From positions 1,550,001-1,614,000 of the forward strand of contig NZ_CP119424.1 in assembly GCF_029223585.1 (NCBI RefSeq): a stretch of 64,000 nucleotides of DNA. The letters are read 5' to 3'. The notes beneath the pieces were generated by a model. That model ran no database searches. It saw only the letters and a list, made by a program, of their open reading frames with translations, and was not told where the DNA came from. A program made the position numbers and the translations under genes. Each line of letters begins with the position of its first letter. Position 1 is the first letter of the stretch. The DNA comes from Photobacterium sp. DA100. Its GTDB lineage: Bacteria; Pseudomonadota; Gammaproteobacteria; Enterobacterales; Vibrionaceae. Positions 1 to 64,000 of this stretch are shown here, piece after piece.

Positions 1-45
1 ATTGTCGTACGTCCATACTTCAGGCGGGTTATATTCAGCCCCCAT
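1..45 (-). CDS. N-terminus of a YghU-like glutathione S-transferase (cut by window edge)
   Basis: Only 15 codons are visible, reading MGAEYNPPEVWTYDN from an ATG at 43-45 on the minus strand and then leaving the window. A good Shine-Dalgarno (GAGGATGAGCGT before ATG) supports a real start. The peptide resembles the first residues of E. coli YghU, a nu-class glutathione transferase/disulfide-bond reductase whose N-terminus carries a similar PAKVWTWDK stretch. The assignment rests on very few residues and could be wrong; the neighbouring contig would settle it. It is divergent from the LacI-type gene at 334. Confidence 0.45.
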   Translation of the reverse strand, partial: MGAEYNPPEVWTYDN

Positions 46-333
46 ACGCTCATCCTCGCTTGCTTAATAGCACAACACCCAACTCAGCAATATCACCGCA
101 ACCGCCGCACCATTTGCCGTCGCTTAACACAACCGTTGGCCAAGTGTTTAGCATAACGCAAAACTCTTGATTTGCTATCCGCAGTCAAAGCGATTGAGAG
201 ACTCGGCTTTAACAAACAAACACCAGCCGACAACATGTGAAATGAGATTTGATTCTGAGGAAGATAAGTATAGTTGCATCCCTTTTATGATATACTTTCA
301 GCCCTTTAGCAAATCGAATAAGCAAGTTTCACC
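46..333. other. Intergenic region between divergent yghU-like and lacI-like genes
   Basis: No credible gene is seen. The short open frame that begins at 167 has no family resemblance and overlaps the start of the regulator. The region should hold promoters for both divergent genes; an AT-rich stretch TATGATATACT near 286-296 could be a -10 region, but I see no matching -35 at proper spacing. Confidence 0.4.
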
Positions 334-1335
334 ATGGCAAATATCAGAGATGTCGCAAAAGAAGCCAATGTTTCCGTCGCTACTGTTTCTAGGGTAATCA
401 ACAGGCTGCCACACACTAGCAAGACAGCGATTAAAGCGGTTAATGAGGCGATGAAAAAGCTTGGCTATAACCCGACAGAAAAAAGCAAGTCTTCCAATGC
501 CCACTCTGCGCATTCCATTGGTGTCTTAGTTGCCGATGTATCGAATTCATTTTATGGTTTGATGGTAAAAGCGGTCGATAAAGTGGCAAGGGAGCAAAAG
601 CGCCAGATCCTCATCAGCCATGGTTACCATAATGCAGACTATGAGCGTGAAGCGATAGAACTGCTGGTTAAAAATCGCTGTGAATCTCTCGTTGTGCATG
701 CCAAGGGCTTAAGTGATGAAGAACTCATCAAGTTTGCCGATCAAATCCCTGGCTTGGTGATCATCAACCGTCATATACCCGCCATAGCCGACCGTTGTAT
801 TTCACTCGATAATGTCAAAGGCAGCTATCAAGCAGTGAGCTACCTTATTCAGCAAGGCCATAAGAATATTGGCTATCTTGCATCAAGCCATAACATTGAT
901 GATTCCATTGACAGAAAAGCAGGCTTTAGACAAGCGCTGGTAGATAATAACCTCAAGTACTCCGATGCCTTAGTTGTGTCAGGCGAGCCCGATGAAGCCG
1001 GAGGAGCGGAGGCGATGAGTAACCTGCTCGCTAAGAACCTGCCAATTACTGCAGTAGCAACCTACAACGATTTTATGGCCGCCGGCGCTATTTCAGTCCT
1101 GAGAGCCAATAATATTCGTGTGCCGGAAGACATCTCAATTATCGGTTATGACGATGCCGGAATTGCGACCTACCTTCAGCCACAACTGACAACAGTCCGC
1201 TATCCAATTCAAATCATGGCTGAGCAAGCAGCGATGCTGGCAATCGAGTTGGCATCAATGCAAACGCCCGATGATGCGGCAAACAATGTCTATATTCCGA
1301 CCTTAGTTCCAAGAGACTCTGTCGCCAAACAATAA
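334..1335 (+). CDS. LacI/GalR-family transcriptional regulator of the adjacent galactoside locus
   Basis: A 333-residue protein of normal LacI-family length. Residues about 1-50 form the helix-turn-helix and hinge (MANIRDVAKEANVSVATVSR at the start); residues about 60-330 are a periplasmic-binding-protein-like effector domain, with typical segments such as GVLVADVSNSFYG, VIINRHIP, GYLASS and IIGYDDA. It faces the GH30/porin/MelB-like/LacZ operon and shares its terminator, so it probably senses a galactose-containing sugar and represses that operon; this is inference from position. A perfect 17-bp palindrome upstream of the beta-galactosidase (8554-8570) is a candidate operator. The ATG at 334 has only a weak ribosome-binding site, but the helix-turn-helix begins directly after it, as in the family. 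Confidence 0.9.
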   Translation: MANIRDVAKEANVSVATVSRVINRLPHTSKTAIKAVNEAMKKLGYNPTEKSKSSNAHSAHSIGVLVADVSNSFYGLMVKAVDKVAREQKRQILISHGYHNADYEREAIELLVKNRCESLVVHAKGLSDEELIKFADQIPGLVIINRHIPAIADRCISLDNVKGSYQAVSYLIQQGHKNIGYLASSHNIDDSIDRKAGFRQALVDNNLKYSDALVVSGEPDEAGGAEAMSNLLAKNLPITAVATYNDFMAAGAISVLRANNIRVPEDISIIGYDDAGIATYLQPQLTTVRYPIQIMAEQAAMLAIELASMQTPDDAANNVYIPTLVPRDSVAKQ

Positions 1336-1366
1336 AAAAAGTCCGCTATTTGATAGCGGACTTTTT
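1335..1366. terminator. Bidirectional rho-independent terminator
   Basis: A nine-base-pair stem (GTCCGCTAT / ATAGCGGAC) with a three-base loop is flanked by an A run on the left and T5 on the right, so it can end transcription of both the LacI-type gene and the converging GH30 operon. Confidence 0.9.
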
Positions 1367-1387
1367 ATTAACTGGCAGTACTAGTGG

Positions 1388-2965
1388 TTATAGCGTTGCC
1401 ACGAAAGTGACTGTCGAACGCGGAGGTACGACATACTCGGCGTCTTTCTTCGCCAGGGCGACTTCTTCGAGATCGTATTCCTTGTTCGTTACGTAAGTTG
1501 TCAGTTGGCTGATTTTGGCCTCGTTGCCAATATCAAGATCCACACCTTCCGCTGTATCTCCCATATTGACCATCACAACGACCAACTCTTTGCCTTGTGG
1601 TGAAAGATAGGCTGACGCCATAAGCCCTTTCAAATCATCATAGCCACCAAGCTCCACTCGTTGATAGCCTGGACGGATGAATCGGCTGTAGTTACCCACA
1701 GTCCACATCATTTTGGAATCTTGAACCGTATTAGCATCAAGCGAAGGCGCAATTTTCACCATACCATCTTTATAATCGTAAGGGGTCAGACCCAGCCACC
1801 AATGCCAAGCCGATGCATTCAACCTGGTTAGGTCGCGGTGAATGATCCTGCCGACATGCAATGCGTAGTCCATGTCATTGACATCAAAACCATGACCGTC
1901 AAAATCACGGACGCCGCCCGCGCCGCCAAGAATACTCATTTCACTCATCCAGATTTGGGCATCTGGCGATACTGCCTTGACGTTGTCGTAGGTCATATCA
2001 CGCAGTTTACCGAGGCGATCTGACCAACCATCAGAGAAATAGCCATGCAACGAGATCTGGTTGCCGATAATATCGCGGATTTCCTCATCACCAAGTAATT
2101 CATCAATATAGTTGCGGTATAAACCGACCCCACGAGAATTCATTCCATTGGTCTGCGATGAGCCATTAAAGTTGCGTTTATAGGAGTCGCGCAATGCCGC
2201 GGTGTATTCCACAACCTCACCACCATCGATATGGATATCGGCACGCAGCCCTGCATCGGTTAGCTTCTTATCCAAGCTTCGATAAACCGCTTTCACTTCC
2301 TTCATGTTATAGCGGTTCCCCTCTTGGGTTTGCCCCTCCCATTCCCATGTTGGCTCGTTAATCGGACTGATATAGTTCACCGGCACGCCCACTTCATCAC
2401 TGCGAAGGTAAGTCAGCACATCAACAAGGAAGTCTGAAAAATCATCAACATGCTCTGGTTTTAGGTTTGTTGAACCCACACCATCTGCCGCTGTCGGGTG
2501 CGCCAGGCCATTTTTGGTCAAGTAATACGGTGGGCTATTTGAAAACGCGATAAAGTTATTCACGCCCCGCTGGTGAGCCTCTTGCATGAAGCGGATTTGA
2601 CCTCGCTGCTTAGTTGGGTCGATCTCACCACCTTGCTCAGGAACGAGTAGCTCGGCCCGACGTAATGGGTCACGGATGAAGCTCTCCGCGCCCTGCTCTG
2701 CACTACCTGCACCGATATTAAAACGCCATGCTGATAAGCCAATACCTTTATCAGTGGAAAACAACATATCAGCTAGGTTAGCAATCGCCTGTTCATTGCC
2801 TTCAGACTGCCATTTGTTAATCGCAGGGTTGATAGACCAGGCATCCGACGCTCCGAAACTGTGGATGGTCTGCTTAGTGTCATTAATATCAATATCGAGC
2901 GTTGAAGCAAAGCCAGGTGCAGACAGTACTGAAGCAACTGCCATGGACAATAATAATTTTTTCAT
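1388..2965 (-). CDS. Secreted GH30-family glycoside hydrolase, probably endo-beta-1,6-galactanase-like
   Basis: A 525-residue protein with a clear signal peptide (MKKLLLSMAVASVLSAPGFA, cleavage about residue 21). The body is a GH30 TIM barrel plus C-terminal beta domain. Predicted acid/base is Glu204 in SPINEPTWEWEG and predicted nucleophile is Glu342 in IWMSEMSILGG. The INEPTWEWE motif and the W(R)FNIG/SNSPP segments are what I remember from fungal and bacterial endo-beta-1,6-galactanases (GH30 subfamily 5) rather than from xylanases or glucosylceramidases. It is the last gene of an operon with a porin, a MelB-like symporter and a LacZ-type enzyme, so an exported depolymerase feeding galacto-oligosaccharides inward is a coherent role. 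The subfamily and the substrate linkage are inference; the fold and catalytic pair are well supported. Confidence 0.8.
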   Translation of the reverse strand: MKKLLLSMAVASVLSAPGFASTLDIDINDTKQTIHSFGASDAWSINPAINKWQSEGNEQAIANLADMLFSTDKGIGLSAWRFNIGAGSAEQGAESFIRDPLRRAELLVPEQGGEIDPTKQRGQIRFMQEAHQRGVNNFIAFSNSPPYYLTKNGLAHPTAADGVGSTNLKPEHVDDFSDFLVDVLTYLRSDEVGVPVNYISPINEPTWEWEGQTQEGNRYNMKEVKAVYRSLDKKLTDAGLRADIHIDGGEVVEYTAALRDSYKRNFNGSSQTNGMNSRGVGLYRNYIDELLGDEEIRDIIGNQISLHGYFSDGWSDRLGKLRDMTYDNVKAVSPDAQIWMSEMSILGGAGGVRDFDGHGFDVNDMDYALHVGRIIHRDLTRLNASAWHWWLGLTPYDYKDGMVKIAPSLDANTVQDSKMMWTVGNYSRFIRPGYQRVELGGYDDLKGLMASAYLSPQGKELVVVMVNMGDTAEGVDLDIGNEAKISQLTTYVTNKEYDLEEVALAKKDAEYVVPPRSTVTFVATL

Positions 2966-3010
2966 TTTTTATCTCGGGTACTATTTATTTTCAATGAAGA
3001 GCATCATGTA

Positions 3011-3973
3011 TTAAAAGCTACGACGATAGGCCAACTTTACGAAAAAGTAGTCATCCGTCCACTGCTGCTGATTCCAATCATTCTCGAAGTTCTCTTTATC
3101 TTCCGTTTGATAATAGGTTTCAAATAATAGTTTTGATTTATCGTCGAGCTTATAATCTCCCCATAAACCAGCACGTATTCTCAGCTCATCCTTATTCCCG
3201 TAGCCCACACTTTCGGCTTCACGATGGAACGTGTAGCGCACAAAAGGGGTTAATGTCAGATCATTGAATCTTTGGGTATAATTTACGCGTAGCTGCCATT
3301 CAACTCGCTTATTTTCTTCCCAGTACCGATTATCATCACCATAATCATTCTGCTTGCTTACTTCACTGTATAGCGTTGTTTGTAACGTTTTATCCCAAGA
3401 CAGATGGGTGCGCAGGCCAAAATCTAGCTCATGGTAGTAGTCCCAGTAGTCCTCTCTGCGATCGTTATTGGCAGGATCTTGGCAACCGTTCTCACCGACA
3501 CAATCCTCTCCTCGAGGGCGATTGTGGGTGCCGACAGGAGCAATAAACCCGTCAAGGATCAGTTCGTAGTCCTCGGCTAGGCGATACGCCATGTTATTGT
3601 AGAATCTATATTCGGTACGACGCGTATCATTGGCATACATCTCGTTACGTATTTGAAATTTCGGTCCCCACCAAAGACCAATATCTTCGTACCATTCAGA
3701 CAAGCCAATTGCTAGATCCTGACGGGCACGGTTATTCCAAGTTCGCTCATCACTCTGGTCCATATGACGATAACTAAAGTTAGCGTATAAAAACAACGAT
3801 GAATCATCGACTGGATTAAATTCGAAGGCAACGTATGGCACATGGTTCGTACGCTGAGGCTGGTCCCCCCAATCTTCATATTCACTACCGATTTCAACAT
3901 AAGCCGAATATGCAGATGTCGATGCAAGTAACGAAGCACAAGCTAAAAGTGTAGGGCTACTAAGGTGTTTCAT
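3011..3973 (-). CDS. Outer-membrane beta-barrel porin (OmpG/KdgM-like), oligosaccharide uptake
   Basis: A 320-residue exported protein: a signal peptide ending near SAYSA (residue about 24) is followed by alternating aromatic/polar strands and a terminal phenylalanine (AYRRSF), the usual signature for outer-membrane barrel insertion. Length and composition (many Trp, Tyr, Asp, Arg) fit small monomeric porins of the OmpG or oligogalacturonate-specific KdgM types. It lies 45 bp upstream of the GH30 gene and 22 bp downstream of the MelB-like gene, so it most likely admits the oligosaccharides released by the GH30 enzyme. It also carries a short insert with two cysteines (ECVG..GCQD) that may form a loop disulfide. 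The exact porin family was not resolved by eye. Confidence 0.75.
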   Translation of the reverse strand: MKHLSSPTLLACASLLASTSAYSAYVEIGSEYEDWGDQPQRTNHVPYVAFEFNPVDDSSLFLYANFSYRHMDQSDERTWNNRARQDLAIGLSEWYEDIGLWWGPKFQIRNEMYANDTRRTEYRFYNNMAYRLAEDYELILDGFIAPVGTHNRPRGEDCVGENGCQDPANNDRREDYWDYYHELDFGLRTHLSWDKTLQTTLYSEVSKQNDYGDDNRYWEENKRVEWQLRVNYTQRFNDLTLTPFVRYTFHREAESVGYGNKDELRIRAGLWGDYKLDDKSKLLFETYYQTEDKENFENDWNQQQWTDDYFFVKLAYRRSF

Positions 3974-3995
3974 AATTTTCCCTTTATATTGTTAT

Positions 3996-5348
3996 TTATA
4001 CTGCTGTAATTTTTTCAACGACCATACGCTGGTATTCGCCGTTTAACTTATATGTTTTGACGTAGATAAATGCACTCATTGCGACCAACAATGTCGGAAT
4101 ACCAATCATCAAGATGCGCAAGCCAAGAATTGTTTCAGCTGCCTGCTCAACATTCGGAACGTAGCCAATCATGGTAAGTCCGATACCCACGAAAAAGCCT
4201 GACAGGGCCCCGGCGAATTTCACCAACATAGTCTGAACCGAGAAGATAATACTTTCGCTGCGGTGGCCAGTTTTATACTCACCATAATCCACAACATCTG
4301 CCAGCATAACCGTTGAAAGACCATTGGATAGACCGCCACCGAATTTCAATGCCGCACCGGCGACACCAACCAAAATGCCATTTTCTGGCGCGAACAGGCC
4401 AGTAAAAATAAGTACTACGCTACAGAGCATTGGGAAGCCACATGCCACCAACCACATATGCTTTCGATTAATGATGTTACACAAGCGAGGGAATAAAAAT
4501 ACACCGGCAATTTCAGCCACACCCGAAAGTAGTGCAAACATCGGGAATAAGTCTTCTCGACCAATAGCATAAGTAAAGTAGTAAATAGCAAATCCACCAA
4601 CCAGCTGGATGGCAATATTAAAACTTAAGACAACGCCGATGAGAGATTTAAGCTGGTCGTTTTCACTAATAATCTTCTTCACATCATGAAGACTAAATTT
4701 TTCGGTGGTAACTTTTTTATCTTTTATGACTTCTTTGACATTAAAGAAAGTAATGAGCGCACTGGCAATAAACGCAACGACAATTGCAAGACTCAAGTAT
4801 AAAAAGCCACTGCCTTTGTCTTCACCACCAAAGAAACCAACCACATAGAGGCCATAAGTACCCATTAACATCCAAGCAAAGCTGGCAAACAGGCGCGGCC
4901 ATACCACCAGCCTTTCACGCTCTGCCCGTTCTTTCGACATGGATGGAATCATCGACCAGTATGGAATATCCATGATGGTATAGGTAATACCCCAGAGTAT
5001 ATAGGTAACCGTGGCGTAGACATATAAAGCCATCCCCTCAAAGTAATGGGTGCTAAACACCATCACCAGAAATACCGAGTTGACTAAGGTGCCAATGACA
5101 ATCCAAGGCCTAAATTTACCAAATCGTGAACGGGTATTATCTACCACCATTCCCATAATAGGGTCTGTTACGGCATCAACAAACCTGGCGACTAAAAATA
5201 GCGTACCGACAAATGCCGCAGGAATACCAGCAACATCGGTATAATAAAACATCAGGAATATATAAATAATCGAACAAGCAAAGTCTTTACCTAAAGCCCC
5301 TAAGCCATAAGACACTTTAGTTTTTAACGATATTACGCCTTCAGACAT
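3996..5348 (-). CDS. GPH-family sugar:cation symporter, MelB-like
   Basis: A 450-residue protein with 12 predicted membrane helices. The first 120 residues are very close to E. coli MelB as I remember it: KVSYGLGALGKDFACSIIYI, YYTDVAGIPAAFVGTLFLVA, then FVDAVTDPIMG, whose two aspartates match the cation-binding aspartates of MelB, then NTRSRFGKFRPWI. The inner-membrane role is uptake of a galactoside coupled to Na+ or H+. It sits between the porin and beta-galactosidase genes of one operon; the sugar is therefore probably a beta-galactoside or galacto-oligosaccharide rather than melibiose, since no alpha-galactosidase is nearby. Confidence 0.85.
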   Translation of the reverse strand: MSEGVISLKTKVSYGLGALGKDFACSIIYIFLMFYYTDVAGIPAAFVGTLFLVARFVDAVTDPIMGMVVDNTRSRFGKFRPWIVIGTLVNSVFLVMVFSTHYFEGMALYVYATVTYILWGITYTIMDIPYWSMIPSMSKERAERERLVVWPRLFASFAWMLMGTYGLYVVGFFGGEDKGSGFLYLSLAIVVAFIASALITFFNVKEVIKDKKVTTEKFSLHDVKKIISENDQLKSLIGVVLSFNIAIQLVGGFAIYYFTYAIGREDLFPMFALLSGVAEIAGVFLFPRLCNIINRKHMWLVACGFPMLCSVVLIFTGLFAPENGILVGVAGAALKFGGGLSNGLSTVMLADVVDYGEYKTGHRSESIIFSVQTMLVKFAGALSGFFVGIGLTMIGYVPNVEQAAETILGLRILMIGIPTLLVAMSAFIYVKTYKLNGEYQRMVVEKITAV

Positions 5349-5380
5349 AATGTAACCTTTGTTATATGGATTGAAAATAC

Positions 5381-5402
5381 GCCTGCCTATTTCTAGGCAG
5401 GC
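5381..5402 (-). other. Intercistronic stem-loop between lacZ-like and melB-like genes
   Basis: A perfect nine-bp stem GCCTGCCTA / TAGGCAGGC with a four-base loop lies in the gap between the beta-galactosidase stop and the symporter start. On the minus (coding) strand no run of T follows directly, so it is more likely a messenger-stability or attenuating element than a full terminator. Confidence 0.6.
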
Positions 5403-5417
5403 AGTTTTGTTTATTTA

Positions 5418-8483
<3,066 letters not shown>

Positions 8484-8535
8484 TTAATACCGAATGAAAC
8501 TTGCAAGAATACTAACCACATACCGGAACAAAAGA

Positions 8536-8551
8536 AGTGATCAACCGCACA
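8536..8551. promoter_or_regulatory. CRP-like site upstream of lacZ
   Basis: AGTGA-TCAACC-GCACA matches the CRP consensus TGTGA-N6-TCACA at eight of ten core positions with the correct six-base spacer. It lies about 62-77 bp before the beta-galactosidase ATG, next to the palindrome at 8554-8570. Catabolite control of this operon is therefore likely; binding is not proven. Confidence 0.5.
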
Positions 8552-8553
8552 TA

Positions 8554-8570
8554 ACTGTAACTGTTACAGT
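8554..8570. promoter_or_regulatory. Candidate operator palindrome upstream of lacZ
   Basis: ACTGTAAC-T-GTTACAGT is a perfect inverted repeat of 8-bp arms around one base, 80-96 bp before the beta-galactosidase start. Its odd-centred form is compatible with a LacI-family repressor site, and the only regulator gene in the locus is LacI-type. Confidence 0.55.
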
Positions 8571-9229
8571 AAAATATTCATTGAGCAGCAAATAAAGCAC
8601 AGTCACGTAATCAAGAAAAAAACACACAAACGAATACAAAACAATCAATTACCACATCAAAAAGCCATAAAAAGCACAAATAATCGACAAACATGCTGTT
8701 CTTTCCATTCCAGACATCATGGCACTTGGGATATTGAAGCCAAGCCACAAACTGATACCACAGGAGGTGTTACAGTTTTTGTTACAGTGATTGTTGCAGG
8801 ATAAGTGTTACATCACATCGAGGTAATACCCTAGGCTTCTAAATCAGATCTCGATGGGGCAAGAGGCAGTAGTACCAGCAATTGCTACCCAGAACAGCCC
8901 CTAAACAACAATGAAAAGAATGGAGTGGCATGTCATCGTCACTATCAACCGTAGATAACGATTAATTACCACAAACAATGGCTCTGCTATTCCTGGTTAT
9001 TTTAGTTTTCATGAAGTCGTTACCTCCAATAACTTGCTTACTCAAGAATGTTAGTGATAGGTAAATTCATTAATGTACAAGTAATTCTGGAAATAATTTC
9101 TCACTTATATATCGACGTTCTTTCTATCACTTTCGCAATTGATATATTTACATACATAAAAGCAATAATAGCTAGCAAATACAGCTTGTTCACTAATCAA
9201 TATATTAAATATATACGCTAGGAAAAGTA

Positions 9230-10696
9230 ATGGCAGAACATTATAGTCAAGCTTATCGGACACTAGTACAAAGTACTTTTGGTCCAACCGAAAGTGATAT
9301 AAATAACTTTATCTCATGCTCAAGTGTTTCAGAATGGGTTGAAAGCCAAAAAAAACTAACTCCGACTTCATGGCAAAGTCTTTTCGAGTACCAGCAAGAA
9401 AACCATTCTAAGCCCGGTTGGACTGACGTCCACCTGAATTGTAGTTGGATGTACATGACCGTTGAAAAGAAAGATATTTTACGTCAGCGTATCGCCTATA
9501 TCTTCACGCAGTTATTCGTTGTCAGCAAAAGAGTACCGACCTTAAGCAGCCATGATAAGAAAGTTGCTTTTGCTCATTACTATGACCAATTAGCCAATAA
9601 TTGCCTCGGCACGTTCAGAACCACGCTTGGTGCTATGGCTCAGCACGCGGTCATGGGTGAGTTTTTAACTTACCGAGATAACAACTATGTCGAAGGAAAA
9701 AGCCCTGATGAGAACTTTGCCCGTGAGATTTTACAGCTCTTCACCATAGGGCCATATTTACTCAACCTGGATGGAACACCTGTAATGGACAACCTTGGTC
9801 GAGAAGCCCCAAGTTATAGCCAGCAAGACATTGAAAACTTAGCCCGCGTATTTACCGGCTGGAAGCTTGATGACAGTGACTGGCTCAAGCCGATGATCGA
9901 TAGCGGGACGCACGATCCTGACAGTAAAAGTGTATTTGGATTGGAAATCCCTGCCGGATTGAGTGCCAAAGATGAAATGCATCTGGTGCTGGATATGCTC
10001 AGCAGCCACCCAAACACCGCACCATTTATTGCCAAATTTTTCATCAAAAAAATGGTCACTGCAAATCCGAGTCCGGACTACGTCAAACGGGTTGCGACAG
10101 AATTTAACCGTACCAACGGCGACATGTCGGCCACTATCACCGCGATTCTAGATGATCAAGAAGCGCAGCTCGTGGGCGGAAAATATGGTGGAAAACTGCG
10201 TGAACCAGAAATTGTATTTATCCACGCACACCGTGCTTTGGGCATGCAGCGAAAAACGGGGCAATTAATTTGGGATAATTTGTATTCATGGCGTGGGCAG
10301 CGTTTCTGGCCAATGGCTGCACCATCGGTATTTTACTATTACCAACCAGATGACTCGCCGACTGACGGTAATTTCGATAATCATGCTAGTCCTGAATTTG
10401 CCGTTTATAACTGGATAGATTGCCACTACTACCATGACCAAATTCGTCGGGCTTGTCATCAACACGGAATAGAGTATGACTTTTCTGAGCTCAAATCCTT
10501 ATTCGAAAACTTCGAGGATGATGCACTGATTGATAAACTCGATCAGCAGCTATTTGGCTATACCATGCCAGAAAAAGTTCGGTCAGCTGTACGCAAGTAC
10601 CTCATAGCAACACCCAGCAACCGAAATAGCAATACCAGACTGTGGCAGCTATTTATCCAATTAATCTTTTCACCTACATTTCACACCCAGGGTTAA
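9230..10696 (+). CDS. DUF1800 family protein
   Basis: A 488-residue protein recognised as DUF1800 by its opening LVQSTFGPT, the central NFAREILQLFTIGPY, the ENLARVFTGWK segment and the late PEIVFIHAHRALG helix. Function in the family is unknown; the genes nearly always sit next to DUF1501 genes, as here (only three bases separate stop and start). No signal peptide is visible, while the partner has a twin-arginine signal, so co-export as a complex or a cytoplasmic role are both open. The ATG at 9230 is preceded by AGGAAAAGTA. It is divergent from the galactoside operon and may or may not share its control. Confidence 0.85.
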   Translation: MAEHYSQAYRTLVQSTFGPTESDINNFISCSSVSEWVESQKKLTPTSWQSLFEYQQENHSKPGWTDVHLNCSWMYMTVEKKDILRQRIAYIFTQLFVVSKRVPTLSSHDKKVAFAHYYDQLANNCLGTFRTTLGAMAQHAVMGEFLTYRDNNYVEGKSPDENFAREILQLFTIGPYLLNLDGTPVMDNLGREAPSYSQQDIENLARVFTGWKLDDSDWLKPMIDSGTHDPDSKSVFGLEIPAGLSAKDEMHLVLDMLSSHPNTAPFIAKFFIKKMVTANPSPDYVKRVATEFNRTNGDMSATITAILDDQEAQLVGGKYGGKLREPEIVFIHAHRALGMQRKTGQLIWDNLYSWRGQRFWPMAAPSVFYYYQPDDSPTDGNFDNHASPEFAVYNWIDCHYYHDQIRRACHQHGIEYDFSELKSLFENFEDDALIDKLDQQLFGYTMPEKVRSAVRKYLIATPSNRNSNTRLWQLFIQLIFSPTFHTQG

Positions 10697-10699
10697 GCT

Positions 10700-12457
10700 A
10701 TGAAACTATCTCGACGAAATTTTATTAAATCAAGTATCAGTGGTATTGGCATCTCTACCCTGGGAATGAGTAGCCCCCTAGCCCAAGCTTTCGGTACTTG
10801 TGAACCCAAACAATACCGAGCTCTCATCGCAATTAATTTGTCGGGCGGGAATGACGGCTTTAATATGTTTATCCCACGAGAGACAGCTAGCTATCACGAA
10901 TATTCCATAGCCAGAGCAAAGTTGGCGATCTCGATTGACGACATCATTCCGCTGTACCTAAACGATGACCCCAACCAACTTGGCCTGCATCCGGCTCTGG
11001 CCCCGCTGCAACCTTTTTTCGATCTGGGGCTTGCCGCTCCTGTCGTAAACACAGGTCCACTGTTACAACCAGTGACAAAGACACAGATTCAAAATGATCC
11101 ATCATTGCTGCCCGACAAGCTCTATGCACATAACTATCAATCGCAAATAGTTCAAACCAATACAGGGGCAACTCTCAAACAAGACGGCTGGGGCGGCGAA
11201 GGGCTTGACTTAGTGCTAAGTAGCCTTAGTGACACTTCGTCGATGTACTCGATGTCATCATCGTCAAATATATGGGCGTATTCAAGGAACATCACGCCCA
11301 ACCTGTTGGGTAACTCCCTGCCACCAAACTTCAACTTTGATGGCCACCAACAGGCGGAAGATCTATTCAATGACCTCCGTAAAACAGACTCAGTAGACAG
11401 CAATATTCACCGCCAGTTTTTCAGCACTGAAAGCCTCAGGGCTCGCGAACAATATGCGCTTTTCAGTGGCATTATCTCTGATGATAATGACCTTGGTTTT
11501 CCTAGCTCCGACTTTGGCAAGCAATGTCGCCGTGTCTACCAAATGATCAAAGAGCAAGCTCAGTTATCACAAGCCGTTCAATGCTTCTCCCTCAATCTAG
11601 GAGGGTTTGATACCCACTCAAATCAACTAAAGTATCAGCACAACCTATTAGACACCCTCGCAACCAGCCTGGCCACCTTATTTAGCAAGCTTAAGGATGA
11701 CGGACTGGCCGACAATGTCACGGCCTTTACATTTTCTGAGTTCGGCCGAACCTTAGAACCAAATGACTCTGGCACAGACCATGGCTGGGGGAGTAATCAC
11801 CTGGTTATGAGTGGGGACTTGAACGGCGGCCAAGTATTTGGCCAATGGCCATCACTCGTGGTTGATGGCGAGCAATCACTCAGTCGCGGTCGAATGATCC
11901 CAACCCTCGCCAGTGATCAGCTTCATGCCACGCTTCTCAACTGGTTGGGGGTGTCGAGTGATGGCCTAGACTACCTATTCCCTGCTCTGGAAAAATTTAA
12001 CCCGCAGTTACTCCCGCTATTTACAAGCTGCGGCGGCGGGGTCGATGATTATCAAGTGATCCCGCAATCCATTGAAGCCGAACAACAAAAAGATGATGAG
12101 CCGCCTATCCATGCGGTTGATGGGCAATTAGCAACCAAGTGGTCGGCCAAAGGACTCGGGATTCCCTTTACCTTACATTTCGACAAACCACACCAGCTTC
12201 ACACCTTGAAAGTGGCGCAAAACAAAGGAGACCAACGTCAGTACTTCTTTACCGTCGAATATAGCGAGGACGGAACGGTATTTAACAGGCTCACCGAAAT
12301 CATTACGCCGGGAAATAGTGATCTGCTCGTTGAACTACCTTTAGGGAGTGTTTCGGCCCAAAGTATCCGCTTAGTCTGTAACGGCAACAACGACCCAGAC
12401 GACAAGCGCCTAAGGGAATGGAACAATTTCAGAATCATTGAGGTATGGGCCCGCTAG
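10700..12457 (+). CDS. DUF1501 protein with Tat signal and C-terminal discoidin-like domain
   Basis: A 585-residue protein. The N-terminus MKLSRRNFIKSSISGIGIST is a twin-arginine signal, so it is exported folded. Residues about 35-430 are DUF1501, an alkaline-phosphatase-superfamily-like fold (INLSGGNDGFNM, SLNLGGFDTHSNQ, FSEFGRT, DHGWGSNH, PTLASDQLHATLLNWLGV). Residues about 445-585 look like an F5/8-type (discoidin) carbohydrate-binding module (AVDGQLATKWSAKG, FTVEYSEDGTVF, SIRLVCNGN). Function is unknown; DUF1501 proteins resemble sulfatases/phosphatases but their reaction is not established. The binding module suggests action on a glycan or cell surface. Translationally coupled to the DUF1800 gene. 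Confidence 0.85.
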   Translation: MKLSRRNFIKSSISGIGISTLGMSSPLAQAFGTCEPKQYRALIAINLSGGNDGFNMFIPRETASYHEYSIARAKLAISIDDIIPLYLNDDPNQLGLHPALAPLQPFFDLGLAAPVVNTGPLLQPVTKTQIQNDPSLLPDKLYAHNYQSQIVQTNTGATLKQDGWGGEGLDLVLSSLSDTSSMYSMSSSSNIWAYSRNITPNLLGNSLPPNFNFDGHQQAEDLFNDLRKTDSVDSNIHRQFFSTESLRAREQYALFSGIISDDNDLGFPSSDFGKQCRRVYQMIKEQAQLSQAVQCFSLNLGGFDTHSNQLKYQHNLLDTLATSLATLFSKLKDDGLADNVTAFTFSEFGRTLEPNDSGTDHGWGSNHLVMSGDLNGGQVFGQWPSLVVDGEQSLSRGRMIPTLASDQLHATLLNWLGVSSDGLDYLFPALEKFNPQLLPLFTSCGGGVDDYQVIPQSIEAEQQKDDEPPIHAVDGQLATKWSAKGLGIPFTLHFDKPHQLHTLKVAQNKGDQRQYFFTVEYSEDGTVFNRLTEIITPGNSDLLVELPLGSVSAQSIRLVCNGNNDPDDKRLREWNNFRIIEVWAR

Positions 12458-12474
12458 GATAAACAACAACACCG

Positions 12475-12503
12475 GCTAACCCGCACCTAGAGGGCGGGTT
12501 AGC
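12475..12503 (+). terminator. Hairpin after the DUF1800/DUF1501 operon
   Basis: A ten-bp stem GCTAACCCGC / GCGGGTTAGC starts 18 bases after the DUF1501 stop codon. It lacks a clean T run, so it may be a weak or Rho-assisted terminator. Confidence 0.5.
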
Positions 12504-12706
12504 TCACTACACCTGTAAGCGACAACCGCTACCTTAACGCTCGCACTACAACTGCTGTCTCACCGCCCGCAAAATTTACACTAGCGTATTAGTTGGCCTG
12601 CTACTATTAGAGTGAGATTTTACCTAGCGGGTTGTATGGATTGATGGACTTGTCAAACTTGCTGGCACTTTGATGGTAATGCAACCTTAACTAAAAGGTG
12701 CACGAT

Positions 12707-14323
12707 ATGATTGGCAGAGGGTACAAGGATTACATTAAATCGGCTCAAGCTACAGACACACGGACCTTTGATACCATCATAATCGGCTCTGGGACCGGCG
12801 GAATGAGTGCCGCTTCCTTTTTAGCCCAAGCCGGCAAGCGCGTGCTTCTGCTAGAGCAACATACCGTACTCGGCGGATATTCCCATACGTTTAGCCGCAA
12901 GGGATATGCCTGGGACGTTGGCTTACATTATGTGGGGCAAGTTCATATCAAGGGCACTGCACTAAACAAGGTGTTTCGCTATATTTCGCAAGACAAGCTC
13001 CAATGGGCCCCCCTCGATGACATCTATGACCGGGCAATCTTTGGTGACGACGAATACGATTTCCCCAGAGGACGGGAAAACCTTAAGGCGAAACTAAAAC
13101 AATACTTCCCCGCCGAGCAGGACAAGGCCTCGATCGACAAGTACTTCGCTTTACTCGATCAAGCCCAACAACTTGGTAGCGGCTATTATGTCGAAAAAAC
13201 CCTCCCCCCGTTTCTGGCTAAACTCTTCGGCGACTTTCTCCGCCGCAGCACACTCAAGCTATCCGACAGAACCACATTGGAAGTATTAAGGGAAATCACT
13301 GACAATCCCAAGCTGATTGGTGTATTAACCTGCCAATATGGTGATTACGGTTTAGAGCCATCGAAGAGCAGCTTCTATATGCATGCTCTGCTTGCCAATC
13401 ACTATATGGAAGGGGCCGGTTATCCTGTAGGCGGGGCTTCGAAACTCGCCGAGTGTGTTGTTCCAATTATTGAGCACTCGGACGGGGTGGCCCTAACCCA
13501 AGCCGATGTGCGCGAGATTATTGTCGAAAACAATAAAGCAATAGGCGTCCGCATGAGTGACGGTGAAGCCTTTTACGCCAGTACGGTTGTCAGCGCCACC
13601 GGCATTGTCAGTACCTACTCATGCCTGCTGCCTAATGAAGTACGCCAGCAGCACCAGCTCGACACCCTCATAGACAAGTTCGAGCCTGCCACGGCACATG
13701 CCGGATTATATATCGGCATCAAAGAGCCGCCATCGGCACTGAACTTGCCCAAATGCAATTACTGGATTTTTCCCCAGCAGTACGATCATGACCGAGGGCG
13801 CGCTGAGTACAAGGATTTCTCCTGCCCGCTTCCGGTCGCGTTTGTCTCGTTCCCCTGGGCAAAAGATCCTGCCGCACAGCAGGCACACCCCGGCAGAAGC
13901 ACCGCCGAAGTGGTGATTCTGGTGCCCTATGGCTGGTTTGCCCAATGGGAAAATACAACATGGCAGAAGCGGGGCGAAGAGTATAATGCGCTCAAAGAGC
14001 ATCTCGCACAGCAAATGTTAGAGCAGCTGTACCGTGTGGCTCCGCAGCTGAAAGGAAAAGTCGATTATTACGAAGTCTCGACCCCGCTCAGTACAAGCCA
14101 CTTTTCCCACCACCAGCAAGGTGAGATCTACGGTCTCGCCCACTCACCGCAACGCTTCCGGCAAAAATGTCTGCGCATACATACCCCGGTAACCAATCTA
14201 TTTCTCTCGGGGCAGGATGTGATGACGGCAAGCATCGCCGGCGGCACCATGGCAGGGCTACTTTGCGCGTCGACAATTTTAAAGAAAAATTTACTATGGA
14301 CCGTCAACAAAACAATGAGATAG
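12707..14323 (+). CDS. FAD-dependent oxidoreductase, retinol saturase/phytoene desaturase (CrtI) type
   Basis: About 538 residues. A Rossmann FAD site GSGTGG lies at residues 27-32, followed by the LLLEQHTVLGGYSHTFSRKG segment and DVGLHYVG that typify the retinol saturase branch of the CrtI superfamily; the end carries NLFLSGQDVMTASIAGGTMAG, the C-terminal FAD-binding signature. Such enzymes saturate, desaturate or isomerise conjugated lipophilic polyenes. I placed the start at the ATG 12707, six bases after AAAAGGTG, instead of the in-frame GTG 12698 that lies inside that ribosome-binding site. The gene overlaps the next one by 28 bp, implying coupled translation. No carotenoid synthesis genes are in the window, so a fatty acid or other imported polyene is a likelier substrate; this is inference. 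Confidence 0.8.
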   Translation: MIGRGYKDYIKSAQATDTRTFDTIIIGSGTGGMSAASFLAQAGKRVLLLEQHTVLGGYSHTFSRKGYAWDVGLHYVGQVHIKGTALNKVFRYISQDKLQWAPLDDIYDRAIFGDDEYDFPRGRENLKAKLKQYFPAEQDKASIDKYFALLDQAQQLGSGYYVEKTLPPFLAKLFGDFLRRSTLKLSDRTTLEVLREITDNPKLIGVLTCQYGDYGLEPSKSSFYMHALLANHYMEGAGYPVGGASKLAECVVPIIEHSDGVALTQADVREIIVENNKAIGVRMSDGEAFYASTVVSATGIVSTYSCLLPNEVRQQHQLDTLIDKFEPATAHAGLYIGIKEPPSALNLPKCNYWIFPQQYDHDRGRAEYKDFSCPLPVAFVSFPWAKDPAAQQAHPGRSTAEVVILVPYGWFAQWENTTWQKRGEEYNALKEHLAQQMLEQLYRVAPQLKGKVDYYEVSTPLSTSHFSHHQQGEIYGLAHSPQRFRQKCLRIHTPVTNLFLSGQDVMTASIAGGTMAGLLCASTILKKNLLWTVNKTMR

Positions 14324-15555
14324 ATCTGAATCAGCGCATTGCCATCCTAGGGGCTGGCGCGGCAGGGCTCACTGCTGCTGAAGCTCTGAAACAAAAAGGC
14401 TATCAGCATATCACTGTCTTTGAGCGCACCGATCATGCCGGCGGAAAATGCCTCAGTGTCGATATCGCCGCAAAAACCTATGAACTTGGGGCGGGAATTT
14501 TGACCGAGAATAACACCGTGCCTCTTCGGTTGGCGAAAAAGTATGCGATCCCCTTTGAACGGGCACATTTTGGCCAGAGTATCTTCGTTGACCAGAACGG
14601 CCAGCCCATCCCTTCGCAGTCATTGGCGCTCAAACTCAAAGTGCTTTGGCAACTGTTCTTTCGCTATCGGCGTATACTCAAACGGTACAACGAGCTGGCG
14701 TCCCCCGGGTTTCGCAATCTTTCCCCGGCAATTACCTTGCCCTTTGATCAATTTTCAAAAAAATACAAAATTAGTGATTTAGCCAATGTCTTCAGTTTAT
14801 TTCTCTCCGGCTTTGGCTACTGTTATTCCGATCATGTGCCAACCGCCTATGTCCTTAAGTACGTCAACTGGAAAACGATTGTTGCCTACTTAAAAAATCA
14901 AGTGTACACCTTTCCCAACGGCATACAGGGGCTATGGACTCGTGTCGCCAGACAGCATGATGTTCGATTCAAGGCAGAAATAAGCCAAATCAGCCGGGCT
15001 GAAACCATAACAATTGACACAGAGTCCGGGAGAGAAGAGTTCGACAAACTAATTGTGACAACGCCTTTGGACGAAACCGCGTTGTTTATGGACTTGAGCC
15101 TGCAAGAGCAGACACTGTTTAAAAAAATCCAGTACCTGGACTACCAAACCATTCTTTGCACGGTTAACAATTTTGTTGAAAAAACCGGCTACGTGCCAGA
15201 GAACTTTTGTCGAGAGCGAGAAGGCCACCCCGTATTTTGGTACTACCGTCATGCCGGGCAGCCCGTCTACTCTTTTTATGTTCTAACCGATAAAAACATC
15301 AGCGAAAAAGAAGTCACCGACAACCTGCGAACGTTTGTCCATCAAATGGGTGGCGAAATAGAGTCTGTCCATCAATTCATTCACTGGAAATACTTTCCCC
15401 ACGTCGAAACCGATGAGCTTAACAAGGGGTTTTACGACAAGCTCAATCAGCTACAGGGAAACCAGCACACCTTCTACGCCGGCGAGATCCTCAATTTCAG
15501 CTGCGTGGGCTTCACCAGTGAATATGCCGAATACATCGTAAACCAGCATTTTTAA
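14296..15555 (+). CDS. FAD-dependent polyenoic fatty acid isomerase-like protein
   Basis: About 419 residues from the ATG at 14296; the longer in-frame upstream stretch reads across the previous gene and is not conserved-looking. FAD-binding GAGAAG is at residues 19-24, then FERTDHAGGKC. The whole protein recalls the Cutibacterium (Propionibacterium) acnes linoleate isomerase PAI: the opening ERTDHxGGKC, the middle VPTAYVLKYVNW, and the end YFPHVxxxxxxxGxYxKxxxxQGxxxTFYAGEI align residue by residue with what I remember of that enzyme. PAI makes conjugated linoleic acid by moving a double bond using FAD without net redox. The partner upstream is a saturase-like FAD enzyme, which would fit a polyunsaturated fatty acid isomerise-then-reduce route. 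Family call is good; substrate is inference. Confidence 0.75.
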   Translation: MDRQQNNEIDLNQRIAILGAGAAGLTAAEALKQKGYQHITVFERTDHAGGKCLSVDIAAKTYELGAGILTENNTVPLRLAKKYAIPFERAHFGQSIFVDQNGQPIPSQSLALKLKVLWQLFFRYRRILKRYNELASPGFRNLSPAITLPFDQFSKKYKISDLANVFSLFLSGFGYCYSDHVPTAYVLKYVNWKTIVAYLKNQVYTFPNGIQGLWTRVARQHDVRFKAEISQISRAETITIDTESGREEFDKLIVTTPLDETALFMDLSLQEQTLFKKIQYLDYQTILCTVNNFVEKTGYVPENFCREREGHPVFWYYRHAGQPVYSFYVLTDKNISEKEVTDNLRTFVHQMGGEIESVHQFIHWKYFPHVETDELNKGFYDKLNQLQGNQHTFYAGEILNFSCVGFTSEYAEYIVNQHF

Positions 15556-15643
15556 TAAGGGCTGAAAAGACTGTCGTCCTATCAGCCACACTTACTACTT
15601 TATTAATGCGGCTTGCACCGGCACTTAAATCCCCCTTACCGGG

Positions 15644-16279
15644 TTAATAGCAAGCCTTAAACGCTTCAATATACGCTTTAGCGTTGCCCCGGATCTGCTC
15701 TAATGTCATACCCGGCTTGTAAAGCGCCGCACCAAGGCCAAAACCTTGCGCGCCAATCTCCATGTACGGCTTCATACTATCTACACTTGGGCTGATGCCA
15801 CCGACAGGCAAACAAATGGTGTCTGGCGGCAATACGGACTTCAGCGCCTTGAACCCTGATGTCCCCAGCACAGTGACCGGGAACAACTTGAGGCCGGTCG
15901 CTCCGGCTGCCAAGGCCGCGAACGCCTCAGTTGGTGTCACAACACCCGGGAAGGTCACGCACCCAGCCTCGACAGACATTTCAACTACCTCTTGATGATA
16001 GTTGGGCGTAACGACCAAGTTAGCCCCCGTATCGATCACTTGCTGGGCAAGTTCTGGCGTTGTCACTGTACCGGCACCGATGTAGAAATCGCTACCGAAA
16101 TGGTCTACCAGCTTTTTGATGCTCACTAGCGCGTCAGGGCTATTGAGCGGGACCTCAATCATGGTGAAGCCCTCTTCAATAAGCACTTGTGCCACATCAA
16201 CCACATCAGACGGTGTGACACCACGGATGATTGCCACCAACGGCAGGTTATCAGCTAAGTTAAATGCTTTAGTGGTCAT
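15644..16279 (-). CDS. dgoA: 2-dehydro-3-deoxy-6-phosphogalactonate aldolase
   Basis: A 211-residue class I aldolase of the KDPG/KDPGal family. Visible: LVAIIRGVTP at the start, the E in IEVPLNSP, GAGTVTTPELAQ, and the Schiff-base lysine in GLKLFPVTVLG. The VPLNSP signature is that of DgoA rather than Eda. It splits KDPGal into pyruvate and glyceraldehyde 3-phosphate. Its start overlaps the end of the kinase gene by 11 bp, and it is last in the operon that begins with the IclR gene. Confidence 0.9.
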   Translation of the reverse strand: MTTKAFNLADNLPLVAIIRGVTPSDVVDVAQVLIEEGFTMIEVPLNSPDALVSIKKLVDHFGSDFYIGAGTVTTPELAQQVIDTGANLVVTPNYHQEVVEMSVEAGCVTFPGVVTPTEAFAALAAGATGLKLFPVTVLGTSGFKALKSVLPPDTICLPVGGISPSVDSMKPYMEIGAQGFGLGAALYKPGMTLEQIRGNAKAYIEAFKACY

Positions 16280-17192
16280 GTTTCATTACCTCCTGGATAG
16301 CAGCCATTCCGGCAATGAAACAGTCATCGCCATTAATGTAAGTTGATTCAATATCTAGTGCCTGGCAGGCAAGTTGGTAGCGAGCACATAGCTTGCTGCC
16401 ACCGACTAAATACACCTGTTTTTGTTGCACAGTTAGGGCTTTAAGCTCATTGCCAATCAGCACACCCGAGAGATAATCAGAAACTTCGTCTTCGGCAATG
16501 TTGTTGAATAAACGGTGAGTACGAGCCATGAACAAGGTATTGGTAAGCTGTTCAGCCTGTCCGTCTGCCACCCCTTTCAAAAAGGCTGTATGGTTAAGCG
16601 GCAAAGTATTTTCAGGTAAACCTCGTGCCAAAATGGTGTGCTTTGAAACCACTGAAAATAGCTCGCCCGTCATGTAGGACGAAAAAGACGTTAGTTCGCC
16701 ATTGCTTAGTACTGCATGCTTACTGTGAGTACCCGGCATAACTGCAGTTAAATCCAGTCTGCCCGTTAGTCTGGCAAGACCAAACAGTTGAACCTCTTCA
16801 CCACGCATGACATCAAACATGCCCGTACCGGACTGATGGCTGACACCAGGAACTATAGTTGCCAATGCCCCCCAAGGTAGCTCGAAACGATAGGCTTTAT
16901 CGGCAAGCTGTGATGCATTTACTGACGTCGATGCATAATCAACATTGACCCACCCCTGCTGTGAACCCACCATACCTGCCATAAAAATTGGCAGATGCTT
17001 ATACTCGGCTAGCCAGCCTGACAACACATCTTCCAGCTCAGAGGCAAACTCACCTTCCTTTACTTGAAGCAAGCCCAGTGACAGCTCAACCTTATCAAGT
17101 ACGTCGCCTTTTGCGTCCATCGCAAAAGCGCGAAAGTTTGTTGTTCCCCAATCAATGACGAGCCAATGTGCCGGTATTTGTTTTTTAATCAT
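16269..17192 (-). CDS. dgoK: 2-dehydro-3-deoxygalactonokinase
   Basis: A 307-residue sugar-acid kinase of the DgoK family. Seen: VIDWGTTNFRAFAMD at the N-terminus (nucleotide-binding loop), PIFMAGMVGSQQGW, VPGVSHQSGTGMFDVMRGEEVQLFG (shared by DgoK proteins) and AVMPGTHSKHAVL. It phosphorylates 2-keto-3-deoxygalactonate for the overlapping DgoA gene downstream. The presence of both fixes the pathway intermediate as KDGal, which constrains what the enolase-family enzyme upstream can make. Confidence 0.92.
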   Translation of the reverse strand: MIKKQIPAHWLVIDWGTTNFRAFAMDAKGDVLDKVELSLGLLQVKEGEFASELEDVLSGWLAEYKHLPIFMAGMVGSQQGWVNVDYASTSVNASQLADKAYRFELPWGALATIVPGVSHQSGTGMFDVMRGEEVQLFGLARLTGRLDLTAVMPGTHSKHAVLSNGELTSFSSYMTGELFSVVSKHTILARGLPENTLPLNHTAFLKGVADGQAEQLTNTLFMARTHRLFNNIAEDEVSDYLSGVLIGNELKALTVQQKQVYLVGGSKLCARYQLACQALDIESTYINGDDCFIAGMAAIQEVMKHDH

Positions 17193-17212
17193 TCAATAAG
17201 ATCCCTACCATT

Positions 17213-17230
17213 GCCCCGCTATCACGGGGC
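17213..17230 (-). other. Intercistronic stem-loop before dgoK
   Basis: A six-bp GC stem GCCCCG / CGGGGC with a six-base loop sits in the 60-bp gap between the enolase-family gene and dgoK. No strong T run follows on the coding strand. Confidence 0.5.
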
Positions 17231-17252
17231 AAAATATAAAAAAATTAGAGCG

Positions 17253-18398
17253 TTAGTTGATCTTATAGCGTTCGATGATCTCACGATTAACATCTACGCC
17301 AATACCCGGTTTGGTCGAAATTTGCACCTTGCCATCAACCATATTGATGCCGTCGCAAATCAGATCCTTGCGGAATGGATGTGATGATTGGTCATATTCC
17401 AACATTGGCTCGATAGGATTAAGTGACAATGGTGCCGCTGGCAATGAAGCAATGAACTGCAATGATGCAGCAATGCCAATGCCCGACCCCCAGACATGCG
17501 GGATCATGCGGGTATTGTTCGCCTGTGCCATCGCCGCGATTTTCTTACACTCCGTAATACCGCCTGACGAGCAAAGATCCGGTTGAATAATGTCCAGAGC
17601 ATTGCCTTCCAACCACGGGCGGTAACCCGTTTTGCCAAAAACCTGCTCGCCGGCTGCAATGTAGGTTTTCGACAGGTTCTTGATCTGCTGGTAGCCTTCC
17701 AGATCTTCAGGAGCCAGGAGCTCTTCAAGGAAATACGGGTTGTACTCTTCAGTTTCCTTGATGATGCGACGTGCCGCCCCGACACTGTAGGCCCCGTTGG
17801 CATCAGCCATGATCTTCACCTCCTCACCCACCGCTTCGCGGATAGCGCGGATCAACGCGATATCTTCCTCGATACCGAAGCCAATCTTCAGCTTGAACGC
17901 ACCGAATCCCGATTCAACATGGCGGTGGGCTTCATCAATAGAATCGGCAGGATACGTTGCCCCATCGACACGGTAGAAACCGGTCGCGTAAGGTGTCACC
18001 TCTTTACGGAACGCCCCACCAATCAATTTGTGGATAGGCTGGTTGAGTGCTTTACCCATGATGTCCCACAATGCGATATCAACACCGCTGATAGCATTAA
18101 CCGCCGAGCCTCCTTGGCCGTATGGACGAGTCAGGTTGTACATCTCTTCCCACAGCACTTCGACATCAAATGGGTCGCGGTTTAGCAGTAGTGGCTTGAA
18201 CGCATGCTCAATGAAAGCAGCGGCAATGTGAGGAGGCTGCAGGCCATGGCAAAGAGCTTCACCAAAGCCGCTAATCCCCTCGTCAGTCACAATCTCCACA
18301 ATCAGCGAGCTACGGTTATGTACCCAGCCCTGCGAGAAATAAAACGGCTGCTCCAGCGGTACAGAAATCGCGTGCGGAATAACGTCAATAATTTTCAT
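17253..18398 (-). CDS. Enolase-superfamily sugar-acid dehydratase or cycloisomerase (Gci-like)
   Basis: A 381-residue protein of the mandelate-racemase group. Visible: capping N-domain, the KxK base motif in FKLKIGFGIEEDI, metal ligands at IMADANGAY (Asp), FLEELLAPEDLEG (Glu) and AAGEQVFGK (Glu), and a His in IPHVWGSGIGIAASLQF. Long stretches match Agrobacterium D-galactarolactone cycloisomerase (Gci) as I recall it: DIIQPDLCSSGG, NPIEPMLEYD, HPFR and KPGIGVDVNRE. However, the flanking DgoK/DgoA need 2-keto-3-deoxygalactonate, not a keto-deoxyhexarate, so the natural reaction may be dehydration of galactonate or opening of a galactonate-type lactone or anhydro acid. Superfamily is certain; substrate is open. 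Confidence 0.85.
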   Translation of the reverse strand: MKIIDVIPHAISVPLEQPFYFSQGWVHNRSSLIVEIVTDEGISGFGEALCHGLQPPHIAAAFIEHAFKPLLLNRDPFDVEVLWEEMYNLTRPYGQGGSAVNAISGVDIALWDIMGKALNQPIHKLIGGAFRKEVTPYATGFYRVDGATYPADSIDEAHRHVESGFGAFKLKIGFGIEEDIALIRAIREAVGEEVKIMADANGAYSVGAARRIIKETEEYNPYFLEELLAPEDLEGYQQIKNLSKTYIAAGEQVFGKTGYRPWLEGNALDIIQPDLCSSGGITECKKIAAMAQANNTRMIPHVWGSGIGIAASLQFIASLPAAPLSLNPIEPMLEYDQSSHPFRKDLICDGINMVDGKVQISTKPGIGVDVNREIIERYKIN

Positions 18399-18410
18399 AG
18401 TGTTACCTTT

Positions 18411-19679
18411 TTAAATCAGAGCCAGAGACAGTTGCGGAATGAAGATGACAAATAGCAGGGCAATTAGCATAGCGACGAAGAATGGCACAATGGCTTTCGA
18501 CAGACGCTCAACGGAGATCCCAGACACACTCGAGCCGACAAACAGGTTCAAGCCAAGCGGTGGGGTAATAAAGCCAATCGCCAATGTCACCACCATGATG
18601 ATACCGATGTGCACGGGGTTAAATCCGAACAGCATGGCAACCGGTACCAGGATTGGTGTCAGGATGATGATCGCGGCAACCGTTTCCATGAAACAGCCGA
18701 CAACCAGCAGAAGCGCAACCATCAGCAGAATAAAGACAATCTTGCTGTCAGAAAACGCCAACATGGCATTGGCAATTTGAGTCGGGATTTGCTCAAGGGC
18801 CAAGTACTTGCCGAAGGCTGTCGCCGTACCGACAATCAACAATACAATCACAGAAGTCAGCACTGACTTGGTGAATATTTGCGGCAGATCCTTGAACGTG
18901 ATTTCCTTGTAGACAAACAAGCTAACAACCAGGCCGTAAACCACTGCAACCACACTGGCTTCGGTCGGGGTGAAGATACCGCCATAGATCCCCCCCAGAA
19001 TAATCACCGGGATCAGCAGGGCAAGCTGGGCATGCTTAAGCTGCTCGAACACTTCTTTAAGCGAGAACGGTTCACCGGAGCCTTTGTAGCCTTTCTTCTT
19101 AGAATAAATGTACGCCCACACAATCAAACAGAACGTTACAAGCAGGCCAGGAACCACACCGGCAATAAACAAGTCACCAATCGATGTGCTGGCAGACACG
19201 CCGTACATCACCATTGGGATGCTCGGTGGGATCATCACCCCAATCGCACCGGCAGCCGTGACGACGGCGGTAGCGAAGCCTCGGTCATAGCCATATTTGA
19301 TCATTGCCGGGATCATGATGCCACCCACGGCCGCTACCGTTGCCGGACCTGAACCCGAAATCGCCGCGAAGAACATACAGGTAATGATTGAGGCTATCGC
19401 AAAGCCACCAGTGATGTTTTTCACCAGCGAGTTGGCAAAGTTCACCAAGCGCTGTGAGATACCGCCGCTTCCCATGATGTCACCGGCCAAGATGAAGAAC
19501 GGCACTGCCATGATTGGGAACGAGTCCACCGATGTGATCAATGTGCTGACAAGAAAGTCGACACTCAAATTGCCCGTAGACAAAATCGTTACCAAGGTTG
19601 CAATACCCAATGCAATCGCAATCGGCACGGTGTAGATCACCAAGAAGGCAAAGGTTGAAAAAAGAATAAATATAGACAT
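18411..19679 (-). CDS. TRAP transporter large permease subunit (DctM family)
   Basis: A 422-residue, about 12-helix inner-membrane protein. Seen: MAVPFFILAGDIMGSGGISQRLVNF, AISGSGPATVAAVGGIMIPAM and GVMIPPSIPMVMYG, all standard in DctM/SiaM proteins. It forms the transport channel with the DctQ-type subunit 11 bp upstream and takes up an organic or sugar acid driven by Na+. Ends 12 bp before the enolase-family gene, so one transcript is likely. Confidence 0.93.
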   Translation of the reverse strand: MSIFILFSTFAFLVIYTVPIAIALGIATLVTILSTGNLSVDFLVSTLITSVDSFPIMAVPFFILAGDIMGSGGISQRLVNFANSLVKNITGGFAIASIITCMFFAAISGSGPATVAAVGGIMIPAMIKYGYDRGFATAVVTAAGAIGVMIPPSIPMVMYGVSASTSIGDLFIAGVVPGLLVTFCLIVWAYIYSKKKGYKGSGEPFSLKEVFEQLKHAQLALLIPVIILGGIYGGIFTPTEASVVAVVYGLVVSLFVYKEITFKDLPQIFTKSVLTSVIVLLIVGTATAFGKYLALEQIPTQIANAMLAFSDSKIVFILLMVALLLVVGCFMETVAAIIILTPILVPVAMLFGFNPVHIGIIMVVTLAIGFITPPLGLNLFVGSSVSGISVERLSKAIVPFFVAMLIALLFVIFIPQLSLALI

Positions 19680-19690
19680 GCTTCCCTTCC

Positions 19691-20188
19691 TTATTCGCTG
19701 GCTTTTGCATGTTGCAGCTTGAGTGCTTCAAGCTCATCAAAAGTGATGACCATCTGCTGGATCAAACGGAATGACGTAAGTGCAAAGCCAACGGGCCCTG
19801 CCAGATACACAATCCACATTGGCAACCCCAGAGCTGGCGATGTTTGACCAAGGTGATAGAGCTCCAGCACCATTTGAGTCGAATGGAACAGGATGAAGGA
19901 CGAGAAGGCAAAGAATACCAAGTCAGCCAATAGCGACAGGTATTTCTTTTCTTTTTCATCCAACACCATTGCAATTGCATCAATCTTAATATGGCACTTA
20001 CGCGAAGCGGCAAAACTTACACCGATATATACCAGCCAAATAAAACAATAGCGGGCAAGCTCTTCTGTCCATGACAGTGAAATATCTAATGTCCGGGTCA
20101 CGACCTGAGTAAATATCGCGACAACCATGACAGCAAGTAAAATACAGGCCAGTGTATTTTCCAAGTATTTGTCTAACCATTTAATCAT
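19691..20188 (-). CDS. TRAP transporter small permease subunit (DctQ family)
   Basis: A 165-residue protein with four membrane helices. ISLSWTEELARYCFIWLVYIG and FAASRKCHIKID are typical of DctQ. I chose the ATG at 20186-20188, which follows AAGGAAAACCTT and directly begins MIKWLDKYLENTLACILL, over a longer in-frame version that starts further upstream inside a stem-loop. Works with the DctM and DctP genes around it. Confidence 0.9.
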   Translation of the reverse strand: MIKWLDKYLENTLACILLAVMVVAIFTQVVTRTLDISLSWTEELARYCFIWLVYIGVSFAASRKCHIKIDAIAMVLDEKEKKYLSLLADLVFFAFSSFILFHSTQMVLELYHLGQTSPALGLPMWIVYLAGPVGFALTSFRLIQQMVITFDELEALKLQHAKASE

Positions 20189-20200
20189 AAGGTTTTCCTT

Positions 20201-20232
20201 ATTCCGCCCGGCATCACTTGCCAAGCGGAAAT
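20201..20232 (-). other. Intercistronic stem-loop between dctP- and dctQ-like genes
   Basis: Outer arms ATTCCGC / GCGGAAAT and inner arms GGCA / TGCC enclose TCACT in the gap between the solute-binding protein and the small permease genes. Such hairpins after a binding-protein gene commonly keep its message more abundant than that of the permease; here that is inference. Confidence 0.55.
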
Positions 20233-20255
20233 ACCGATAGAGTGGTTTATTTTAA

Positions 20256-21311
20256 TTACTGAACTGCTGATTCTTTTTCTGCTTTGGCGATTTCTTTAGT
20301 GAATGAATCAATAATGTCACCACCGATCACATCACGGTATTTATCAACCACAGATTCAGTCGCCTTGCGGAATTCACTGCGCGCTTCCGGTGTAAGTTCT
20401 GTCACCTGCATATTGGCTTTAATAGTTGCCAAGCTATCATTATTGACACGACGGTTGACTTCACGCTGGTAGTCTCCGGCTTCAATCGCCGCCTGGCGCA
20501 CTGCCGCCTGATCATGAGCACTTAGCTTGTTCCAACTTGCCTCGCTGAAAATAAGTACCAACGGAGTATACACGTGGCCAGTATCTGTCATCTGCTTCTG
20601 TACTTCGTACAGGTTGTTGAGGGCAATATTCGGGTATGGGTTTTCCTGGCCATCAACCGTTCCCTGCTGAAGAGCGGTAAACAATTCGTTGAATGCCATT
20701 GGCGTTGGCGTTGCGCCAAGAGCCTTCCACGCATCAAGGTGAAGCGGACTTTCCATGGTACGTACCTTCAGGCCTTTCACATCATCAACACTGGTCACCG
20801 TACGGCGCGAGTTGGTGAGATGACGGAAACCATTTTCCCAGAAGTCCAGGCCAATCAAACGACGGGACTGAAGCATTTCCAGCATATCGCCGGCAAAATC
20901 GCTACGCAGTACTTTATCAGCAACGGCTTCATTCGGAATCATAAAAGGAAGATCAAAAACATTATATTCCGGATAAAAGTTTGCCAATGGCGCCGTCGAT
21001 GGAATCGACACATCTAGGGTGCCCAATTGCAACATTTCAATGGCTGCCCGGTCATCGCCTAATTGTGCTGACGGATAAATATCAACGGTTAAATCAGTTG
21101 TTTTTTCTACTAATTCTTTAAATTTACTTGCACCATCATAAATAGGATGCTGGGTATTAGAACTCATACTAAAGCGCAGCGTTTTTATTTGTGACTCACA
21201 GGCTAAATTTGCGGTATTTGTTGTGTTATTGCCATTCGTTACAATAGCGGCACCAATAATGGAGGCGATAAAAAGCCCACCAATGGCTAGAATTTTACCT
21301 GATCTAGACAT
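20256..21311 (-). CDS. TRAP transporter solute-binding protein (DctP family)
   Basis: A 351-residue periplasmic protein with an N-terminal hydrophobic signal/anchor (ILAIGGLFIASIIGAAIV). Seen: LRFSMSSNTQHPIYDGASKF, IYPSAQLGDDRAAIEMLQLG, and the conserved arginine in GLKVRTMESP that usually binds the ligand carboxylate, then QQGTVDGQENP. Substrate is unknown but the downstream DgoK/DgoA indicate a galactonate-like sugar acid. It is the first transporter gene after the IclR regulator. Confidence 0.92.
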   Translation of the reverse strand: MSRSGKILAIGGLFIASIIGAAIVTNGNNTTNTANLACESQIKTLRFSMSSNTQHPIYDGASKFKELVEKTTDLTVDIYPSAQLGDDRAAIEMLQLGTLDVSIPSTAPLANFYPEYNVFDLPFMIPNEAVADKVLRSDFAGDMLEMLQSRRLIGLDFWENGFRHLTNSRRTVTSVDDVKGLKVRTMESPLHLDAWKALGATPTPMAFNELFTALQQGTVDGQENPYPNIALNNLYEVQKQMTDTGHVYTPLVLIFSEASWNKLSAHDQAAVRQAAIEAGDYQREVNRRVNNDSLATIKANMQVTELTPEARSEFRKATESVVDKYRDVIGGDIIDSFTKEIAKAEKESAVQ

Positions 21312-21337
21312 AGTATCTTCCTAATAGGTCTTTATAT

Positions 21338-21355
21338 ATAACGATAGTTCGTTAT
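21338..21355. promoter_or_regulatory. Perfect palindrome between iclR-like and dctP-like genes
   Basis: ATAACGA-TAGT-TCGTTAT is an 18-bp perfect inverted repeat, AT-rich and without a T tract, in the 53-bp gap before the solute-binding protein gene. It may be an operator or a weak RNA hairpin. Confidence 0.4.
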
Positions 21356-21364
21356 GGGTAGAGT

Positions 21365-22090
21365 TTAATTAAGTTGTTCAGATATCTTCTGACTATATGA
21401 TTTCATTAAGGGAATAAGTGCCTGCATTCTTTCATCAGGCATATACTCTTTAATACTGGTAACGGAAATAGCAGCAATAATATTGTTGTATTTGTTGCGA
21501 ATAGGTACTGCTACACATCGTACGAGATCTTCATTATCTTCAAGATCAAAGCTGTAATCGTTCTTGGAGTATTCTTCCATTCGTGAAAGCATGGCTTCCA
21601 GATCAACGCCCTGTTGTTTTTTGATTAGGCGTTGCCACTCCATTTTCGGCATATCAATCATCAACGCCTTCCCCACGCCGGTTGCCGCCATCGGCAGCCG
21701 GTCACCCACTTGGGAACGCAGTTGTATCGCCCTTTCGCCCGGGATCTTATCGAGATAGAAGATCTCGTCTTCGTCTTTGATCCCGAGGTGCACAGTGTCC
21801 TTCGTCTCTTCTGCCAATGCACGCAAAAAAGGCTTGGCAATTTCTTTCAGCGGCATATCTTGCTGGGCGCGGATCCCCAGCTGGATCATCTTAGTGCCCA
21901 AGACAAGACCGATACCCTTCACTTCTCGAATGTAACGGGCTTCAATCAGCCCCTGCAAAATACGGTGAACAGTAGACTTTGGTAAATCCAGCAGATCGCA
22001 AATATCTTTTAATTGGCGGTGGCCATCGGCAATCGCGTCGATAACCGCGATGGCTTTGTTTAATGCCTGATTGCCTTGTTTTGAACCCAT
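21365..22090 (-). CDS. IclR-family transcriptional regulator
   Basis: A 241-residue protein: winged helix-turn-helix in residues about 5-65 (LDLPKSTVHRILQGLIEARY) and an effector domain with GERAIQLRSQVGDRLPMAATGVGKALM. The start was set to the ATG at 22088-22090 behind GGGGGT, because the helix-turn-helix starts right after it and the upstream in-frame stretch covers the operators. IclR proteins usually control adjacent catabolic genes and respond to small acids; this gene heads the TRAP-dgoKA gene set and two inverted repeats lie just upstream, so auto- and operon control is likely. Confidence 0.9.
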   Translation of the reverse strand: MGSKQGNQALNKAIAVIDAIADGHRQLKDICDLLDLPKSTVHRILQGLIEARYIREVKGIGLVLGTKMIQLGIRAQQDMPLKEIAKPFLRALAEETKDTVHLGIKDEDEIFYLDKIPGERAIQLRSQVGDRLPMAATGVGKALMIDMPKMEWQRLIKKQQGVDLEAMLSRMEEYSKNDYSFDLEDNEDLVRCVAVPIRNKYNNIIAAISVTSIKEYMPDERMQALIPLMKSYSQKISEQLN

Positions 22091-22160
22091 ACTGACCCCC
22101 CAATCTCTGATGGTGTAAATATAGCGTGCTGCAATTCGATAAAATGTGATGATGGTCAAC

Positions 22161-22198
22161 GTTCCATTTTGCGGAATACTGTTCCCACATAGTGGAAC
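22161..22198. promoter_or_regulatory. Tandem IclR-type operators
   Basis: Two inverted repeats start exactly 20 bp apart: GTTCCATTTTGCGGAAT (22161-22177) and GTTCCCACATAGTGGAAC (22181-22198). The TTCC...GGAA form matches sites bound by several IclR proteins. They lie 71-108 bp upstream of the regulator start, consistent with autoregulation. Confidence 0.6.
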
Positions 22199-22493
22199 TC
22201 CCACATAATAGTCGCTCGCTCACACTCACTGCCGGTATTTCAATGACGTCAAAGCGATCAAATTCGCCCGGTTATAATTTATAAAGCACTGCTTATTTTA
22301 CAAAATATAACCATTCATCCTGCCTGTTAAATACTGTTCAGCAGATATGTAACTAAAATCAACTTCCCCTTAAGGGCAATATTGACGCATAGCAACCAGT
22401 GGAATAACATCGCTAAACTCATGATTTGCAAAGGTATTATCATACCCGCTTAGCATAGTCGTGTAATATCCTGAAAAGCAATACGGAAAAAGT

Positions 22494-22949
22494 ATGGAAG
22501 CAGTACTCTCCTCAAGAAAAAAACAACGGTTGGTAAACTTCGCGGCCGATGTGTTTGCGCTCAATACCTTTTGTTATTTTATCTCTATCCCTATCGAGTT
22601 GGGCTTTGCACAAATGAGTTTGGCCACCCATCTCAGCGCCCGATTTATAGGGCTCTTCATCATCACCGCAACTGCACGGCCTTTTGGAATATGGCGTGAT
22701 TGGATTTTTAAGAAATGCCGACTCACTAACAACAATAAAGGTGTTATCCCTTACTTAGTGGATACCTTTGCCTACCTTTCATTTGAAATGCCGCTATATC
22801 TCATCAACCTTTCGATAAGCGGTGCGACCCCCGAGCAAATGCTAAAAAGTGTTCTCATCTTCTGTTTAATCGCCGGTGTTGTCGGTCGGCCATATGGCAT
22901 TTACCGGATATATATCAGAGAAAAGATCTTCAAGATCAAAGCAATCTAA
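22494..22949 (+). CDS. alaE: AlaE-family L-alanine exporter
   Basis: A 151-residue, four-helix inner-membrane protein, the length of E. coli AlaE (149). NFAADVFALNTFCYFISIPIE, ARPFGIWRDWIFKK and DTFAYLSFEMPLYLINL follow the AlaE pattern of VADTFA, WPYGMYRD and DILAYVTFQSPVY. It would export L-alanine and related amino acids. The ATG is preceded by GGAAAAAGT. Stands alone; no operon partner. Confidence 0.8.
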   Translation: MEAVLSSRKKQRLVNFAADVFALNTFCYFISIPIELGFAQMSLATHLSARFIGLFIITATARPFGIWRDWIFKKCRLTNNNKGVIPYLVDTFAYLSFEMPLYLINLSISGATPEQMLKSVLIFCLIAGVVGRPYGIYRIYIREKIFKIKAI

Positions 22950-23269
22950 AACAAGACAAAATAGGTAGAAAATAAATGGATGTTAAAGACTATTCAATCT
23001 CCAGTGTCAACGAAGCCTGAACCGTTCATATAATGCAGTGAGGATGAATGGCTGTTGTAAACCCTAATTGAGAGCAAAAATCACTAATATGCAACTTGCC
23101 TTACTTTATTTCACCAATTCAAGATTATTAACTTTTATCCTTACTTATTAGCTATTTATTCCACTTTGACACACTTAGTTACAATCACCGGTAGTGACGC
23201 AAACGATTGCGCCATGTATATTCCGAGCCGCACACATTAAGCGCTTAAGCTATATACAAGGATCACCCC
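22950..23269. other. Promoter region of the exported nucleosidase gene
   Basis: No gene is seen. A TTGACA hexamer at 23166-23171 and the PurR-like box at 23197-23212 are the recognisable elements. Confidence 0.4.
23197..23212. promoter_or_regulatory. PurR-like operator
   Basis: ACGCAAACGATTGCGC agrees with the gammaproteobacterial PurR box (ACGCAAACGTTTGCGT) at 14 of 16 positions, with intact central CG and CGCAA/TTGCG arms. It lies 58-73 bp before the start of the nucleosidase gene, a position suited to repression. Confidence 0.65.
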
Positions 23270-24145
23270 ATGCTATCGCAAACCAAAAAAGTGTTTTTCG
23301 TCATAGGAGCACTTCTTCTCTCTACTGTTGCCACAGCTTCAACCGTGAAGAGCGTAACCGTTCCTGCAAACACTGCCCCTAAGCAACCAATCCTAATTCA
23401 GGGCCCGATGCCTATCGAAGCGGAGTACTTTGCTGACTTGCTAAAAGATGTTCGCATCGAACACAGCGGCAACTTCACTTTCTACATTGGTACGTTGAAC
23501 GACTACCCGATTGTCGTCACCAAAACCAGCAAGGGTGTTGAAAACACAGCTGCGGCGACTGCAATTGCTATCGAGCGCTATAAGCCACGTGCCATCATCA
23601 ACCAAGGTACATCTGGCGGCCACGATAAATCGCTGAATGTCGGTGATATCGTCCTTGGCAAGCGTTCTTTCAACGCAGGTAATTTCAAAACCCCTGTACT
23701 GAGTGAAGGCGAAGGCTCAAACCCAATGAACTGGATCCCGATGGATGTGATGGCCTCTGAAGGCAGCGCGGGTGAAGGCGACGGTGCGGTGGATGCAGAA
23801 AAAGTCCGTTACTACGAAGGTAACCCAGAGTTACTGGCTTCGGCACATGCGGTAAAAGAGACGCATAAGCGCGGTAAGGTTGTTGAAGGGACTATCGGCT
23901 CTGCCAACTTCTGGAACAATGAAATCGACCGCATGAACTGGTTGAACAAGCACTTCGGTTCTAGTGTAGAAGAAATGGAAACTGCGTCTGCAGCAATGAT
24001 GGCTGAAGCTTACGGTATTCCATTCCTGGGTATCCGTATCCTATCGAACAACCTGACCAACGGCGGCAAGTACGACCCATCAACGGCGACTGACAACCAG
24101 AAGTTTGTTAAGAATGTAGTACTGCACTACATCTCTACCCTGTAA
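23270..24145 (+). CDS. Exported 5'-methylthioadenosine/S-adenosylhomocysteine nucleosidase-like protein
   Basis: A 291-residue member of the PNP/UDP phosphorylase family, with a signal peptide (VFFVIGALLLSTVATAS, cleavage about residue 24), so it acts in the periplasm or outside. Seen: PILIQGPMPIEAEYF, GVENTAAATAIAIERYKPRAIINQGTSGG, the substrate-binding VEEMETASAAM (EMETA motif of MTAN-type enzymes) and GIRILSNN. The cytoplasmic MTA/SAH nucleosidase Pfs is about 230 residues without a signal; this one is longer, with an insert around SEGSAGEGDGAVDAEKV. Likely it releases adenine or another base from extracellular nucleosides for uptake. The PurR-like box upstream fits purine scavenging. Confidence 0.85.
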   Translation: MLSQTKKVFFVIGALLLSTVATASTVKSVTVPANTAPKQPILIQGPMPIEAEYFADLLKDVRIEHSGNFTFYIGTLNDYPIVVTKTSKGVENTAAATAIAIERYKPRAIINQGTSGGHDKSLNVGDIVLGKRSFNAGNFKTPVLSEGEGSNPMNWIPMDVMASEGSAGEGDGAVDAEKVRYYEGNPELLASAHAVKETHKRGKVVEGTIGSANFWNNEIDRMNWLNKHFGSSVEEMETASAAMMAEAYGIPFLGIRILSNNLTNGGKYDPSTATDNQKFVKNVVLHYISTL

Positions 24146-24167
24146 TAAACCTCTTTTCCAGTTAAAC

Positions 24168-24193
24168 AAAGAGCCTCACTTGAGGCTCTTTTT
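24168..24193 (+). terminator. Rho-independent terminator
   Basis: AAAGAGCCTCA / TGAGGCTCTTT stem followed by a T-rich tract, 22 bases after the nucleosidase stop codon. Confidence 0.9.
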
Positions 24194-24339
24194 GTTTTTA
24201 GGGCTCTTCCGTTAACCCGCTCACACGATCTTAGAAAACAGGATATCAGTGTGATTATTCGTGACGATTTCAGTCAGATCACCATGCCAAGATACCTGCC
24301 AACCAAAACAAAACGACAACAACGAGACATGAGGTCAAT

Positions 24340-26553
24340 ATGAAACCTACATCTTTGGCAGTAGTACTCTCAGGTATCCTTTTGGGCGGCTTGGCTAACG
24401 CCGGCGAACACAATGTCATCCATAATCCGGGCTTTGAAGATAAAGGGCTGGGATGGAGCTATTGGTTTGCTAACATTCGCAGTGATGGGGCGTATGAGGG
24501 AACATACCGCGGGCGTATCGCTATCGGAGCCGAACACCACATCAGCCAAGTGATCACCGTACCTGAAACTGGCTATTACGACTTGTCAGCATTCATCCAG
24601 AACGACAAGCAAGGCGGCCAGTTTGGCTTGAAGAACCTGGCCGGAGAGGTGCTGCTATCAAAACAGGTTGGAGCCAATAAGCAATACTCCCTGAACAAGA
24701 TCAAAAATATCGCGCTTGAAGAAGGCGAAATCCTTTCCGTGTTCTTCTCCGGATCGGACAAAACAGCCGTCAGTATTGATAATGTCAGCCTGATCAAATC
24801 GAAAAAAGGCAAGTTGCCGAACTTCAACCAGATCATCCAGTTTAATGTCGCCGAGCAGTCGGGAACGACCACCATCAACCGCAATGAACAACGCATTGCG
24901 TTTTCGGTTCCCTACTCTACCGATATCAGCCAGTTGACAATTAGCACATTGCTGGCTTCTCCTCATAGCCAAACCAGTTTACGTCAAGGCGATGTTGTTG
25001 ATTTTTCATCGCCAGTAAGCGTTGAAGTGGTCAATGAGAAAGGGATCAGCGAAACGTGGACCATTACTGCAGATGTCAGTGATAAAGAAGTTACTGTCTC
25101 TTCGTCAAATGCCGAACTGGAAGAGGCATTTAACTGGGCCATTGATAAGACCAAACAATTTGTCATGACAGGCCAAAGCGGCTTGGTTAACCGTGATGAA
25201 CGCAACAATGATGGCTCCGGACGTGCAGACTACATTCCATCCTACTGGGCAGGGTATTTCGACCGTACCGCGTTCTATTCCCGAGACTTCCTGCATCAGG
25301 CCAGTGGTGGCTGGCTAGCCGGCCTCGGCGCTGAGAACCTCTCTATGTTCCAGACCTTTGCCCGTCACTCTACCGAACCGCGCAAGTGGTACACCCTGTG
25401 GGCGATTAACTTCGATGGCACGCCGCATACCATTGACTACCACCACGATGAATATTTTGTTCGTGAAGTGCCCGCACAGTTCGAATTTGTCGAAAAAGCC
25501 TTTGAGCAATACCGCTGGACGGGCGATGAGCGCTACATTAATGATCCAGACCTATGGCAGTTCTACACCAAGGTACTGACCGACTACATCGCCCTACATG
25601 ATGATCAAGAACCTAACGGCATTGCCGAAGGCTACGGCGGCATCTTCGAGGGATCTGCCACCTACAATGAGCGCGGCGAATTCCCGATTGAAGCCGGCGA
25701 TGGCATCGGCTCGCAGTACCAGGCAACAGTTGCTTACGCAGCCATGCTTGAAGCCCGAGGCGAAACGGACTTGGCTGCTGAATGGCAAGAAAAAGCCGTT
25801 GAGCTCAAACGCTTCTTCAACGAAGAATGGAGCATTAAAGACCCTGCCAACCCACTGGATAATTACGTCAACATTATTCAAAAAGATGGCCTGCGCCTGA
25901 ACGATTTCGGCAAGGAAAACAGCTGGTTCATGCCGATGAAGCTCATCACAGAACCAGGAGAGCGTAACGATAACTACCTCGACTTTATTTCCTATAACCT
26001 CGGCGAGGGGATCGGCTCGACGCCTGAAGCGCCATACAACATCGAGGCCTACACCTATATCCCAGAAACCTACTTCCCGTATAATCGCAATGAGGAAGCC
26101 TGGAAATGGATGAACTACATCATCAACCAGAAAGATCTGCCTCACGAGCGCCCAACCCAGGGCACCAATGGCGACTATCCGGAAATTTCCTTCACCTTCA
26201 TTTCCAACACCATTGAAGGACTGATGGGTATTGAGCCGAATGCGCCACAAAACCGTGTCGTGACGGCCTCTCACTTGCCGCAAGATGTCGAATGGCTGGA
26301 AGTTGAATACCTACCAATGGGTGAGCACGAACTGGCAATCCGACATGAAGGGTTAATAGAAACCAGCTTGACCAACACGTCAGAGCAACCTCTTGAGTGG
26401 GAAGCGCGCTTCTACGGGGAGCATGACCGTATCAATGTCAATGGTTCGCAAATCTCGGCAATGCACAAACTGGTCAACGGTGTGACGGTAAGCTACGTGC
26501 TTGTTGAAGTGCCTGCTAACGGCAAAGCGATTGCAAACGTGTCAGAACAATAA
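24340..26553 (+). CDS. Exported six-hairpin glycosidase-like protein
   Basis: A 737-residue protein with a signal peptide (LAVVLSGILLGGLANA, cleavage about residue 22). Order of parts as read: residues about 25-155, a jelly-roll carbohydrate-binding-like domain (VIHNPGFEDKGLGWSYW, YYDLSAFIQND, SIDNVSLIKS); about 160-250, a small beta domain; about 260-640, an all-helical domain with repeated acidic/aromatic motifs (GRADYIPSYWAGYFDRTAFYSRDFLHQ, PHTIDYHHDEY, EGYGGIFEGSATY, DGIGSQYQATVAYAAML, PTQGTNGDYPEISFTF) that looks like an (alpha/alpha)6 glycosidase; and a C-terminal beta sandwich. I cannot place it in a numbered GH family. Single gene with its own terminator. Confidence 0.7.
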   Translation: MKPTSLAVVLSGILLGGLANAGEHNVIHNPGFEDKGLGWSYWFANIRSDGAYEGTYRGRIAIGAEHHISQVITVPETGYYDLSAFIQNDKQGGQFGLKNLAGEVLLSKQVGANKQYSLNKIKNIALEEGEILSVFFSGSDKTAVSIDNVSLIKSKKGKLPNFNQIIQFNVAEQSGTTTINRNEQRIAFSVPYSTDISQLTISTLLASPHSQTSLRQGDVVDFSSPVSVEVVNEKGISETWTITADVSDKEVTVSSSNAELEEAFNWAIDKTKQFVMTGQSGLVNRDERNNDGSGRADYIPSYWAGYFDRTAFYSRDFLHQASGGWLAGLGAENLSMFQTFARHSTEPRKWYTLWAINFDGTPHTIDYHHDEYFVREVPAQFEFVEKAFEQYRWTGDERYINDPDLWQFYTKVLTDYIALHDDQEPNGIAEGYGGIFEGSATYNERGEFPIEAGDGIGSQYQATVAYAAMLEARGETDLAAEWQEKAVELKRFFNEEWSIKDPANPLDNYVNIIQKDGLRLNDFGKENSWFMPMKLITEPGERNDNYLDFISYNLGEGIGSTPEAPYNIEAYTYIPETYFPYNRNEEAWKWMNYIINQKDLPHERPTQGTNGDYPEISFTFISNTIEGLMGIEPNAPQNRVVTASHLPQDVEWLEVEYLPMGEHELAIRHEGLIETSLTNTSEQPLEWEARFYGEHDRINVNGSQISAMHKLVNGVTVSYVLVEVPANGKAIANVSEQ

Positions 26554-26597
26554 CATCACCTATTAAGCATTGATAAGATGAGAGTGCGATAAATATC

Positions 26598-26627
26598 AAA
26601 CCAGCAAGCCTTAGCTTGCTGGTTTTT
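26598..26627 (+). terminator. Rho-independent terminator
   Basis: A strong stem AACCAGCAAGC / GCTTGCTGGTT with loop CTTA and T6, after the glycosidase-like gene. Confidence 0.92.
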
Positions 26628-26689
26628 TATATGCCACATTCACTAACCGGCCCCAGAAAACGTTGCTGCGTGAATATCTCCAAGGGCAG

Positions 26690-26899
26690 CTAAGACTTAT
26701 GTAACAATGAACGGATAGACTCAAATGACAGCGCAAGTACCAGCATCCCAATCACCAACGAGAAACCAACACCAGCCAAGTAATCAAGCTGGTCGGGGGT
26801 AATCCCCAAAAACGGCTCTTTGGCCTCCGTTTTGACCTTGGCGTGAAACTCTCGGCGCACTTGGGTAACTTGTTCGGGAGTTAAGATTATCTCTTTCAT
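26690..26899 (-). CDS. Small membrane protein, unknown function
   Basis: A 69-residue protein with a charged N-terminal helix (TPEQVTQVRREFHAKVKTEAKEP), then FLGITPDQLDYLAGVGFSLVIG leading into one membrane helix and a short basic tail. Not recognised. It looks coding because charge and hydrophobicity are segregated cleanly; the ribosome-binding site is weak. It could be an accessory subunit or toxin-like peptide, but I see no partner. Confidence 0.45.
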   Translation of the reverse strand: MKEIILTPEQVTQVRREFHAKVKTEAKEPFLGITPDQLDYLAGVGFSLVIGMLVLALSFESIRSLLHKS

Positions 26900-27013
26900 T
26901 ATTTATTGGCTTCCCCATGCAGGCATTTGCCCCTCACTGAAATTGGAGAAGCTCTGTTGGCAACAATTATAGATGTGCGGTTACAACACATATTCAACCA
27001 CATTGAATAAACA

Positions 27014-27202
27014 CTATTTTTTAATCATTTCCTGCTGTATATCCGCTATTTCATGGCGCAACTGATCTAGGCTATATTGCTGCATTTCTGTGTACATTTG
27101 CAGTTGCTTAAGCTCGTCATTCACTTCGTTGAAGCCAAAGAGGACAAAACCGCACAGGCAGCCACACACAAAAGTGAGCAGGTATTTCATGATATCTATC
27201 AT
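27014..27202 (-). CDS. Small membrane-anchored coiled-coil protein, unknown
   Basis: A 62-residue protein: one membrane helix (YLLTFVCGCLCGFVLFGF) followed by a heptad-rich acidic helix (NEVNDELKQLQMYTEMQQYS). AAGAAG four bases before the ATG is a usable ribosome-binding site; an inner ATG four codons later is also possible. No family recognised. It follows the other small membrane gene on the same strand after a 114-bp gap, but a shared operon is uncertain. Confidence 0.5.
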   Translation of the reverse strand: MIDIMKYLLTFVCGCLCGFVLFGFNEVNDELKQLQMYTEMQQYSLDQLRHEIADIQQEMIKK

Positions 27203-27434
27203 AAAGCTTCTTGTTCTTTCTTAGCTGCGCTATTCACACTTATTCAGCAATTAAATTGTTGATGCGATACTATGCTACACACCAATATAAAACAACGTTT
27301 TTTATCATGGCGAAGATGTCCGGTCAATCATCAGTCAAAAACACGTCGCTCACAACCCAGAAAACAAACAATCTGCTTAAGCAGCCAGCAACTCCATAGC
27401 CTTCTCATCGAAAAAATAAAAAACACTGTTTACA

Positions 27435-27451
27435 ACAAGCTCCCAGCTTGT
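27435..27451. repeat. Inverted repeat before the pseudopilin gene
   Basis: ACAAGCT-CCC-AGCTTGT is a perfect 7-bp inverted repeat 41-57 bp upstream of the pseudopilin ATG. It could be an operator or a leader hairpin. Confidence 0.35.
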
Positions 27452-27491
27452 ATAGTTCACGCCAATAAATTGACACTTGAAACATAAAAAA

Positions 27492-27992
27492 ATGAATAAT
27501 AAAGGCTTTACGCTGATTGAAATGGTTGTCGTCATTGTCCTGCTCGGTATCCTCGCAGTCACTGCTGCCCCACGCTTTTTAGGCATATCAAGAGATGCGC
27601 GAATTGCCACCCTTGACGCATTTGCGGGCGCTTTCTGGTCTGCTAATGATGTCGTCATGGGTAAAGCCAAGATGCATGGTCTTGAACACTCTATGGAAAT
27701 AATAACTATTCCAGGCACTGACATAGATATTCGTGATGGGTATGTTGCTCTTTATCCAGACAACATTAAACGTATTATGCAGACAGACGGTTACGGTATC
27801 TTTCAATTCACGAGCGGCAAACGCTTCTACAGTCAAGTATGGGTTAAGCTCGGCGAAAAATATGATGACAAGGCCTTTGACATTGATGTTAAGAACTGCG
27901 CCTTGTTGATTGAACGAAAAAGAAATTTTACTGACTTGAACGATGGTAATCTCGGTGAGTTAAAAGTCTTAAAGTTTTATGATGGTTGCTAG
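27492..27992 (+). CDS. Orphan type IV pilin/pseudopilin-like protein
   Basis: A 166-residue protein with a class I prepilin leader, MNNKG followed by FTLIEMVVVIVLLGILAVTAAPRFL: cleavage after the glycine, Glu at mature position 5 and a 20-residue hydrophobic helix. The globular part has the TLDAFAGAFWSANDVVMGKA region seen in MSHA-type minor pilins. The ATG at 27492 was chosen over an in-frame TTG at 27477 because it places the leader at normal length. No other pilus or type II secretion gene is nearby, so it would depend on machinery encoded elsewhere. Confidence 0.8.
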   Translation: MNNKGFTLIEMVVVIVLLGILAVTAAPRFLGISRDARIATLDAFAGAFWSANDVVMGKAKMHGLEHSMEIITIPGTDIDIRDGYVALYPDNIKRIMQTDGYGIFQFTSGKRFYSQVWVKLGEKYDDKAFDIDVKNCALLIERKRNFTDLNDGNLGELKVLKFYDGC

Positions 27993-27998
27993 CCTACT

Positions 27999-28028
27999 AA
28001 AACGCCACCCAATTGGGATGGCGTTTAT
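27999..28028. terminator. Bidirectional terminator between pseudopilin and manA
   Basis: AAACGCCA / TGGCGTTT stem extended by CCC / GGG around AATT, flanked by A-rich and T-rich ends; serves both converging genes. Confidence 0.8.
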
Positions 28029-28049
28029 TCTTTACACAACAACAAAAAT

Positions 28050-29237
28050 TTAGTTAAAGGTCCTAACCGCTTTCCCCGTACCCTTGTAGCTATATTGGCG
28101 CCTACTGTATGGGATAAACGCAGACTCACCGGCAATCAGGTTAATCTCTTGGCCTTCGCTTTCCAGCGTCAACTTACCCTGCAGGCACATGATGATTTCA
28201 GCGCTGCGGACATACTCGATCTGTGGTTTGTCGGTCAGGGTGATGACTTCGACCTTGAAATCATCAACTGGCACATTGTAGCTAACCTTGTTGTCTTTCA
28301 CCTGCCCTTTCAGTTTTAAGTGCTGCGCAGGGATGGGCTCGAATCGGGTATTTTTCAACAGCTCTTCAACATCCATAAACTTTGGCGTCAAGCCTGCACG
28401 CAAAACGTTGTCCGAGCTTGCCATTACCTCAATCCCTGTGCCTTCAAGGTAGGCATGCGGTGTTTCGGCATCCAGGTACATCGCCTCGCCCGCTTCTAGC
28501 TCAATAACATTGAGCATCAATGGCGCAAACAAACCGACATCACTTGGGTACTCTGTAGCAAAGCCAGCAATTAATTCGAAGATGGCTTTAGCATCTGTCG
28601 ACAAGCCTTTCGAGCCGATGTTTTCCATCAGCTCTGCAATCGCAGACTGCTTCTTCTCGCCCGTTAGGGAAATCACCTCACGGAAAAACGCCGCCAACTG
28701 AATCGGCGTTGGATTGGCTTTCAGCGCCTGCACATCTTCTGAGAGTGTCGGGCAATTGGCTTGCTCGAACAGCTCGACCATCTCGTTAATCACGCGGAAG
28801 CCGTTCATTGCCTTGTAGTTGGTCAGGGCGTAAACCATCTCTGGTTTATGGTTAGGATCTTTATAGTTACGCTCTGCGGCATTAAGCGGGATCCCGGCAA
28901 GGTTCTCTCGATGGAAGCCTTCTTCAGCGGCAGATTTCTTCGGGTGCACCTGAATAGACAGTGGCTTAGCGGCTGACAGGACTTTTACCAAGTAGGGCAG
29001 CTCGCCAAATTTATCATGGGTGTAACGGCCCAACACGGTTTCAGGTGACTGCTCAATCACATCAGAAAGCAGCCGGCTTTCACCATCACAAACAATACGG
29101 GAGCAGCCATTTGGGTGAGCCCCCATCCACAGTTCGGCTTGTGGCTGGTCATCTGGGTTGCTGATGCCAAACAAGGCCGTCATCGCGGTTTTACTGCCCC
29201 ACGCATAGTTTTGAATCACATTACCTAGCTTATACAT
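28050..29237 (-). CDS. manA: Mannose-6-phosphate isomerase, type I
   Basis: A 395-residue zinc enzyme. Seen: YAWGSKTAMTALFG at the start, ELWMGAHPNG, SIQVHPKKSAAEEGF (zinc ligands), ALTNYKAMNGFR, the EAMYLDAETPHAYLEGTGIEVMASSDNVLRAGLTPK segment typical of type I enzymes. It converts mannose 6-phosphate to fructose 6-phosphate. As third gene after mngA and mngB, it sends the mannose 6-phosphate released by MngB into glycolysis; in E. coli manA is unlinked to mng, so this is a more complete operon. Confidence 0.93.
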   Translation of the reverse strand: MYKLGNVIQNYAWGSKTAMTALFGISNPDDQPQAELWMGAHPNGCSRIVCDGESRLLSDVIEQSPETVLGRYTHDKFGELPYLVKVLSAAKPLSIQVHPKKSAAEEGFHRENLAGIPLNAAERNYKDPNHKPEMVYALTNYKAMNGFRVINEMVELFEQANCPTLSEDVQALKANPTPIQLAAFFREVISLTGEKKQSAIAELMENIGSKGLSTDAKAIFELIAGFATEYPSDVGLFAPLMLNVIELEAGEAMYLDAETPHAYLEGTGIEVMASSDNVLRAGLTPKFMDVEELLKNTRFEPIPAQHLKLKGQVKDNKVSYNVPVDDFKVEVITLTDKPQIEYVRSAEIIMCLQGKLTLESEGQEINLIAGESAFIPYSRRQYSYKGTGKAVRTFN

Positions 29238-29260
29238 ATCATCGTTATCCGGATAAAAAG

Positions 29261-29280
29261 CTGCCGGGCAAGCCCGGCAG
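29261..29280 (-). other. Intercistronic stem-loop between mngB and manA
   Basis: CTGCCGGGC / GCCCGGCAG, nine bp with a two-base loop, in the 128-bp mngB-manA gap. No T tract on the coding strand, so probably a stability or partial-termination element. Confidence 0.6.
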
Positions 29281-29365
29281 AAAATTGGAAATATTCCACG
29301 TAGAAAAACAACTAACTCTCAGCACTGACAGGGGTCATCACGCCCTGCCAGTGCATTACATGAGA

Positions 29366-32008
29366 TTAGAAACGGACTCGGAACGTCTTAGCCTGGCAAG
29401 GACGAAGTTCACCGAATTGACCGGCTTCATAGCCTTGCTCTTCAAGCACCACTTCGTCCATACGAGTCTCTACCCACTCAGTGATAGGGCGGCTGAAGCG
29501 GATACCATCGGTAATGGTTTCAGTTTCCGACGGGTTGTAAACACGTACGATGAGCGCATTTTCATCTTCCGCTTTCTTCAACACGCTCAGCACTGCACCT
29601 TGCGTGCCTTTATCTAGTAGCGAGAAAGTCAGCGGCTGGTTTTGCTCACCCACATTCAGTTTCATCGCATTGTATGGGATCTTGTTGTAGCACTGGATAG
29701 ACGTCACATTGTCACGCGCCATTGCCATCACATTGGCTTCAATGTGGTTACCCGCAAAGCCACTCAAGGTAAAGTTACAAACGATCTTACCGCGCACCTG
29801 TGAATCAGGAGTTGGGATCTTGATACCCGAAGGACGACCAGGGCGAAGCAGAAGCTCTTCTTTACCCAGTACACCTACACCGCGAAGCAGCGTTAACGCG
29901 AAGGTATCTTTTTCTTCATTGCCTTTAGAAGAAATAACTTCGAACTCACGCAGGCCGTTGCTCATGATAGCCATACCTGCTTGACCACTCTCCAGCGCAG
30001 CAAAGTTCATCAGTTGGTAAACAGGGACAGGCGCTTCTTTCCAACCGTCTTTTTCCCAGTTCGCCATTTCTGGGTCATTTACCGGACGGGTGATCAAACC
30101 AAATTGGTTATCGGCAACCACAGTCTCAGAAACAAACGGCGTTGGTACCAGCACACGCACACGGTGATCGTCAGCTTGGTTGTCCAGCTCCATGCGTACT
30201 TCAATGCGGCGAGTGCCCGCTTTTAGTACCACTTGGCAATCAACATCCACGTAACCGTCTTGGTTCGTACGCTCTTCACGGGCTTGCAGGTTGTCAGGCA
30301 CATCCATACGTAGCTTGATGCTGGCCACTGACTGGAAACCTTCATGCTTGATGTTGGTTTCAACTTTGAATTCGTCAGAGTACAGCAGCCACTCTTTACG
30401 AGATGGAGAGTAGTCGTACTCGTCACCGTCATCAGAGCCGTCTTCGAGGCGAAGTACCTGGTCGAAAGTCTGCTGTGTTTCCTTATCGAAGATAGTCAGC
30501 GTACCGTTGTCATTGACATTGATACGGTAGAACTCATTCTCCATCAGGTATTCTTTCTGCTCGGCAACTTTCACCTTGCCTTTGGCATTGCCTTCGATGT
30601 GAAGCGTGGTGAAGCCCATTGCCGGTACGATGTGCTTGATTTGGATATCGTATTCTACGAACGGGTCGTAGTTTCCGTAGTGCACGATCTGGCGGTCAAT
30701 CTTACCTGGGTCAATCACACGCTGATCTTGGATGTAGTACTCGACTTCATGGCCGTGCTCATCGAAGATCTTGAACTCTTGCGCACGGATCGTGATGGTA
30801 GTGTTGATCACTTCTTCACGGTCATATGGCGACAGGTTGAACATCGCTAGCTTGTCGCATCCTTCACGGGCTGGCATGTGGTCCACAATCTTACGCTTGT
30901 AGAAGTTGATCAGGTTTGTCGCCATGTCATCGGCAAGGATGTAGCGGTTTAGGATCTCGGCATGGACTTTATCCGAGCAGCAGCAACCAATTGAGTCGTG
31001 GGCATGGTTCTTCATGCTCTCTTTCCACATTTTCTCAATCAGGCCGTGGTGGTAATCAAAGCCCAGCGTCCAGGCAATCGATGCCAACGGCTCCAAAATA
31101 TTTACAATCTTGTTTTCTACTTCCGCGTGGATCAATTTGATGTCCATACGGGTAGAAGAAATCGTACGGTGAACACGCATGTATTTACCGTCGTTGAACT
31201 CGCCTTTCACCGTATCAAGCTGATCACGCACTTCTTCGATACGCTCGAACACTTCCTCAAAGCGGCTCATCTTAAATTCGCGGTTAGGATAGATTTCACG
31301 TAGCTTGTCCATTACCTCGAAGATATCTTTTTGGATCGGCATCTGATCGTGGCCGTTCGGCAGCAGGATATCTTTGGTTACCGATGGTTTTTCCAATACT
31401 GGGAAGTATTTATCTAGACGGGCACGTAGGCCTTCTTCGTCTTGTGGCAGGTATTTACCGATTGCGTAACCCAGCGGAAGCACCTGTGCTGTCACTTCAC
31501 TGCCGTCATTACTCTGCCACACAAATTCCGTTTTGTTGGTACCGTGACGCTCTGAACAACCACGCCAGAACATTGCGCGGTCAATACCAAAGCCGTTGTA
31601 GATCATTGGCAGCTGTGAGCTCATGGAGAAAGAGTCTGGCAGGTAACCAATTTTCATGGCTTCGCCAAAGTTCATGCAATCACGGATGCCGTACATCATG
31701 TTACGAACGATAGATTCACCCGCAACCTGCATGGTGTCAGTTTGCGAGTACCATGGTCCGATAATTAGTTTGCCCGCTTGTACTTGTTTACGTACGCGCT
31801 CTTCGTTTTCAGGCATGATAGCGAAGTAATCTTCCAGAACTGCTGTCTGGCCATCAAGTACATAGAATGTGTATTCAGGATCTGACTCAAGGCGAGTCAG
31901 GATTTCTTCCATGTTGTTTACTAGCAGAATTCGCGATTCTTCTGTAGTGAAATACCATTCACGATCCCAGTGCATGTGAGGAGTAATATGAACGCGAGAA
32001 GTAGCCAT
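29366..32008 (-). CDS. mngB: GH38 alpha-mannosidase, mannosylglycerate hydrolase
   Basis: An 880-residue cytoplasmic enzyme, equal in size to E. coli MngB (877). Zinc ligands are expected at His13 and Asp15 in HMHWDREW, nucleophile Asp125 in GYLPDSF; further [10 protein letters not shown] and DGDEYDYSP are family landmarks. It cleaves 6-phospho-mannosylglycerate, delivered by the PTS protein upstream, to mannose 6-phosphate and glycerate. Position 125 bp after mngA and before manA makes this assignment strong. Confidence 0.93.
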
Positions 32009-32038
32009 AATAATGTACCTGATAATCTTTCTTTAATG

Positions 32039-32064
32039 TCGGGCGCAGGACTCCCTGCACCCGA
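32039..32064 (-). other. Intercistronic stem-loop between mngA and mngB
   Basis: TCGGGCGCAGG / CCTGCACCCGA, 11 bp with one mismatch around ACTC, in the mngA-mngB gap. Confidence 0.6.
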
Positions 32065-32133
32065 TGATTTAGGGTGTTGTCGTTTCCGACATAAATAATG
32101 TGACGTGATTCGTTTTAGTCTTGAAAAGCAGGG

Positions 32134-34071
32134 TTAAGCATCAGCGGTCACTTTAAATGTGCCCTTTTTTGTCGCATGTGCCCTCCAGCTCACTAGCATC
32201 ACGGTAGAGATAGCAGCACCAATTAGCGCGGCGCCCAACCAGATACCAGCCGCCATAAAGCTACCGATACCCGCATCATGAAGTAGGAACATTGAGAAGA
32301 TACCTGCCCCCGGCGTCGACAGACCGATACCCGCCGCACCGACGATAGCACCTGTTACCATTGAGCCCGCGAGGAAAGAACCGATAACACGGATTGGATC
32401 TTCAATCGCCATTGGGATCGCACCTTCAGTGATACCCGCTAGGCCAAGTAGCCAAGTTGATTTACCTGTTTCGATTTCGAAGTCTTTGAATAGGCGTGGT
32501 GCCATCATGGTAGACGCCGTTACAGTAAAGGCAGATACCATCTTCACCGAGCCGAAGATTGCGTATGGGCCGTATACGCCGTTAGCCATCGCGCCCAGGC
32601 AGAATGCATATGCCGCTTTGTTTACCGGGCCACCCAAGTCGAATGAAACAAAGATACCGATGATTGCGCCAAGCAGCAGTGCGTTCGAACCATTTAGGCC
32701 GTTTAGCCAATCAGTCAAACCTTGGTTCAACATGGCTACCGGCTTGCCAATAACAAACAGCATCAAACTACCAACAACCAGCGTACCAATCACAGGGTAG
32801 AGGTAGAAGGTCAGGAAGCCGTTAAACGCAGGGCTAAGACGAACGTTTTCTTTCACCCAGCGCATCACGTAACCGGCAATCAAACCACCGACAACACCAC
32901 CAAGGAAACCAGAGCCAATCATGTTTGCAGCAAGACCTGCTGCGAAACCTGGGCCCAATGCCGGCTTATCAGCGAGGGAGTATGCGGTGTAGGCTGCAAG
33001 AACAGGTACCATCAGGGTGCCAAGCAGGCCGCCACCCAGTTTCCGGTACATATTTAGCCATGAACCGTCTGTTGCATATAGATCTTGCAGATCAAATATC
33101 TGCGCAATCAAAACCGCAACCGCGAGAACCGTACCACCTGCAACAATAAGAGGAACGGCAAAAGAAATACCGCTTAGCAATGCTTGCTTAAGCTCAGTCT
33201 TGAATGGGACTTTCTTCGGTTTGTCTTCGGTGGCTGCAACGCGCTCTTCGCCTGTACCCTTCTTTGCCGCTTCCATCGCATCATTCAAGATACGCTCAGC
33301 ATGGCGAATCGGCTCGGCAACGGGCGTTTCAACACGCGGGATACCATTGAAGCGCTCGATTTCTTTAATGGCCACTTCAGCTGCAAAGACAACAGCATCG
33401 GCTTTGTTTAGCTGCTCTGCTGTCAAACGGCCTTCAATACCGTTGGCACCCTGTTTCTCGACATGGACATTGATGCCCATTTTCTTACCGGCTTTCTCAA
33501 GGTATTCCGCCGCCATATAAGTGTGGGCAATACCTGCAGGACAAGCAGTAACACAAACAATCGTTGGGTTGCCTTCATTTGTATTAAGGTTGTCTTGTTC
33601 CTCCTGCTCGCCAGCACCATCGAGCAGAGCCATCAGCTCTTCCGCACTTTGTGCGTTGAGTACTGCTTCACGAACATCATCATCAACCAGCGTCGTGGTT
33701 AGCTCGGTCAACAAATGCATGTGGGTTGAGCCGGCTTCAGCATTTGGAATGGCAATCAGAAAGACCAGATTTACATCTTCATCTTCGTCTTCATCAATGC
33801 CTTTCCATTTAAGATCTTGTTTTAGCGTCGCGACCGCAAAACCGGCCTCTTTTACCGCGTCAGTTTTGCCGTGCGGGACTGCTAAGCCTTCGCCTAGCGC
33901 TGTAGGGCCTTGCTCTTCACGGGCAAAAACTGCATCAAGGTAAGCCTGCTTATCATGCAATTTACCTTGCTGATCCAGCTTGTCTGCCAGAGCATGAATC
34001 GCTGCCTCACGACTGTCAAATGTCGTTTGGATTGAAATCAGCGACTTATTGGTAAGGGTAGTCAGTTTCAT
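32134..34071 (-). CDS. mngA: PTS mannosylglycerate-specific EIIABC
   Basis: About 645 residues in the order EIIA (residues about 5-145, phospho-His in GLAVPHGKTDAV), EIIB (about 165-270, phospho-Cys in VCVTACPAGIAHTYMAAEYL) and EIIC (about 290-635, many helices, GITEGAIPMAIEDP). This order and length match E. coli MngA (HrsA). It imports and phosphorylates 2-O-alpha-mannosylglycerate, an osmolyte of marine algae and thermophiles. I set the start at the ATG 34069-34071, six bases after AGAGGA; an in-frame ATG seven codons earlier lacks a ribosome-binding site. Confidence 0.93.
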   Translation of the reverse strand: MKLTTLTNKSLISIQTTFDSREAAIHALADKLDQQGKLHDKQAYLDAVFAREEQGPTALGEGLAVPHGKTDAVKEAGFAVATLKQDLKWKGIDEDEDEDVNLVFLIAIPNAEAGSTHMHLLTELTTTLVDDDVREAVLNAQSAEELMALLDGAGEQEEQDNLNTNEGNPTIVCVTACPAGIAHTYMAAEYLEKAGKKMGINVHVEKQGANGIEGRLTAEQLNKADAVVFAAEVAIKEIERFNGIPRVETPVAEPIRHAERILNDAMEAAKKGTGEERVAATEDKPKKVPFKTELKQALLSGISFAVPLIVAGGTVLAVAVLIAQIFDLQDLYATDGSWLNMYRKLGGGLLGTLMVPVLAAYTAYSLADKPALGPGFAAGLAANMIGSGFLGGVVGGLIAGYVMRWVKENVRLSPAFNGFLTFYLYPVIGTLVVGSLMLFVIGKPVAMLNQGLTDWLNGLNGSNALLLGAIIGIFVSFDLGGPVNKAAYAFCLGAMANGVYGPYAIFGSVKMVSAFTVTASTMMAPRLFKDFEIETGKSTWLLGLAGITEGAIPMAIEDPIRVIGSFLAGSMVTGAIVGAAGIGLSTPGAGIFSMFLLHDAGIGSFMAAGIWLGAALIGAAISTVMLVSWRAHATKKGTFKVTADA

Positions 34072-34117
34072 CGTCGTCCTCTGTACCGTCATCCAGGTGG
34101 GCGTGGTTCGCCCTTAG

Positions 34118-34131
34118 TTGTATTAATACAA
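34118..34131. promoter_or_regulatory. MngR-type operator palindrome
   Basis: TTGTATTAATACAA is a perfect 14-bp palindrome between mngA and mngR. From memory, the binding word published for E. coli FarR/MngR begins TGTATTA, which this contains on both strands. Related words occur at 34134-34147 (around ATACGTAT) and 34200-34208 (TGTATTAAG). Confidence 0.65.
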
Positions 34132-34159
34132 ATATGATACGTATTATGACATCTCGTTC

Positions 34160-34175
34160 TGTGATCGTATTCACA
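34160..34175. promoter_or_regulatory. CRP site in the mngA-mngR intergenic region
   Basis: TGTGA-TCGTAT-TCACA matches both CRP half-sites perfectly with the six-base spacer. It is 89-104 bp upstream of the mngA start, suited to activation of the mng operon when preferred sugars are absent. Confidence 0.8.
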
Positions 34176-34361
34176 CAAACCCAAAATAGGTATCATTGTT
34201 GTATTAAGAAGAGAGCCAGCTTGTATATGACAACTTTGAATGATGCTGTAAATACAGGTAAAATACAGGTATCGCCAGCTATAAAACTATAGATGTAATA
34301 CACCCAAGTGACCTCAGATAGCTTTGGTATATTAGAAACTTGCCTTCCAGAGGAGAACGAT

Positions 34362-35084
34362 GTGGCACGCCTTCCTATGTATCGTCAGATCGCTGACGCA
34401 ATAAAGGAGAAGATCCAATCCGGTGAATACAAACCGGGTGAGGCTTTGCCGACTGAAGCACAACTACGAGAAGCCTTCTCCGTGAGCCGGGTGACGGTTC
34501 GACAAGCCTTAAAACTACTCGTAGAGCAAAATGTGCTGGAAAGCATCCAAGGAAGTGGGACCTATGTGAAAGAGAACAAGGTCAACTACGACATGTACGA
34601 ATACTCAAGCTTCTATGAAAAGCTGAGTCACCTTGATGTCAAAACCCACAGTGAAATTCTTGCATTTGAAATCACCACGCCAGCTCCGGCCATTGCCGAG
34701 GCACTGGAGATCAATGAAGAAGACAGGATCTTTTACGTTAAGCGCGTCCGCTTTATCGATGAGAACCCAGTGACCCTTGAAGAGACCTGGATGCCGCTTT
34801 CGCTATTCCCGGATCTCACCTATGAAGTGATGCAGGGCTCGAAGTACGAGTTCATCGAAGGGACCAAGAAAATGGTTATCGACCGCAGCGAGCAGGAAAT
34901 CATCCCGGTGCTGCCGCCGCAAGAAGTGGTGAATCAACTGGGTATTCCGGCTGACCAGCCAATCATTGAAAAAGTCACCAAAGGCTACTTGGTCGATGGT
35001 ACGGTGTTTGAGTATAGTCGTAACTACTTCAAATCATCTGACTACAAGTTCACCTTGGTCGCCAAACGTAATCATCATTACTAA
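34362..35084 (+). CDS. mngR: GntR-family (UTRA) regulator of mannosylglycerate use
   Basis: A 240-residue protein, exactly the size of E. coli MngR (FarR). GntR winged helix in residues about 3-70 (PMYRQIADAIKEKIQSGEYK, VSRVTVRQALKLLVEQ, ESIQGSGTYVKE) and a UTRA sensor domain after about 90 (LEETWMPLSLFPDLTY, KKMVIDRSEQEIIP, GYLVDGTVFEYSRN), very like E. coli. The start is the GTG at 34362, seven bases after AGGAG; the longer form from GTG 34308 has no such site. Divergent from mngA, it probably represses the operon through the TTGTATTAATACAA sites. Confidence 0.93.
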   Translation: MARLPMYRQIADAIKEKIQSGEYKPGEALPTEAQLREAFSVSRVTVRQALKLLVEQNVLESIQGSGTYVKENKVNYDMYEYSSFYEKLSHLDVKTHSEILAFEITTPAPAIAEALEINEEDRIFYVKRVRFIDENPVTLEETWMPLSLFPDLTYEVMQGSKYEFIEGTKKMVIDRSEQEIIPVLPPQEVVNQLGIPADQPIIEKVTKGYLVDGTVFEYSRNYFKSSDYKFTLVAKRNHHY

Positions 35085-35103
35085 TTATTATGCAGTACCC
35101 ACA

Positions 35104-35649
35104 ATGACTGAATTAGAAAAAATGGTAAATGGCATGGATTTCGACGGCGAAGACCCGGAGATCCTTGCCATCAGAGACAACGCCTACAGACTCAAAGTGG
35201 CCATTAACCAGCATCCCGGAGATGCCCCTCGCCAGTTGCTCGAGCAACTGCTGGGATCATTTGGCGAAGATAGCCATATCCTCCCCCCTTTTCTGTGCGA
35301 ATTTGGCAAAACCATTCATATTGGCTCCCACACCTTCATCAATATGGGCGCCACCATGCTGGACAATGCCGAGATCCATATTGGCAACAACGTTCTAATT
35401 GGTCCCAACGTCCAGCTTTATACTCCAAGCCACTCACTCGATCACCATAGTCGCCGTCGCTGGGAAACCTTTGCCAAGCCCATTGTGATTGAAGATGATG
35501 TATGGATTGGTGGCCATGTTGTGGTGTGCCAAGGTGTCACAATCGGTGCCCGCTCGGTGGTTGCCGCTAACTCTACGGTCACCGGAGATGTCCCACCCGA
35601 CACCTTGGTGGGTGGCTCTCCAGCTAAAATCATCCGCTCCCTTAAATAG
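35104..35649 (+). CDS. Sugar O-acetyltransferase (LacA/Maa type)
   Basis: A 181-residue left-handed beta-helix enzyme. Hexapeptide repeats run from IHIGSHTFINMGATMLDNAE to GARSVVAANSTVTGDVPPDT, with the catalytic His in YTPSHSLDHHSRR and the GGSPAKIIR end. Family members acetylate galactosides or maltose with acetyl-CoA. The ATG at 35104 lies 19 bp after mngR, so it is likely cotranscribed; no E. coli mng locus has this gene. It may detoxify excess sugar intermediates; this is inference. Confidence 0.88.
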   Translation: MTELEKMVNGMDFDGEDPEILAIRDNAYRLKVAINQHPGDAPRQLLEQLLGSFGEDSHILPPFLCEFGKTIHIGSHTFINMGATMLDNAEIHIGNNVLIGPNVQLYTPSHSLDHHSRRRWETFAKPIVIEDDVWIGGHVVVCQGVTIGARSVVAANSTVTGDVPPDTLVGGSPAKIIRSLK

Positions 35650-35760
35650 GTAAGCCGTTACTATTGATACGATCCCTTATAACTTAGGCTCATAAAACCC
35701 CAAATAATTATGATATTACGCCTATAGTTAAGCTATGAGATTGGCTTAGAGGGATCTTCA

Positions 35761-37074
35761 ATGGCAACAGGTTTATTTCTTTTCCAAAATGATCTTAGAC
35801 TACACGACAACCCTGCACTCGCCCTAGCCACTCAAGAGGCCGATCACCTCATCTGCGTCTACTGTTTGCCCGTCGATCACCTCAATCGTTACCCTTACCA
35901 TATTGGTAAGCCTGGAACCTACCGTCACCAGTTTCTCTTACAATCACTCCACAACCTGGCCGAGCAACTCAGCGAATGCGGTCAGAGTTTGCACGTGATG
36001 CTAGATCACCCACTCAACGTGTTGCCGGAATTAATCGGTCAGTACAATGTCTCTATGATTTATACCAGCGAGCATGCTGGTGTGTATGAACAACGTAACT
36101 GGTACACCCTAAAAGGAAGGTATCCCTACATCACTTTCCGAAACATTGCTACACATACCCTGTTTGATAAAACTGATCTGCCTTTTGAAATAACAGAGAC
36201 ACTTCCCGATACCTTCAGCCAGTTTCGCAAGCAGGTTGAACACCTTGAAATTCGTCCCCCCTTAACCAGCATTGCTAAAATGCCGACTCCACCAGGTAGA
36301 TTAAAGGCCTTTGACATTACCAGTGCCATGATCAACCCAAAGCTTCTGGGCCATTTTGATGGTGGCGAAACCGCAGCCCTTCGACACCTTGAAAACTACT
36401 TTTCTTCCCGAGCTGCAAGCCGCTACAAATTGACCAGAAATGAACTGGATGGCTGGGAAAACTCCACCAAATTTTCGCCTTGGTTGGCCTTAGGCTGTCT
36501 TTCTGCCAACAAGCTGATCCAACGCCTGCAGAGCTATGAACATAACGTCGAGTGCAATGAATCCACCCAATGGATTAAGTTTGAGCTGTTGTGGCGGGAA
36601 TACTTCCAGTGGTATGCCCACCACCACGGACCAAAACTCTTTACTTTTGGCGGTATCAAATCGACCCCACCCCATACCGCATTTTATCCAGAGCGCTTCC
36701 GCCGCTGGAGTGAAGGAAATACCCCTTATCCCCTGGTCAATGCCTTAATGAACCAGCTAAGGCGAACCGGTTATATGTCTAACCGTGGCAGGCAAATTGC
36801 TGCTAGCTGCATGGTTAATGAGCTCAGCCTAGATTGGCGGTACGGTGCCGCGTTTTTTGAAGAACATCTTATTGACTACGATACCGCATCAAACTGGGGA
36901 AATTGGCAATACATCGCTGGCGTCGGAGCTGACCCGCAGCACGGCCGCCACTTCAATTTGAACAAACAAACTGAACTCTATGATCCAAATGGCGAATTTA
37001 TCCGTAGGTGGGAAGGGAACAACTATGACGGTAATATCGACTCTGTCGATGCTGCTGATTGGCCTATTCGATAA
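35761..37074 (+). CDS. Cryptochrome DASH / single-strand photolyase
   Basis: A 437-residue member of the photolyase/cryptochrome family. N-terminal photolyase alpha/beta domain (LFLFQNDLRLHDNPALALA), then the helical FAD domain: ASRYKLTRNELDGWENSTKFSPWLALGCLS, ELLWREYFQWYA, RTGYMSNRGRQIAASCMVNE and YDTASNWGNWQYIAGVGADP followed by GRHFNL(N)KQ. These are diagnostic of the DASH group. Binds FAD and an antenna folate; repairs cyclobutane dimers mainly in single-stranded DNA or acts in light sensing. It is 21 bp upstream of a second photolyase gene, in one apparent operon. Confidence 0.93.
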   Translation: MATGLFLFQNDLRLHDNPALALATQEADHLICVYCLPVDHLNRYPYHIGKPGTYRHQFLLQSLHNLAEQLSECGQSLHVMLDHPLNVLPELIGQYNVSMIYTSEHAGVYEQRNWYTLKGRYPYITFRNIATHTLFDKTDLPFEITETLPDTFSQFRKQVEHLEIRPPLTSIAKMPTPPGRLKAFDITSAMINPKLLGHFDGGETAALRHLENYFSSRAASRYKLTRNELDGWENSTKFSPWLALGCLSANKLIQRLQSYEHNVECNESTQWIKFELLWREYFQWYAHHHGPKLFTFGGIKSTPPHTAFYPERFRRWSEGNTPYPLVNALMNQLRRTGYMSNRGRQIAASCMVNELSLDWRYGAAFFEEHLIDYDTASNWGNWQYIAGVGADPQHGRHFNLNKQTELYDPNGEFIRRWEGNNYDGNIDSVDAADWPIR

Positions 37075-37095
37075 CAACGCAGAGACAGGTGCCAG

Positions 37096-38661
37096 ATGTC
37101 AGCAGTGCGCTTTAAAACACTCAGATTAATCCTCGGCGACCAATTAAACGCAGAGCACTCTTGGTATAGCCGCGCCGATGAATCTACCCTATATCTAATC
37201 GCCGAACTTCATCAAGAAACAGGCTATGTCACTCACCATATACAGAAAGTATCTGCTTTTTTTGCTGCCATGGAGCATTTTGCTAACCACCTCACGCTGA
37301 AGGGTCATCAAGTCACTTATCTTAGCCTCGACCAATCCGCACAGTTTGCGGATCTACCCAATCTCATTGTCAGTCTACTGAAGCAGCATCAATGTACACA
37401 TTTCGAATTCCAGCGCCCCGACGAGTACAGATTGTATGAACAATTACATTCACTTGCCGGCACCCTTAGCCAAACTGGCTTTTATTGCAGGGAATGGGAC
37501 ACCGAACATTTCCTCTTGCCTTTCAGTGAGATTGAAGCTGATTTCCCAGCAGGAAAGCACATATTAATGGAGCATTTTTACCGTCGTATGAGAAAAAGAT
37601 TTAACCTCCTGATGGATGATGACCAGCCGCTCGGGGGAAAGTGGAATTTTGATCAAAGCAACCGTAACAAACTCAAAGCCAATGAGCTAAAAGACATCCC
37701 TGCTCCGCTCTGTTTTGCCAATGACGTTAGCGCCATCTTAAGCAGGATTGAATCGCACCATATCGCCACTATCGGCAAAGCCCAACAGCAATTACTCTGG
37801 CCAGTCACCGCCAGCCAAGCCAAAGCACTGTTGGATTTCTTTTGTCGCCACTGCTTAGCGCGATTTGGCCGCTTCCAAGATGCCATGACGGAGAATAGCC
37901 CGCACAGTTGGAGCTTGTACCACTCACGACTTTCATTTGCTTTGAACTGCAAGCTTATTTCGCCCAAAGACGTTATCGAACAGGCAATCAATGCCTTCGA
38001 GCAGAATAGTGCGATAGACATTGCCCAGATAGAAGGCTTCGTCAGGCAGATTCTGGGATGGCGAGAGTATATCCGTGCCATCTATTGGGCCAATATGCCC
38101 AACTACAGCCAAACAAATGCCTTAAAGGCCACCCGCCGCCTACCGGATTTTTTCTGGACAGGGAAAACCAAAATGGCCTGTATGAAAGCAGCAATTACAC
38201 AATCTTTGGACTATGCCTATGCCCACCACATTCAGCGCTTAATGGTAACGGGTAATTTTTGTTTATTGGCTGGCATCGCCCCTGATGAAGTAGAGCAATG
38301 GTACCTGGGGATATACATCGATGCGATTGAATGGGTTGAAATGCCCAATACACGCGGTATGGCACTCTTTGCCGACAACGGCATTATTGCCACTAAACCT
38401 TATGCGGCCAGTGGCAACTATATCAATAAAATGAGCGACCATTGCAAACATTGCTTTTATGATGTCAAAACAAAAACAGAAGCAAATTCATGCCCATTAA
38501 ATAGTTTATACTGGAATTTTCTTCATCAGAATGATACCTGGCTAGCAAAGAACCCCAGAACCAGGATGATTTACCGAAGTTGGGATAATATGTCTAAAGA
38601 AGGACGAAAGTCTATTTTAGATAAAGCCAACAACATACTAGCCAATATAAACATGCTTTAA
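37096..38661 (+). CDS. Iron-sulfur bacterial cryptochrome / (6-4) photolyase (PhrB type)
   Basis: A 521-residue protein of the FeS-BCP/CryPro clade. N-terminus RLILGDQLNAEHSWY is typical. Four cysteines at 362, 450, 453 and 466 have spacings 88, 3 and 13, identical to the [4Fe-4S]-binding cysteines 350/438/441/454 of Agrobacterium PhrB as I recall them. Other landmarks: QILGWREYIRAIYW, LMVTGNFCLLAG and GMALFADNGIIATKPYAASGNYINKMSDHCKHC. PhrB repairs (6-4) photoproducts with FAD and a lumazine antenna. The gene follows cry-DASH by 21 bp, so repair of both dimer types would be made together. Confidence 0.92.
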   Translation: MSAVRFKTLRLILGDQLNAEHSWYSRADESTLYLIAELHQETGYVTHHIQKVSAFFAAMEHFANHLTLKGHQVTYLSLDQSAQFADLPNLIVSLLKQHQCTHFEFQRPDEYRLYEQLHSLAGTLSQTGFYCREWDTEHFLLPFSEIEADFPAGKHILMEHFYRRMRKRFNLLMDDDQPLGGKWNFDQSNRNKLKANELKDIPAPLCFANDVSAILSRIESHHIATIGKAQQQLLWPVTASQAKALLDFFCRHCLARFGRFQDAMTENSPHSWSLYHSRLSFALNCKLISPKDVIEQAINAFEQNSAIDIAQIEGFVRQILGWREYIRAIYWANMPNYSQTNALKATRRLPDFFWTGKTKMACMKAAITQSLDYAYAHHIQRLMVTGNFCLLAGIAPDEVEQWYLGIYIDAIEWVEMPNTRGMALFADNGIIATKPYAASGNYINKMSDHCKHCFYDVKTKTEANSCPLNSLYWNFLHQNDTWLAKNPRTRMIYRSWDNMSKEGRKSILDKANNILANINML

Positions 38662-38898
38662 CTAAACATGCTATTCACTACAATATTTTGCTCATCTAAA
38701 AGCAATTAGCCGCCTAATTTATTAATACCTTGATACAGTAAGAAAAACAACATTACCATTTATCTTACAAATACATAAATCTGGAATTATTTATAAAAAC
38801 CATATCAGCCACGAACACATTTTGTGAGCAATGTCACACCTTACACCCAATAACATGTATACCATGTCGAGAAAATCAATCATCAAAAGGATATTTGT
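38662..38898. other. AT-rich intergenic region before the zinc-ribbon peptide gene
   Basis: No gene or clear terminator is visible after the photolyase pair. The stretch is AT-rich and should contain the promoter of the short gene at 38899. Confidence 0.3.
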
Positions 38899-39012
38899 AT
38901 GAAGTGCTGTGATAATCCAGCGGCTATCCAAATGAAAAGAAGCCTCATCCAAAAGTTTTTCTATAATGCCGTTTACAAATGCAGAAGCTGTGGCAGAAAA
39001 ATTAAGCTATAA
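38899..39012 (+). CDS. 37-residue zinc-ribbon-like peptide
   Basis: A short frame from ATG to TAA encodes a basic peptide starting MKCCDNPAAIQMKRSL and ending KCRSCGRKIKL. Cys3-Cys4 and the CxxC at residues 29-32 could together bind one zinc. AAAGG at 38886-38890, eight bases before the ATG, is a good ribosome-binding site. Length is far below the usual gene-calling limit and I do not recognise the family; related small zinc ribbons bind nucleic acid. It follows the photolyase operon but has its own AT-rich leader. Confidence 0.55.
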   Translation: MKCCDNPAAIQMKRSLIQKFFYNAVYKCRSCGRKIKL

Positions 39013-39627
39013 CCAGTAACAAATATTTACTTCCAACTTCAATTGCTTAAAAAAATGACAACCACTACTCTTTAATTAATGCTATTAGCAATATGTTGAA
39101 CCAAAGCAAGCTTCACCATATTTAATAAGCTATTGGTATTTTCTTAGATGTAGTATTCCGCTTTATTTTAATCAATATTGCACTGGATAATTCAAGTATG
39201 TTTTTTGAAAACCTAACAAAAACACCTCATCTTAAAGAAACAGGTTTACTCAATGACTTGAGCCAAGCGGGTATCGGTATACCGAGATCACCGAAATCTT
39301 TAGGTTGCCCCAATTACCGTATTGTTCTCGCCTGCAGCCGAAGCCAGCTTAAGATAAAGAAACCGATTGAATTGATTGTATTATAGCTACAACTGAATTA
39401 AGCCGTCTCACTGCACGCTGATAGATTGATAACGCAGTACGTCTCTTTAACGTTACTCTATTGGATATCAGGCAACAAAACTCATTTCATCTCAATTTAG
39501 GTGCCTCTAAACATGCCTACAGACTAGTCCCTGATTTGTGCTTGGAATTTAACATGAAAAAGGATGAGCGGTTTGCACCGCTCATCCTAGTTTATATAAT
39601 CACGAAAGTGATAGGATGCCTCATAAG
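39013..39627. other. Long intergenic stretch without a convincing gene
   Basis: A 62-codon open frame at 39198-39386 has no family resemblance and a poor ribosome-binding site; I do not call it. A small palindrome TCGGTATACCGA is at 39274-39285, and the terminator of the MFS gene is at 39556-39590. Confidence 0.4.
39556..39590 (-). terminator. Rho-independent terminator of the MFS/GDPD operon
   Basis: A 12-bp stem AGGATGAGCGGT / ACCGCTCATCCT with loop TTGC; on the minus strand it is followed by T5, about 40 bases after the MFS stop codon. Confidence 0.92.
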
Positions 39628-40923
39628 TTATGAAGCGACGGGTTCCGGACTCACTTCTTGGTTTTGCTGTCGACGCTTCACTATCAGTAACACACCAGCA
39701 CATAGCATGCCTACCGATGACACTGTTAGGCCGATACCGAAGATCATCTGATAGGCCTCGATCTTATCGAAGGTATCAATGATCCAGCCGTTCAGCGCAT
39801 ATGCCCAGAAAACAGACGCGTAAGCTGCAAACGAACCAACACTCATTGCCGCACCGCTACACTGAGCAGGTACACCCGCTTCAGCAACCGGCGCCAAGAT
39901 GATACCTTTTGCTAAGAAGATAGAGAACGAGAAGCACATCAGCAGGATGATATTCATCATCAGCATACCTTCACCTTTCGGCATCAGAATAGTAGCCAAT
40001 AGGCATAGTGCTGTTAAACCAAGGGCAAACATCATCATCTTAGTCGATGACTTGAATAGAAAATCAGACAATGTACCAGCGACAAGTCCCGCGATAACCC
40101 CCATAGCACCGGTATTGATGATCCCGAACATTGCCGCCTGAGACGTAGTCAGGCCAAATACTGCCTGCAGGTAAGGGACGGTGTAAATTAGGGTAATGTA
40201 TGTCCAGTATACCGTCATCGACGTTAATGCCGCCAACCATACTGTTGGCATTTTCAGAACGTGAATAAGCCCCTGCAGTGCCGCTTTATTCTTGGATTCG
40301 CCCTCTTTAACCTCCAATTGGTTATTAGGTACATACTTCCAGACAAGGAAGATCATCGGGATAATTAGCAAGGTATAGAACAGAATCGCGCCTTTGAATA
40401 CCAGAATAGAGCCACCGATCAATGCCATGATACCAACAATAGCGGCGTTCATGCTCATTTCCATCGCACGGCGGATAGACTCGAGTAAACCAAAGGCCAT
40501 CCCTTTATTCTTGTCTCCCGACATTAGGTTGACACCGTTAACTACCGCAGGCCAGAAGATAGCATCAGTAATACCCCAGATACCGGCAATGATAGCCAGT
40601 ACGGTGAATTCCGGCTGGAATAGGATGATAAACATCATACTGACAAAGCGAACGGCTAGGCTGCTCATCAAAATAGAACGAACAGAAAATCGGTTATTAA
40701 CCCAACCCGCAGGAATGTAGAAGAACATTGCTGAGCCGATCAAGGTAAACAAGATACCCATTTGGGTATTGTCGATTTGAAGCACATCCAATAATAAGTT
40801 GTAGAACGTGCCTTTAAACGCTTCAAAAGCTGAGTAGATGATCTGGCCTGACATGACTACCGACAAGAAGCCGTAAAACCGCTTGTTAGAGTCAAAACCT
40901 ATTTTTTCAATCATTCGTTTCAT
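39628..40923 (-). CDS. MFS transporter, possibly for glycerophosphodiesters or glycerol phosphate
   Basis: A 431-residue protein with 12 predicted membrane helices. Resembles the organophosphate/YihN-type branch of the major facilitator superfamily (MGILFTLIGSAMFFYIPAGWVNNRFSVR, GITDAIFWPAVVNGV, GLLESIRRAMEM). The gene is 39 bp downstream of a glycerophosphodiester phosphodiesterase gene on the same strand, which suggests a phosphodiester or related polyol substrate. Substrate is not readable from sequence alone. Confidence 0.8.
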   Translation of the reverse strand: MKRMIEKIGFDSNKRFYGFLSVVMSGQIIYSAFEAFKGTFYNLLLDVLQIDNTQMGILFTLIGSAMFFYIPAGWVNNRFSVRSILMSSLAVRFVSMMFIILFQPEFTVLAIIAGIWGITDAIFWPAVVNGVNLMSGDKNKGMAFGLLESIRRAMEMSMNAAIVGIMALIGGSILVFKGAILFYTLLIIPMIFLVWKYVPNNQLEVKEGESKNKAALQGLIHVLKMPTVWLAALTSMTVYWTYITLIYTVPYLQAVFGLTTSQAAMFGIINTGAMGVIAGLVAGTLSDFLFKSSTKMMMFALGLTALCLLATILMPKGEGMLMMNIILLMCFSFSIFLAKGIILAPVAEAGVPAQCSGAAMSVGSFAAYASVFWAYALNGWIIDTFDKIEAYQMIFGIGLTVSSVGMLCAGVLLIVKRRQQNQEVSPEPVAS

Positions 40924-40962
40924 AACTTAGTTTCTTCTATTTGTTGTTATTGGACGTAGTTG

Positions 40963-41700
40963 TTACTTTTTATACTTTGACGGAAATTGATTGGCGATAT
41001 CAGTGAAAACACCATCGACTCCCCAATTAAATAGCTGGTTGGCACGAGCAAGATCATTCACTGTATACACATTAATTTTGTAACCAGCGGCCTTGAACTT
41101 TTGTACTTTCTCTTTGGTTAGATTGACATCTTCAGGGTGGATATACTCTGCCTGGCAAGCCTCTAGGATCGAACACCAGTCATCCCATAGATTTGCATCT
41201 TCAAATAAGCAAGCCACTGCAGTTTCAGGTCGACGGCGCTTGAACTCGACAAGCGCTAAATGATTAAAGCTCGACACAATCAGCTCACGTTCTGGATTTA
41301 ACTTTTCTAAATCACGGATGACATTCGTAAGTAGCTTATCGGTCATCTCCCAGCCGGCAGTACAAGACTTGATCTCAACATTTAGGTTAAGCTCATGTTC
41401 ATTAGCTAGTGTAACGAGTTGTTCAAAGGTGGGGATTCTTTCGCCGATAAAATCATCATGGAACCAGCTACCTGCATCAATATCAGATAAATCGCTTAAG
41501 GTAAGGTCATATAAACTTCCACAGCGGTCAGTACAACGATCCAGCGTATCGTCGTGAGATAAAACGACCGTTCCATCGGCCAGGATGTCGACATCACATT
41601 CAATCCATTGAATTCCATATTGCTTGCACATGGAAAATGCTGCCAGCGTATTTTCAGGAGCAAGTGCAGACATACCACGGTGAGCAAATACTTTTTTCAT
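40963..41700 (-). CDS. Glycerophosphodiester phosphodiesterase, cytoplasmic (UgpQ type)
   Basis: A 245-residue TIM-barrel enzyme without a signal peptide. Catalytic and metal residues are visible in FAHRGMSALAPENTLAAF (His7, Glu16), ECDVDILADGTVVLSHDDTLDR and NVEIKS. Length matches E. coli UgpQ (247). Hydrolyses glycerophosphodiesters to glycerol 3-phosphate and an alcohol. The start was put at the ATG 41698-41700, behind AGGTAACGAA; a longer frame from 41796 lacks family similarity. Operon with the MFS gene. Confidence 0.9.
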   Translation of the reverse strand: MKKVFAHRGMSALAPENTLAAFSMCKQYGIQWIECDVDILADGTVVLSHDDTLDRCTDRCGSLYDLTLSDLSDIDAGSWFHDDFIGERIPTFEQLVTLANEHELNLNVEIKSCTAGWEMTDKLLTNVIRDLEKLNPERELIVSSFNHLALVEFKRRRPETAVACLFEDANLWDDWCSILEACQAEYIHPEDVNLTKEKVQKFKAAGYKINVYTVNDLARANQLFNWGVDGVFTDIANQFPSKYKK

Positions 41701-42238
41701 TTCGTTACCTATATTATTTTCGAACGAGCATTGTCGTGGTCGGAAATATACAGAAGGCCGGGGATGGAAAATGTGATGTATATGCAATAAGAGCAAGCGC
41801 TAATGTGACCTGCTCAGCAGAAAGTAAATAAAATCAAAAGAAAATTCTGGAATAAACTCAATAGACGCCAAATTCAACATTTAGCCTCCCCCAAAAGAAA
41901 CAAAGCAATATAATACTTCATCACTTTCCAAATGGAACACGAATTATCGCAAACCCACTTCCTGCGCATGAAGCCATACAAGAATATGAGCCACCTTATT
42001 AATAAATATTAATTATAGATGGCAATGCAAAATAACGCATTGCTATGAAACACAGTAATTGCCTTCAAGGCTTATTCAATAGAATAGATTCTGATATGTT
42101 GTGGAATGCCTGTTACTCAATAATACAAATCCGTCTTAAAAAACCGATGACAAAGTACAAAAAAACAGCAATAACAACAACACAATTAATACGCACTCAC
42201 TAGTACGCTGTTTTTCTGGAGATATAACAACCCGGTTA
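41701..42238. other. Intergenic region without genes
   Basis: I see no gene, hairpin terminator or strong operator in these AT-rich 538 bases. A TGTGATGTATATGCAA word just upstream of the UgpQ-type gene has one good CRP half-site only. Confidence 0.35.
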
Positions 42239-43270
42239 CTAATGTACCTTGCCATCTTTCTTCAATTGGGCTGGGCTATATCCAAAGTGTTTCTTGAACA
42301 CTTTGCAAAAATAACTTACATCAGAGAAGCTGACTTCATTGGCAATATCAGAAAGACTGAAGAAGGAATTTTGCAAGCGCCAATGCGCATGATCCATCCG
42401 CATTTCAGCCCAGTATTCGCGAGGACTAATTGCCAATTCTGTTTTAAATACCCTGTCGAGTTGCCTGCGACTTAACCCCAACTGCACGGCCAATGCCTCA
42501 ATACTCAGTGATACCGATAGATTCTGGCGCATGAGTGAGATCGCTCGTGAAATATGGCGATTATGTCGATGCGCTTGGTTGCTCTCGTGTCCCAGTGATT
42601 TCAAATAATGTTGTCTATTTCGGGTTTCATCCACCAGCATATCCGCCAACCCTTTCAACGCCCTCTCACGGCCACACTTTTGAGCTAACAGCTCGATGGC
42701 CAACTCGATAACGGCAGAACCTCCAACACAGCTGATCCGCTTACCATCGAAACAATAAAGTTGGTCAGAGCTCACCTTCAACGTCGGAAAAGCGGTCTCA
42801 AACTCCTGCTGGTGACGCCAGTGTACAGCTACTTCACAACCGGCAAACAATCCCAATTCAGCTAGTAAAAAGCTGGCATTGTCCACCGCCACCAAAGTAT
42901 TGCCTCTGGCAACGGCTTGCTTGAAAAAGGACTGGTAAAGAGCAGCCATAGCTTTCATCTCGCCGGCGCGGCGGCCACCAAACACTACGACATAATCATA
43001 TTGAGCCAAATCAACATGTTTGAATGACAGCGGAATCGAGAGCTGCACACCACTGCTTGATAACACTTCGCCTTCAGACAATCCTGCCACATCCCAAGCA
43101 CAGTATTTCTGCCGGCTGTAATCCTCATCATCGGCAGAAAAACGTAATTTATCGAGAAAGCTGCCAAACGGCAGCATATTAAAAGTGGGCAATGGGACCA
43201 GCAAGAAACGTACATCCGGCTCATTAATTGGCGGTACCGGGGCTGAAGATGAAGGCAGATGAGTAGACAT
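42239..43270 (-). CDS. GlxA-like AraC-family regulator with DJ-1/PfpI domain
   Basis: A 343-residue protein. Residues about 20-205 form a DJ-1/PfpI-like amidotransferase fold (YDYVVVFGGRRAG, VAVDNASFLLAELGL, CVGGSAVIELAIELLA) and residues about 235-340 the two helix-turn-helix motifs of AraC (IEALAVQLGLSRRQLDRVFK, IANEVSFSDVSYFCKVFKKHFGYSP). Similar proteins control carnitine, choline or dimethylglycine metabolism, or amino acid export. The start was set to the ATG 43268-43270; an upstream TTG is the alternative. It is divergent from a LysE-type exporter, its likely target. Confidence 0.88.
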   Translation of the reverse strand: MSTHLPSSSAPVPPINEPDVRFLLVPLPTFNMLPFGSFLDKLRFSADDEDYSRQKYCAWDVAGLSEGEVLSSSGVQLSIPLSFKHVDLAQYDYVVVFGGRRAGEMKAMAALYQSFFKQAVARGNTLVAVDNASFLLAELGLFAGCEVAVHWRHQQEFETAFPTLKVSSDQLYCFDGKRISCVGGSAVIELAIELLAQKCGRERALKGLADMLVDETRNRQHYLKSLGHESNQAHRHNRHISRAISLMRQNLSVSLSIEALAVQLGLSRRQLDRVFKTELAISPREYWAEMRMDHAHWRLQNSFFSLSDIANEVSFSDVSYFCKVFKKHFGYSPAQLKKDGKVH

Positions 43271-43392
43271 GGGGATCCGTGAAAAGCTGATAATGTCCAA
43301 ATATTACCTCAGTTAGTCCAGATACAACCATAACTTTTGTACCGCTCACTCGTATACTGCCAACCAGCCCCTTCTCCTCTATAAGGTATATT

Positions 43393-44001
43393 ATGGAACT
43401 GCAAACTTGGTTGCTCTATTTGGTAGCCGTCATTGGATTAGCTTTTGCTCCAGGCCCAAATGGCTTGCTGGCATTAAGCCACGGCGCCCTTTATGGCCGC
43501 CGAAAAACACTCCCAACGATTTTGGGAGGAGTAACTGGCTTTATTGGCGTAATTGCCATTTCGATGTTTGGGATCGGCTCGCTCATGATGGCCTCGGCAC
43601 ATGTGCTTTCTTTGCTGAAATGGCTCGGCGGTGCCTACCTCGTCTACCTCGGGATCCAATTGTGGCGAGCACCAGCCATCACATTGGAAAACAAGACAGT
43701 TGTTGACAATGGGCAATTGGCCCGCTTTCGCCAGGGGCTTCTGGCGGCAGTTTCAAACCCAAAGGTTATTTTATTTTTTGGCGCGTTCTTGCCACAATTT
43801 ATGACGCCCAATGCACCACTGCTCAACCAGTTTTTCATCCTGGCGGTGACCTTCGCGGTAGTGGAGTTCTGCGTTGAGTTTTTTGTGGCCTGCATTGCCC
43901 ATCAGTTGCGCCCTTGGCTGCAAAAAAGCGGCCAACGCTTCAACCGGGGGTGCGGCACAGTATTTGCCCTACTCGGAGCCAGCCTACCACTGAGCCAGTA
44001 A
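43393..44001 (+). CDS. LysE/RhtB-family amino acid exporter
   Basis: A 202-residue, six-helix protein. LAFAPGPNGLLALSHGALYGRRK is the LysE/RhtB opening signature, followed by GAYLVYLGIQLWR and AVSNPKVILFFGAFLPQF. Exports an amino acid or derivative. Divergent from the GlxA-like regulator, with 122 bp between them, so control by it is probable. Confidence 0.9.
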   Translation: MELQTWLLYLVAVIGLAFAPGPNGLLALSHGALYGRRKTLPTILGGVTGFIGVIAISMFGIGSLMMASAHVLSLLKWLGGAYLVYLGIQLWRAPAITLENKTVVDNGQLARFRQGLLAAVSNPKVILFFGAFLPQFMTPNAPLLNQFFILAVTFAVVEFCVEFFVACIAHQLRPWLQKSGQRFNRGCGTVFALLGASLPLSQ

Positions 44002-44176
44002 GCCAGCACTATTCTTGGCACCCATCAATACCGATGAGGTGCCTAGCCTCCAGACATCGCAAGCAGTTCGATACAAATCCGATATACTTATACCCAAGCT
44101 TGTTTTGTGACAAGAGTAACTTTTTTGATTAGGTTACTGAGCCTGTCATGTCGTAGGCGTAGGAGGTAGGTGCGCA

Positions 44177-45025
44177 ATGTTTTCATTGACTCAAAAGATC
44201 GTCCCATTCTCCGTATTCATCTCGCTGTTGCTCAGTGGCTGCAGCTCCGGGCCTGACGGGGTAAGGCGCAGTGGAGAATACAGTTTTTATGATTCGACCC
44301 AGAGTTTCATCGCACTGACGGATACCCGGCGAAGCGGCGCCGTTGTCGATAAAGGTGTGTTCTACCCCAAAAACACGTTTGCCTATACCTATCGCTATTG
44401 CTCAGACAATCCCCGGCAGGCCGCAAAGGATATTGCAGAATATCAAGCTCTCGCCAAACGGGTTTGTGATACCAACAGTGGGCAGCTAATTAGCCAGGCC
44501 AGTGGAACCTGGTGCGTACTTGCTGCCAATACCCCCAACGAACAACCACTGTTCTCTGCAAAAATCACCAGTACCGCATTATGGGCCGATTTATGTTTGG
44601 ACGGGCCTTTTGTCACCTTGCGGCTAAATGAAAATACCCAAGCAAGTCAAAGCCAATGGTATGAAAGCGCACAAGTTCTGGGTTATGAGCCCTATTCCCC
44701 GCTCCGCGAACTAGCCCCCGGTACTGCGATCACGCAGGCAATCAACCAACCTGCATCGCCAGCTACAGCACCTTGGGGCGATGAAAGTCAATATATTTAC
44801 TCGCATATCGGCACCACGGTATGCCTCTATGATCATCCGCATCAAACCAACCTCGGTCACACCTATCGAGGACAGGTATTCAGTGTCAACGATGGTCTGG
44901 TCAAAGTTTCGGTAAAAGAAAAGTTCAAGGGCGATATCAGAACAGCACCGATGCGAGAAAAGGTTAACTGGCACCGTACTTCATATATCACAGCCCCGGC
45001 CAACTCATGGTTTGTTTGCTCATAA
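44177..45025 (+). CDS. Predicted lipoprotein of unknown function
   Basis: A 282-residue protein with a lipoprotein signal (VFISLLLSGC, lipobox Cys at residue 22). The mature part has several cysteines and an SH3-like C-terminal stretch (VCLYDHPHQTNLGHTYRGQVFSVNDGLVKVSVKEKFKG). I do not recognise the family. Probably anchored in the outer membrane facing the periplasm. AGGAGGTAGGTGCGC precedes the ATG, a strong ribosome-binding site. Confidence 0.7.
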   Translation: MFSLTQKIVPFSVFISLLLSGCSSGPDGVRRSGEYSFYDSTQSFIALTDTRRSGAVVDKGVFYPKNTFAYTYRYCSDNPRQAAKDIAEYQALAKRVCDTNSGQLISQASGTWCVLAANTPNEQPLFSAKITSTALWADLCLDGPFVTLRLNENTQASQSQWYESAQVLGYEPYSPLRELAPGTAITQAINQPASPATAPWGDESQYIYSHIGTTVCLYDHPHQTNLGHTYRGQVFSVNDGLVKVSVKEKFKGDIRTAPMREKVNWHRTSYITAPANSWFVCS

Positions 45026-45246
45026 CACAAACATTATGTAGGGGGAGGAGTGCTCTCCCTAGCGTTTTCCCCGCCTCGACACCACTGCCTATCTATCAAG
45101 GCATTAATGGTTTCGTCTAGCAAATTTTCTGAGACTTCTGCAGCTGATTATCAAAATATTCACAGCAATATCACAAAGTGCAACTATTCCCCCATTGCTC
45201 CCCACCGGCCTACATATACTCCTAATTGCAAAGCTGGAGATTAGAA

Positions 45247-46233
45247 ATGTTTGGTCGCACAAAATGCTTAGCTTCAAATAGTCACCCAGAATTGGACTTG
45301 GAAAAGTGGCAAAAAACAGTCGATTTGATTGCCCAATTGTTCAACTGTGCTTGCGGGGCCATCGTACAGTTACGCGATAAGGAGTTCTACACCGTTCGCT
45401 CTAGCCAGAACAGGGATAATTTTCTCAAGACCGGTGATGCCTGGCCCTATGAAATGAACAGCTTTTGTCGCCATGTTATCGAAAAAGGAAGCGCGCTGTA
45501 TGTTGCAGATCCTGCCAACGATCCACAATGGAGCCAAATTCCATTTGTAAAGGAAGGCCCGATCCGATCTTATTTTGGTGTGCCCATATACTGGCCTGAT
45601 AACTCCGTGTTCGGCACTATCTGTGCGATAGACACCAAGCCGACTGAATACAATGACACCTTGTATCAACTGCTTGAACAACTTAGAGAGTTAATTACCG
45701 CCGACCTGAAACTTATCGATGCTTACGAGAATGTCAAAAACCTTGCCCTGACCGATGAGCTAACCGGTTTATATAACCGGCGTGGTCTTTCGGCCATGGT
45801 TCAGAAAACAATACAGAATCACAACAGTGCCATTAACTCAATTGCCATTGCTTATTTTGACTCTGATAACCTCAAGGAGATAAACAATCAATTAGGCCAT
45901 GACTGTGGTGATATTGCTATTCAAGCCCTGGCCGTTGAAATAAAAAAGTTAACTCGCTCAAGCGATATCTTAGCACGCGTAGGAGGCGATGAGTTTGTAG
46001 TAGTATTGAACAACATCGAAGAGCCGGTGCTGCGGAAAAAATGCCAGTTGATAGAATCAAATTACCGCGCGAATCTCTCCAAGCGAAAAGAGTTTAAAAC
46101 GTACACCAATGACTTTAGCGTGAGTTATGGTTGCTTATGCGTAGATACCAATGACGGTATTGAGCTTTCAGATCTATGCATCCAAGCGGACAAACTAATG
46201 TATGCCAACAAGATGAGCAAAAGAAACTGCTAA
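45247..46233 (+). CDS. GAF-GGDEF diguanylate cyclase
   Basis: A 328-residue cytoplasmic protein: GAF domain in about residues 10-150 (GAIVQLRDKEFYTVRSSQ, SFCRHVIEKGSALYVADPAND, YFGVPIYWPDNSVFGTICAID) and GGDEF domain in about 165-325 with an intact GGDEF active site at 246-250 and the product-inhibition motif RSSD five residues before it. Should make cyclic di-GMP under control of a ligand or redox signal at the GAF domain. The ATG at 45247 follows GGAGATTAGAA; an in-frame TTG seven codons earlier is less likely. Confidence 0.92.
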   Translation: MFGRTKCLASNSHPELDLEKWQKTVDLIAQLFNCACGAIVQLRDKEFYTVRSSQNRDNFLKTGDAWPYEMNSFCRHVIEKGSALYVADPANDPQWSQIPFVKEGPIRSYFGVPIYWPDNSVFGTICAIDTKPTEYNDTLYQLLEQLRELITADLKLIDAYENVKNLALTDELTGLYNRRGLSAMVQKTIQNHNSAINSIAIAYFDSDNLKEINNQLGHDCGDIAIQALAVEIKKLTRSSDILARVGGDEFVVVLNNIEEPVLRKKCQLIESNYRANLSKRKEFKTYTNDFSVSYGCLCVDTNDGIELSDLCIQADKLMYANKMSKRNC

Positions 46234-46316
46234 CAGACGATAACGCTGAGTTCTTGAAATTAATGCTCATCTTATATTTTGGGTAACCGATTAACACTTA
46301 CCCTTACTTTGACTAT

Positions 46317-46643
46317 TTAGTTATATTTTATGTATAACATTTTACGCAGGCTATCACATCGGCCTTTATCTAGACGATCACCTAAATAATCACCATCCTC
46401 TGCTGCTTTTTTCACTACTAGCGCTTTTGCTCGTGCACCATCTGGTAACTTTTTATATTCATCGTAAGTATTAAGCTTAAGCAGCTTATATTTTGAGTGC
46501 TGACTTGGGCTCGCGACATGCTCATAACAATAAATCATGGCACCGGCATTTGCACCAATTTTGGCAGCATCAGAAACGGCATAGGCATGGCCGGTAGCCA
46601 ACATCAAACTGCCAGCAACGATAGCCATCTTTACTTTGTTCAT
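46317..46643 (-). CDS. Small exported protein of unknown function
   Basis: A 108-residue protein with a signal peptide (MAIVAGSLMLATGHAYA, cleavage about residue 22). The mature part has two cysteines (YCYEH and GRCDSL) that may pair, and many lysines. GGAGGACAA before the ATG is a strong ribosome-binding site. Not recognised; likely periplasmic. Confidence 0.65.
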   Translation of the reverse strand: MNKVKMAIVAGSLMLATGHAYAVSDAAKIGANAGAMIYCYEHVASPSQHSKYKLLKLNTYDEYKKLPDGARAKALVVKKAAEDGDYLGDRLDKGRCDSLRKMLYIKYN

Positions 46644-46803
46644 TTGTCCTCCAATAGCACTTCATTCATATTAAAGCCCTTATGCAAAACACCAGTACAA
46701 GGTGTTAAGTATGCGACGAGCCAACAACAAAGTAACAAACCCCATGCGGCTTTAATTACCATATGGCGACAGGCGAGGAGAAAGTAGTGATTCAGCACAT
46801 ACG

Positions 46804-46832
46804 AAAAAGCCCCTTCAGTGAAAAGAGGCTTT
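46804..46832 (-). terminator. Rho-independent terminator of the second LysE-type gene
   Basis: AAAGCCTCT / AGGGGCTTT stem (one mismatch) with a T tract on the minus strand, beginning 10 bases after the exporter stop codon. Confidence 0.8.
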
Positions 46833-46841
46833 AACAGAAAG

Positions 46842-47459
46842 TTATGCTTTGGTGCTAGCTAACAGCGCTCCGCAACCTATGAACATTGTTCCAAAAATAC
46901 GATTAAGTCTTTTTAAGACCATTGGAGACTTGATGTAATAAGCAAGCTTCGCTGCCAATATGACATAAATTACCATTACACAAGTATCTACTATGATTGT
47001 GGTTGCCCCCATCTGAATGATTTGTAGATAGTGTGAAGAAGTTGCATCAAGAAACTGTGGCAATAGAGCAGCAAAGAAGATTACTGTTTTAGGATTAGTC
47101 AGGTTGACAAAAACAGCTTTTCTAAACAGTTTCCATTCGGAGGTTTCAACTAATATATCTGTAGCATTGATCGTAGTGGTTTCTTGAAATTTTTGTATTC
47201 CAAGCCAGATTAAGTAAGCCACTCCCACCCACTTGATTACTATAAATGCCATCAACGACTGCGAAACAAGAACACCTAACCCCATACCAATCAAGATAAT
47301 GTAGAATGCAAGACCAAGTTGCAAGCCTATGATAGATATCAGCGATTTCCTAAAACCATATACCATTCCATTATTAATGGTATTAATTGTACCAGAGCCA
47401 GGAATTACGCTGTATATAAAAGTTGCACTAAGATACGTAACCCAAATTTCAATATTCAC
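46842..47459 (-). CDS. LysE/RhtB-family exporter
   Basis: About 205 residues and six helices; FIYSVIPGSGTINTINNGMVYGF, GVAYLIWLGIQKF and VNLTNPKTVIFFAALLPQF are family signatures. I set the start at the GTG 47457-47459, giving MNIEIWVTYL as in homologues; an ATG at 47508-47510 would add 17 hydrophobic residues. Related to, but clearly different from, the exporter at 43393; its substrate is unknown. Confidence 0.85.
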   Translation of the reverse strand: MNIEIWVTYLSATFIYSVIPGSGTINTINNGMVYGFRKSLISIIGLQLGLAFYIILIGMGLGVLVSQSLMAFIVIKWVGVAYLIWLGIQKFQETTTINATDILVETSEWKLFRKAVFVNLTNPKTVIFFAALLPQFLDATSSHYLQIIQMGATTIIVDTCVMVIYVILAAKLAYYIKSPMVLKRLNRIFGTMFIGCGALLASTKA

Positions 47460-47738
47460 AAACAACCCCAAACATAACCACAACAAAAGCATGGGAAATA
47501 AAAAACGCATTATCCTATGTAACCTAGTTTGAATACAGATATTTTTTATACTCGAAAAAGCTGTTTACTCATCCAATGTTTGTGAGTCGATACAAAGCTT
47601 AACCTTGCGTTTTATCAGTGCCGTGCTAGGCAAAGGTGTAGTGGTTTGTGGTTGATGCTTGTATACCTACGACACCCATTAATGGCATTGGATATGCTTT
47701 GCTTTAAACATCATAAGGCTTAATGATGTGGTAATAGC

Positions 47739-47906
47739 TTAATCAAACAACGCGTGAAACAATTGAACTTGATCAATGTTCGCAGGTAAGCGGTCACGGG
47801 CCATTAGGAAGAATGTAAATTCGTTGGGATAGCCAATTTGACGCTTTGAAAATGAGGTAGCGATCCGAGTGAAGTACACGCTATTTGGGAGTCTCAATAA
47901 GCACAT
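47739..47906 (-). pseudogene. N-terminal fragment of a tyrosine-recombinase integrase
   Basis: About 55 codons reading MCLLRLPNSVYFTRIATSFS, then GYPNEFTFFLMARDRLPANI and a stop. This resembles the opening domain of Vibrio integrases (pattern LxRPNGxYYTRI..P..LR..G(F/Y)P.E..FSLLTRDR), which normally continues for about 400 residues. Only the first part remains, so it is a truncated copy. Its position beside a tRNA gene and a duplicated tRNA end fits an excised or decayed genomic island. Recognition is by eye over a short stretch. Confidence 0.45.
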
Positions 47907-47952
47907 CGGTGCTTCTTTTCTGCGCAAGAAGATTATTGACAGCGTAGATACG

Positions 47953-47996
47953 AAAAAGGCCTTGTCTTGTGTCGGGGACGCCTAGTCAAGGCCTTT
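47953..47996. terminator. Terminator-like hairpin next to the repeat
   Basis: GGCCTTG / CAAGGCC stem with a 22-base loop, preceded by A5 and followed by T3; sits next to the copy of the tRNA end as the real terminator sits next to the tRNA. Confidence 0.5.
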
Positions 47997-48021
47997 GAAT
48001 GTGGCGGAGACATAGGGATTT
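47994..48021 (-). repeat. 28-bp copy of the tRNA-Ser 3' end (candidate attachment site)
   Basis: Matches 48171-48198 at 27 of 28 positions, in the same orientation; the covered part is the tRNA acceptor 3' strand, CCA and part of the T stem. One base in the acceptor strand differs, so it cannot be a functional tRNA end. Confidence 0.65.
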
Positions 48022-48142
48022 ACTTCGCCCTTCGGGCCGTTGCTTTAAAACGCCTTCGGCTAGCAACGTTGTCTCGCTTCGCTCGGCTGAACCCTGTCTA
48101 GCGTTCTTCACCCTATCACTTTCATTGCCAAGTGACAGAAGT

Positions 48143-48172
48143 AAAAAAGCCAGCAGTTAAGCTGGCTTTTTT
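48143..48172. terminator. Terminator of tRNA-Ser
   Basis: AAAAAGCCAGC / GCTGGCTTTTT stem with loop AGTTAA, six bases past the tRNA 3' end. Confidence 0.9.
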
Positions 48173-48178
48173 TGAATG

Positions 48179-48269
48179 TGGCGGAGAGATAGGGATTTGA
48201 ACCCTAGATACGCTATTAACGTATGCCGGTTTTCAAGACCGGTGCTTTCAACCACTCAGCCATCTCTCC
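48179..48269 (-). tRNA. tRNA-Ser (anticodon TGA)
   Basis: Read on the minus strand, a 91-base class II tRNA starts GGAGAGATGGCTGAGTGG, has anticodon loop CTTGAAA (anticodon TGA, reading UCA and related Ser codons), a long variable arm, T arm GGGTTCAAATCCC and encoded CCA. Acceptor arms GGAGAGA / TCTCTCC pair fully. Its 3' end appears to have been used as an integration site. Confidence 0.96.
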
Positions 48270-48282
48270 GTAAGTGCGGCGT

Positions 48283-48311
48283 ATAATAAAGTAGGACTTT
48301 CTTGTTGTAAA
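48283..48311 (-). promoter_or_regulatory. Sigma-70 promoter of tRNA-Ser
   Basis: On the minus strand, -35 TTTACA and -10 TATTAT are separated by exactly 17 bp, followed by a GC-rich discriminator (ACGCCGC) typical of stringently controlled stable-RNA promoters. Confidence 0.75.
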
Positions 48312-48628
48312 GCCCCAATGAGTTCAACTGCTCAGTGTCTGAACAATTTATCTCACCTGACCCGAATCTGCTTAATTTGCCACTTCAGCTAAAACAAACC
48401 CAGCCAAATAAAACCTTGTCCAAATATCCATACAATTAATCAGTCTATGAAGCAAGCTCACAGAATAGCACTGGTTTGCTCGCACTATTCCATTAACATT
48501 ATAAATAGAAGCAACATACACCTTTACTTGAAACCTTGGAGGTATTTTCCCCGCTGTAAGCCACTGAATAAAAAACCATAAGTAAATGGCTATTATCAAT
48601 CCTCTTGAAATCGATAAGGGAATTATCC
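48312..48628. other. Intergenic region between tRNA-Ser promoter and M60-like gene
   Basis: No gene is seen. AAGGGA before the ATG at 48629 serves the protease gene. Confidence 0.35.
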
Positions 48629-51600
48629 ATGAAAAAATCACTCTGCCAGCTTACGCTTGGGGTTTGGGCGATAGGCTGCTCGTCAACCCTCGCCGCCCCT
48701 CTCACCATTGAACTTGAACAACTTGCTGTACAGGCAAATCAAGCGCTGAGCGAGGTCTATATGGCTTCTCAAAGTGCTGGTATCACCGAATTAGGCGATT
48801 GCTCCTACAGCTGCGGAGGGCACCCAAACTGGGACCCAATCGCTGGGTACTATTTTGTCAACGTAAACGACACCAAGGTATATGTTCGTTATGGCGCCCC
48901 TGTACGCTTTTCTACCCCCATTTATCGCAATGAAGGCGGCCAAACTAACTTCTTCAGCCAACTGGCTGGCATCGATATCGACAATTACCATACCGGTGTT
49001 GTTCAGCTGGACAAATGGCCTGACTTCTTCGTTGATAAAAGCTTGCCGTCAGACTTCACCCAACAGGCACAAAAATCGCATAGTGGATGCTTCCTGGCCT
49101 ACCAACCTGTCAATAGCTACGCCCCTCAAGCAAGCTTCTATGCCGTGACATCAGGCTGCCCTGATCCCGTGGACGCCGCCGTTGAATCTGGAAATGCCCT
49201 TCTCATTCCAGATAGGGAATCGGTGCTGCAAGCGATCCTCAATGTCATTGAAGCTAACAGCACGCAATATCAAGAGGCAAAAAATGCCATTTTCAACCTC
49301 ACGCCTGATGGGCATGCCAAAGAAGACGGCAGCAGCTTAACCAACCTATCATGGGACCCAACCCACGATGCCAGCACGTTTATTCCTACCTATGGAGTCA
49401 ACGAAGCCATTTTGTACACCAACGATGTCTATGTGTCGGGTAAGACGGTGTATGAAAAAGCCATCGGTATTGTTGGTGAAACAGACAACAGCCGCTATTT
49501 AGTGCTCGGCTCCAACCCCATGCGAACTTGGCAGCGTGGTTTTGAAACCAATGAACAAACAGAGGCTTTTGTTGAAAACAGTATTCAGTGGCTAACCGGT
49601 AAAACACCCAGTGATATTCTTTCTGGTGGGCTGAACATTGTTATTGCACAGATGGAGAATGGCTATTACTTCCCCGATGAAAGTGCGACGCGTAACTGGC
49701 TAGATCACCGCTTTCCCGATAGCGTCACTTACAATCCGGCCAGAAGTTGCAATGGCACGGCACTTACCGGCTGTATCACCCCAGAAACTGATTTATTGAT
49801 CGTCTCCCAGTATCTTCGCAGCGGGGAAGACGCCGAGAGCATTGCTGAGCAAGTACAAGCTGCGCAGGCACAAGGGATCCCCGTCATGTATCTCCATCAT
49901 GACGGCAACCAGACCGCACTGGGCAAACAGCTATTCCAGCTCTTCAATGTCAGTTACGAATGGGATAATTACTGGAAAAAGCTAGGGCTGAAAGGTTTTG
50001 ATATTACAGCTAGACAAGGACTACTGCCTGACGATGTCGAAAAAGTCAAAACCATGGTCACGCATTTCCTCGATCAAAGCTTTACCAGCGATTTAAGCCA
50101 ATGTGATTCAAGTTGTTCAAACGTCGACAGCTTCAAAACTGAATTCCAAGACGCAGCGACCCTGGTCAGGAACATGGCCAACGGCCTAGACAGCAACAAG
50201 ACCGACTTATTCTCACTAGAAGGATATAAGTACCAGAAACTGCTGATCTTGCTCGCCGATTATTTCCGCCAGTCCGTTTCATTTCCAATGGACATGGCCT
50301 CGAGCGATACCACCCGCTTCCTGGAAGCCTATTATGCCGACCACGTTCAATACAATTACCGTGACCTCAGCCCTGCTCAGCCGGATCTTGGCAACTTTAG
50401 CCGCGGTGACTTCAGCCATATCACACCAAGCGACCGGACTGTAACACTGACAAGCAAGGCTCATTTCCAGTCTGCCGGTGTTTACGCCCTGCCGGGACAA
50501 ACATTTGAAGTAACGCGCCTTGATGATAATGCCGCAGCCAATACCACAGTGTTTGTCAATTCGTTGCGATCATCAGCTTCGAAGCCATTCTCCTCCGGGG
50601 GCTACAAACGGCCGAAGTACCTCCAGTCAGTGAAAATTAGCTTACTGCCGGGTGAAACCCTCAAGCTAACGTCGCCTTACGGCGGGCCGGTGCAAGTCGG
50701 ATTTAGTGGTGAGGCAGGATTACCCGTTGAGCTAGCGTTCAAGCAAATTGGCCGCCACCCTCATTGGCGAAGCAGCGAAGACAACATCAGCTTTGCCCAG
50801 GCTATGGAGCAAGAGCAATTTGATTGGGCTGAGGTGGCCACTCCCTACTTTGAAGTGCACTCGACCATGTCGAAGATGAAGTCCACTTTGTCAGATGCCA
50901 ACTGGACAACCGCGGAAAACTTAGCCAGCGCAATTGATGCATACATTCATGACTACCCACACGTACTGGCAGGTTTCCAGGGAGACGGTATCACCCAGAT
51001 CCCAGAAATTCATGATTTTGCGGCCCAGAAGGGTTGGACAATCGACAGCCATGCCATCGTCAAGCATATGAATGCGGATCAGCCGACTTGCGGCTATGGC
51101 TGCTCGGGCAACCCATATGATGCGGGCTGGGCCTTTAGCCCAACCGGCCATGGTGATATCCACGAACTCGGCCACGGCTTAGAAAAAGGACGTTTCCGCT
51201 TCAGTGGCTGGGAAGGCCATGCCAGTACCAACCCTTATTCGTACTATTCAAAAACCCAATTCTTCAAGCAAACAGGAGAAGCACCAAGCTGCCAGAAACT
51301 TCCTTTTAAATCCATGTATGAAACGCTGCAGACAGCACAGAATCAGCCAGATCCTTTTGCATATATGCAGCAAGCCAACTTAACAAAATGGAATCATGGT
51401 GTTGCCATCTATATCCAGATGATGATGGCCGCCCAAGCCCAAGGCGTGCTTCAAGACGGCTGGCACCTACTGGCACGACTTCATATCTTGGAACGTGAAT
51501 TTAACCGGGCCAAAAAGAATGAGTCCGAATGGTTGCTCCGCAGAGATAACTTGGGATTCAGCCAGTATTCTTATGATGAAATAAAATCCATCAGCAATAA

Positions 51601-52240
51601 CGACTGGCTCGCAATTGGCATTTCCTATGTTACCCGCCTCGACTATGGTGACTATTTGAACATGTGGGGGATCTCAGTCTCCGAGAAGGCGCGGTTGCAA
51701 TTGGCCGAACATGACTTTGCCCAAGCCATGCTTCAATACTACCAAGCTGACGGCAATGATTACTGCTACGGCCTAGATAAACCTGTGCTGCCTGTCAATG
51801 GCACCATGAGATGGTCTGGTATCGATCCTGGCGAAGGGACAGATGTGGCTTTTGGTAAACCGGTGACGATATCCAGTTATTACGATGAAAGCCGCTTCCC
51901 TGCAAGCCATGCCGTCGACGGCAAGTCATCCACTTTCGTCCACTCACAGCGTGGCAGTTCAGAATGGCTTGAAGTGGATCTCGAAGCAAGCTTGCCAATT
52001 AGCGCAATCATCCTGACCAACCGCTCGGATTGTTGTCAGTCCCGCACAGAAAATATCACGCTGCAATTGCTCGACGGCTCGAGAAATTCAGTTTGGAACT
52101 CAGGTCCGCTGGGAATTCAAGATGAGTGGATATTCGATGATCGCCATGGCCTGCCAACAACTCAGATCCGCTATATACGGCTAGAGTCTAACAATCAATA
52201 TATTAATATCAGTGGCATTATGGCCTATAGCCAGCCATAG
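48629..52240 (+). CDS. Secreted M60/ImpA-like metalloprotease with discoidin domain
   Basis: A 1203-residue exported protein (signal MKKSLCQLTLGVWAIGCSST, cleavage about residue 23). The metal site is HELGH at 845-849 with a likely third ligand Glu862 in SGWEGHAS; this is the gluzincin pattern of M60/ImpA-type proteases that cut O-glycosylated (mucin-like) proteins. The N-terminal 800 residues hold the ImpA/AcfD-like accessory domains (YGVNEAILYTNDVYVSGKTVYE, LVLGSNPMRTWQRG). Residues about 1070-1203 form a fucolectin/F5-8C module (ASHAVDGKSSTFVHSQRGSSEWLEVDL cut short here) for glycan binding. The ATG at 48629 follows AAGGGAATTATCC. Probably a host-mucus-directed enzyme; virulence is not implied by sequence alone. 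Confidence 0.85.
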   Translation: MKKSLCQLTLGVWAIGCSSTLAAPLTIELEQLAVQANQALSEVYMASQSAGITELGDCSYSCGGHPNWDPIAGYYFVNVNDTKVYVRYGAPVRFSTPIYRNEGGQTNFFSQLAGIDIDNYHTGVVQLDKWPDFFVDKSLPSDFTQQAQKSHSGCFLAYQPVNSYAPQASFYAVTSGCPDPVDAAVESGNALLIPDRESVLQAILNVIEANSTQYQEAKNAIFNLTPDGHAKEDGSSLTNLSWDPTHDASTFIPTYGVNEAILYTNDVYVSGKTVYEKAIGIVGETDNSRYLVLGSNPMRTWQRGFETNEQTEAFVENSIQWLTGKTPSDILSGGLNIVIAQMENGYYFPDESATRNWLDHRFPDSVTYNPARSCNGTALTGCITPETDLLIVSQYLRSGEDAESIAEQVQAAQAQGIPVMYLHHDGNQTALGKQLFQLFNVSYEWDNYWKKLGLKGFDITARQGLLPDDVEKVKTMVTHFLDQSFTSDLSQCDSSCSNVDSFKTEFQDAATLVRNMANGLDSNKTDLFSLEGYKYQKLLILLADYFRQSVSFPMDMASSDTTRFLEAYYADHVQYNYRDLSPAQPDLGNFSRGDFSHITPSDRTVTLTSKAHFQSAGVYALPGQTFEVTRLDDNAAANTTVFVNSLRSSASKPFSSGGYKRPKYLQSVKISLLPGETLKLTSPYGGPVQVGFSGEAGLPVELAFKQIGRHPHWRSSEDNISFAQAMEQEQFDWAEVATPYFEVHSTMSKMKSTLSDANWTTAENLASAIDAYIHDYPHVLAGFQGDGITQIPEIHDFAAQKGWTIDSHAIVKHMNADQPTCGYGCSGNPYDAGWAFSPTGHGDIHELGHGLEKGRFRFSGWEGHASTNPYSYYSKTQFFKQTGEAPSCQKLPFKSMYETLQTAQNQPDPFAYMQQANLTKWNHGVAIYIQMMMAAQAQGVLQDGWHLLARLHILEREFNRAKKNESEWLLRRDNLGFSQYSYDEIKSISNNDWLAIGISYVTRLDYGDYLNMWGISVSEKARLQLAEHDFAQAMLQYYQADGNDYCYGLDKPVLPVNGTMRWSGIDPGEGTDVAFGKPVTISSYYDESRFPASHAVDGKSSTFVHSQRGSSEWLEVDLEASLPISAIILTNRSDCCQSRTENITLQLLDGSRNSVWNSGPLGIQDEWIFDDRHGLPTTQIRYIRLESNNQYINISGIMAYSQP

Positions 52241-52251
52241 CCACGGCAACA

Positions 52252-52290
52252 AAAAACCGCCGCACTCAAAATGAGTGCGGCGGTTTCTTT
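52252..52290. terminator. Bidirectional terminator
   Basis: A 15-bp stem (AAACCGCCGCACTCA / TGAGTGCGGCGGTTT) between the protease gene and the converging DUF808 gene. Confidence 0.95.
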
Positions 52291-52297
52291 ATGATCT

Positions 52298-53212
52298 TCA
52301 AGCCACCGCGTCTCTGATCCTGCGGTAAATAGTTACCACAAATAACACCACTGCCCCGCTGAACAGGCCAATCGCCGCATTGACAAACGCAGGAAGCATC
52401 AAGGCACCACCAGGGACTTCTGAAGCTTGATGAGTCAGATGCTCTATCAAGACATGGGAGTGCGGCATGCTGTGTACTACGATACCTCCCCCCACCAAGA
52501 ACATCGCAATAGTGCCGACAACCGCCAGACTCTTCATCAGATAAGGAGCCGCCTTGATCAGCGATTCACCGATTCCGCGCTTGAAGGAACCCGCCTCACT
52601 CGTTCGGGCAAGGTACAAGCCAAGATCATCAAGCTTGACGATACCGGCCACCAAGCCGTAGACCCCTATGGTCATAAACAGAGCAATCACACTGACCACC
52701 AGCACCTGGGTCAGCATAGCCGACTCTTGAACCGTACCTAGGGCGATAACAATAATCTCCGCCGAGAGAATGAAATCGGTCCTTATTGCCCCTTGTATTT
52801 TCTTTTTCTCAAACTCGACCAGATCCTCTGCCGCATCCATCTGCTCGAACTCGTCGCTGTCTTCTGGCCGATGCGGATGGAACAGCTTCTCCATCACTTT
52901 TTCGAACCCTTCAAAACAGAGGAACAGGCCGCCGACCAGTAGCATCGGAGTGATCAGCCAGGGCGCAAAGGCACTGATCAACAATGCCGCAGGCACCAGA
53001 ATCAACTTATTGCGAAACGACCCCTTGGCGACCGCCCACACCACAGGAATCTCACGTTCGGCTCGCACGCCAGACACCTGTTGGGCATTCAATGCCAAAT
53101 CGTCCCCCAGCACCCCAGCGGTTTTGCGAGCAGCCACTTTGCTCATGACCGCCACATCATCAAGCACAGTCGCGATATCATCCAACAGGGTCAGTAAACT
53201 TGCTCCGGCCAC
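52298..53212 (-). CDS. yedI: DUF808 (YedI) family inner-membrane protein
   Basis: A 304-residue protein: [39 protein letters not shown] at the N-terminus is the invariant DUF808 signature (only partly quoted in family logos), followed by four to six membrane helices and the [14 protein letters not shown] segment. Function is unknown. Single gene. Confidence 0.9.
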
Positions 53213-53500
53213 TTAGCACCTCTTTCTTTTTATTGTACTAATTAACTGTAGTGAAGAATTAATGATTCTAGCCACCGCGAGGAAGCAATCAGGGAGCTAG
53301 ATCTTTTCGATAAATTCATTGAAGATCTCGCGGCATTGAGGATCCCCCGCTAAAATGTAACAAGATATTACCACTAATCAGCCCCTTGGCGAGATAGATA
53401 TTATTCAGCGGTTACCTACTTCGCCGCTGCTTTGGGAACTCTTTCAGTCACATTTCATTATCACGGAAGCTAGCTTACCTATTTGCGAGGTGACAGGCTT

Positions 53501-54664
53501 ATGGCGATTGCCATTGTCTTGATAGTGATAGTTGTGGCATCCATTGCCTTTCATTTTCTCAGCCCGTGGTGGCTAACCCCTGCCGCATCCAACTGGGGCG
53601 AGATAGACGGTGCCCTCAACCTGACTCTGGTGATCACCGGTGCGTTTTTTATCGTGATCAACTTGATGATCGCTTGGTTTGTGATCAAGTATCGCCACCG
53701 CCAAGGCCATAAATCCACTTACCAGCCAGACAACAAACGTCTCGAGGCCTGGTTAATTGGCTTAACATCCGTTGCGATTATCGGTTTGCTGGCCCCGGGA
53801 CTGGTGGTATACGGCAAGTTCGTTGCCGTGCCCGATGATGCCAAAGAGGTAGAGGTCGTAGGCGAACAGTGGAAATGGAGCTTTCGCTTTCCCGGCGATG
53901 ACAACCAACTGGGCAAATCAGATATTCGCTTTATCAGCAGCACCAACCCATTGGGGCTCGATCCTGACGACCCCGCCTCCGGTGATGACAAAATCATACT
54001 GGGTCCCGAATTGCACCTACCGCTCTACTCGCCCTATAAGATCTTGCTGAGATCCAAAGATGTCCTGCACGATTTCAATGTCCCGCAATTTCGCGCCAAG
54101 ATGGACCTGGTCCCCGGCACAGTCAGCTATTTTTGGCTGACGCCCACCCAGCGCGGCACTTTCGATATCTTGTGTGCCGAGCTGTGTGGTGTTGGGCACT
54201 TCAATATGCGCGGTAGGGTCGTGGTTGAGGATGATGCCCAGTTTGGCCGCTGGCTTGCCAAACAACCGACGTTTGCCCAAACCCAGCAGCCAGCATCAGA
54301 GAGGGAGCAACCCGTTACTGATCCTGTCGAACATGGCAAAACCCTGTCCGAGGTGAATGGCTGTATCGGATGCCACAGCATAGACGGCAAACCCGGTGTC
54401 GGCCCAACATGGCTCGGCCTCTATGGCAAAACCGAAATCCTGTCCGACGATACAGAAGTGCTGGTTGACGATGAATATCTCAAAGTCGCGATTCTCAACG
54501 CCAACGCTGAAATCGTAAAAGGCTACCCAGCCATCATGCCGGTCTACCAATTTAACGATCAGGAAGTGGATGCCATTATTGCCTACATCAAGGCGGTGTC
54601 ATCACCGCAGGCAGATCCTGGTGGAGGTGATAACGACAGTAAAGCCAATGAGGGAGCACAATAA
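53501..54664 (+). CDS. coxB: Cytochrome c oxidase subunit II with fused cytochrome c domain
   Basis: About 387 residues: three N-terminal hydrophobic segments (one more than usual), the periplasmic CuA domain with Cys225, Cys229, His233 and Met236 in CAELCGVGHFNM, and a C-terminal cytochrome c domain with CIGCH (Cys288, Cys291, His292). This caa3-type fusion lets the oxidase take electrons through its own heme c. The ATG 53501 follows GAGGTG; an upstream TTG is less likely. First of five genes with short gaps or overlaps. Confidence 0.92.
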   Translation: MAIAIVLIVIVVASIAFHFLSPWWLTPAASNWGEIDGALNLTLVITGAFFIVINLMIAWFVIKYRHRQGHKSTYQPDNKRLEAWLIGLTSVAIIGLLAPGLVVYGKFVAVPDDAKEVEVVGEQWKWSFRFPGDDNQLGKSDIRFISSTNPLGLDPDDPASGDDKIILGPELHLPLYSPYKILLRSKDVLHDFNVPQFRAKMDLVPGTVSYFWLTPTQRGTFDILCAELCGVGHFNMRGRVVVEDDAQFGRWLAKQPTFAQTQQPASEREQPVTDPVEHGKTLSEVNGCIGCHSIDGKPGVGPTWLGLYGKTEILSDDTEVLVDDEYLKVAILNANAEIVKGYPAIMPVYQFNDQEVDAIIAYIKAVSSPQADPGGGDNDSKANEGAQ

Positions 54665-56463
54665 TGTTCGAAACCAGTCCCTATGCCGTCAAAAAACGCC
54701 CGCAGTCCTTCTGGACCAAATATGTCTGGAGCCAGGATCACAAGGTCATTGCCATCCAGTACACCCTCACAGCTATCGCGATGGGGCTGATTGCACTGGT
54801 GCTTTCTTGGCTGATGCGGCTGCAACTGGGGTTCCCCGGCAAGTTCGACTTTATTGATGTCAACCTCTACTACCAGTCAATGACCCTGCACGGCATGATC
54901 ATGGTGGTATACCTGCTCACCGCCTTGTTTCTGGGCGGCTTCGGTAATTACCTGATCCCCCTGATGGTCGGGGCGCGGGACATGGTCTTTCCCTTCCTCA
55001 ACATGCTCAGCTACTGGTTCTACTTACTGGCATCGTTAATTCTGGTCGCGAGCTTTTTTGTGACCGGCGGGCCGACTGGCGCGGGCTGGACCCTCTACCC
55101 CCCTCAAGCCATTATGCCCGGTACACCGGGGACAGACTGGGGGATCGTGCTGATGCTGCTTTCACTGGCGGTGTTTATTGTTGCCGCCACCATGGGTGGG
55201 CTAAATTATGTCACCACCGTACTGCAAGCCCGTACCGAAGGAATGACATTGCTGCGTATGCCATTGACAGTGTGGGGGATCTTCACCGCTTCGGTCATGG
55301 CGTTGCTGGCCTTCCCGGCATTGCTGGTCAGTGCCATTATGATGCTGTTCGATAAACTGCTCGGCTCGAGCTTCTTTATGCCGGCTATTTATTCCATGGG
55401 CCAACAGACCGGCTACGACGGCGGAAGCCCGATCCTGTTCCAGCACCTGTTTTGGTTTTTCGGCCACCCCGAAGTGTATATCGTGGCCTTGCCCGCTTTC
55501 GGTATCGTCTCCGATCTCATCAGTATCCATGCCCGCAAAAATATCTTCGGCTACAAAATGATGGTCTGGGCCATTTTGGGTATCGCGGCTCTGAGCTTTA
55601 TTGTCTGGGCCCACCACATGTACGTCAGTGGCATGAATCCATACTTTGGCTTCTTCTTTGCCACCACTACGTTAGTGATTGCGGTACCGACTGCAATCAA
55701 GGTCTACAACTGGCTGTTCACCCTCTGGCGTGGCGATATTCACCTCAGCCTGCCGATGCTTTTCGCTATCGCCTTCATGAGCAGCTTTATCATCGGCGGG
55801 CTAACCGGCTTGTTCCTCGGCAATGTGATTGTCGATATCCCACTGTCCGATACTTACTTTGTCGTCGCCCACTTCCACATGGTCATGGGCGTGTCGCCTA
55901 TCTTGGTCATTTTCGGGGGCATCTACCATTGGTACCCTAAAATTACCGGCAGGATGATGAATCCGGTGATGGGGCATATCCACTTCTGGATCACTTTCCT
56001 CGGCACCTACGCCATTTACTTCCCCATGCACTATCTCGGTATCCTCGGTATGCCAAGACGTTACTACAACTGGGATGATTACAGCTTTATTCCCGAGTCC
56101 GCGCAGTCGATGAATGCCTTTATCACCATTGCTGCTCTGGTCGTCGGCGCCGCCCAGATCATTTTCCTGTTCAACCTGTTCTGGAGTTGGAAATTTGGCA
56201 AAGTGGCCGATAGCAATCCCTGGAAAGCCACGTCACTGGAATGGTTCACGCCAGACACGCCTCCCAAACACGGCAACTGGGGCGAAGAGCTCCCTGTGGT
56301 CTATCGCTGGGCCTATGACTTTAGTGTTCCCGGTCACGACAAAGACTACATCCCGCAGACACAAGCCCCTGAATCAGCCCAGGCCGCCTCTTCCTCTTCT
56401 CCCGGAACATCAGGAGGCAGTGGGAGCGAATCAACGGCAAAGGCCAATAAGGAGCGTTCATGA
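54664..56463 (+). CDS. coxA: Cytochrome c oxidase subunit I
   Basis: A 599-residue, 12-helix heme-copper oxidase subunit. Heme and copper ligands appear in TLHGMIMVVY, FFGHPEVYIVALPAFG (His-Tyr pair and the D-channel Glu), WAHHMYVSG and VVAHFHMVMG, which place it in the A-type family. It reduces O2 to water and pumps protons in the inner membrane. Start overlaps the coxB stop by one base. The C-terminal 30 residues are a low-complexity Ser/Gly/Ala tail. Confidence 0.95.
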   Translation: MFETSPYAVKKRPQSFWTKYVWSQDHKVIAIQYTLTAIAMGLIALVLSWLMRLQLGFPGKFDFIDVNLYYQSMTLHGMIMVVYLLTALFLGGFGNYLIPLMVGARDMVFPFLNMLSYWFYLLASLILVASFFVTGGPTGAGWTLYPPQAIMPGTPGTDWGIVLMLLSLAVFIVAATMGGLNYVTTVLQARTEGMTLLRMPLTVWGIFTASVMALLAFPALLVSAIMMLFDKLLGSSFFMPAIYSMGQQTGYDGGSPILFQHLFWFFGHPEVYIVALPAFGIVSDLISIHARKNIFGYKMMVWAILGIAALSFIVWAHHMYVSGMNPYFGFFFATTTLVIAVPTAIKVYNWLFTLWRGDIHLSLPMLFAIAFMSSFIIGGLTGLFLGNVIVDIPLSDTYFVVAHFHMVMGVSPILVIFGGIYHWYPKITGRMMNPVMGHIHFWITFLGTYAIYFPMHYLGILGMPRRYYNWDDYSFIPESAQSMNAFITIAALVVGAAQIIFLFNLFWSWKFGKVADSNPWKATSLEWFTPDTPPKHGNWGEELPVVYRWAYDFSVPGHDKDYIPQTQAPESAQAASSSSPGTSGGSGSESTAKANKERS

Positions 56464-57050
56464 ACAAAAACATGCCCACCCTGACCCAAGATCCCGACGC
56501 TCGCTATCTCGCCCAGCGCCAGGCGCCGGCATCAACAGCCGTGTGGTTTCTGCTTGCCGTTATCACCATGTTCTTTTTCCTCTTTGCTGTTGCCTACCGG
56601 ATCAGGATGACATTACCAGACTGGCAGGCGCTCAATGAGCCGTGGCAGCTCGCTGTCAGCACCGTGATGTTGGTCATGAGCTGTGTCGCCATGCACCTGT
56701 GCTATCGCAAGGCCGCCTTGCTGCCGTCTCTGCGTGCCAATCATGCCCTGTTGGTATGGACTGTTATCTTTACCCTCGGTTTTGTATTTAGCCAGCTTTG
56801 GGCATGGCAAGCATTGCTGTCAGCCAACCTAGGGATCGGCAGCACACCTGCTGCGAGCTTTTTCTATTTGCTGACAGGGCTCCACGGACTGCATGTACTG
56901 GGCGGGCTAGTCGCCCTGAGCTGGGTGGTACTCCATGCCGGAAGCGGTCATCGCAACCAGCTCTATCCGGCCCTTCGACTCTGTACCCGATACTGGCATT
57001 TCTTGTTATTTGTCTGGCTGTTTTTACTCGGCCTACTTCGCTTGACGTAA
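56460..57050 (+). CDS. Cytochrome c oxidase subunit III-like protein (first copy)
   Basis: A 196-residue, five-helix protein. SFFYLLTGLHGLHVLGGLVAL and YPALRLCTRYWHFLLFVWLFLLGLL are COX3 signatures. It overlaps coxA by four bases (ATGA). A second, different subunit III gene follows directly, so the operon has two COX3-family proteins; this one is the more divergent and may be an accessory or the missing N-terminal half function. Confidence 0.85.
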   Translation: MNKNMPTLTQDPDARYLAQRQAPASTAVWFLLAVITMFFFLFAVAYRIRMTLPDWQALNEPWQLAVSTVMLVMSCVAMHLCYRKAALLPSLRANHALLVWTVIFTLGFVFSQLWAWQALLSANLGIGSTPAASFFYLLTGLHGLHVLGGLVALSWVVLHAGSGHRNQLYPALRLCTRYWHFLLFVWLFLLGLLRLT

Positions 57051-57065
57051 TGGGAGGTGATCCCC

Positions 57066-57767
57066 ATGCCACGCTCTATCTATACCGATGACCATCCCAC
57101 CCACCACGCATGGGCATCGATAATCAATGACTACTCTGCCGACAAGGCAGTGTTCAATGTATCAAGCAACAAAACCATGATGTGGATATTTCTGCTTAGC
57201 GATATCTTCGTCTTCAGCTGCTTCCTCATCGGCTACATGGCGGTCAGGATGACCACTACCGAACCCTGGCCTGTACCCAGTGAAGTCTTTGCCCTAACCA
57301 TCGCCGGGCAATCCATTCCGCTGGTACTGATCGCTATCATGACCTTCATCCTCATTACCAGCAGCGGCACCATGGCGATGGCCGTAAACTGCGGTTACCA
57401 GAAAAAACGTGGCGCTACTGCGTTGCTAATGCTCATCACCGCCTTGTTCGGCCTCAGTTTTGTCGGGATGCAGGCGTTTGAATGGAGCAAGCTGATAGAG
57501 GATGGCTTCCGGCCTTGGGGTAATGAGGTAGGAGCCGCCCAGTTCGGCGCCTGCTTTTTCATGATCACCGGATTCCACGGCTTGCATGTCACCGTCGGTG
57601 TCATCTACCTGTTGATTGTGGCGTGGAAAGTATGGCGTGGCGATTACGAGAAGCGAGGTCGCAGCCAACCGCAAAGTAATTATGAAATCGTCGAGATTGC
57701 CGGCTTGTACTGGCACTTCGTCGACCTTGTCTGGGTCTTCATCTTTGCATTTTTCTATCTCTGGTAG
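57066..57767 (+). CDS. coxC: Cytochrome c oxidase subunit III (second copy)
   Basis: A 233-residue protein with about six helices. FLLSDIFVFSCFLIGYMAVR, FFMITGFHGLHVTVGVIYLL and EIAGLYWHFVDLVWVFIFAFFYLW are standard COX3. GGGAGGTGAT precedes the ATG at 57066; the in-frame GTG at 57057 lies inside that site. Structural partner of subunits I and II. Confidence 0.92.
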   Translation: MPRSIYTDDHPTHHAWASIINDYSADKAVFNVSSNKTMMWIFLLSDIFVFSCFLIGYMAVRMTTTEPWPVPSEVFALTIAGQSIPLVLIAIMTFILITSSGTMAMAVNCGYQKKRGATALLMLITALFGLSFVGMQAFEWSKLIEDGFRPWGNEVGAAQFGACFFMITGFHGLHVTVGVIYLLIVAWKVWRGDYEKRGRSQPQSNYEIVEIAGLYWHFVDLVWVFIFAFFYLW

Positions 57768-57779
57768 GAGGGCTCGTAT

Positions 57780-58106
57780 ATGGCTAGCTCAACGAAAACC
57801 CATACCCAGCAACAGCACCCCATCAGCCTGTACCTCGGTATCTGGTTGCTACTGTTCGTCCTCAGCGCGCTGTCTTATATGGTTGATTACTACCATTTAG
57901 AAGGCATACTTCGCTGGAGCTTGATTTTGCTCTTTATGACCCTAAAAGCTGGCCTGATCGCCAGTATCTTCATGCACATGCTATGGGAGCGCGTAGCCTT
58001 GGTGTGCACTATTTTCCTCCCGCCGCTGATACTATTGGTGTTTATTGCCTTGATGGCCAGTGAAGCCGATTATATCTTTGCCCTACGGGAAAGGTTCTTC
58101 AGTTAG
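57780..58106 (+). CDS. Cytochrome c oxidase subunit IV (CyoD/CoxF-like)
   Basis: A 108-residue protein with three hydrophobic helices; LILLFMTLKAGLIASIFMHML is the typical bacterial COX4 segment. Last gene of the oxidase operon. It overlaps the 3' end of the convergent patatin gene by four bases, with no terminator between them. Confidence 0.85.
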   Translation: MASSTKTHTQQQHPISLYLGIWLLLFVLSALSYMVDYYHLEGILRWSLILLFMTLKAGLIASIFMHMLWERVALVCTIFLPPLILLVFIALMASEADYIFALRERFFS

Positions 58107-59293
58107 TCGCCGTTTGACAAAGCACTGGCTTCAGCACGGTAGAACTCAGGCAATGAAGGGGGAATCGCCTGCCAGGCCTGCCCCTGCTGCATTTTTTGGT
58201 AGCTGTATTCAAACAGCTCGGTCATGAACTCTCCGCTGTAAGCCGATGCCTCTTCCGGAGCCTGGAAGTCCTCATCAATGTACGCCAAGTTAAACTTGAT
58301 GCCCTGTTGACGGGCGTTGTGGTAGATATGTTCGACATCGCCGATCCCCTGATTGAGCATTAGGGTACTGATTGCCCTTTCGCTAATACGGCTCAACCGA
58401 TAGGAGACAGGTTGAAACTCAGATTTAAGACTACCGTTTCGAATTACGTAAAGGTTTTGTTCAACGTTCACATCACGCAGATCCACCCATGAAGGGGCAA
58501 AGAAAACTTGGCGTACCACCCCGCCATCGACATGCAGCTCATCGAACTGTTGTCCCCCCTGCTCAAACTCGATTTTCCGTGCCGGAAAGGCTCCCGGTAT
58601 GGAGCTGCTGGCAATAATCAACTCTTGGATCAGTGCCGTCGCTTGCGGGGTGCCATGTTCGGCTATCCGACCAATATTCCAAAGGGCCAGACGTTGGTTA
58701 TCGATATTGGCGGTGCCGATAATCAAGCTCCGACCAGCCCTATTCTGACTAGCAATTTCTGCCACCAAGTCATCAGTCACTATCTGACGGACTTTTTTCT
58801 CAAACGGGGAGGTATCGAGAACGGACTGGTGCCTAACAAGGGAAAAAATATTTCTGTAGCGAAACAGATCATCAAAGTCCGTTTCCGTGTAAAGCTCAGT
58901 CAACACATCATCATAATCACTGCCGAGAAAGGCAAACACCGAAACAATGGCCCCTGTCGAGATACCGGTTACCACGTCAAACTGCGGCCTGTCACCTTGT
59001 TCGGTCCAAGCCGTCAAAATACCCGCGGAAAATGCACCATTGAAACCACCACCAGAGAGTGCCAAGTAGTTAAGGCTTTGCCTATCCTGATGCTCCTCTA
59101 TCCAAGTATCAGTGTTGGCTTGGATCATGGCATTCAACCCTTCGGGATTAAACTCATCCCACATCCGGATCCCTTCAATGGACAAGGGCATCATGGTATA
59201 GGTGACAGGATCAGCACTGCGCTCTGTGCTACTGCAGGCAGAGAGTAAGACAACCAACAACAAGTATTTCCAGCGCCGCACTTTTCGCTCCAC
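58103..59293 (-). CDS. Patatin-like phospholipase lipoprotein
   Basis: A 396-residue protein with a lipoprotein signal (YLLLVVLLSAC, lipobox Cys at about residue 20). The patatin catalytic set is complete: oxyanion loop GGGFNGAF, nucleophile Ser112 in GISTG, and Asp256 in VDGG. It probably acts as a lipid acyl hydrolase at the outer membrane or periplasm. Convergent with the oxidase operon. Confidence 0.88.
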   Translation of the reverse strand: MERKVRRWKYLLLVVLLSACSSTERSADPVTYTMMPLSIEGIRMWDEFNPEGLNAMIQANTDTWIEEHQDRQSLNYLALSGGGFNGAFSAGILTAWTEQGDRPQFDVVTGISTGAIVSVFAFLGSDYDDVLTELYTETDFDDLFRYRNIFSLVRHQSVLDTSPFEKKVRQIVTDDLVAEIASQNRAGRSLIIGTANIDNQRLALWNIGRIAEHGTPQATALIQELIIASSSIPGAFPARKIEFEQGGQQFDELHVDGGVVRQVFFAPSWVDLRDVNVEQNLYVIRNGSLKSEFQPVSYRLSRISERAISTLMLNQGIGDVEHIYHNARQQGIKFNLAYIDEDFQAPEEASAYSGEFMTELFEYSYQKMQQGQAWQAIPPSLPEFYRAEASALSNGD

Positions 59294-59686
59294 TCTTTAT
59301 CGTTACTCGATCCAAGTAACGTCAAAAGGCTTTATGCTGCAATGATTACTTGGTGGCTCGCCAGTATTGTATTTGCTCAGGCTGTCTGATGGCTGAATCA
59401 AAATTTAAATACAGACATCAATATTTACCGCGATAGCTTTTTTATCTCATGCTCTCACCCACTTCACTGTGTCACAGCAACGCCTATACACAACTCACTA
59501 ACGTTTCATATAGCATACGTAATAAATTACTGAAACATCTCTTACTATTATTAACAATAACTATAATGTGTCTATTGAATACATATAAATTCACATGGAT
59601 AATTGCTTAGCTAAAACTTAAAAACTAACACCATAGATTATAAGTCCCTATTGCTTTCCATTATTTAAATTTAATCCGAGACAAAA
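59294..59686. other. Intergenic region between patatin and cutC genes
   Basis: AT-rich, 393 bases, divergent promoters expected. No gene, repeat or recognisable operator was found. Confidence 0.35.
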
Positions 59687-60433
59687 ATGTCAAAAGTTAT
59701 CCTAGAAGTATGTGTCGATACACCAGAGTCAGTCAACAATGCCATTAATGGTGGAGCAGATAGGCTAGAACTGTGCAGCTCTCTAATACTAGGAGGGCTC
59801 ACCCCATCACCCGGGCTAGCAAAATATGCGCTATCGCAAACCAATATTCCTTGCTATGCCTTAATCCGGCCAAGAAACGGTAATTTTGTCTACTCAACAG
59901 CAGAAGTTGATATTATGGTTGACGATATTTACCTGTTGAAAAAGCTAGGAGTAACCGGGTTTGTCATTGGCGCACTGACGCCAAAAGGACAGATAGATAT
60001 TGATTCAATACAGAGACTTAAAGAGTCAGCTCAAGGCTGTGATATCACCTTCCATCGTGCATTCGACCACATCCCAACCCCTTACGAGGCGATGGATAAA
60101 CTGATAGATATGGGGATTCAGCGCATTTTGACCAGCGGACAGCAAACCAGTGCCGAGCAGGGCATCGAGCTGATAAAATCATTACAGGCTCACGCAGGTA
60201 ATAGACTCTCGCTAATGGCAGGAGCCGGTGTCGATGAATATAATGCAGCTAAAATTATTAGCGCAACGGGCATCAAGGAAATTCATGCCAGCTGTAAAGT
60301 CAAAAGAAACTGCCACTATGAAAGCCTATCAAACCTTTCAATGGGAAGTGAGTCAAGCTTTGACCATTCAATATTCGTCACAAGTGAAAATATAGTTTCT
60401 CGTATAAAGTCAAAAATAACTGACTTAGTCTAA
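59687..60433 (+). CDS. cutC: CutC-family TIM-barrel protein
   Basis: A 248-residue protein matching CutC in length and landmarks: LEVCVDTPESVNNAINGGADRLELC, GGLTPSPGLAKYA, IRPRNGNFVYS, GFVIGALTPKGQIDI, FHRAFDH, RILTSGQ and HASCKV. CutC is named for copper tolerance in E. coli, but its biochemical role is doubtful; in other bacteria it is often found with glycan-use genes, as here (GH20 and GH38 next door, opposite strand). No copper genes are nearby. Confidence 0.9.
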   Translation: MSKVILEVCVDTPESVNNAINGGADRLELCSSLILGGLTPSPGLAKYALSQTNIPCYALIRPRNGNFVYSTAEVDIMVDDIYLLKKLGVTGFVIGALTPKGQIDIDSIQRLKESAQGCDITFHRAFDHIPTPYEAMDKLIDMGIQRILTSGQQTSAEQGIELIKSLQAHAGNRLSLMAGAGVDEYNAAKIISATGIKEIHASCKVKRNCHYESLSNLSMGSESSFDHSIFVTSENIVSRIKSKITDLV

Positions 60434-60479
60434 AATAGCTTTAAATGCATATTTCCAAATCAACCAAAAACACTTAAAT

Positions 60480-60511
60480 AAAACTAGTGCCATATATGGC
60501 ACTAGTTTTAT
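60480..60511. terminator. Bidirectional terminator between cutC and GH20
   Basis: A perfect 24-bp palindrome (arms ACTAGTGCCAT) flanked by A- and T-rich ends, between converging genes. Confidence 0.85.
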
Positions 60512-60550
60512 CTTCAAGCCAACCTGACAAATCAATTAGCCACAATATAA

Positions 60551-62521
60551 TTAGCTTGCCAGTCTATATTTTCCATCATCGATATCACTACGACAATAAA
60601 CAATATCCAAGATATCTAACTCGGCCAAATGGTTTTTAAGCTTTGACCTGAAGTGATACCACTGACGAGATTCAGACCATGCCACTTCGGCAGCAGCAAA
60701 TAATCGAGGATAAAGCATGTAATCAAGAGTCTGTTCGTCCGTCACGGTCTCACACCACAATGCTGCCTGTATACCCAACACTCTGTTTTGCTTGTCTAGT
60801 GGTACATTAGCTAGCGGATCGTAATGGTAGACCTTCTCAAGTGGAAGGATTCCCGCCCAGTTCAGACCTGGCTCTTCAACACAATTACTTTGCACCATAT
60901 CGAGATAAAGAGCCCGACCCGGCTGCAGGACTACGTCGTGGCCTTTCTCGAGACATTCCAGCGCCGCTTTTTCACTTTGCCAAGAAAAGACCACAGTCTC
61001 CGAGCTGACCTTGTCACCATGGACAACCTCCTCCCAGCCAAGCATCCTGCGCCCCTTATGGGCCAAGTATTGCTCGACAAAGCGCAACAGGTGGCCCTGG
61101 AGCTCCTTGGGGTCGGAATAACCCAGCTTCGACATCAGCCGCTGGCAACAAGGACTCTTGCTCCATACTCCCTCAGGCACTTCATCCGCTCCAATATGGA
61201 CAAAGGGGGCCGGGAACAGCTCGCAGACTTCATCAAGCACAGTACGCAGAAAAGTGTAGGTACCGTCCAGTCCCGGTGACAACACATTATCATTGAAGTG
61301 CTGAACACTGGTGTATTGGGACTGATCCTGATCATCGAACAGCAGTTCAGGTAGGGCTTTTATTGCCGCTCGAGAATGGCCTGGAATGTCAATTTCAGGG
61401 ATAACCGTGATACCACGGGCTGCAGCGTAGGCAACCATTTCGCGGATATCCTGCTGCGAATAGTATCCTCCATAGCGTTCAGTCAAGCGGCCAAACTGAG
61501 CAGGTAATTGTGTATTGGGCCCCCGCCAGGCACCGACGTCCGTCAATGCCGGAAACGCCTTTATTTCAATCCGCCAACCTTCGTCATCGGTGAGGTGCCA
61601 GTGGAATACATTAAATTTGAGCCGCGCCAATTGGTTAATAATTTGCTTAACCTTGCTAACTGGGTGGAAGTGGCGCACACAGTCAAGCATCATGCCACGA
61701 TACCCGAATCGTGGTGTGTCTTGAATTGCAACAGCAGGCAACAAAAATGACTCTCTGCCTTCGGCTTGCAGCGGGATCAACTGAAGCAAACTGGCAACAG
61801 CAGAAAAGAAGCCACGCTCTTCACCGGCTTGTATCTGAATACGGCCAGCTCTGACATCGAGCTGATAGCTTCCCTCGCAGCACTTATTGTCCAACTGAAA
61901 ACGAATTACGCCACTGCGTATGGGGCCACAGCTCTGGGCAAGGACAAGACGATGGCGCTGCCGCAACTCTTCTTCAAGCCATTGTGAGGCTGTTTGGGCA
62001 AGCGCAGTCCCCCGCTCTATCTGACAGCGGCTATCAAGGGTGAAAGTTCCCGGCTGCAACATTAATTGCGCTGGCTGAGGAATAATAGCAATCGCCGCTG
62101 TTTGACCAACATTAGTTTCGACGTCCAAATCCGATTCAACGCCCTGTTTGCGGAACGGCATACCACCGCTAAACTGCAGTGGTGTCATATTCACCCTGTG
62201 CATGAGCTGTTGAGCCACCACGGCCGCTTCCGTTATACCATGGCCTTGCAGTGTGATATGAGGGAGGGGAACTTCGAACTCGGCATAAAACTGTTGTCCG
62301 GGCATCAGCACCCGTGAGTGCTCAGGGGGAGTAAGTCGATACAGAGTACCCACCTGTTCAAGACTCCCGCATGTTAGGGAGTTAGAGGTAATACCACGAA
62401 TACAACTAAATTCGAGATGCCAATCTTCCAGGGGGCTGTCACTTTGGTTACTAAGGGTGACAGACAAACGACTGCCAGCATCATCATTGGCAATCAAATG
62501 GTGTTTTAAATCTAGATGCAT
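60551..62521 (-). CDS. GH20 beta-N-acetylhexosaminidase
   Basis: About 656 residues. The GH20 barrel carries the catalytic pair Asp446-Glu447 in HIGADEVPEGVW, with earlier YRGMMLDCVRHFH, FHWHLTDDEGWRIEI and VIPEIDIPGHSRA. Residues about 1-150 are an immunoglobulin-like carbohydrate-binding domain and about 170-290 the GH20b domain. No signal peptide is seen from the ATG at 62519-62521; a longer frame begins with TTG inside a hairpin and is unlikely. Removes terminal GlcNAc or GalNAc. It follows a GH38 gene on the same strand by 88 bp. Confidence 0.92.
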   Translation of the reverse strand: MHLDLKHHLIANDDAGSRLSVTLSNQSDSPLEDWHLEFSCIRGITSNSLTCGSLEQVGTLYRLTPPEHSRVLMPGQQFYAEFEVPLPHITLQGHGITEAAVVAQQLMHRVNMTPLQFSGGMPFRKQGVESDLDVETNVGQTAAIAIIPQPAQLMLQPGTFTLDSRCQIERGTALAQTASQWLEEELRQRHRLVLAQSCGPIRSGVIRFQLDNKCCEGSYQLDVRAGRIQIQAGEERGFFSAVASLLQLIPLQAEGRESFLLPAVAIQDTPRFGYRGMMLDCVRHFHPVSKVKQIINQLARLKFNVFHWHLTDDEGWRIEIKAFPALTDVGAWRGPNTQLPAQFGRLTERYGGYYSQQDIREMVAYAAARGITVIPEIDIPGHSRAAIKALPELLFDDQDQSQYTSVQHFNDNVLSPGLDGTYTFLRTVLDEVCELFPAPFVHIGADEVPEGVWSKSPCCQRLMSKLGYSDPKELQGHLLRFVEQYLAHKGRRMLGWEEVVHGDKVSSETVVFSWQSEKAALECLEKGHDVVLQPGRALYLDMVQSNCVEEPGLNWAGILPLEKVYHYDPLANVPLDKQNRVLGIQAALWCETVTDEQTLDYMLYPRLFAAAEVAWSESRQWYHFRSKLKNHLAELDILDIVYCRSDIDDGKYRLAS

Positions 62522-62560
62522 TCCAATGTCTCTTTCAGGAATAATCAAAGTTATAAGCAG

Positions 62561-62584
62561 AGGGGCAGGCAAACGCCTGCCCCT
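62561..62584 (-). other. Intercistronic stem-loop between GH38 and GH20 genes
   Basis: A perfect ten-bp stem AGGGGCAGGC / GCCTGCCCCT with loop AAAC. No T tract on the coding strand; probably messenger-processing or partial termination. Confidence 0.6.
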
Positions 62585-62609
62585 CTTGGGAGAGCCTTAC
62601 TTCACTGTG

Positions 62610-64000
62610 TTACTTCAAGACAAAGCTACGGATCTGCTTTGGCTTGAATAGGCCAAGCTCAAATTGCCCATTGAACGATTGTGCGTTCGCGACAGGCTGC
62701 TCCAGAAGGTTAACTTCGGTCACAGTGGTCTGTGCCGCAGAGGTTTGGATATACCCGTCCCCAGTCACCACCTCGCTACTCGGGTTGTAAAGGCGAACGA
62801 GCGTACCGCTGCCGTCTTCGGTCGGCTTTATCGCACTGACAACAAGTTTCGAGCCAATAAGCTCAATCCCCCTACAGTGTTCTTCCACCTGTAACGGCAA
62901 CGGATGCATGACAAAGTACTTCAGTGTATTGGTAAACTGGTTCAGCGACTGATTCTGGTAGACCAATGGCTCAATCGCATATTCCTGCCATCCTTTTTGT
63001 AGACGCGCAGGCTCGAAGTTTTCTTCAATCACTAACGCACATTCACAATGCAGTTCACCCAGCAACTGGCTATCCGGTGTCGGGATATACTTGAACTGCT
63101 GGCCTGAAGCGATACCCGGCCGGCGGGTGAGATCAGGTTTACCTAGCCACCCTACGCAGCGGAACAAGGTCAAGGCAATTTGATTATTTGCTCTGACTTC
63201 ATATTCCTTAATGCCCTTGGTAAATACGGTCAGGCCGCAGGTTTGGTCATGCATGTTGGCGAGGTGTAGCATCGGATAAATCGGGCTAGGCTCCTCTTTC
63301 CAGCCCTGCTCGCGCCAGTCCTGAAGCTGATTCGGCACATTCTCACGCTCAACCACGCCAAATGGAGTATCAGACCAGTTGGTGCTAGCTTCAAACGGTG
63401 TGGTCAGGAGCAGTTGCACACGGTGATCTTTTACCTGATTGTCAAAAGTCGCCTCTATCGTCAGTGGGCGCACCGACTCACAGTCAGAGACGGCACGCTG
63501 CAGACGAAGGCAAATGGCATACCTCAGTAATGCAGAGCATTGCTGCTTCGCACGCTCAGCTAGATCAGCAGGCAATGACCACACGCCGTCGATAACGATT
63601 GACTCAGAGAGACCTCGCTTAACCGCCTTCATGGTCGCTTCGCGCCAATCCAGTTGGATCAACCAATCATTCACCGGTGGCGAGTAATCATACGTATCGC
63701 CGTCATCGCCCATATCAATCAGGTTAATACAGTTCTCCCAGACGCGATTTTGCACTTTGTCCAACAGTACAAACTGTCCCTGCTCAAAGCTCAGGCGATA
63801 ACCATCATTTTCAATCATGACTTGATTCGACGCGATAGCCTCGGCTGCGGCTTCACCCTCTTGCTCAACCAGCTGCACGCTGGTATGTCCCGACGCCGGC
63901 AACGGATAATAGAATTCCACCTCACTCTGGTAGTAATAGAGTGAAGGATCATTCATCGATTCATCACGCTGAATGCTTCCGCGGTAAACGCGTTTTGTTG
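62610..64000 (-). CDS. GH38 alpha-mannosidase, 3' part (cut by right edge)
   Basis: The frame stays open to the window end (codons for TKRVYRGSIQRDES precede the first Met), so about 463 C-terminal residues are seen. The family is GH38: DGDTYDYSPP, NQVKDHRVQLLLTTPF, GWKEEPSPIY and PTPDSQLLGE mirror [32 protein letters not shown] and [10 protein letters not shown] of MngB in this window. The catalytic half lies beyond the edge. A second GH38 next to a GH20 suggests N-glycan or glycoprotein processing rather than mannosylglycerate use. Confidence 0.85.
   Translation of the reverse strand, partial: TKRVYRGSIQRDESMNDPSLYYYQSEVEFYYPLPASGHTSVQLVEQEGEAAAEAIASNQVMIENDGYRLSFEQGQFVLLDKVQNRVWENCINLIDMGDDGDTYDYSPPVNDWLIQLDWREATMKAVKRGLSESIVIDGVWSLPADLAERAKQQCSALLRYAICLRLQRAVSDCESVRPLTIEATFDNQVKDHRVQLLLTTPFEASTNWSDTPFGVVERENVPNQLQDWREQGWKEEPSPIYPMLHLANMHDQTCGLTVFTKGIKEYEVRANNQIALTLFRCVGWLGKPDLTRRPGIASGQQFKYIPTPDSQLLGELHCECALVIEENFEPARLQKGWQEYAIEPLVYQNQSLNQFTNTLKYFVMHPLPLQVEEHCRGIELIGSKLVVSAIKPTEDGSGTLVRLYNPSSEVVTGDGYIQTSAAQTTVTEVNLLEQPVANAQSFNGQFELGLFKPKQIRSFVLK

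Follow-up and report, generated by a model that had tools for sequence, protein, structure and literature searches.

Gene pair and surroundings

The window analysed here, a stretch of 64,000 nucleotides (G000:C2:1550001-1614000), comes from the 6.0-Mb genome of Photobacterium sp. DA100, which is assembled in two contigs, and contains two plus-strand genes that share part of their sequence (Table 1). An earlier note, made from the letters of this DNA alone, had proposed that the two genes overlap by 28 bp and that both products carry an FAD motif at the N-terminus. Indeed, the reading frames overlap at 14296-14323, and the motifs are IGSGTGG in the first protein and LGAGAAG in the second. Both genes have other in-frame start codons, namely a GTG at 12698 as an alternative start of the retinol saturase (RetSat)-like gene, and a further ATG upstream, at 14167, for the PAI-like gene. 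A ribosome-binding site, AAAAGGT (12693-12699), is found 7 bases ahead of the ATG at 12707.

Table 1. Features of the gene pair and of the stretch ahead of it.
Feature	Coordinates	Strand	Basis
Upstream stretch, in part common to other Vibrionaceae copies	12570..12706	+	Alignment of five upstream regions
Retinol saturase/CrtI-like FAD oxidoreductase, 538 aa	12707..14323	+	ORF, ATG 12707 to stop 14323
PAI-like FAD isomerase (predicted), 419 aa	14296..15555	+	ORF, ATG 14296 to stop 15555
28-bp overlap of both reading frames	14296..14323	+	Overlap compared among Vibrionaceae copies

When starts are matched, the overlap is 28 bp in four of the five Vibrionaceae copies, counting that of the window, and 34 bp in the remaining one, and in two distant carriers the spacing between the genes is -31 or +2 (a Parcubacterium, L021) and +14 (a Bacteroidetes genome, L022). 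Translation of the two genes is probably coupled across the 28-bp overlap. Within 12570-12706, the sequence CTGCTAnTATTA occurs at 12598-12609, in a stretch that the five-region alignment shows to be partly conserved among the Vibrionaceae copies. It is possible that this region provides the pair with a promoter and leader of its own; a promoter scan of 12570-12706 found no sigma-70-like site, and a promoter function there is thus putative.

The pair lies between a lacZ-like gene upstream (5418-8474) and a minus-strand cluster downstream (15644-22204) that we named, from its sequence, as galactonate catabolism with a TRAP transporter. The same interval holds a DUF1800 gene (9230-10696) and, 3 bp on, a DUF1501 gene whose product carries an F5/8 type C domain at its C-terminus (10700-12457), together spanning 9230-12457. 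We considered these two genes as parts of the system and rejected them, because the pair is intact where they are reduced or absent: a sister genome (G025) retains only an ORF of 109 aa, in which 91 residues match DUF1501, and has no DUF1800 match, and neither gene was found in the 14-20 kb read around the pair in each of the other three Vibrionaceae carriers. The sister genome shares the surroundings of the pair, being the only other carrier with the galactonate genes and the lacZ-like gene. In the other three, no ORF of the stretches examined matched those of window positions 1-30000 except the pair itself and, in one genome (G314), an MFS_2 sugar transporter encoded immediately ahead of it; at 24% identity to the window protein encoded at 3999-5348, we take this likeness to reflect a common family and not a shared context. 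No lipid gene was recognised among the cassette neighbours that were scanned, a part of those in the five loci read.

Elsewhere in the window, a DNA photolyase gene is closely followed by one for a deoxyribodipyrimidine photolyase-related protein (35761-38661), and a tRNA-Ser (48179-48269) lies near a gene for a 1211-aa protein (48605-52240) with F5/8 type C domains and the IMPa helical domain of the immunomodulating metalloprotease family. The highest-GC stretch of the window opens with genes for cytochrome c oxidase (53483-56463), where subunit II carries a fused cytochrome c and overlaps subunit I by 1 bp.

Families of the two proteins

The polyunsaturated fatty acid isomerase PAI of Cutibacterium acnes shifts a linoleate double bond by passing a hydride to FAD and taking it back, to give 10,12-CLA, and the earlier note had recognised the second protein as similar to it over its full length. 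Sequence, profile and fold comparisons support this. In a sequence search of solved chains, PAI aligns with residues 9-417 (E 1.1e-55), and the motifs ERTDHxGGKC and QGxxxTFYAGEI are common to both proteins. In a profile search against solved proteins, PAI scores 352.8 bits and the next protein, CpaO, 70.1, placing PAI ahead by 283 bits, with the amine oxidases further behind. The fold is of the PAI type as well, PAI again being the nearest solved protein, 12.8 Z units ahead of CpaO and more of the amine oxidases. Pfam assigns the protein to Amino_oxidase, yet the clustering with unrelated amine oxidases that the note had named as possible counter-evidence is absent by sequence, profile and fold. 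The second protein is thus PAI-type in family and fold. In a quick tree with weak deep forks, PAI itself groups with a protein from Erysipelotrichaceae and away from those of the cassette.

The expectation that the active-site residues of PAI would be present holds in part. The positions of the PAI aromatic residues Phe168 and Phe193 are occupied by Phe173 and Tyr198, and Phe or Tyr is found at position 168 in 31 of 31 relatives (P0001-P0031) and 80 of 83 others (P0035-P0117), the figures for position 193 being 31 of 31 and 79 of 83, counts from which P0032-P0034 were left out; the farther P0118-P0120 have Phe at 168 but Leu or Met at 193. Arg88, which we take to be part of a carboxylate gate at the mouth of the channel, is lost and replaced by Gln94. 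The commonest letters at this position are H18 Q7 E3 N2 in the first set (n=31) and K26 R19 Q9 T6 in the other (n=83), in an alignment that is weak around this residue, to the extent that two alignments put Arg88 at different places.

The first protein belongs to the CrtI-type FAD protein family. Its Pfam matches are Amino_oxidase and NAD_binding_8, and its nearest solved chains by profile, both distant, are 4rep (1.6e-21), a gamma-carotene desaturase, and 4dgk (4.9e-20), a phytoene dehydrogenase; the protein is CrtI-type by this comparison. The best NCBIfam match is the carotenoid isomerase CrtISO (TIGR02730, 128.5 bits, below its cut-off of 586.9) and the second-best the CrtI phytoene desaturase family (TIGR02734, 111.5 bits, below its cut-off of 238.1). 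The GQDV ending noticed earlier is present as SGQDV close to the C-terminus. The putative link to retinol saturase, with the opening that the earlier note had likened to that enzyme, comes from names: 25 of the 120 relatives listed from a longer list of matches carry the automatic JGI name all-trans-retinol 13,14-reductase, while NCBI names among the relatives are 'phytoene desaturase family protein' and 'NAD(P)/FAD-dependent oxidoreductase', and none of the Pfam, NCBIfam and solved-chain matches bears the name retinol saturase. Known substrates of the CrtI/RetSat-type family are mostly carotenoids and retinol, and many CrtI-type enzymes desaturate or isomerise and do not saturate.

Conservation and distribution of the pair

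The PAI-like gene is found in 5 of 329 Vibrionaceae genomes (E 1e-60), each time with the RetSat-like gene directly upstream of it. The two genes are also adjacent in the metagenome-assembled genomes (MAGs) of the Parcubacterium and the Bacteroidetes organism. In a protein collection, the longest contig is equal in size to that of a listed RetSat-like cluster for 41 of the 120 PAI-like clusters listed, where jittered lengths (1000 trials) give a chance expectation of 0.6 on average and 4 at most. A forty-second coincidence, P0118, was dropped because its contig (2016 bp) is too short for both genes. Equal size is evidence of one contig and not proof, and the lists hold 120 of 178 and 120 of 1567 matches, with one PAI-like row lacking a contig size. 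The survey of co-occurrence proposed in the earlier note thus finds the pair together well outside this genome. Distances within the two families correlate (Mantel r 0.777 for 44 pairs, the largest of 2000 permutations reaching 0.27), and over the pair set the RetSat-like protein is better conserved (mean identity 64%) than the PAI-like one (48%). Among four Vibrionaceae copies, dN/dS is 0.065-0.122 across both genes and 0.068-0.122 in the RetSat-like gene, values that are rough because dS often exceeds 1. Both genes are under purifying selection, and the two are paired and diverge in a correlated manner, as in co-inheritance.

A scan of named genomes gave at least 80 loci, the first 17 of which (L021-L037) were used; the remaining 63 match at most query residues 1-258, mostly the nucleotide-binding motif alone. 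Further named carriers may exist beyond the matches listed, because one of the two scan patterns is a common Rossmann motif. Fifteen of the loci used (L023-L037) encode distant PAI-type proteins of at most 31% identity, and no RetSat-like neighbour was found in the DNA examined, some of these loci ending at contig edges; weak RetSat matches in two of them (L024, L029) are the PAI-like ORFs themselves.

In a sample of the class (E 1e-40), the window itself was the one carrier in 369 genomes; the PAI-like query found only the seed genome among 332 of the Parcubacterium's phylum, as did the RetSat-like query among 86 of its order. Together with the 5 of 329 in Vibrionaceae, these counts make the pair rare even where it is present, and it is no general trait of the Vibrionaceae. 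Among the matches listed, both proteins have their closest named relatives in Photobacterium and Vibrio; the named members of the cassette family are Patescibacteria, Parcubacteria, Uhrbacteria, Kerfeldbacteria, Photobacterium, Vibrio and Moritella, with one Azotimanducaceae and one Verrucomicrobiae MAG; and the named relatives outside the gammaproteobacteria are Patescibacteria in five of six rows for the PAI-like and six of six for the RetSat-like protein. In both trees, the gammaproteobacterial rows are nested among rows whose named members are Patescibacteria, and in one tree the Bacteroidetes and Verrucomicrobiae rows are farther out. Both trees are quick, the second is rooted on a single long-branched Bacteroidetes pair, and the rows are mostly metagenome contigs, so that a horizontal transfer and its direction are our reading of them. 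A search of plasmids gave only two distant matches, in Nostoc, and viral contigs gave three short remote matches and no relative over the full length.

Candidate reactions and related systems

Several observations bear on the substrate. A phytoene synthase match (PF00494) was found in one of seven carriers, the Bacteroidetes genome. PfaD is above the cut-off in 63 of 329 Vibrionaceae genomes, namely one of the five carriers and 62 of the 324 non-carriers; this test gave no connection with EPA/DHA production by the carriers themselves. The Parcubacterium MAG, of unspecified completeness, has no ketoacyl synthase match, while all 14 control genomes do. Most carriers thus lack marker genes of an endogenous polyene, and the substrate is probably scavenged, most plausibly a polyunsaturated fatty acid (PUFA) that the PAI-like enzyme would conjugate. 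A fatty acid desaturase match in five of the seven carriers leaves room for an endogenous diene. Rhodopsin (PF01036) has no match in the seven carriers; the control genomes are equally silent, so this shows nothing.

Some distant PAI relatives have acyl-lipid genes as neighbours: an acyl-ACP thioesterase and an AMP-binding ligase (L026), an enoyl-CoA hydratase, a thioesterase and an AMP-binding ligase (L028), and a patatin phospholipase (L035), whereas the single neighbour scanned at L033 is not an acyl-lipid gene. Nine loci were viewed and seven proteins of four loci chosen by eye for scanning, so these are examples and not a count. Saprospiraceae and Lewinella MAGs carry tandem PAI-like genes (L032, 6644-9320; L035, 6650-9323), those of L035 adjoining the patatin-type phospholipase gene.

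The reading that we favour, and hold tentatively, is a horizontally spread two-gene cassette that rearranges polyunsaturated lipids acquired from the surroundings. In this scheme, the PAI-like enzyme would move a hydride from a bis-allylic carbon of a methylene-interrupted PUFA to FAD and hand it back at a position two carbons on, so that a conjugated diene forms. Its partner, the presumably co-translated RetSat/CrtI-like enzyme, would then act on the conjugated system, most likely by saturating one double bond. The net result would resemble biohydrogenation and would clear reactive PUFA, dispose of electrons, or both. We infer the fatty acyl substrate, the order of the steps, reduction as the direction of the second, and the purpose, and likewise the coupling to a saturase. 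Reduction is our first choice for the second step, as in rumen linoleate biohydrogenation, where an isomerase is followed by a conjugated linoleic acid reductase (PMC4478896). Retinol saturase has also been suggested, in a paper on Caco-2 cells (PMC3299700), as an enzyme that might reduce a conjugated linolenic acid, a suggestion only. Several points count against the explanation: Gln94 stands in place of Arg88, many CrtI-type enzymes do not saturate, the best-scoring named model for the first protein is a carotenoid isomerase, albeit far under its cut-off, no lipid gene was recognised beside the cassette among the neighbours scanned in five loci, the cassette does not track EPA/DHA synthesis in its carriers, and the desaturase matches allow for an endogenous diene. 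We know of no activity for either cassette protein or any close relative.

The same acyl substrate could instead be desaturated by the RetSat/CrtI-like enzyme, which would lengthen the conjugation so that the pair makes a conjugated polyene. The two solved relatives, being desaturases, and the CrtI-type desaturase model as second-best NCBIfam match fit such a direction, but these matches are distant and far under the cut-offs, and the JGI names, though automatic, indicate a reductase; we regard desaturation as rather unlikely. It is also conceivable, if unlikely, that an isoprenoid polyene from outside (a retinoid, an apocarotenoid or a quinone tail) has a double bond shifted by the PAI-like enzyme and is reduced by the RetSat-like one. 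This would suit the carotenoids and retinol that make up most known substrates of the first protein's family and the phytoene synthase match of the Bacteroidetes carrier, and the replacement of Arg88 would permit a substrate with no free carboxylate; six of the seven carriers, however, lack a phytoene synthase match, and the acyl-lipid neighbours of some distant PAI relatives point the other way. Finally, the shared Pfam label Amino_oxidase might suggest an ordinary amine oxidase and an unrelated oxidoreductase that are neighbours by chance. This is highly improbable and already contradicted by the lead of PAI over CpaO, and the larger one over amine oxidases, and by the retention of the pair across phyla amid mostly different flanking genes.

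A broader version of the favoured reading, conjugation followed by saturation of scavenged PUFA, makes the cassette a mobile module for PUFA biohydrogenation, with the Patescibacteria as its chief reservoir. These ultra-small bacteria, unable to make fatty acids, would first conjugate and afterwards saturate the PUFA that they scavenge from a host or neighbour, either to dispose of electrons or to adjust and protect borrowed membranes, and a gammaproteobacterial marine lineage would have gained the module by inter-phylum transfer; we consider this whole scenario doubtful. To our knowledge, no such lipid-remodelling pathway is known for the Patescibacteria radiation, and none was found in the openly licensed literature searched.

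The two genes stay together even in very distantly related bacteria, and so may represent an unstudied two-step pathway on polyunsaturated lipids. The two protein families have been described before, as has one activity. The openly licensed literature searched, which most subscription journals lie outside, gave no account of the pair as a coupled unit, of how it is conserved or of how far it has spread. That literature also gave no bacterial retinol saturase in a fatty acid isomerase, phytoene or carotenoid isomerase context and, by title or abstract start, nothing fitting for a fatty acid isomerase in Vibrio. If the favoured reading is right, the pair is a compact, testable route from PUFA to conjugated and then more saturated acids. 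It would tie PAI-type enzymes to a second step, offer an activity for one group of bacterial 'retinol reductase' proteins and, through its spread between Patescibacteria and marine Vibrionaceae, open lipid handling in Patescibacteria to tests in a culturable host.

Compared with PAI (PDB 2b9w, 2bab), the PAI-like protein differs at Tyr369 (here Lys365) as well as at Arg88, and the cassette has a RetSat-like gene, none of which was found beside the distant PAI-type loci (L023-L037). To retinol saturase (all-trans-retinol 13,14-reductase), the first protein is linked by the automatic names and as a CrtI-type FAD protein, but it is bacterial and encoded together with an isomerase-like protein. 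Its profile similarity to the CrtI/CrtISO family, through 4rep, 4dgk and both NCBIfam models, comes with scores far under both cut-offs and, in six of seven carriers, no phytoene synthase match. We know of no partner gene for the polyenoic fatty acid isomerase of the red alga Ptilota filicina. That protein, a marine PUFA-conjugating enzyme (PMC7700177), would have marine PUFA conjugation in common with the cassette, by description and not by sequence. With linoleate biohydrogenation by Butyrivibrio in the rumen, in different organisms and in chemistry only, the cassette would share the proposed order of reactions, to conjugate and then to saturate.
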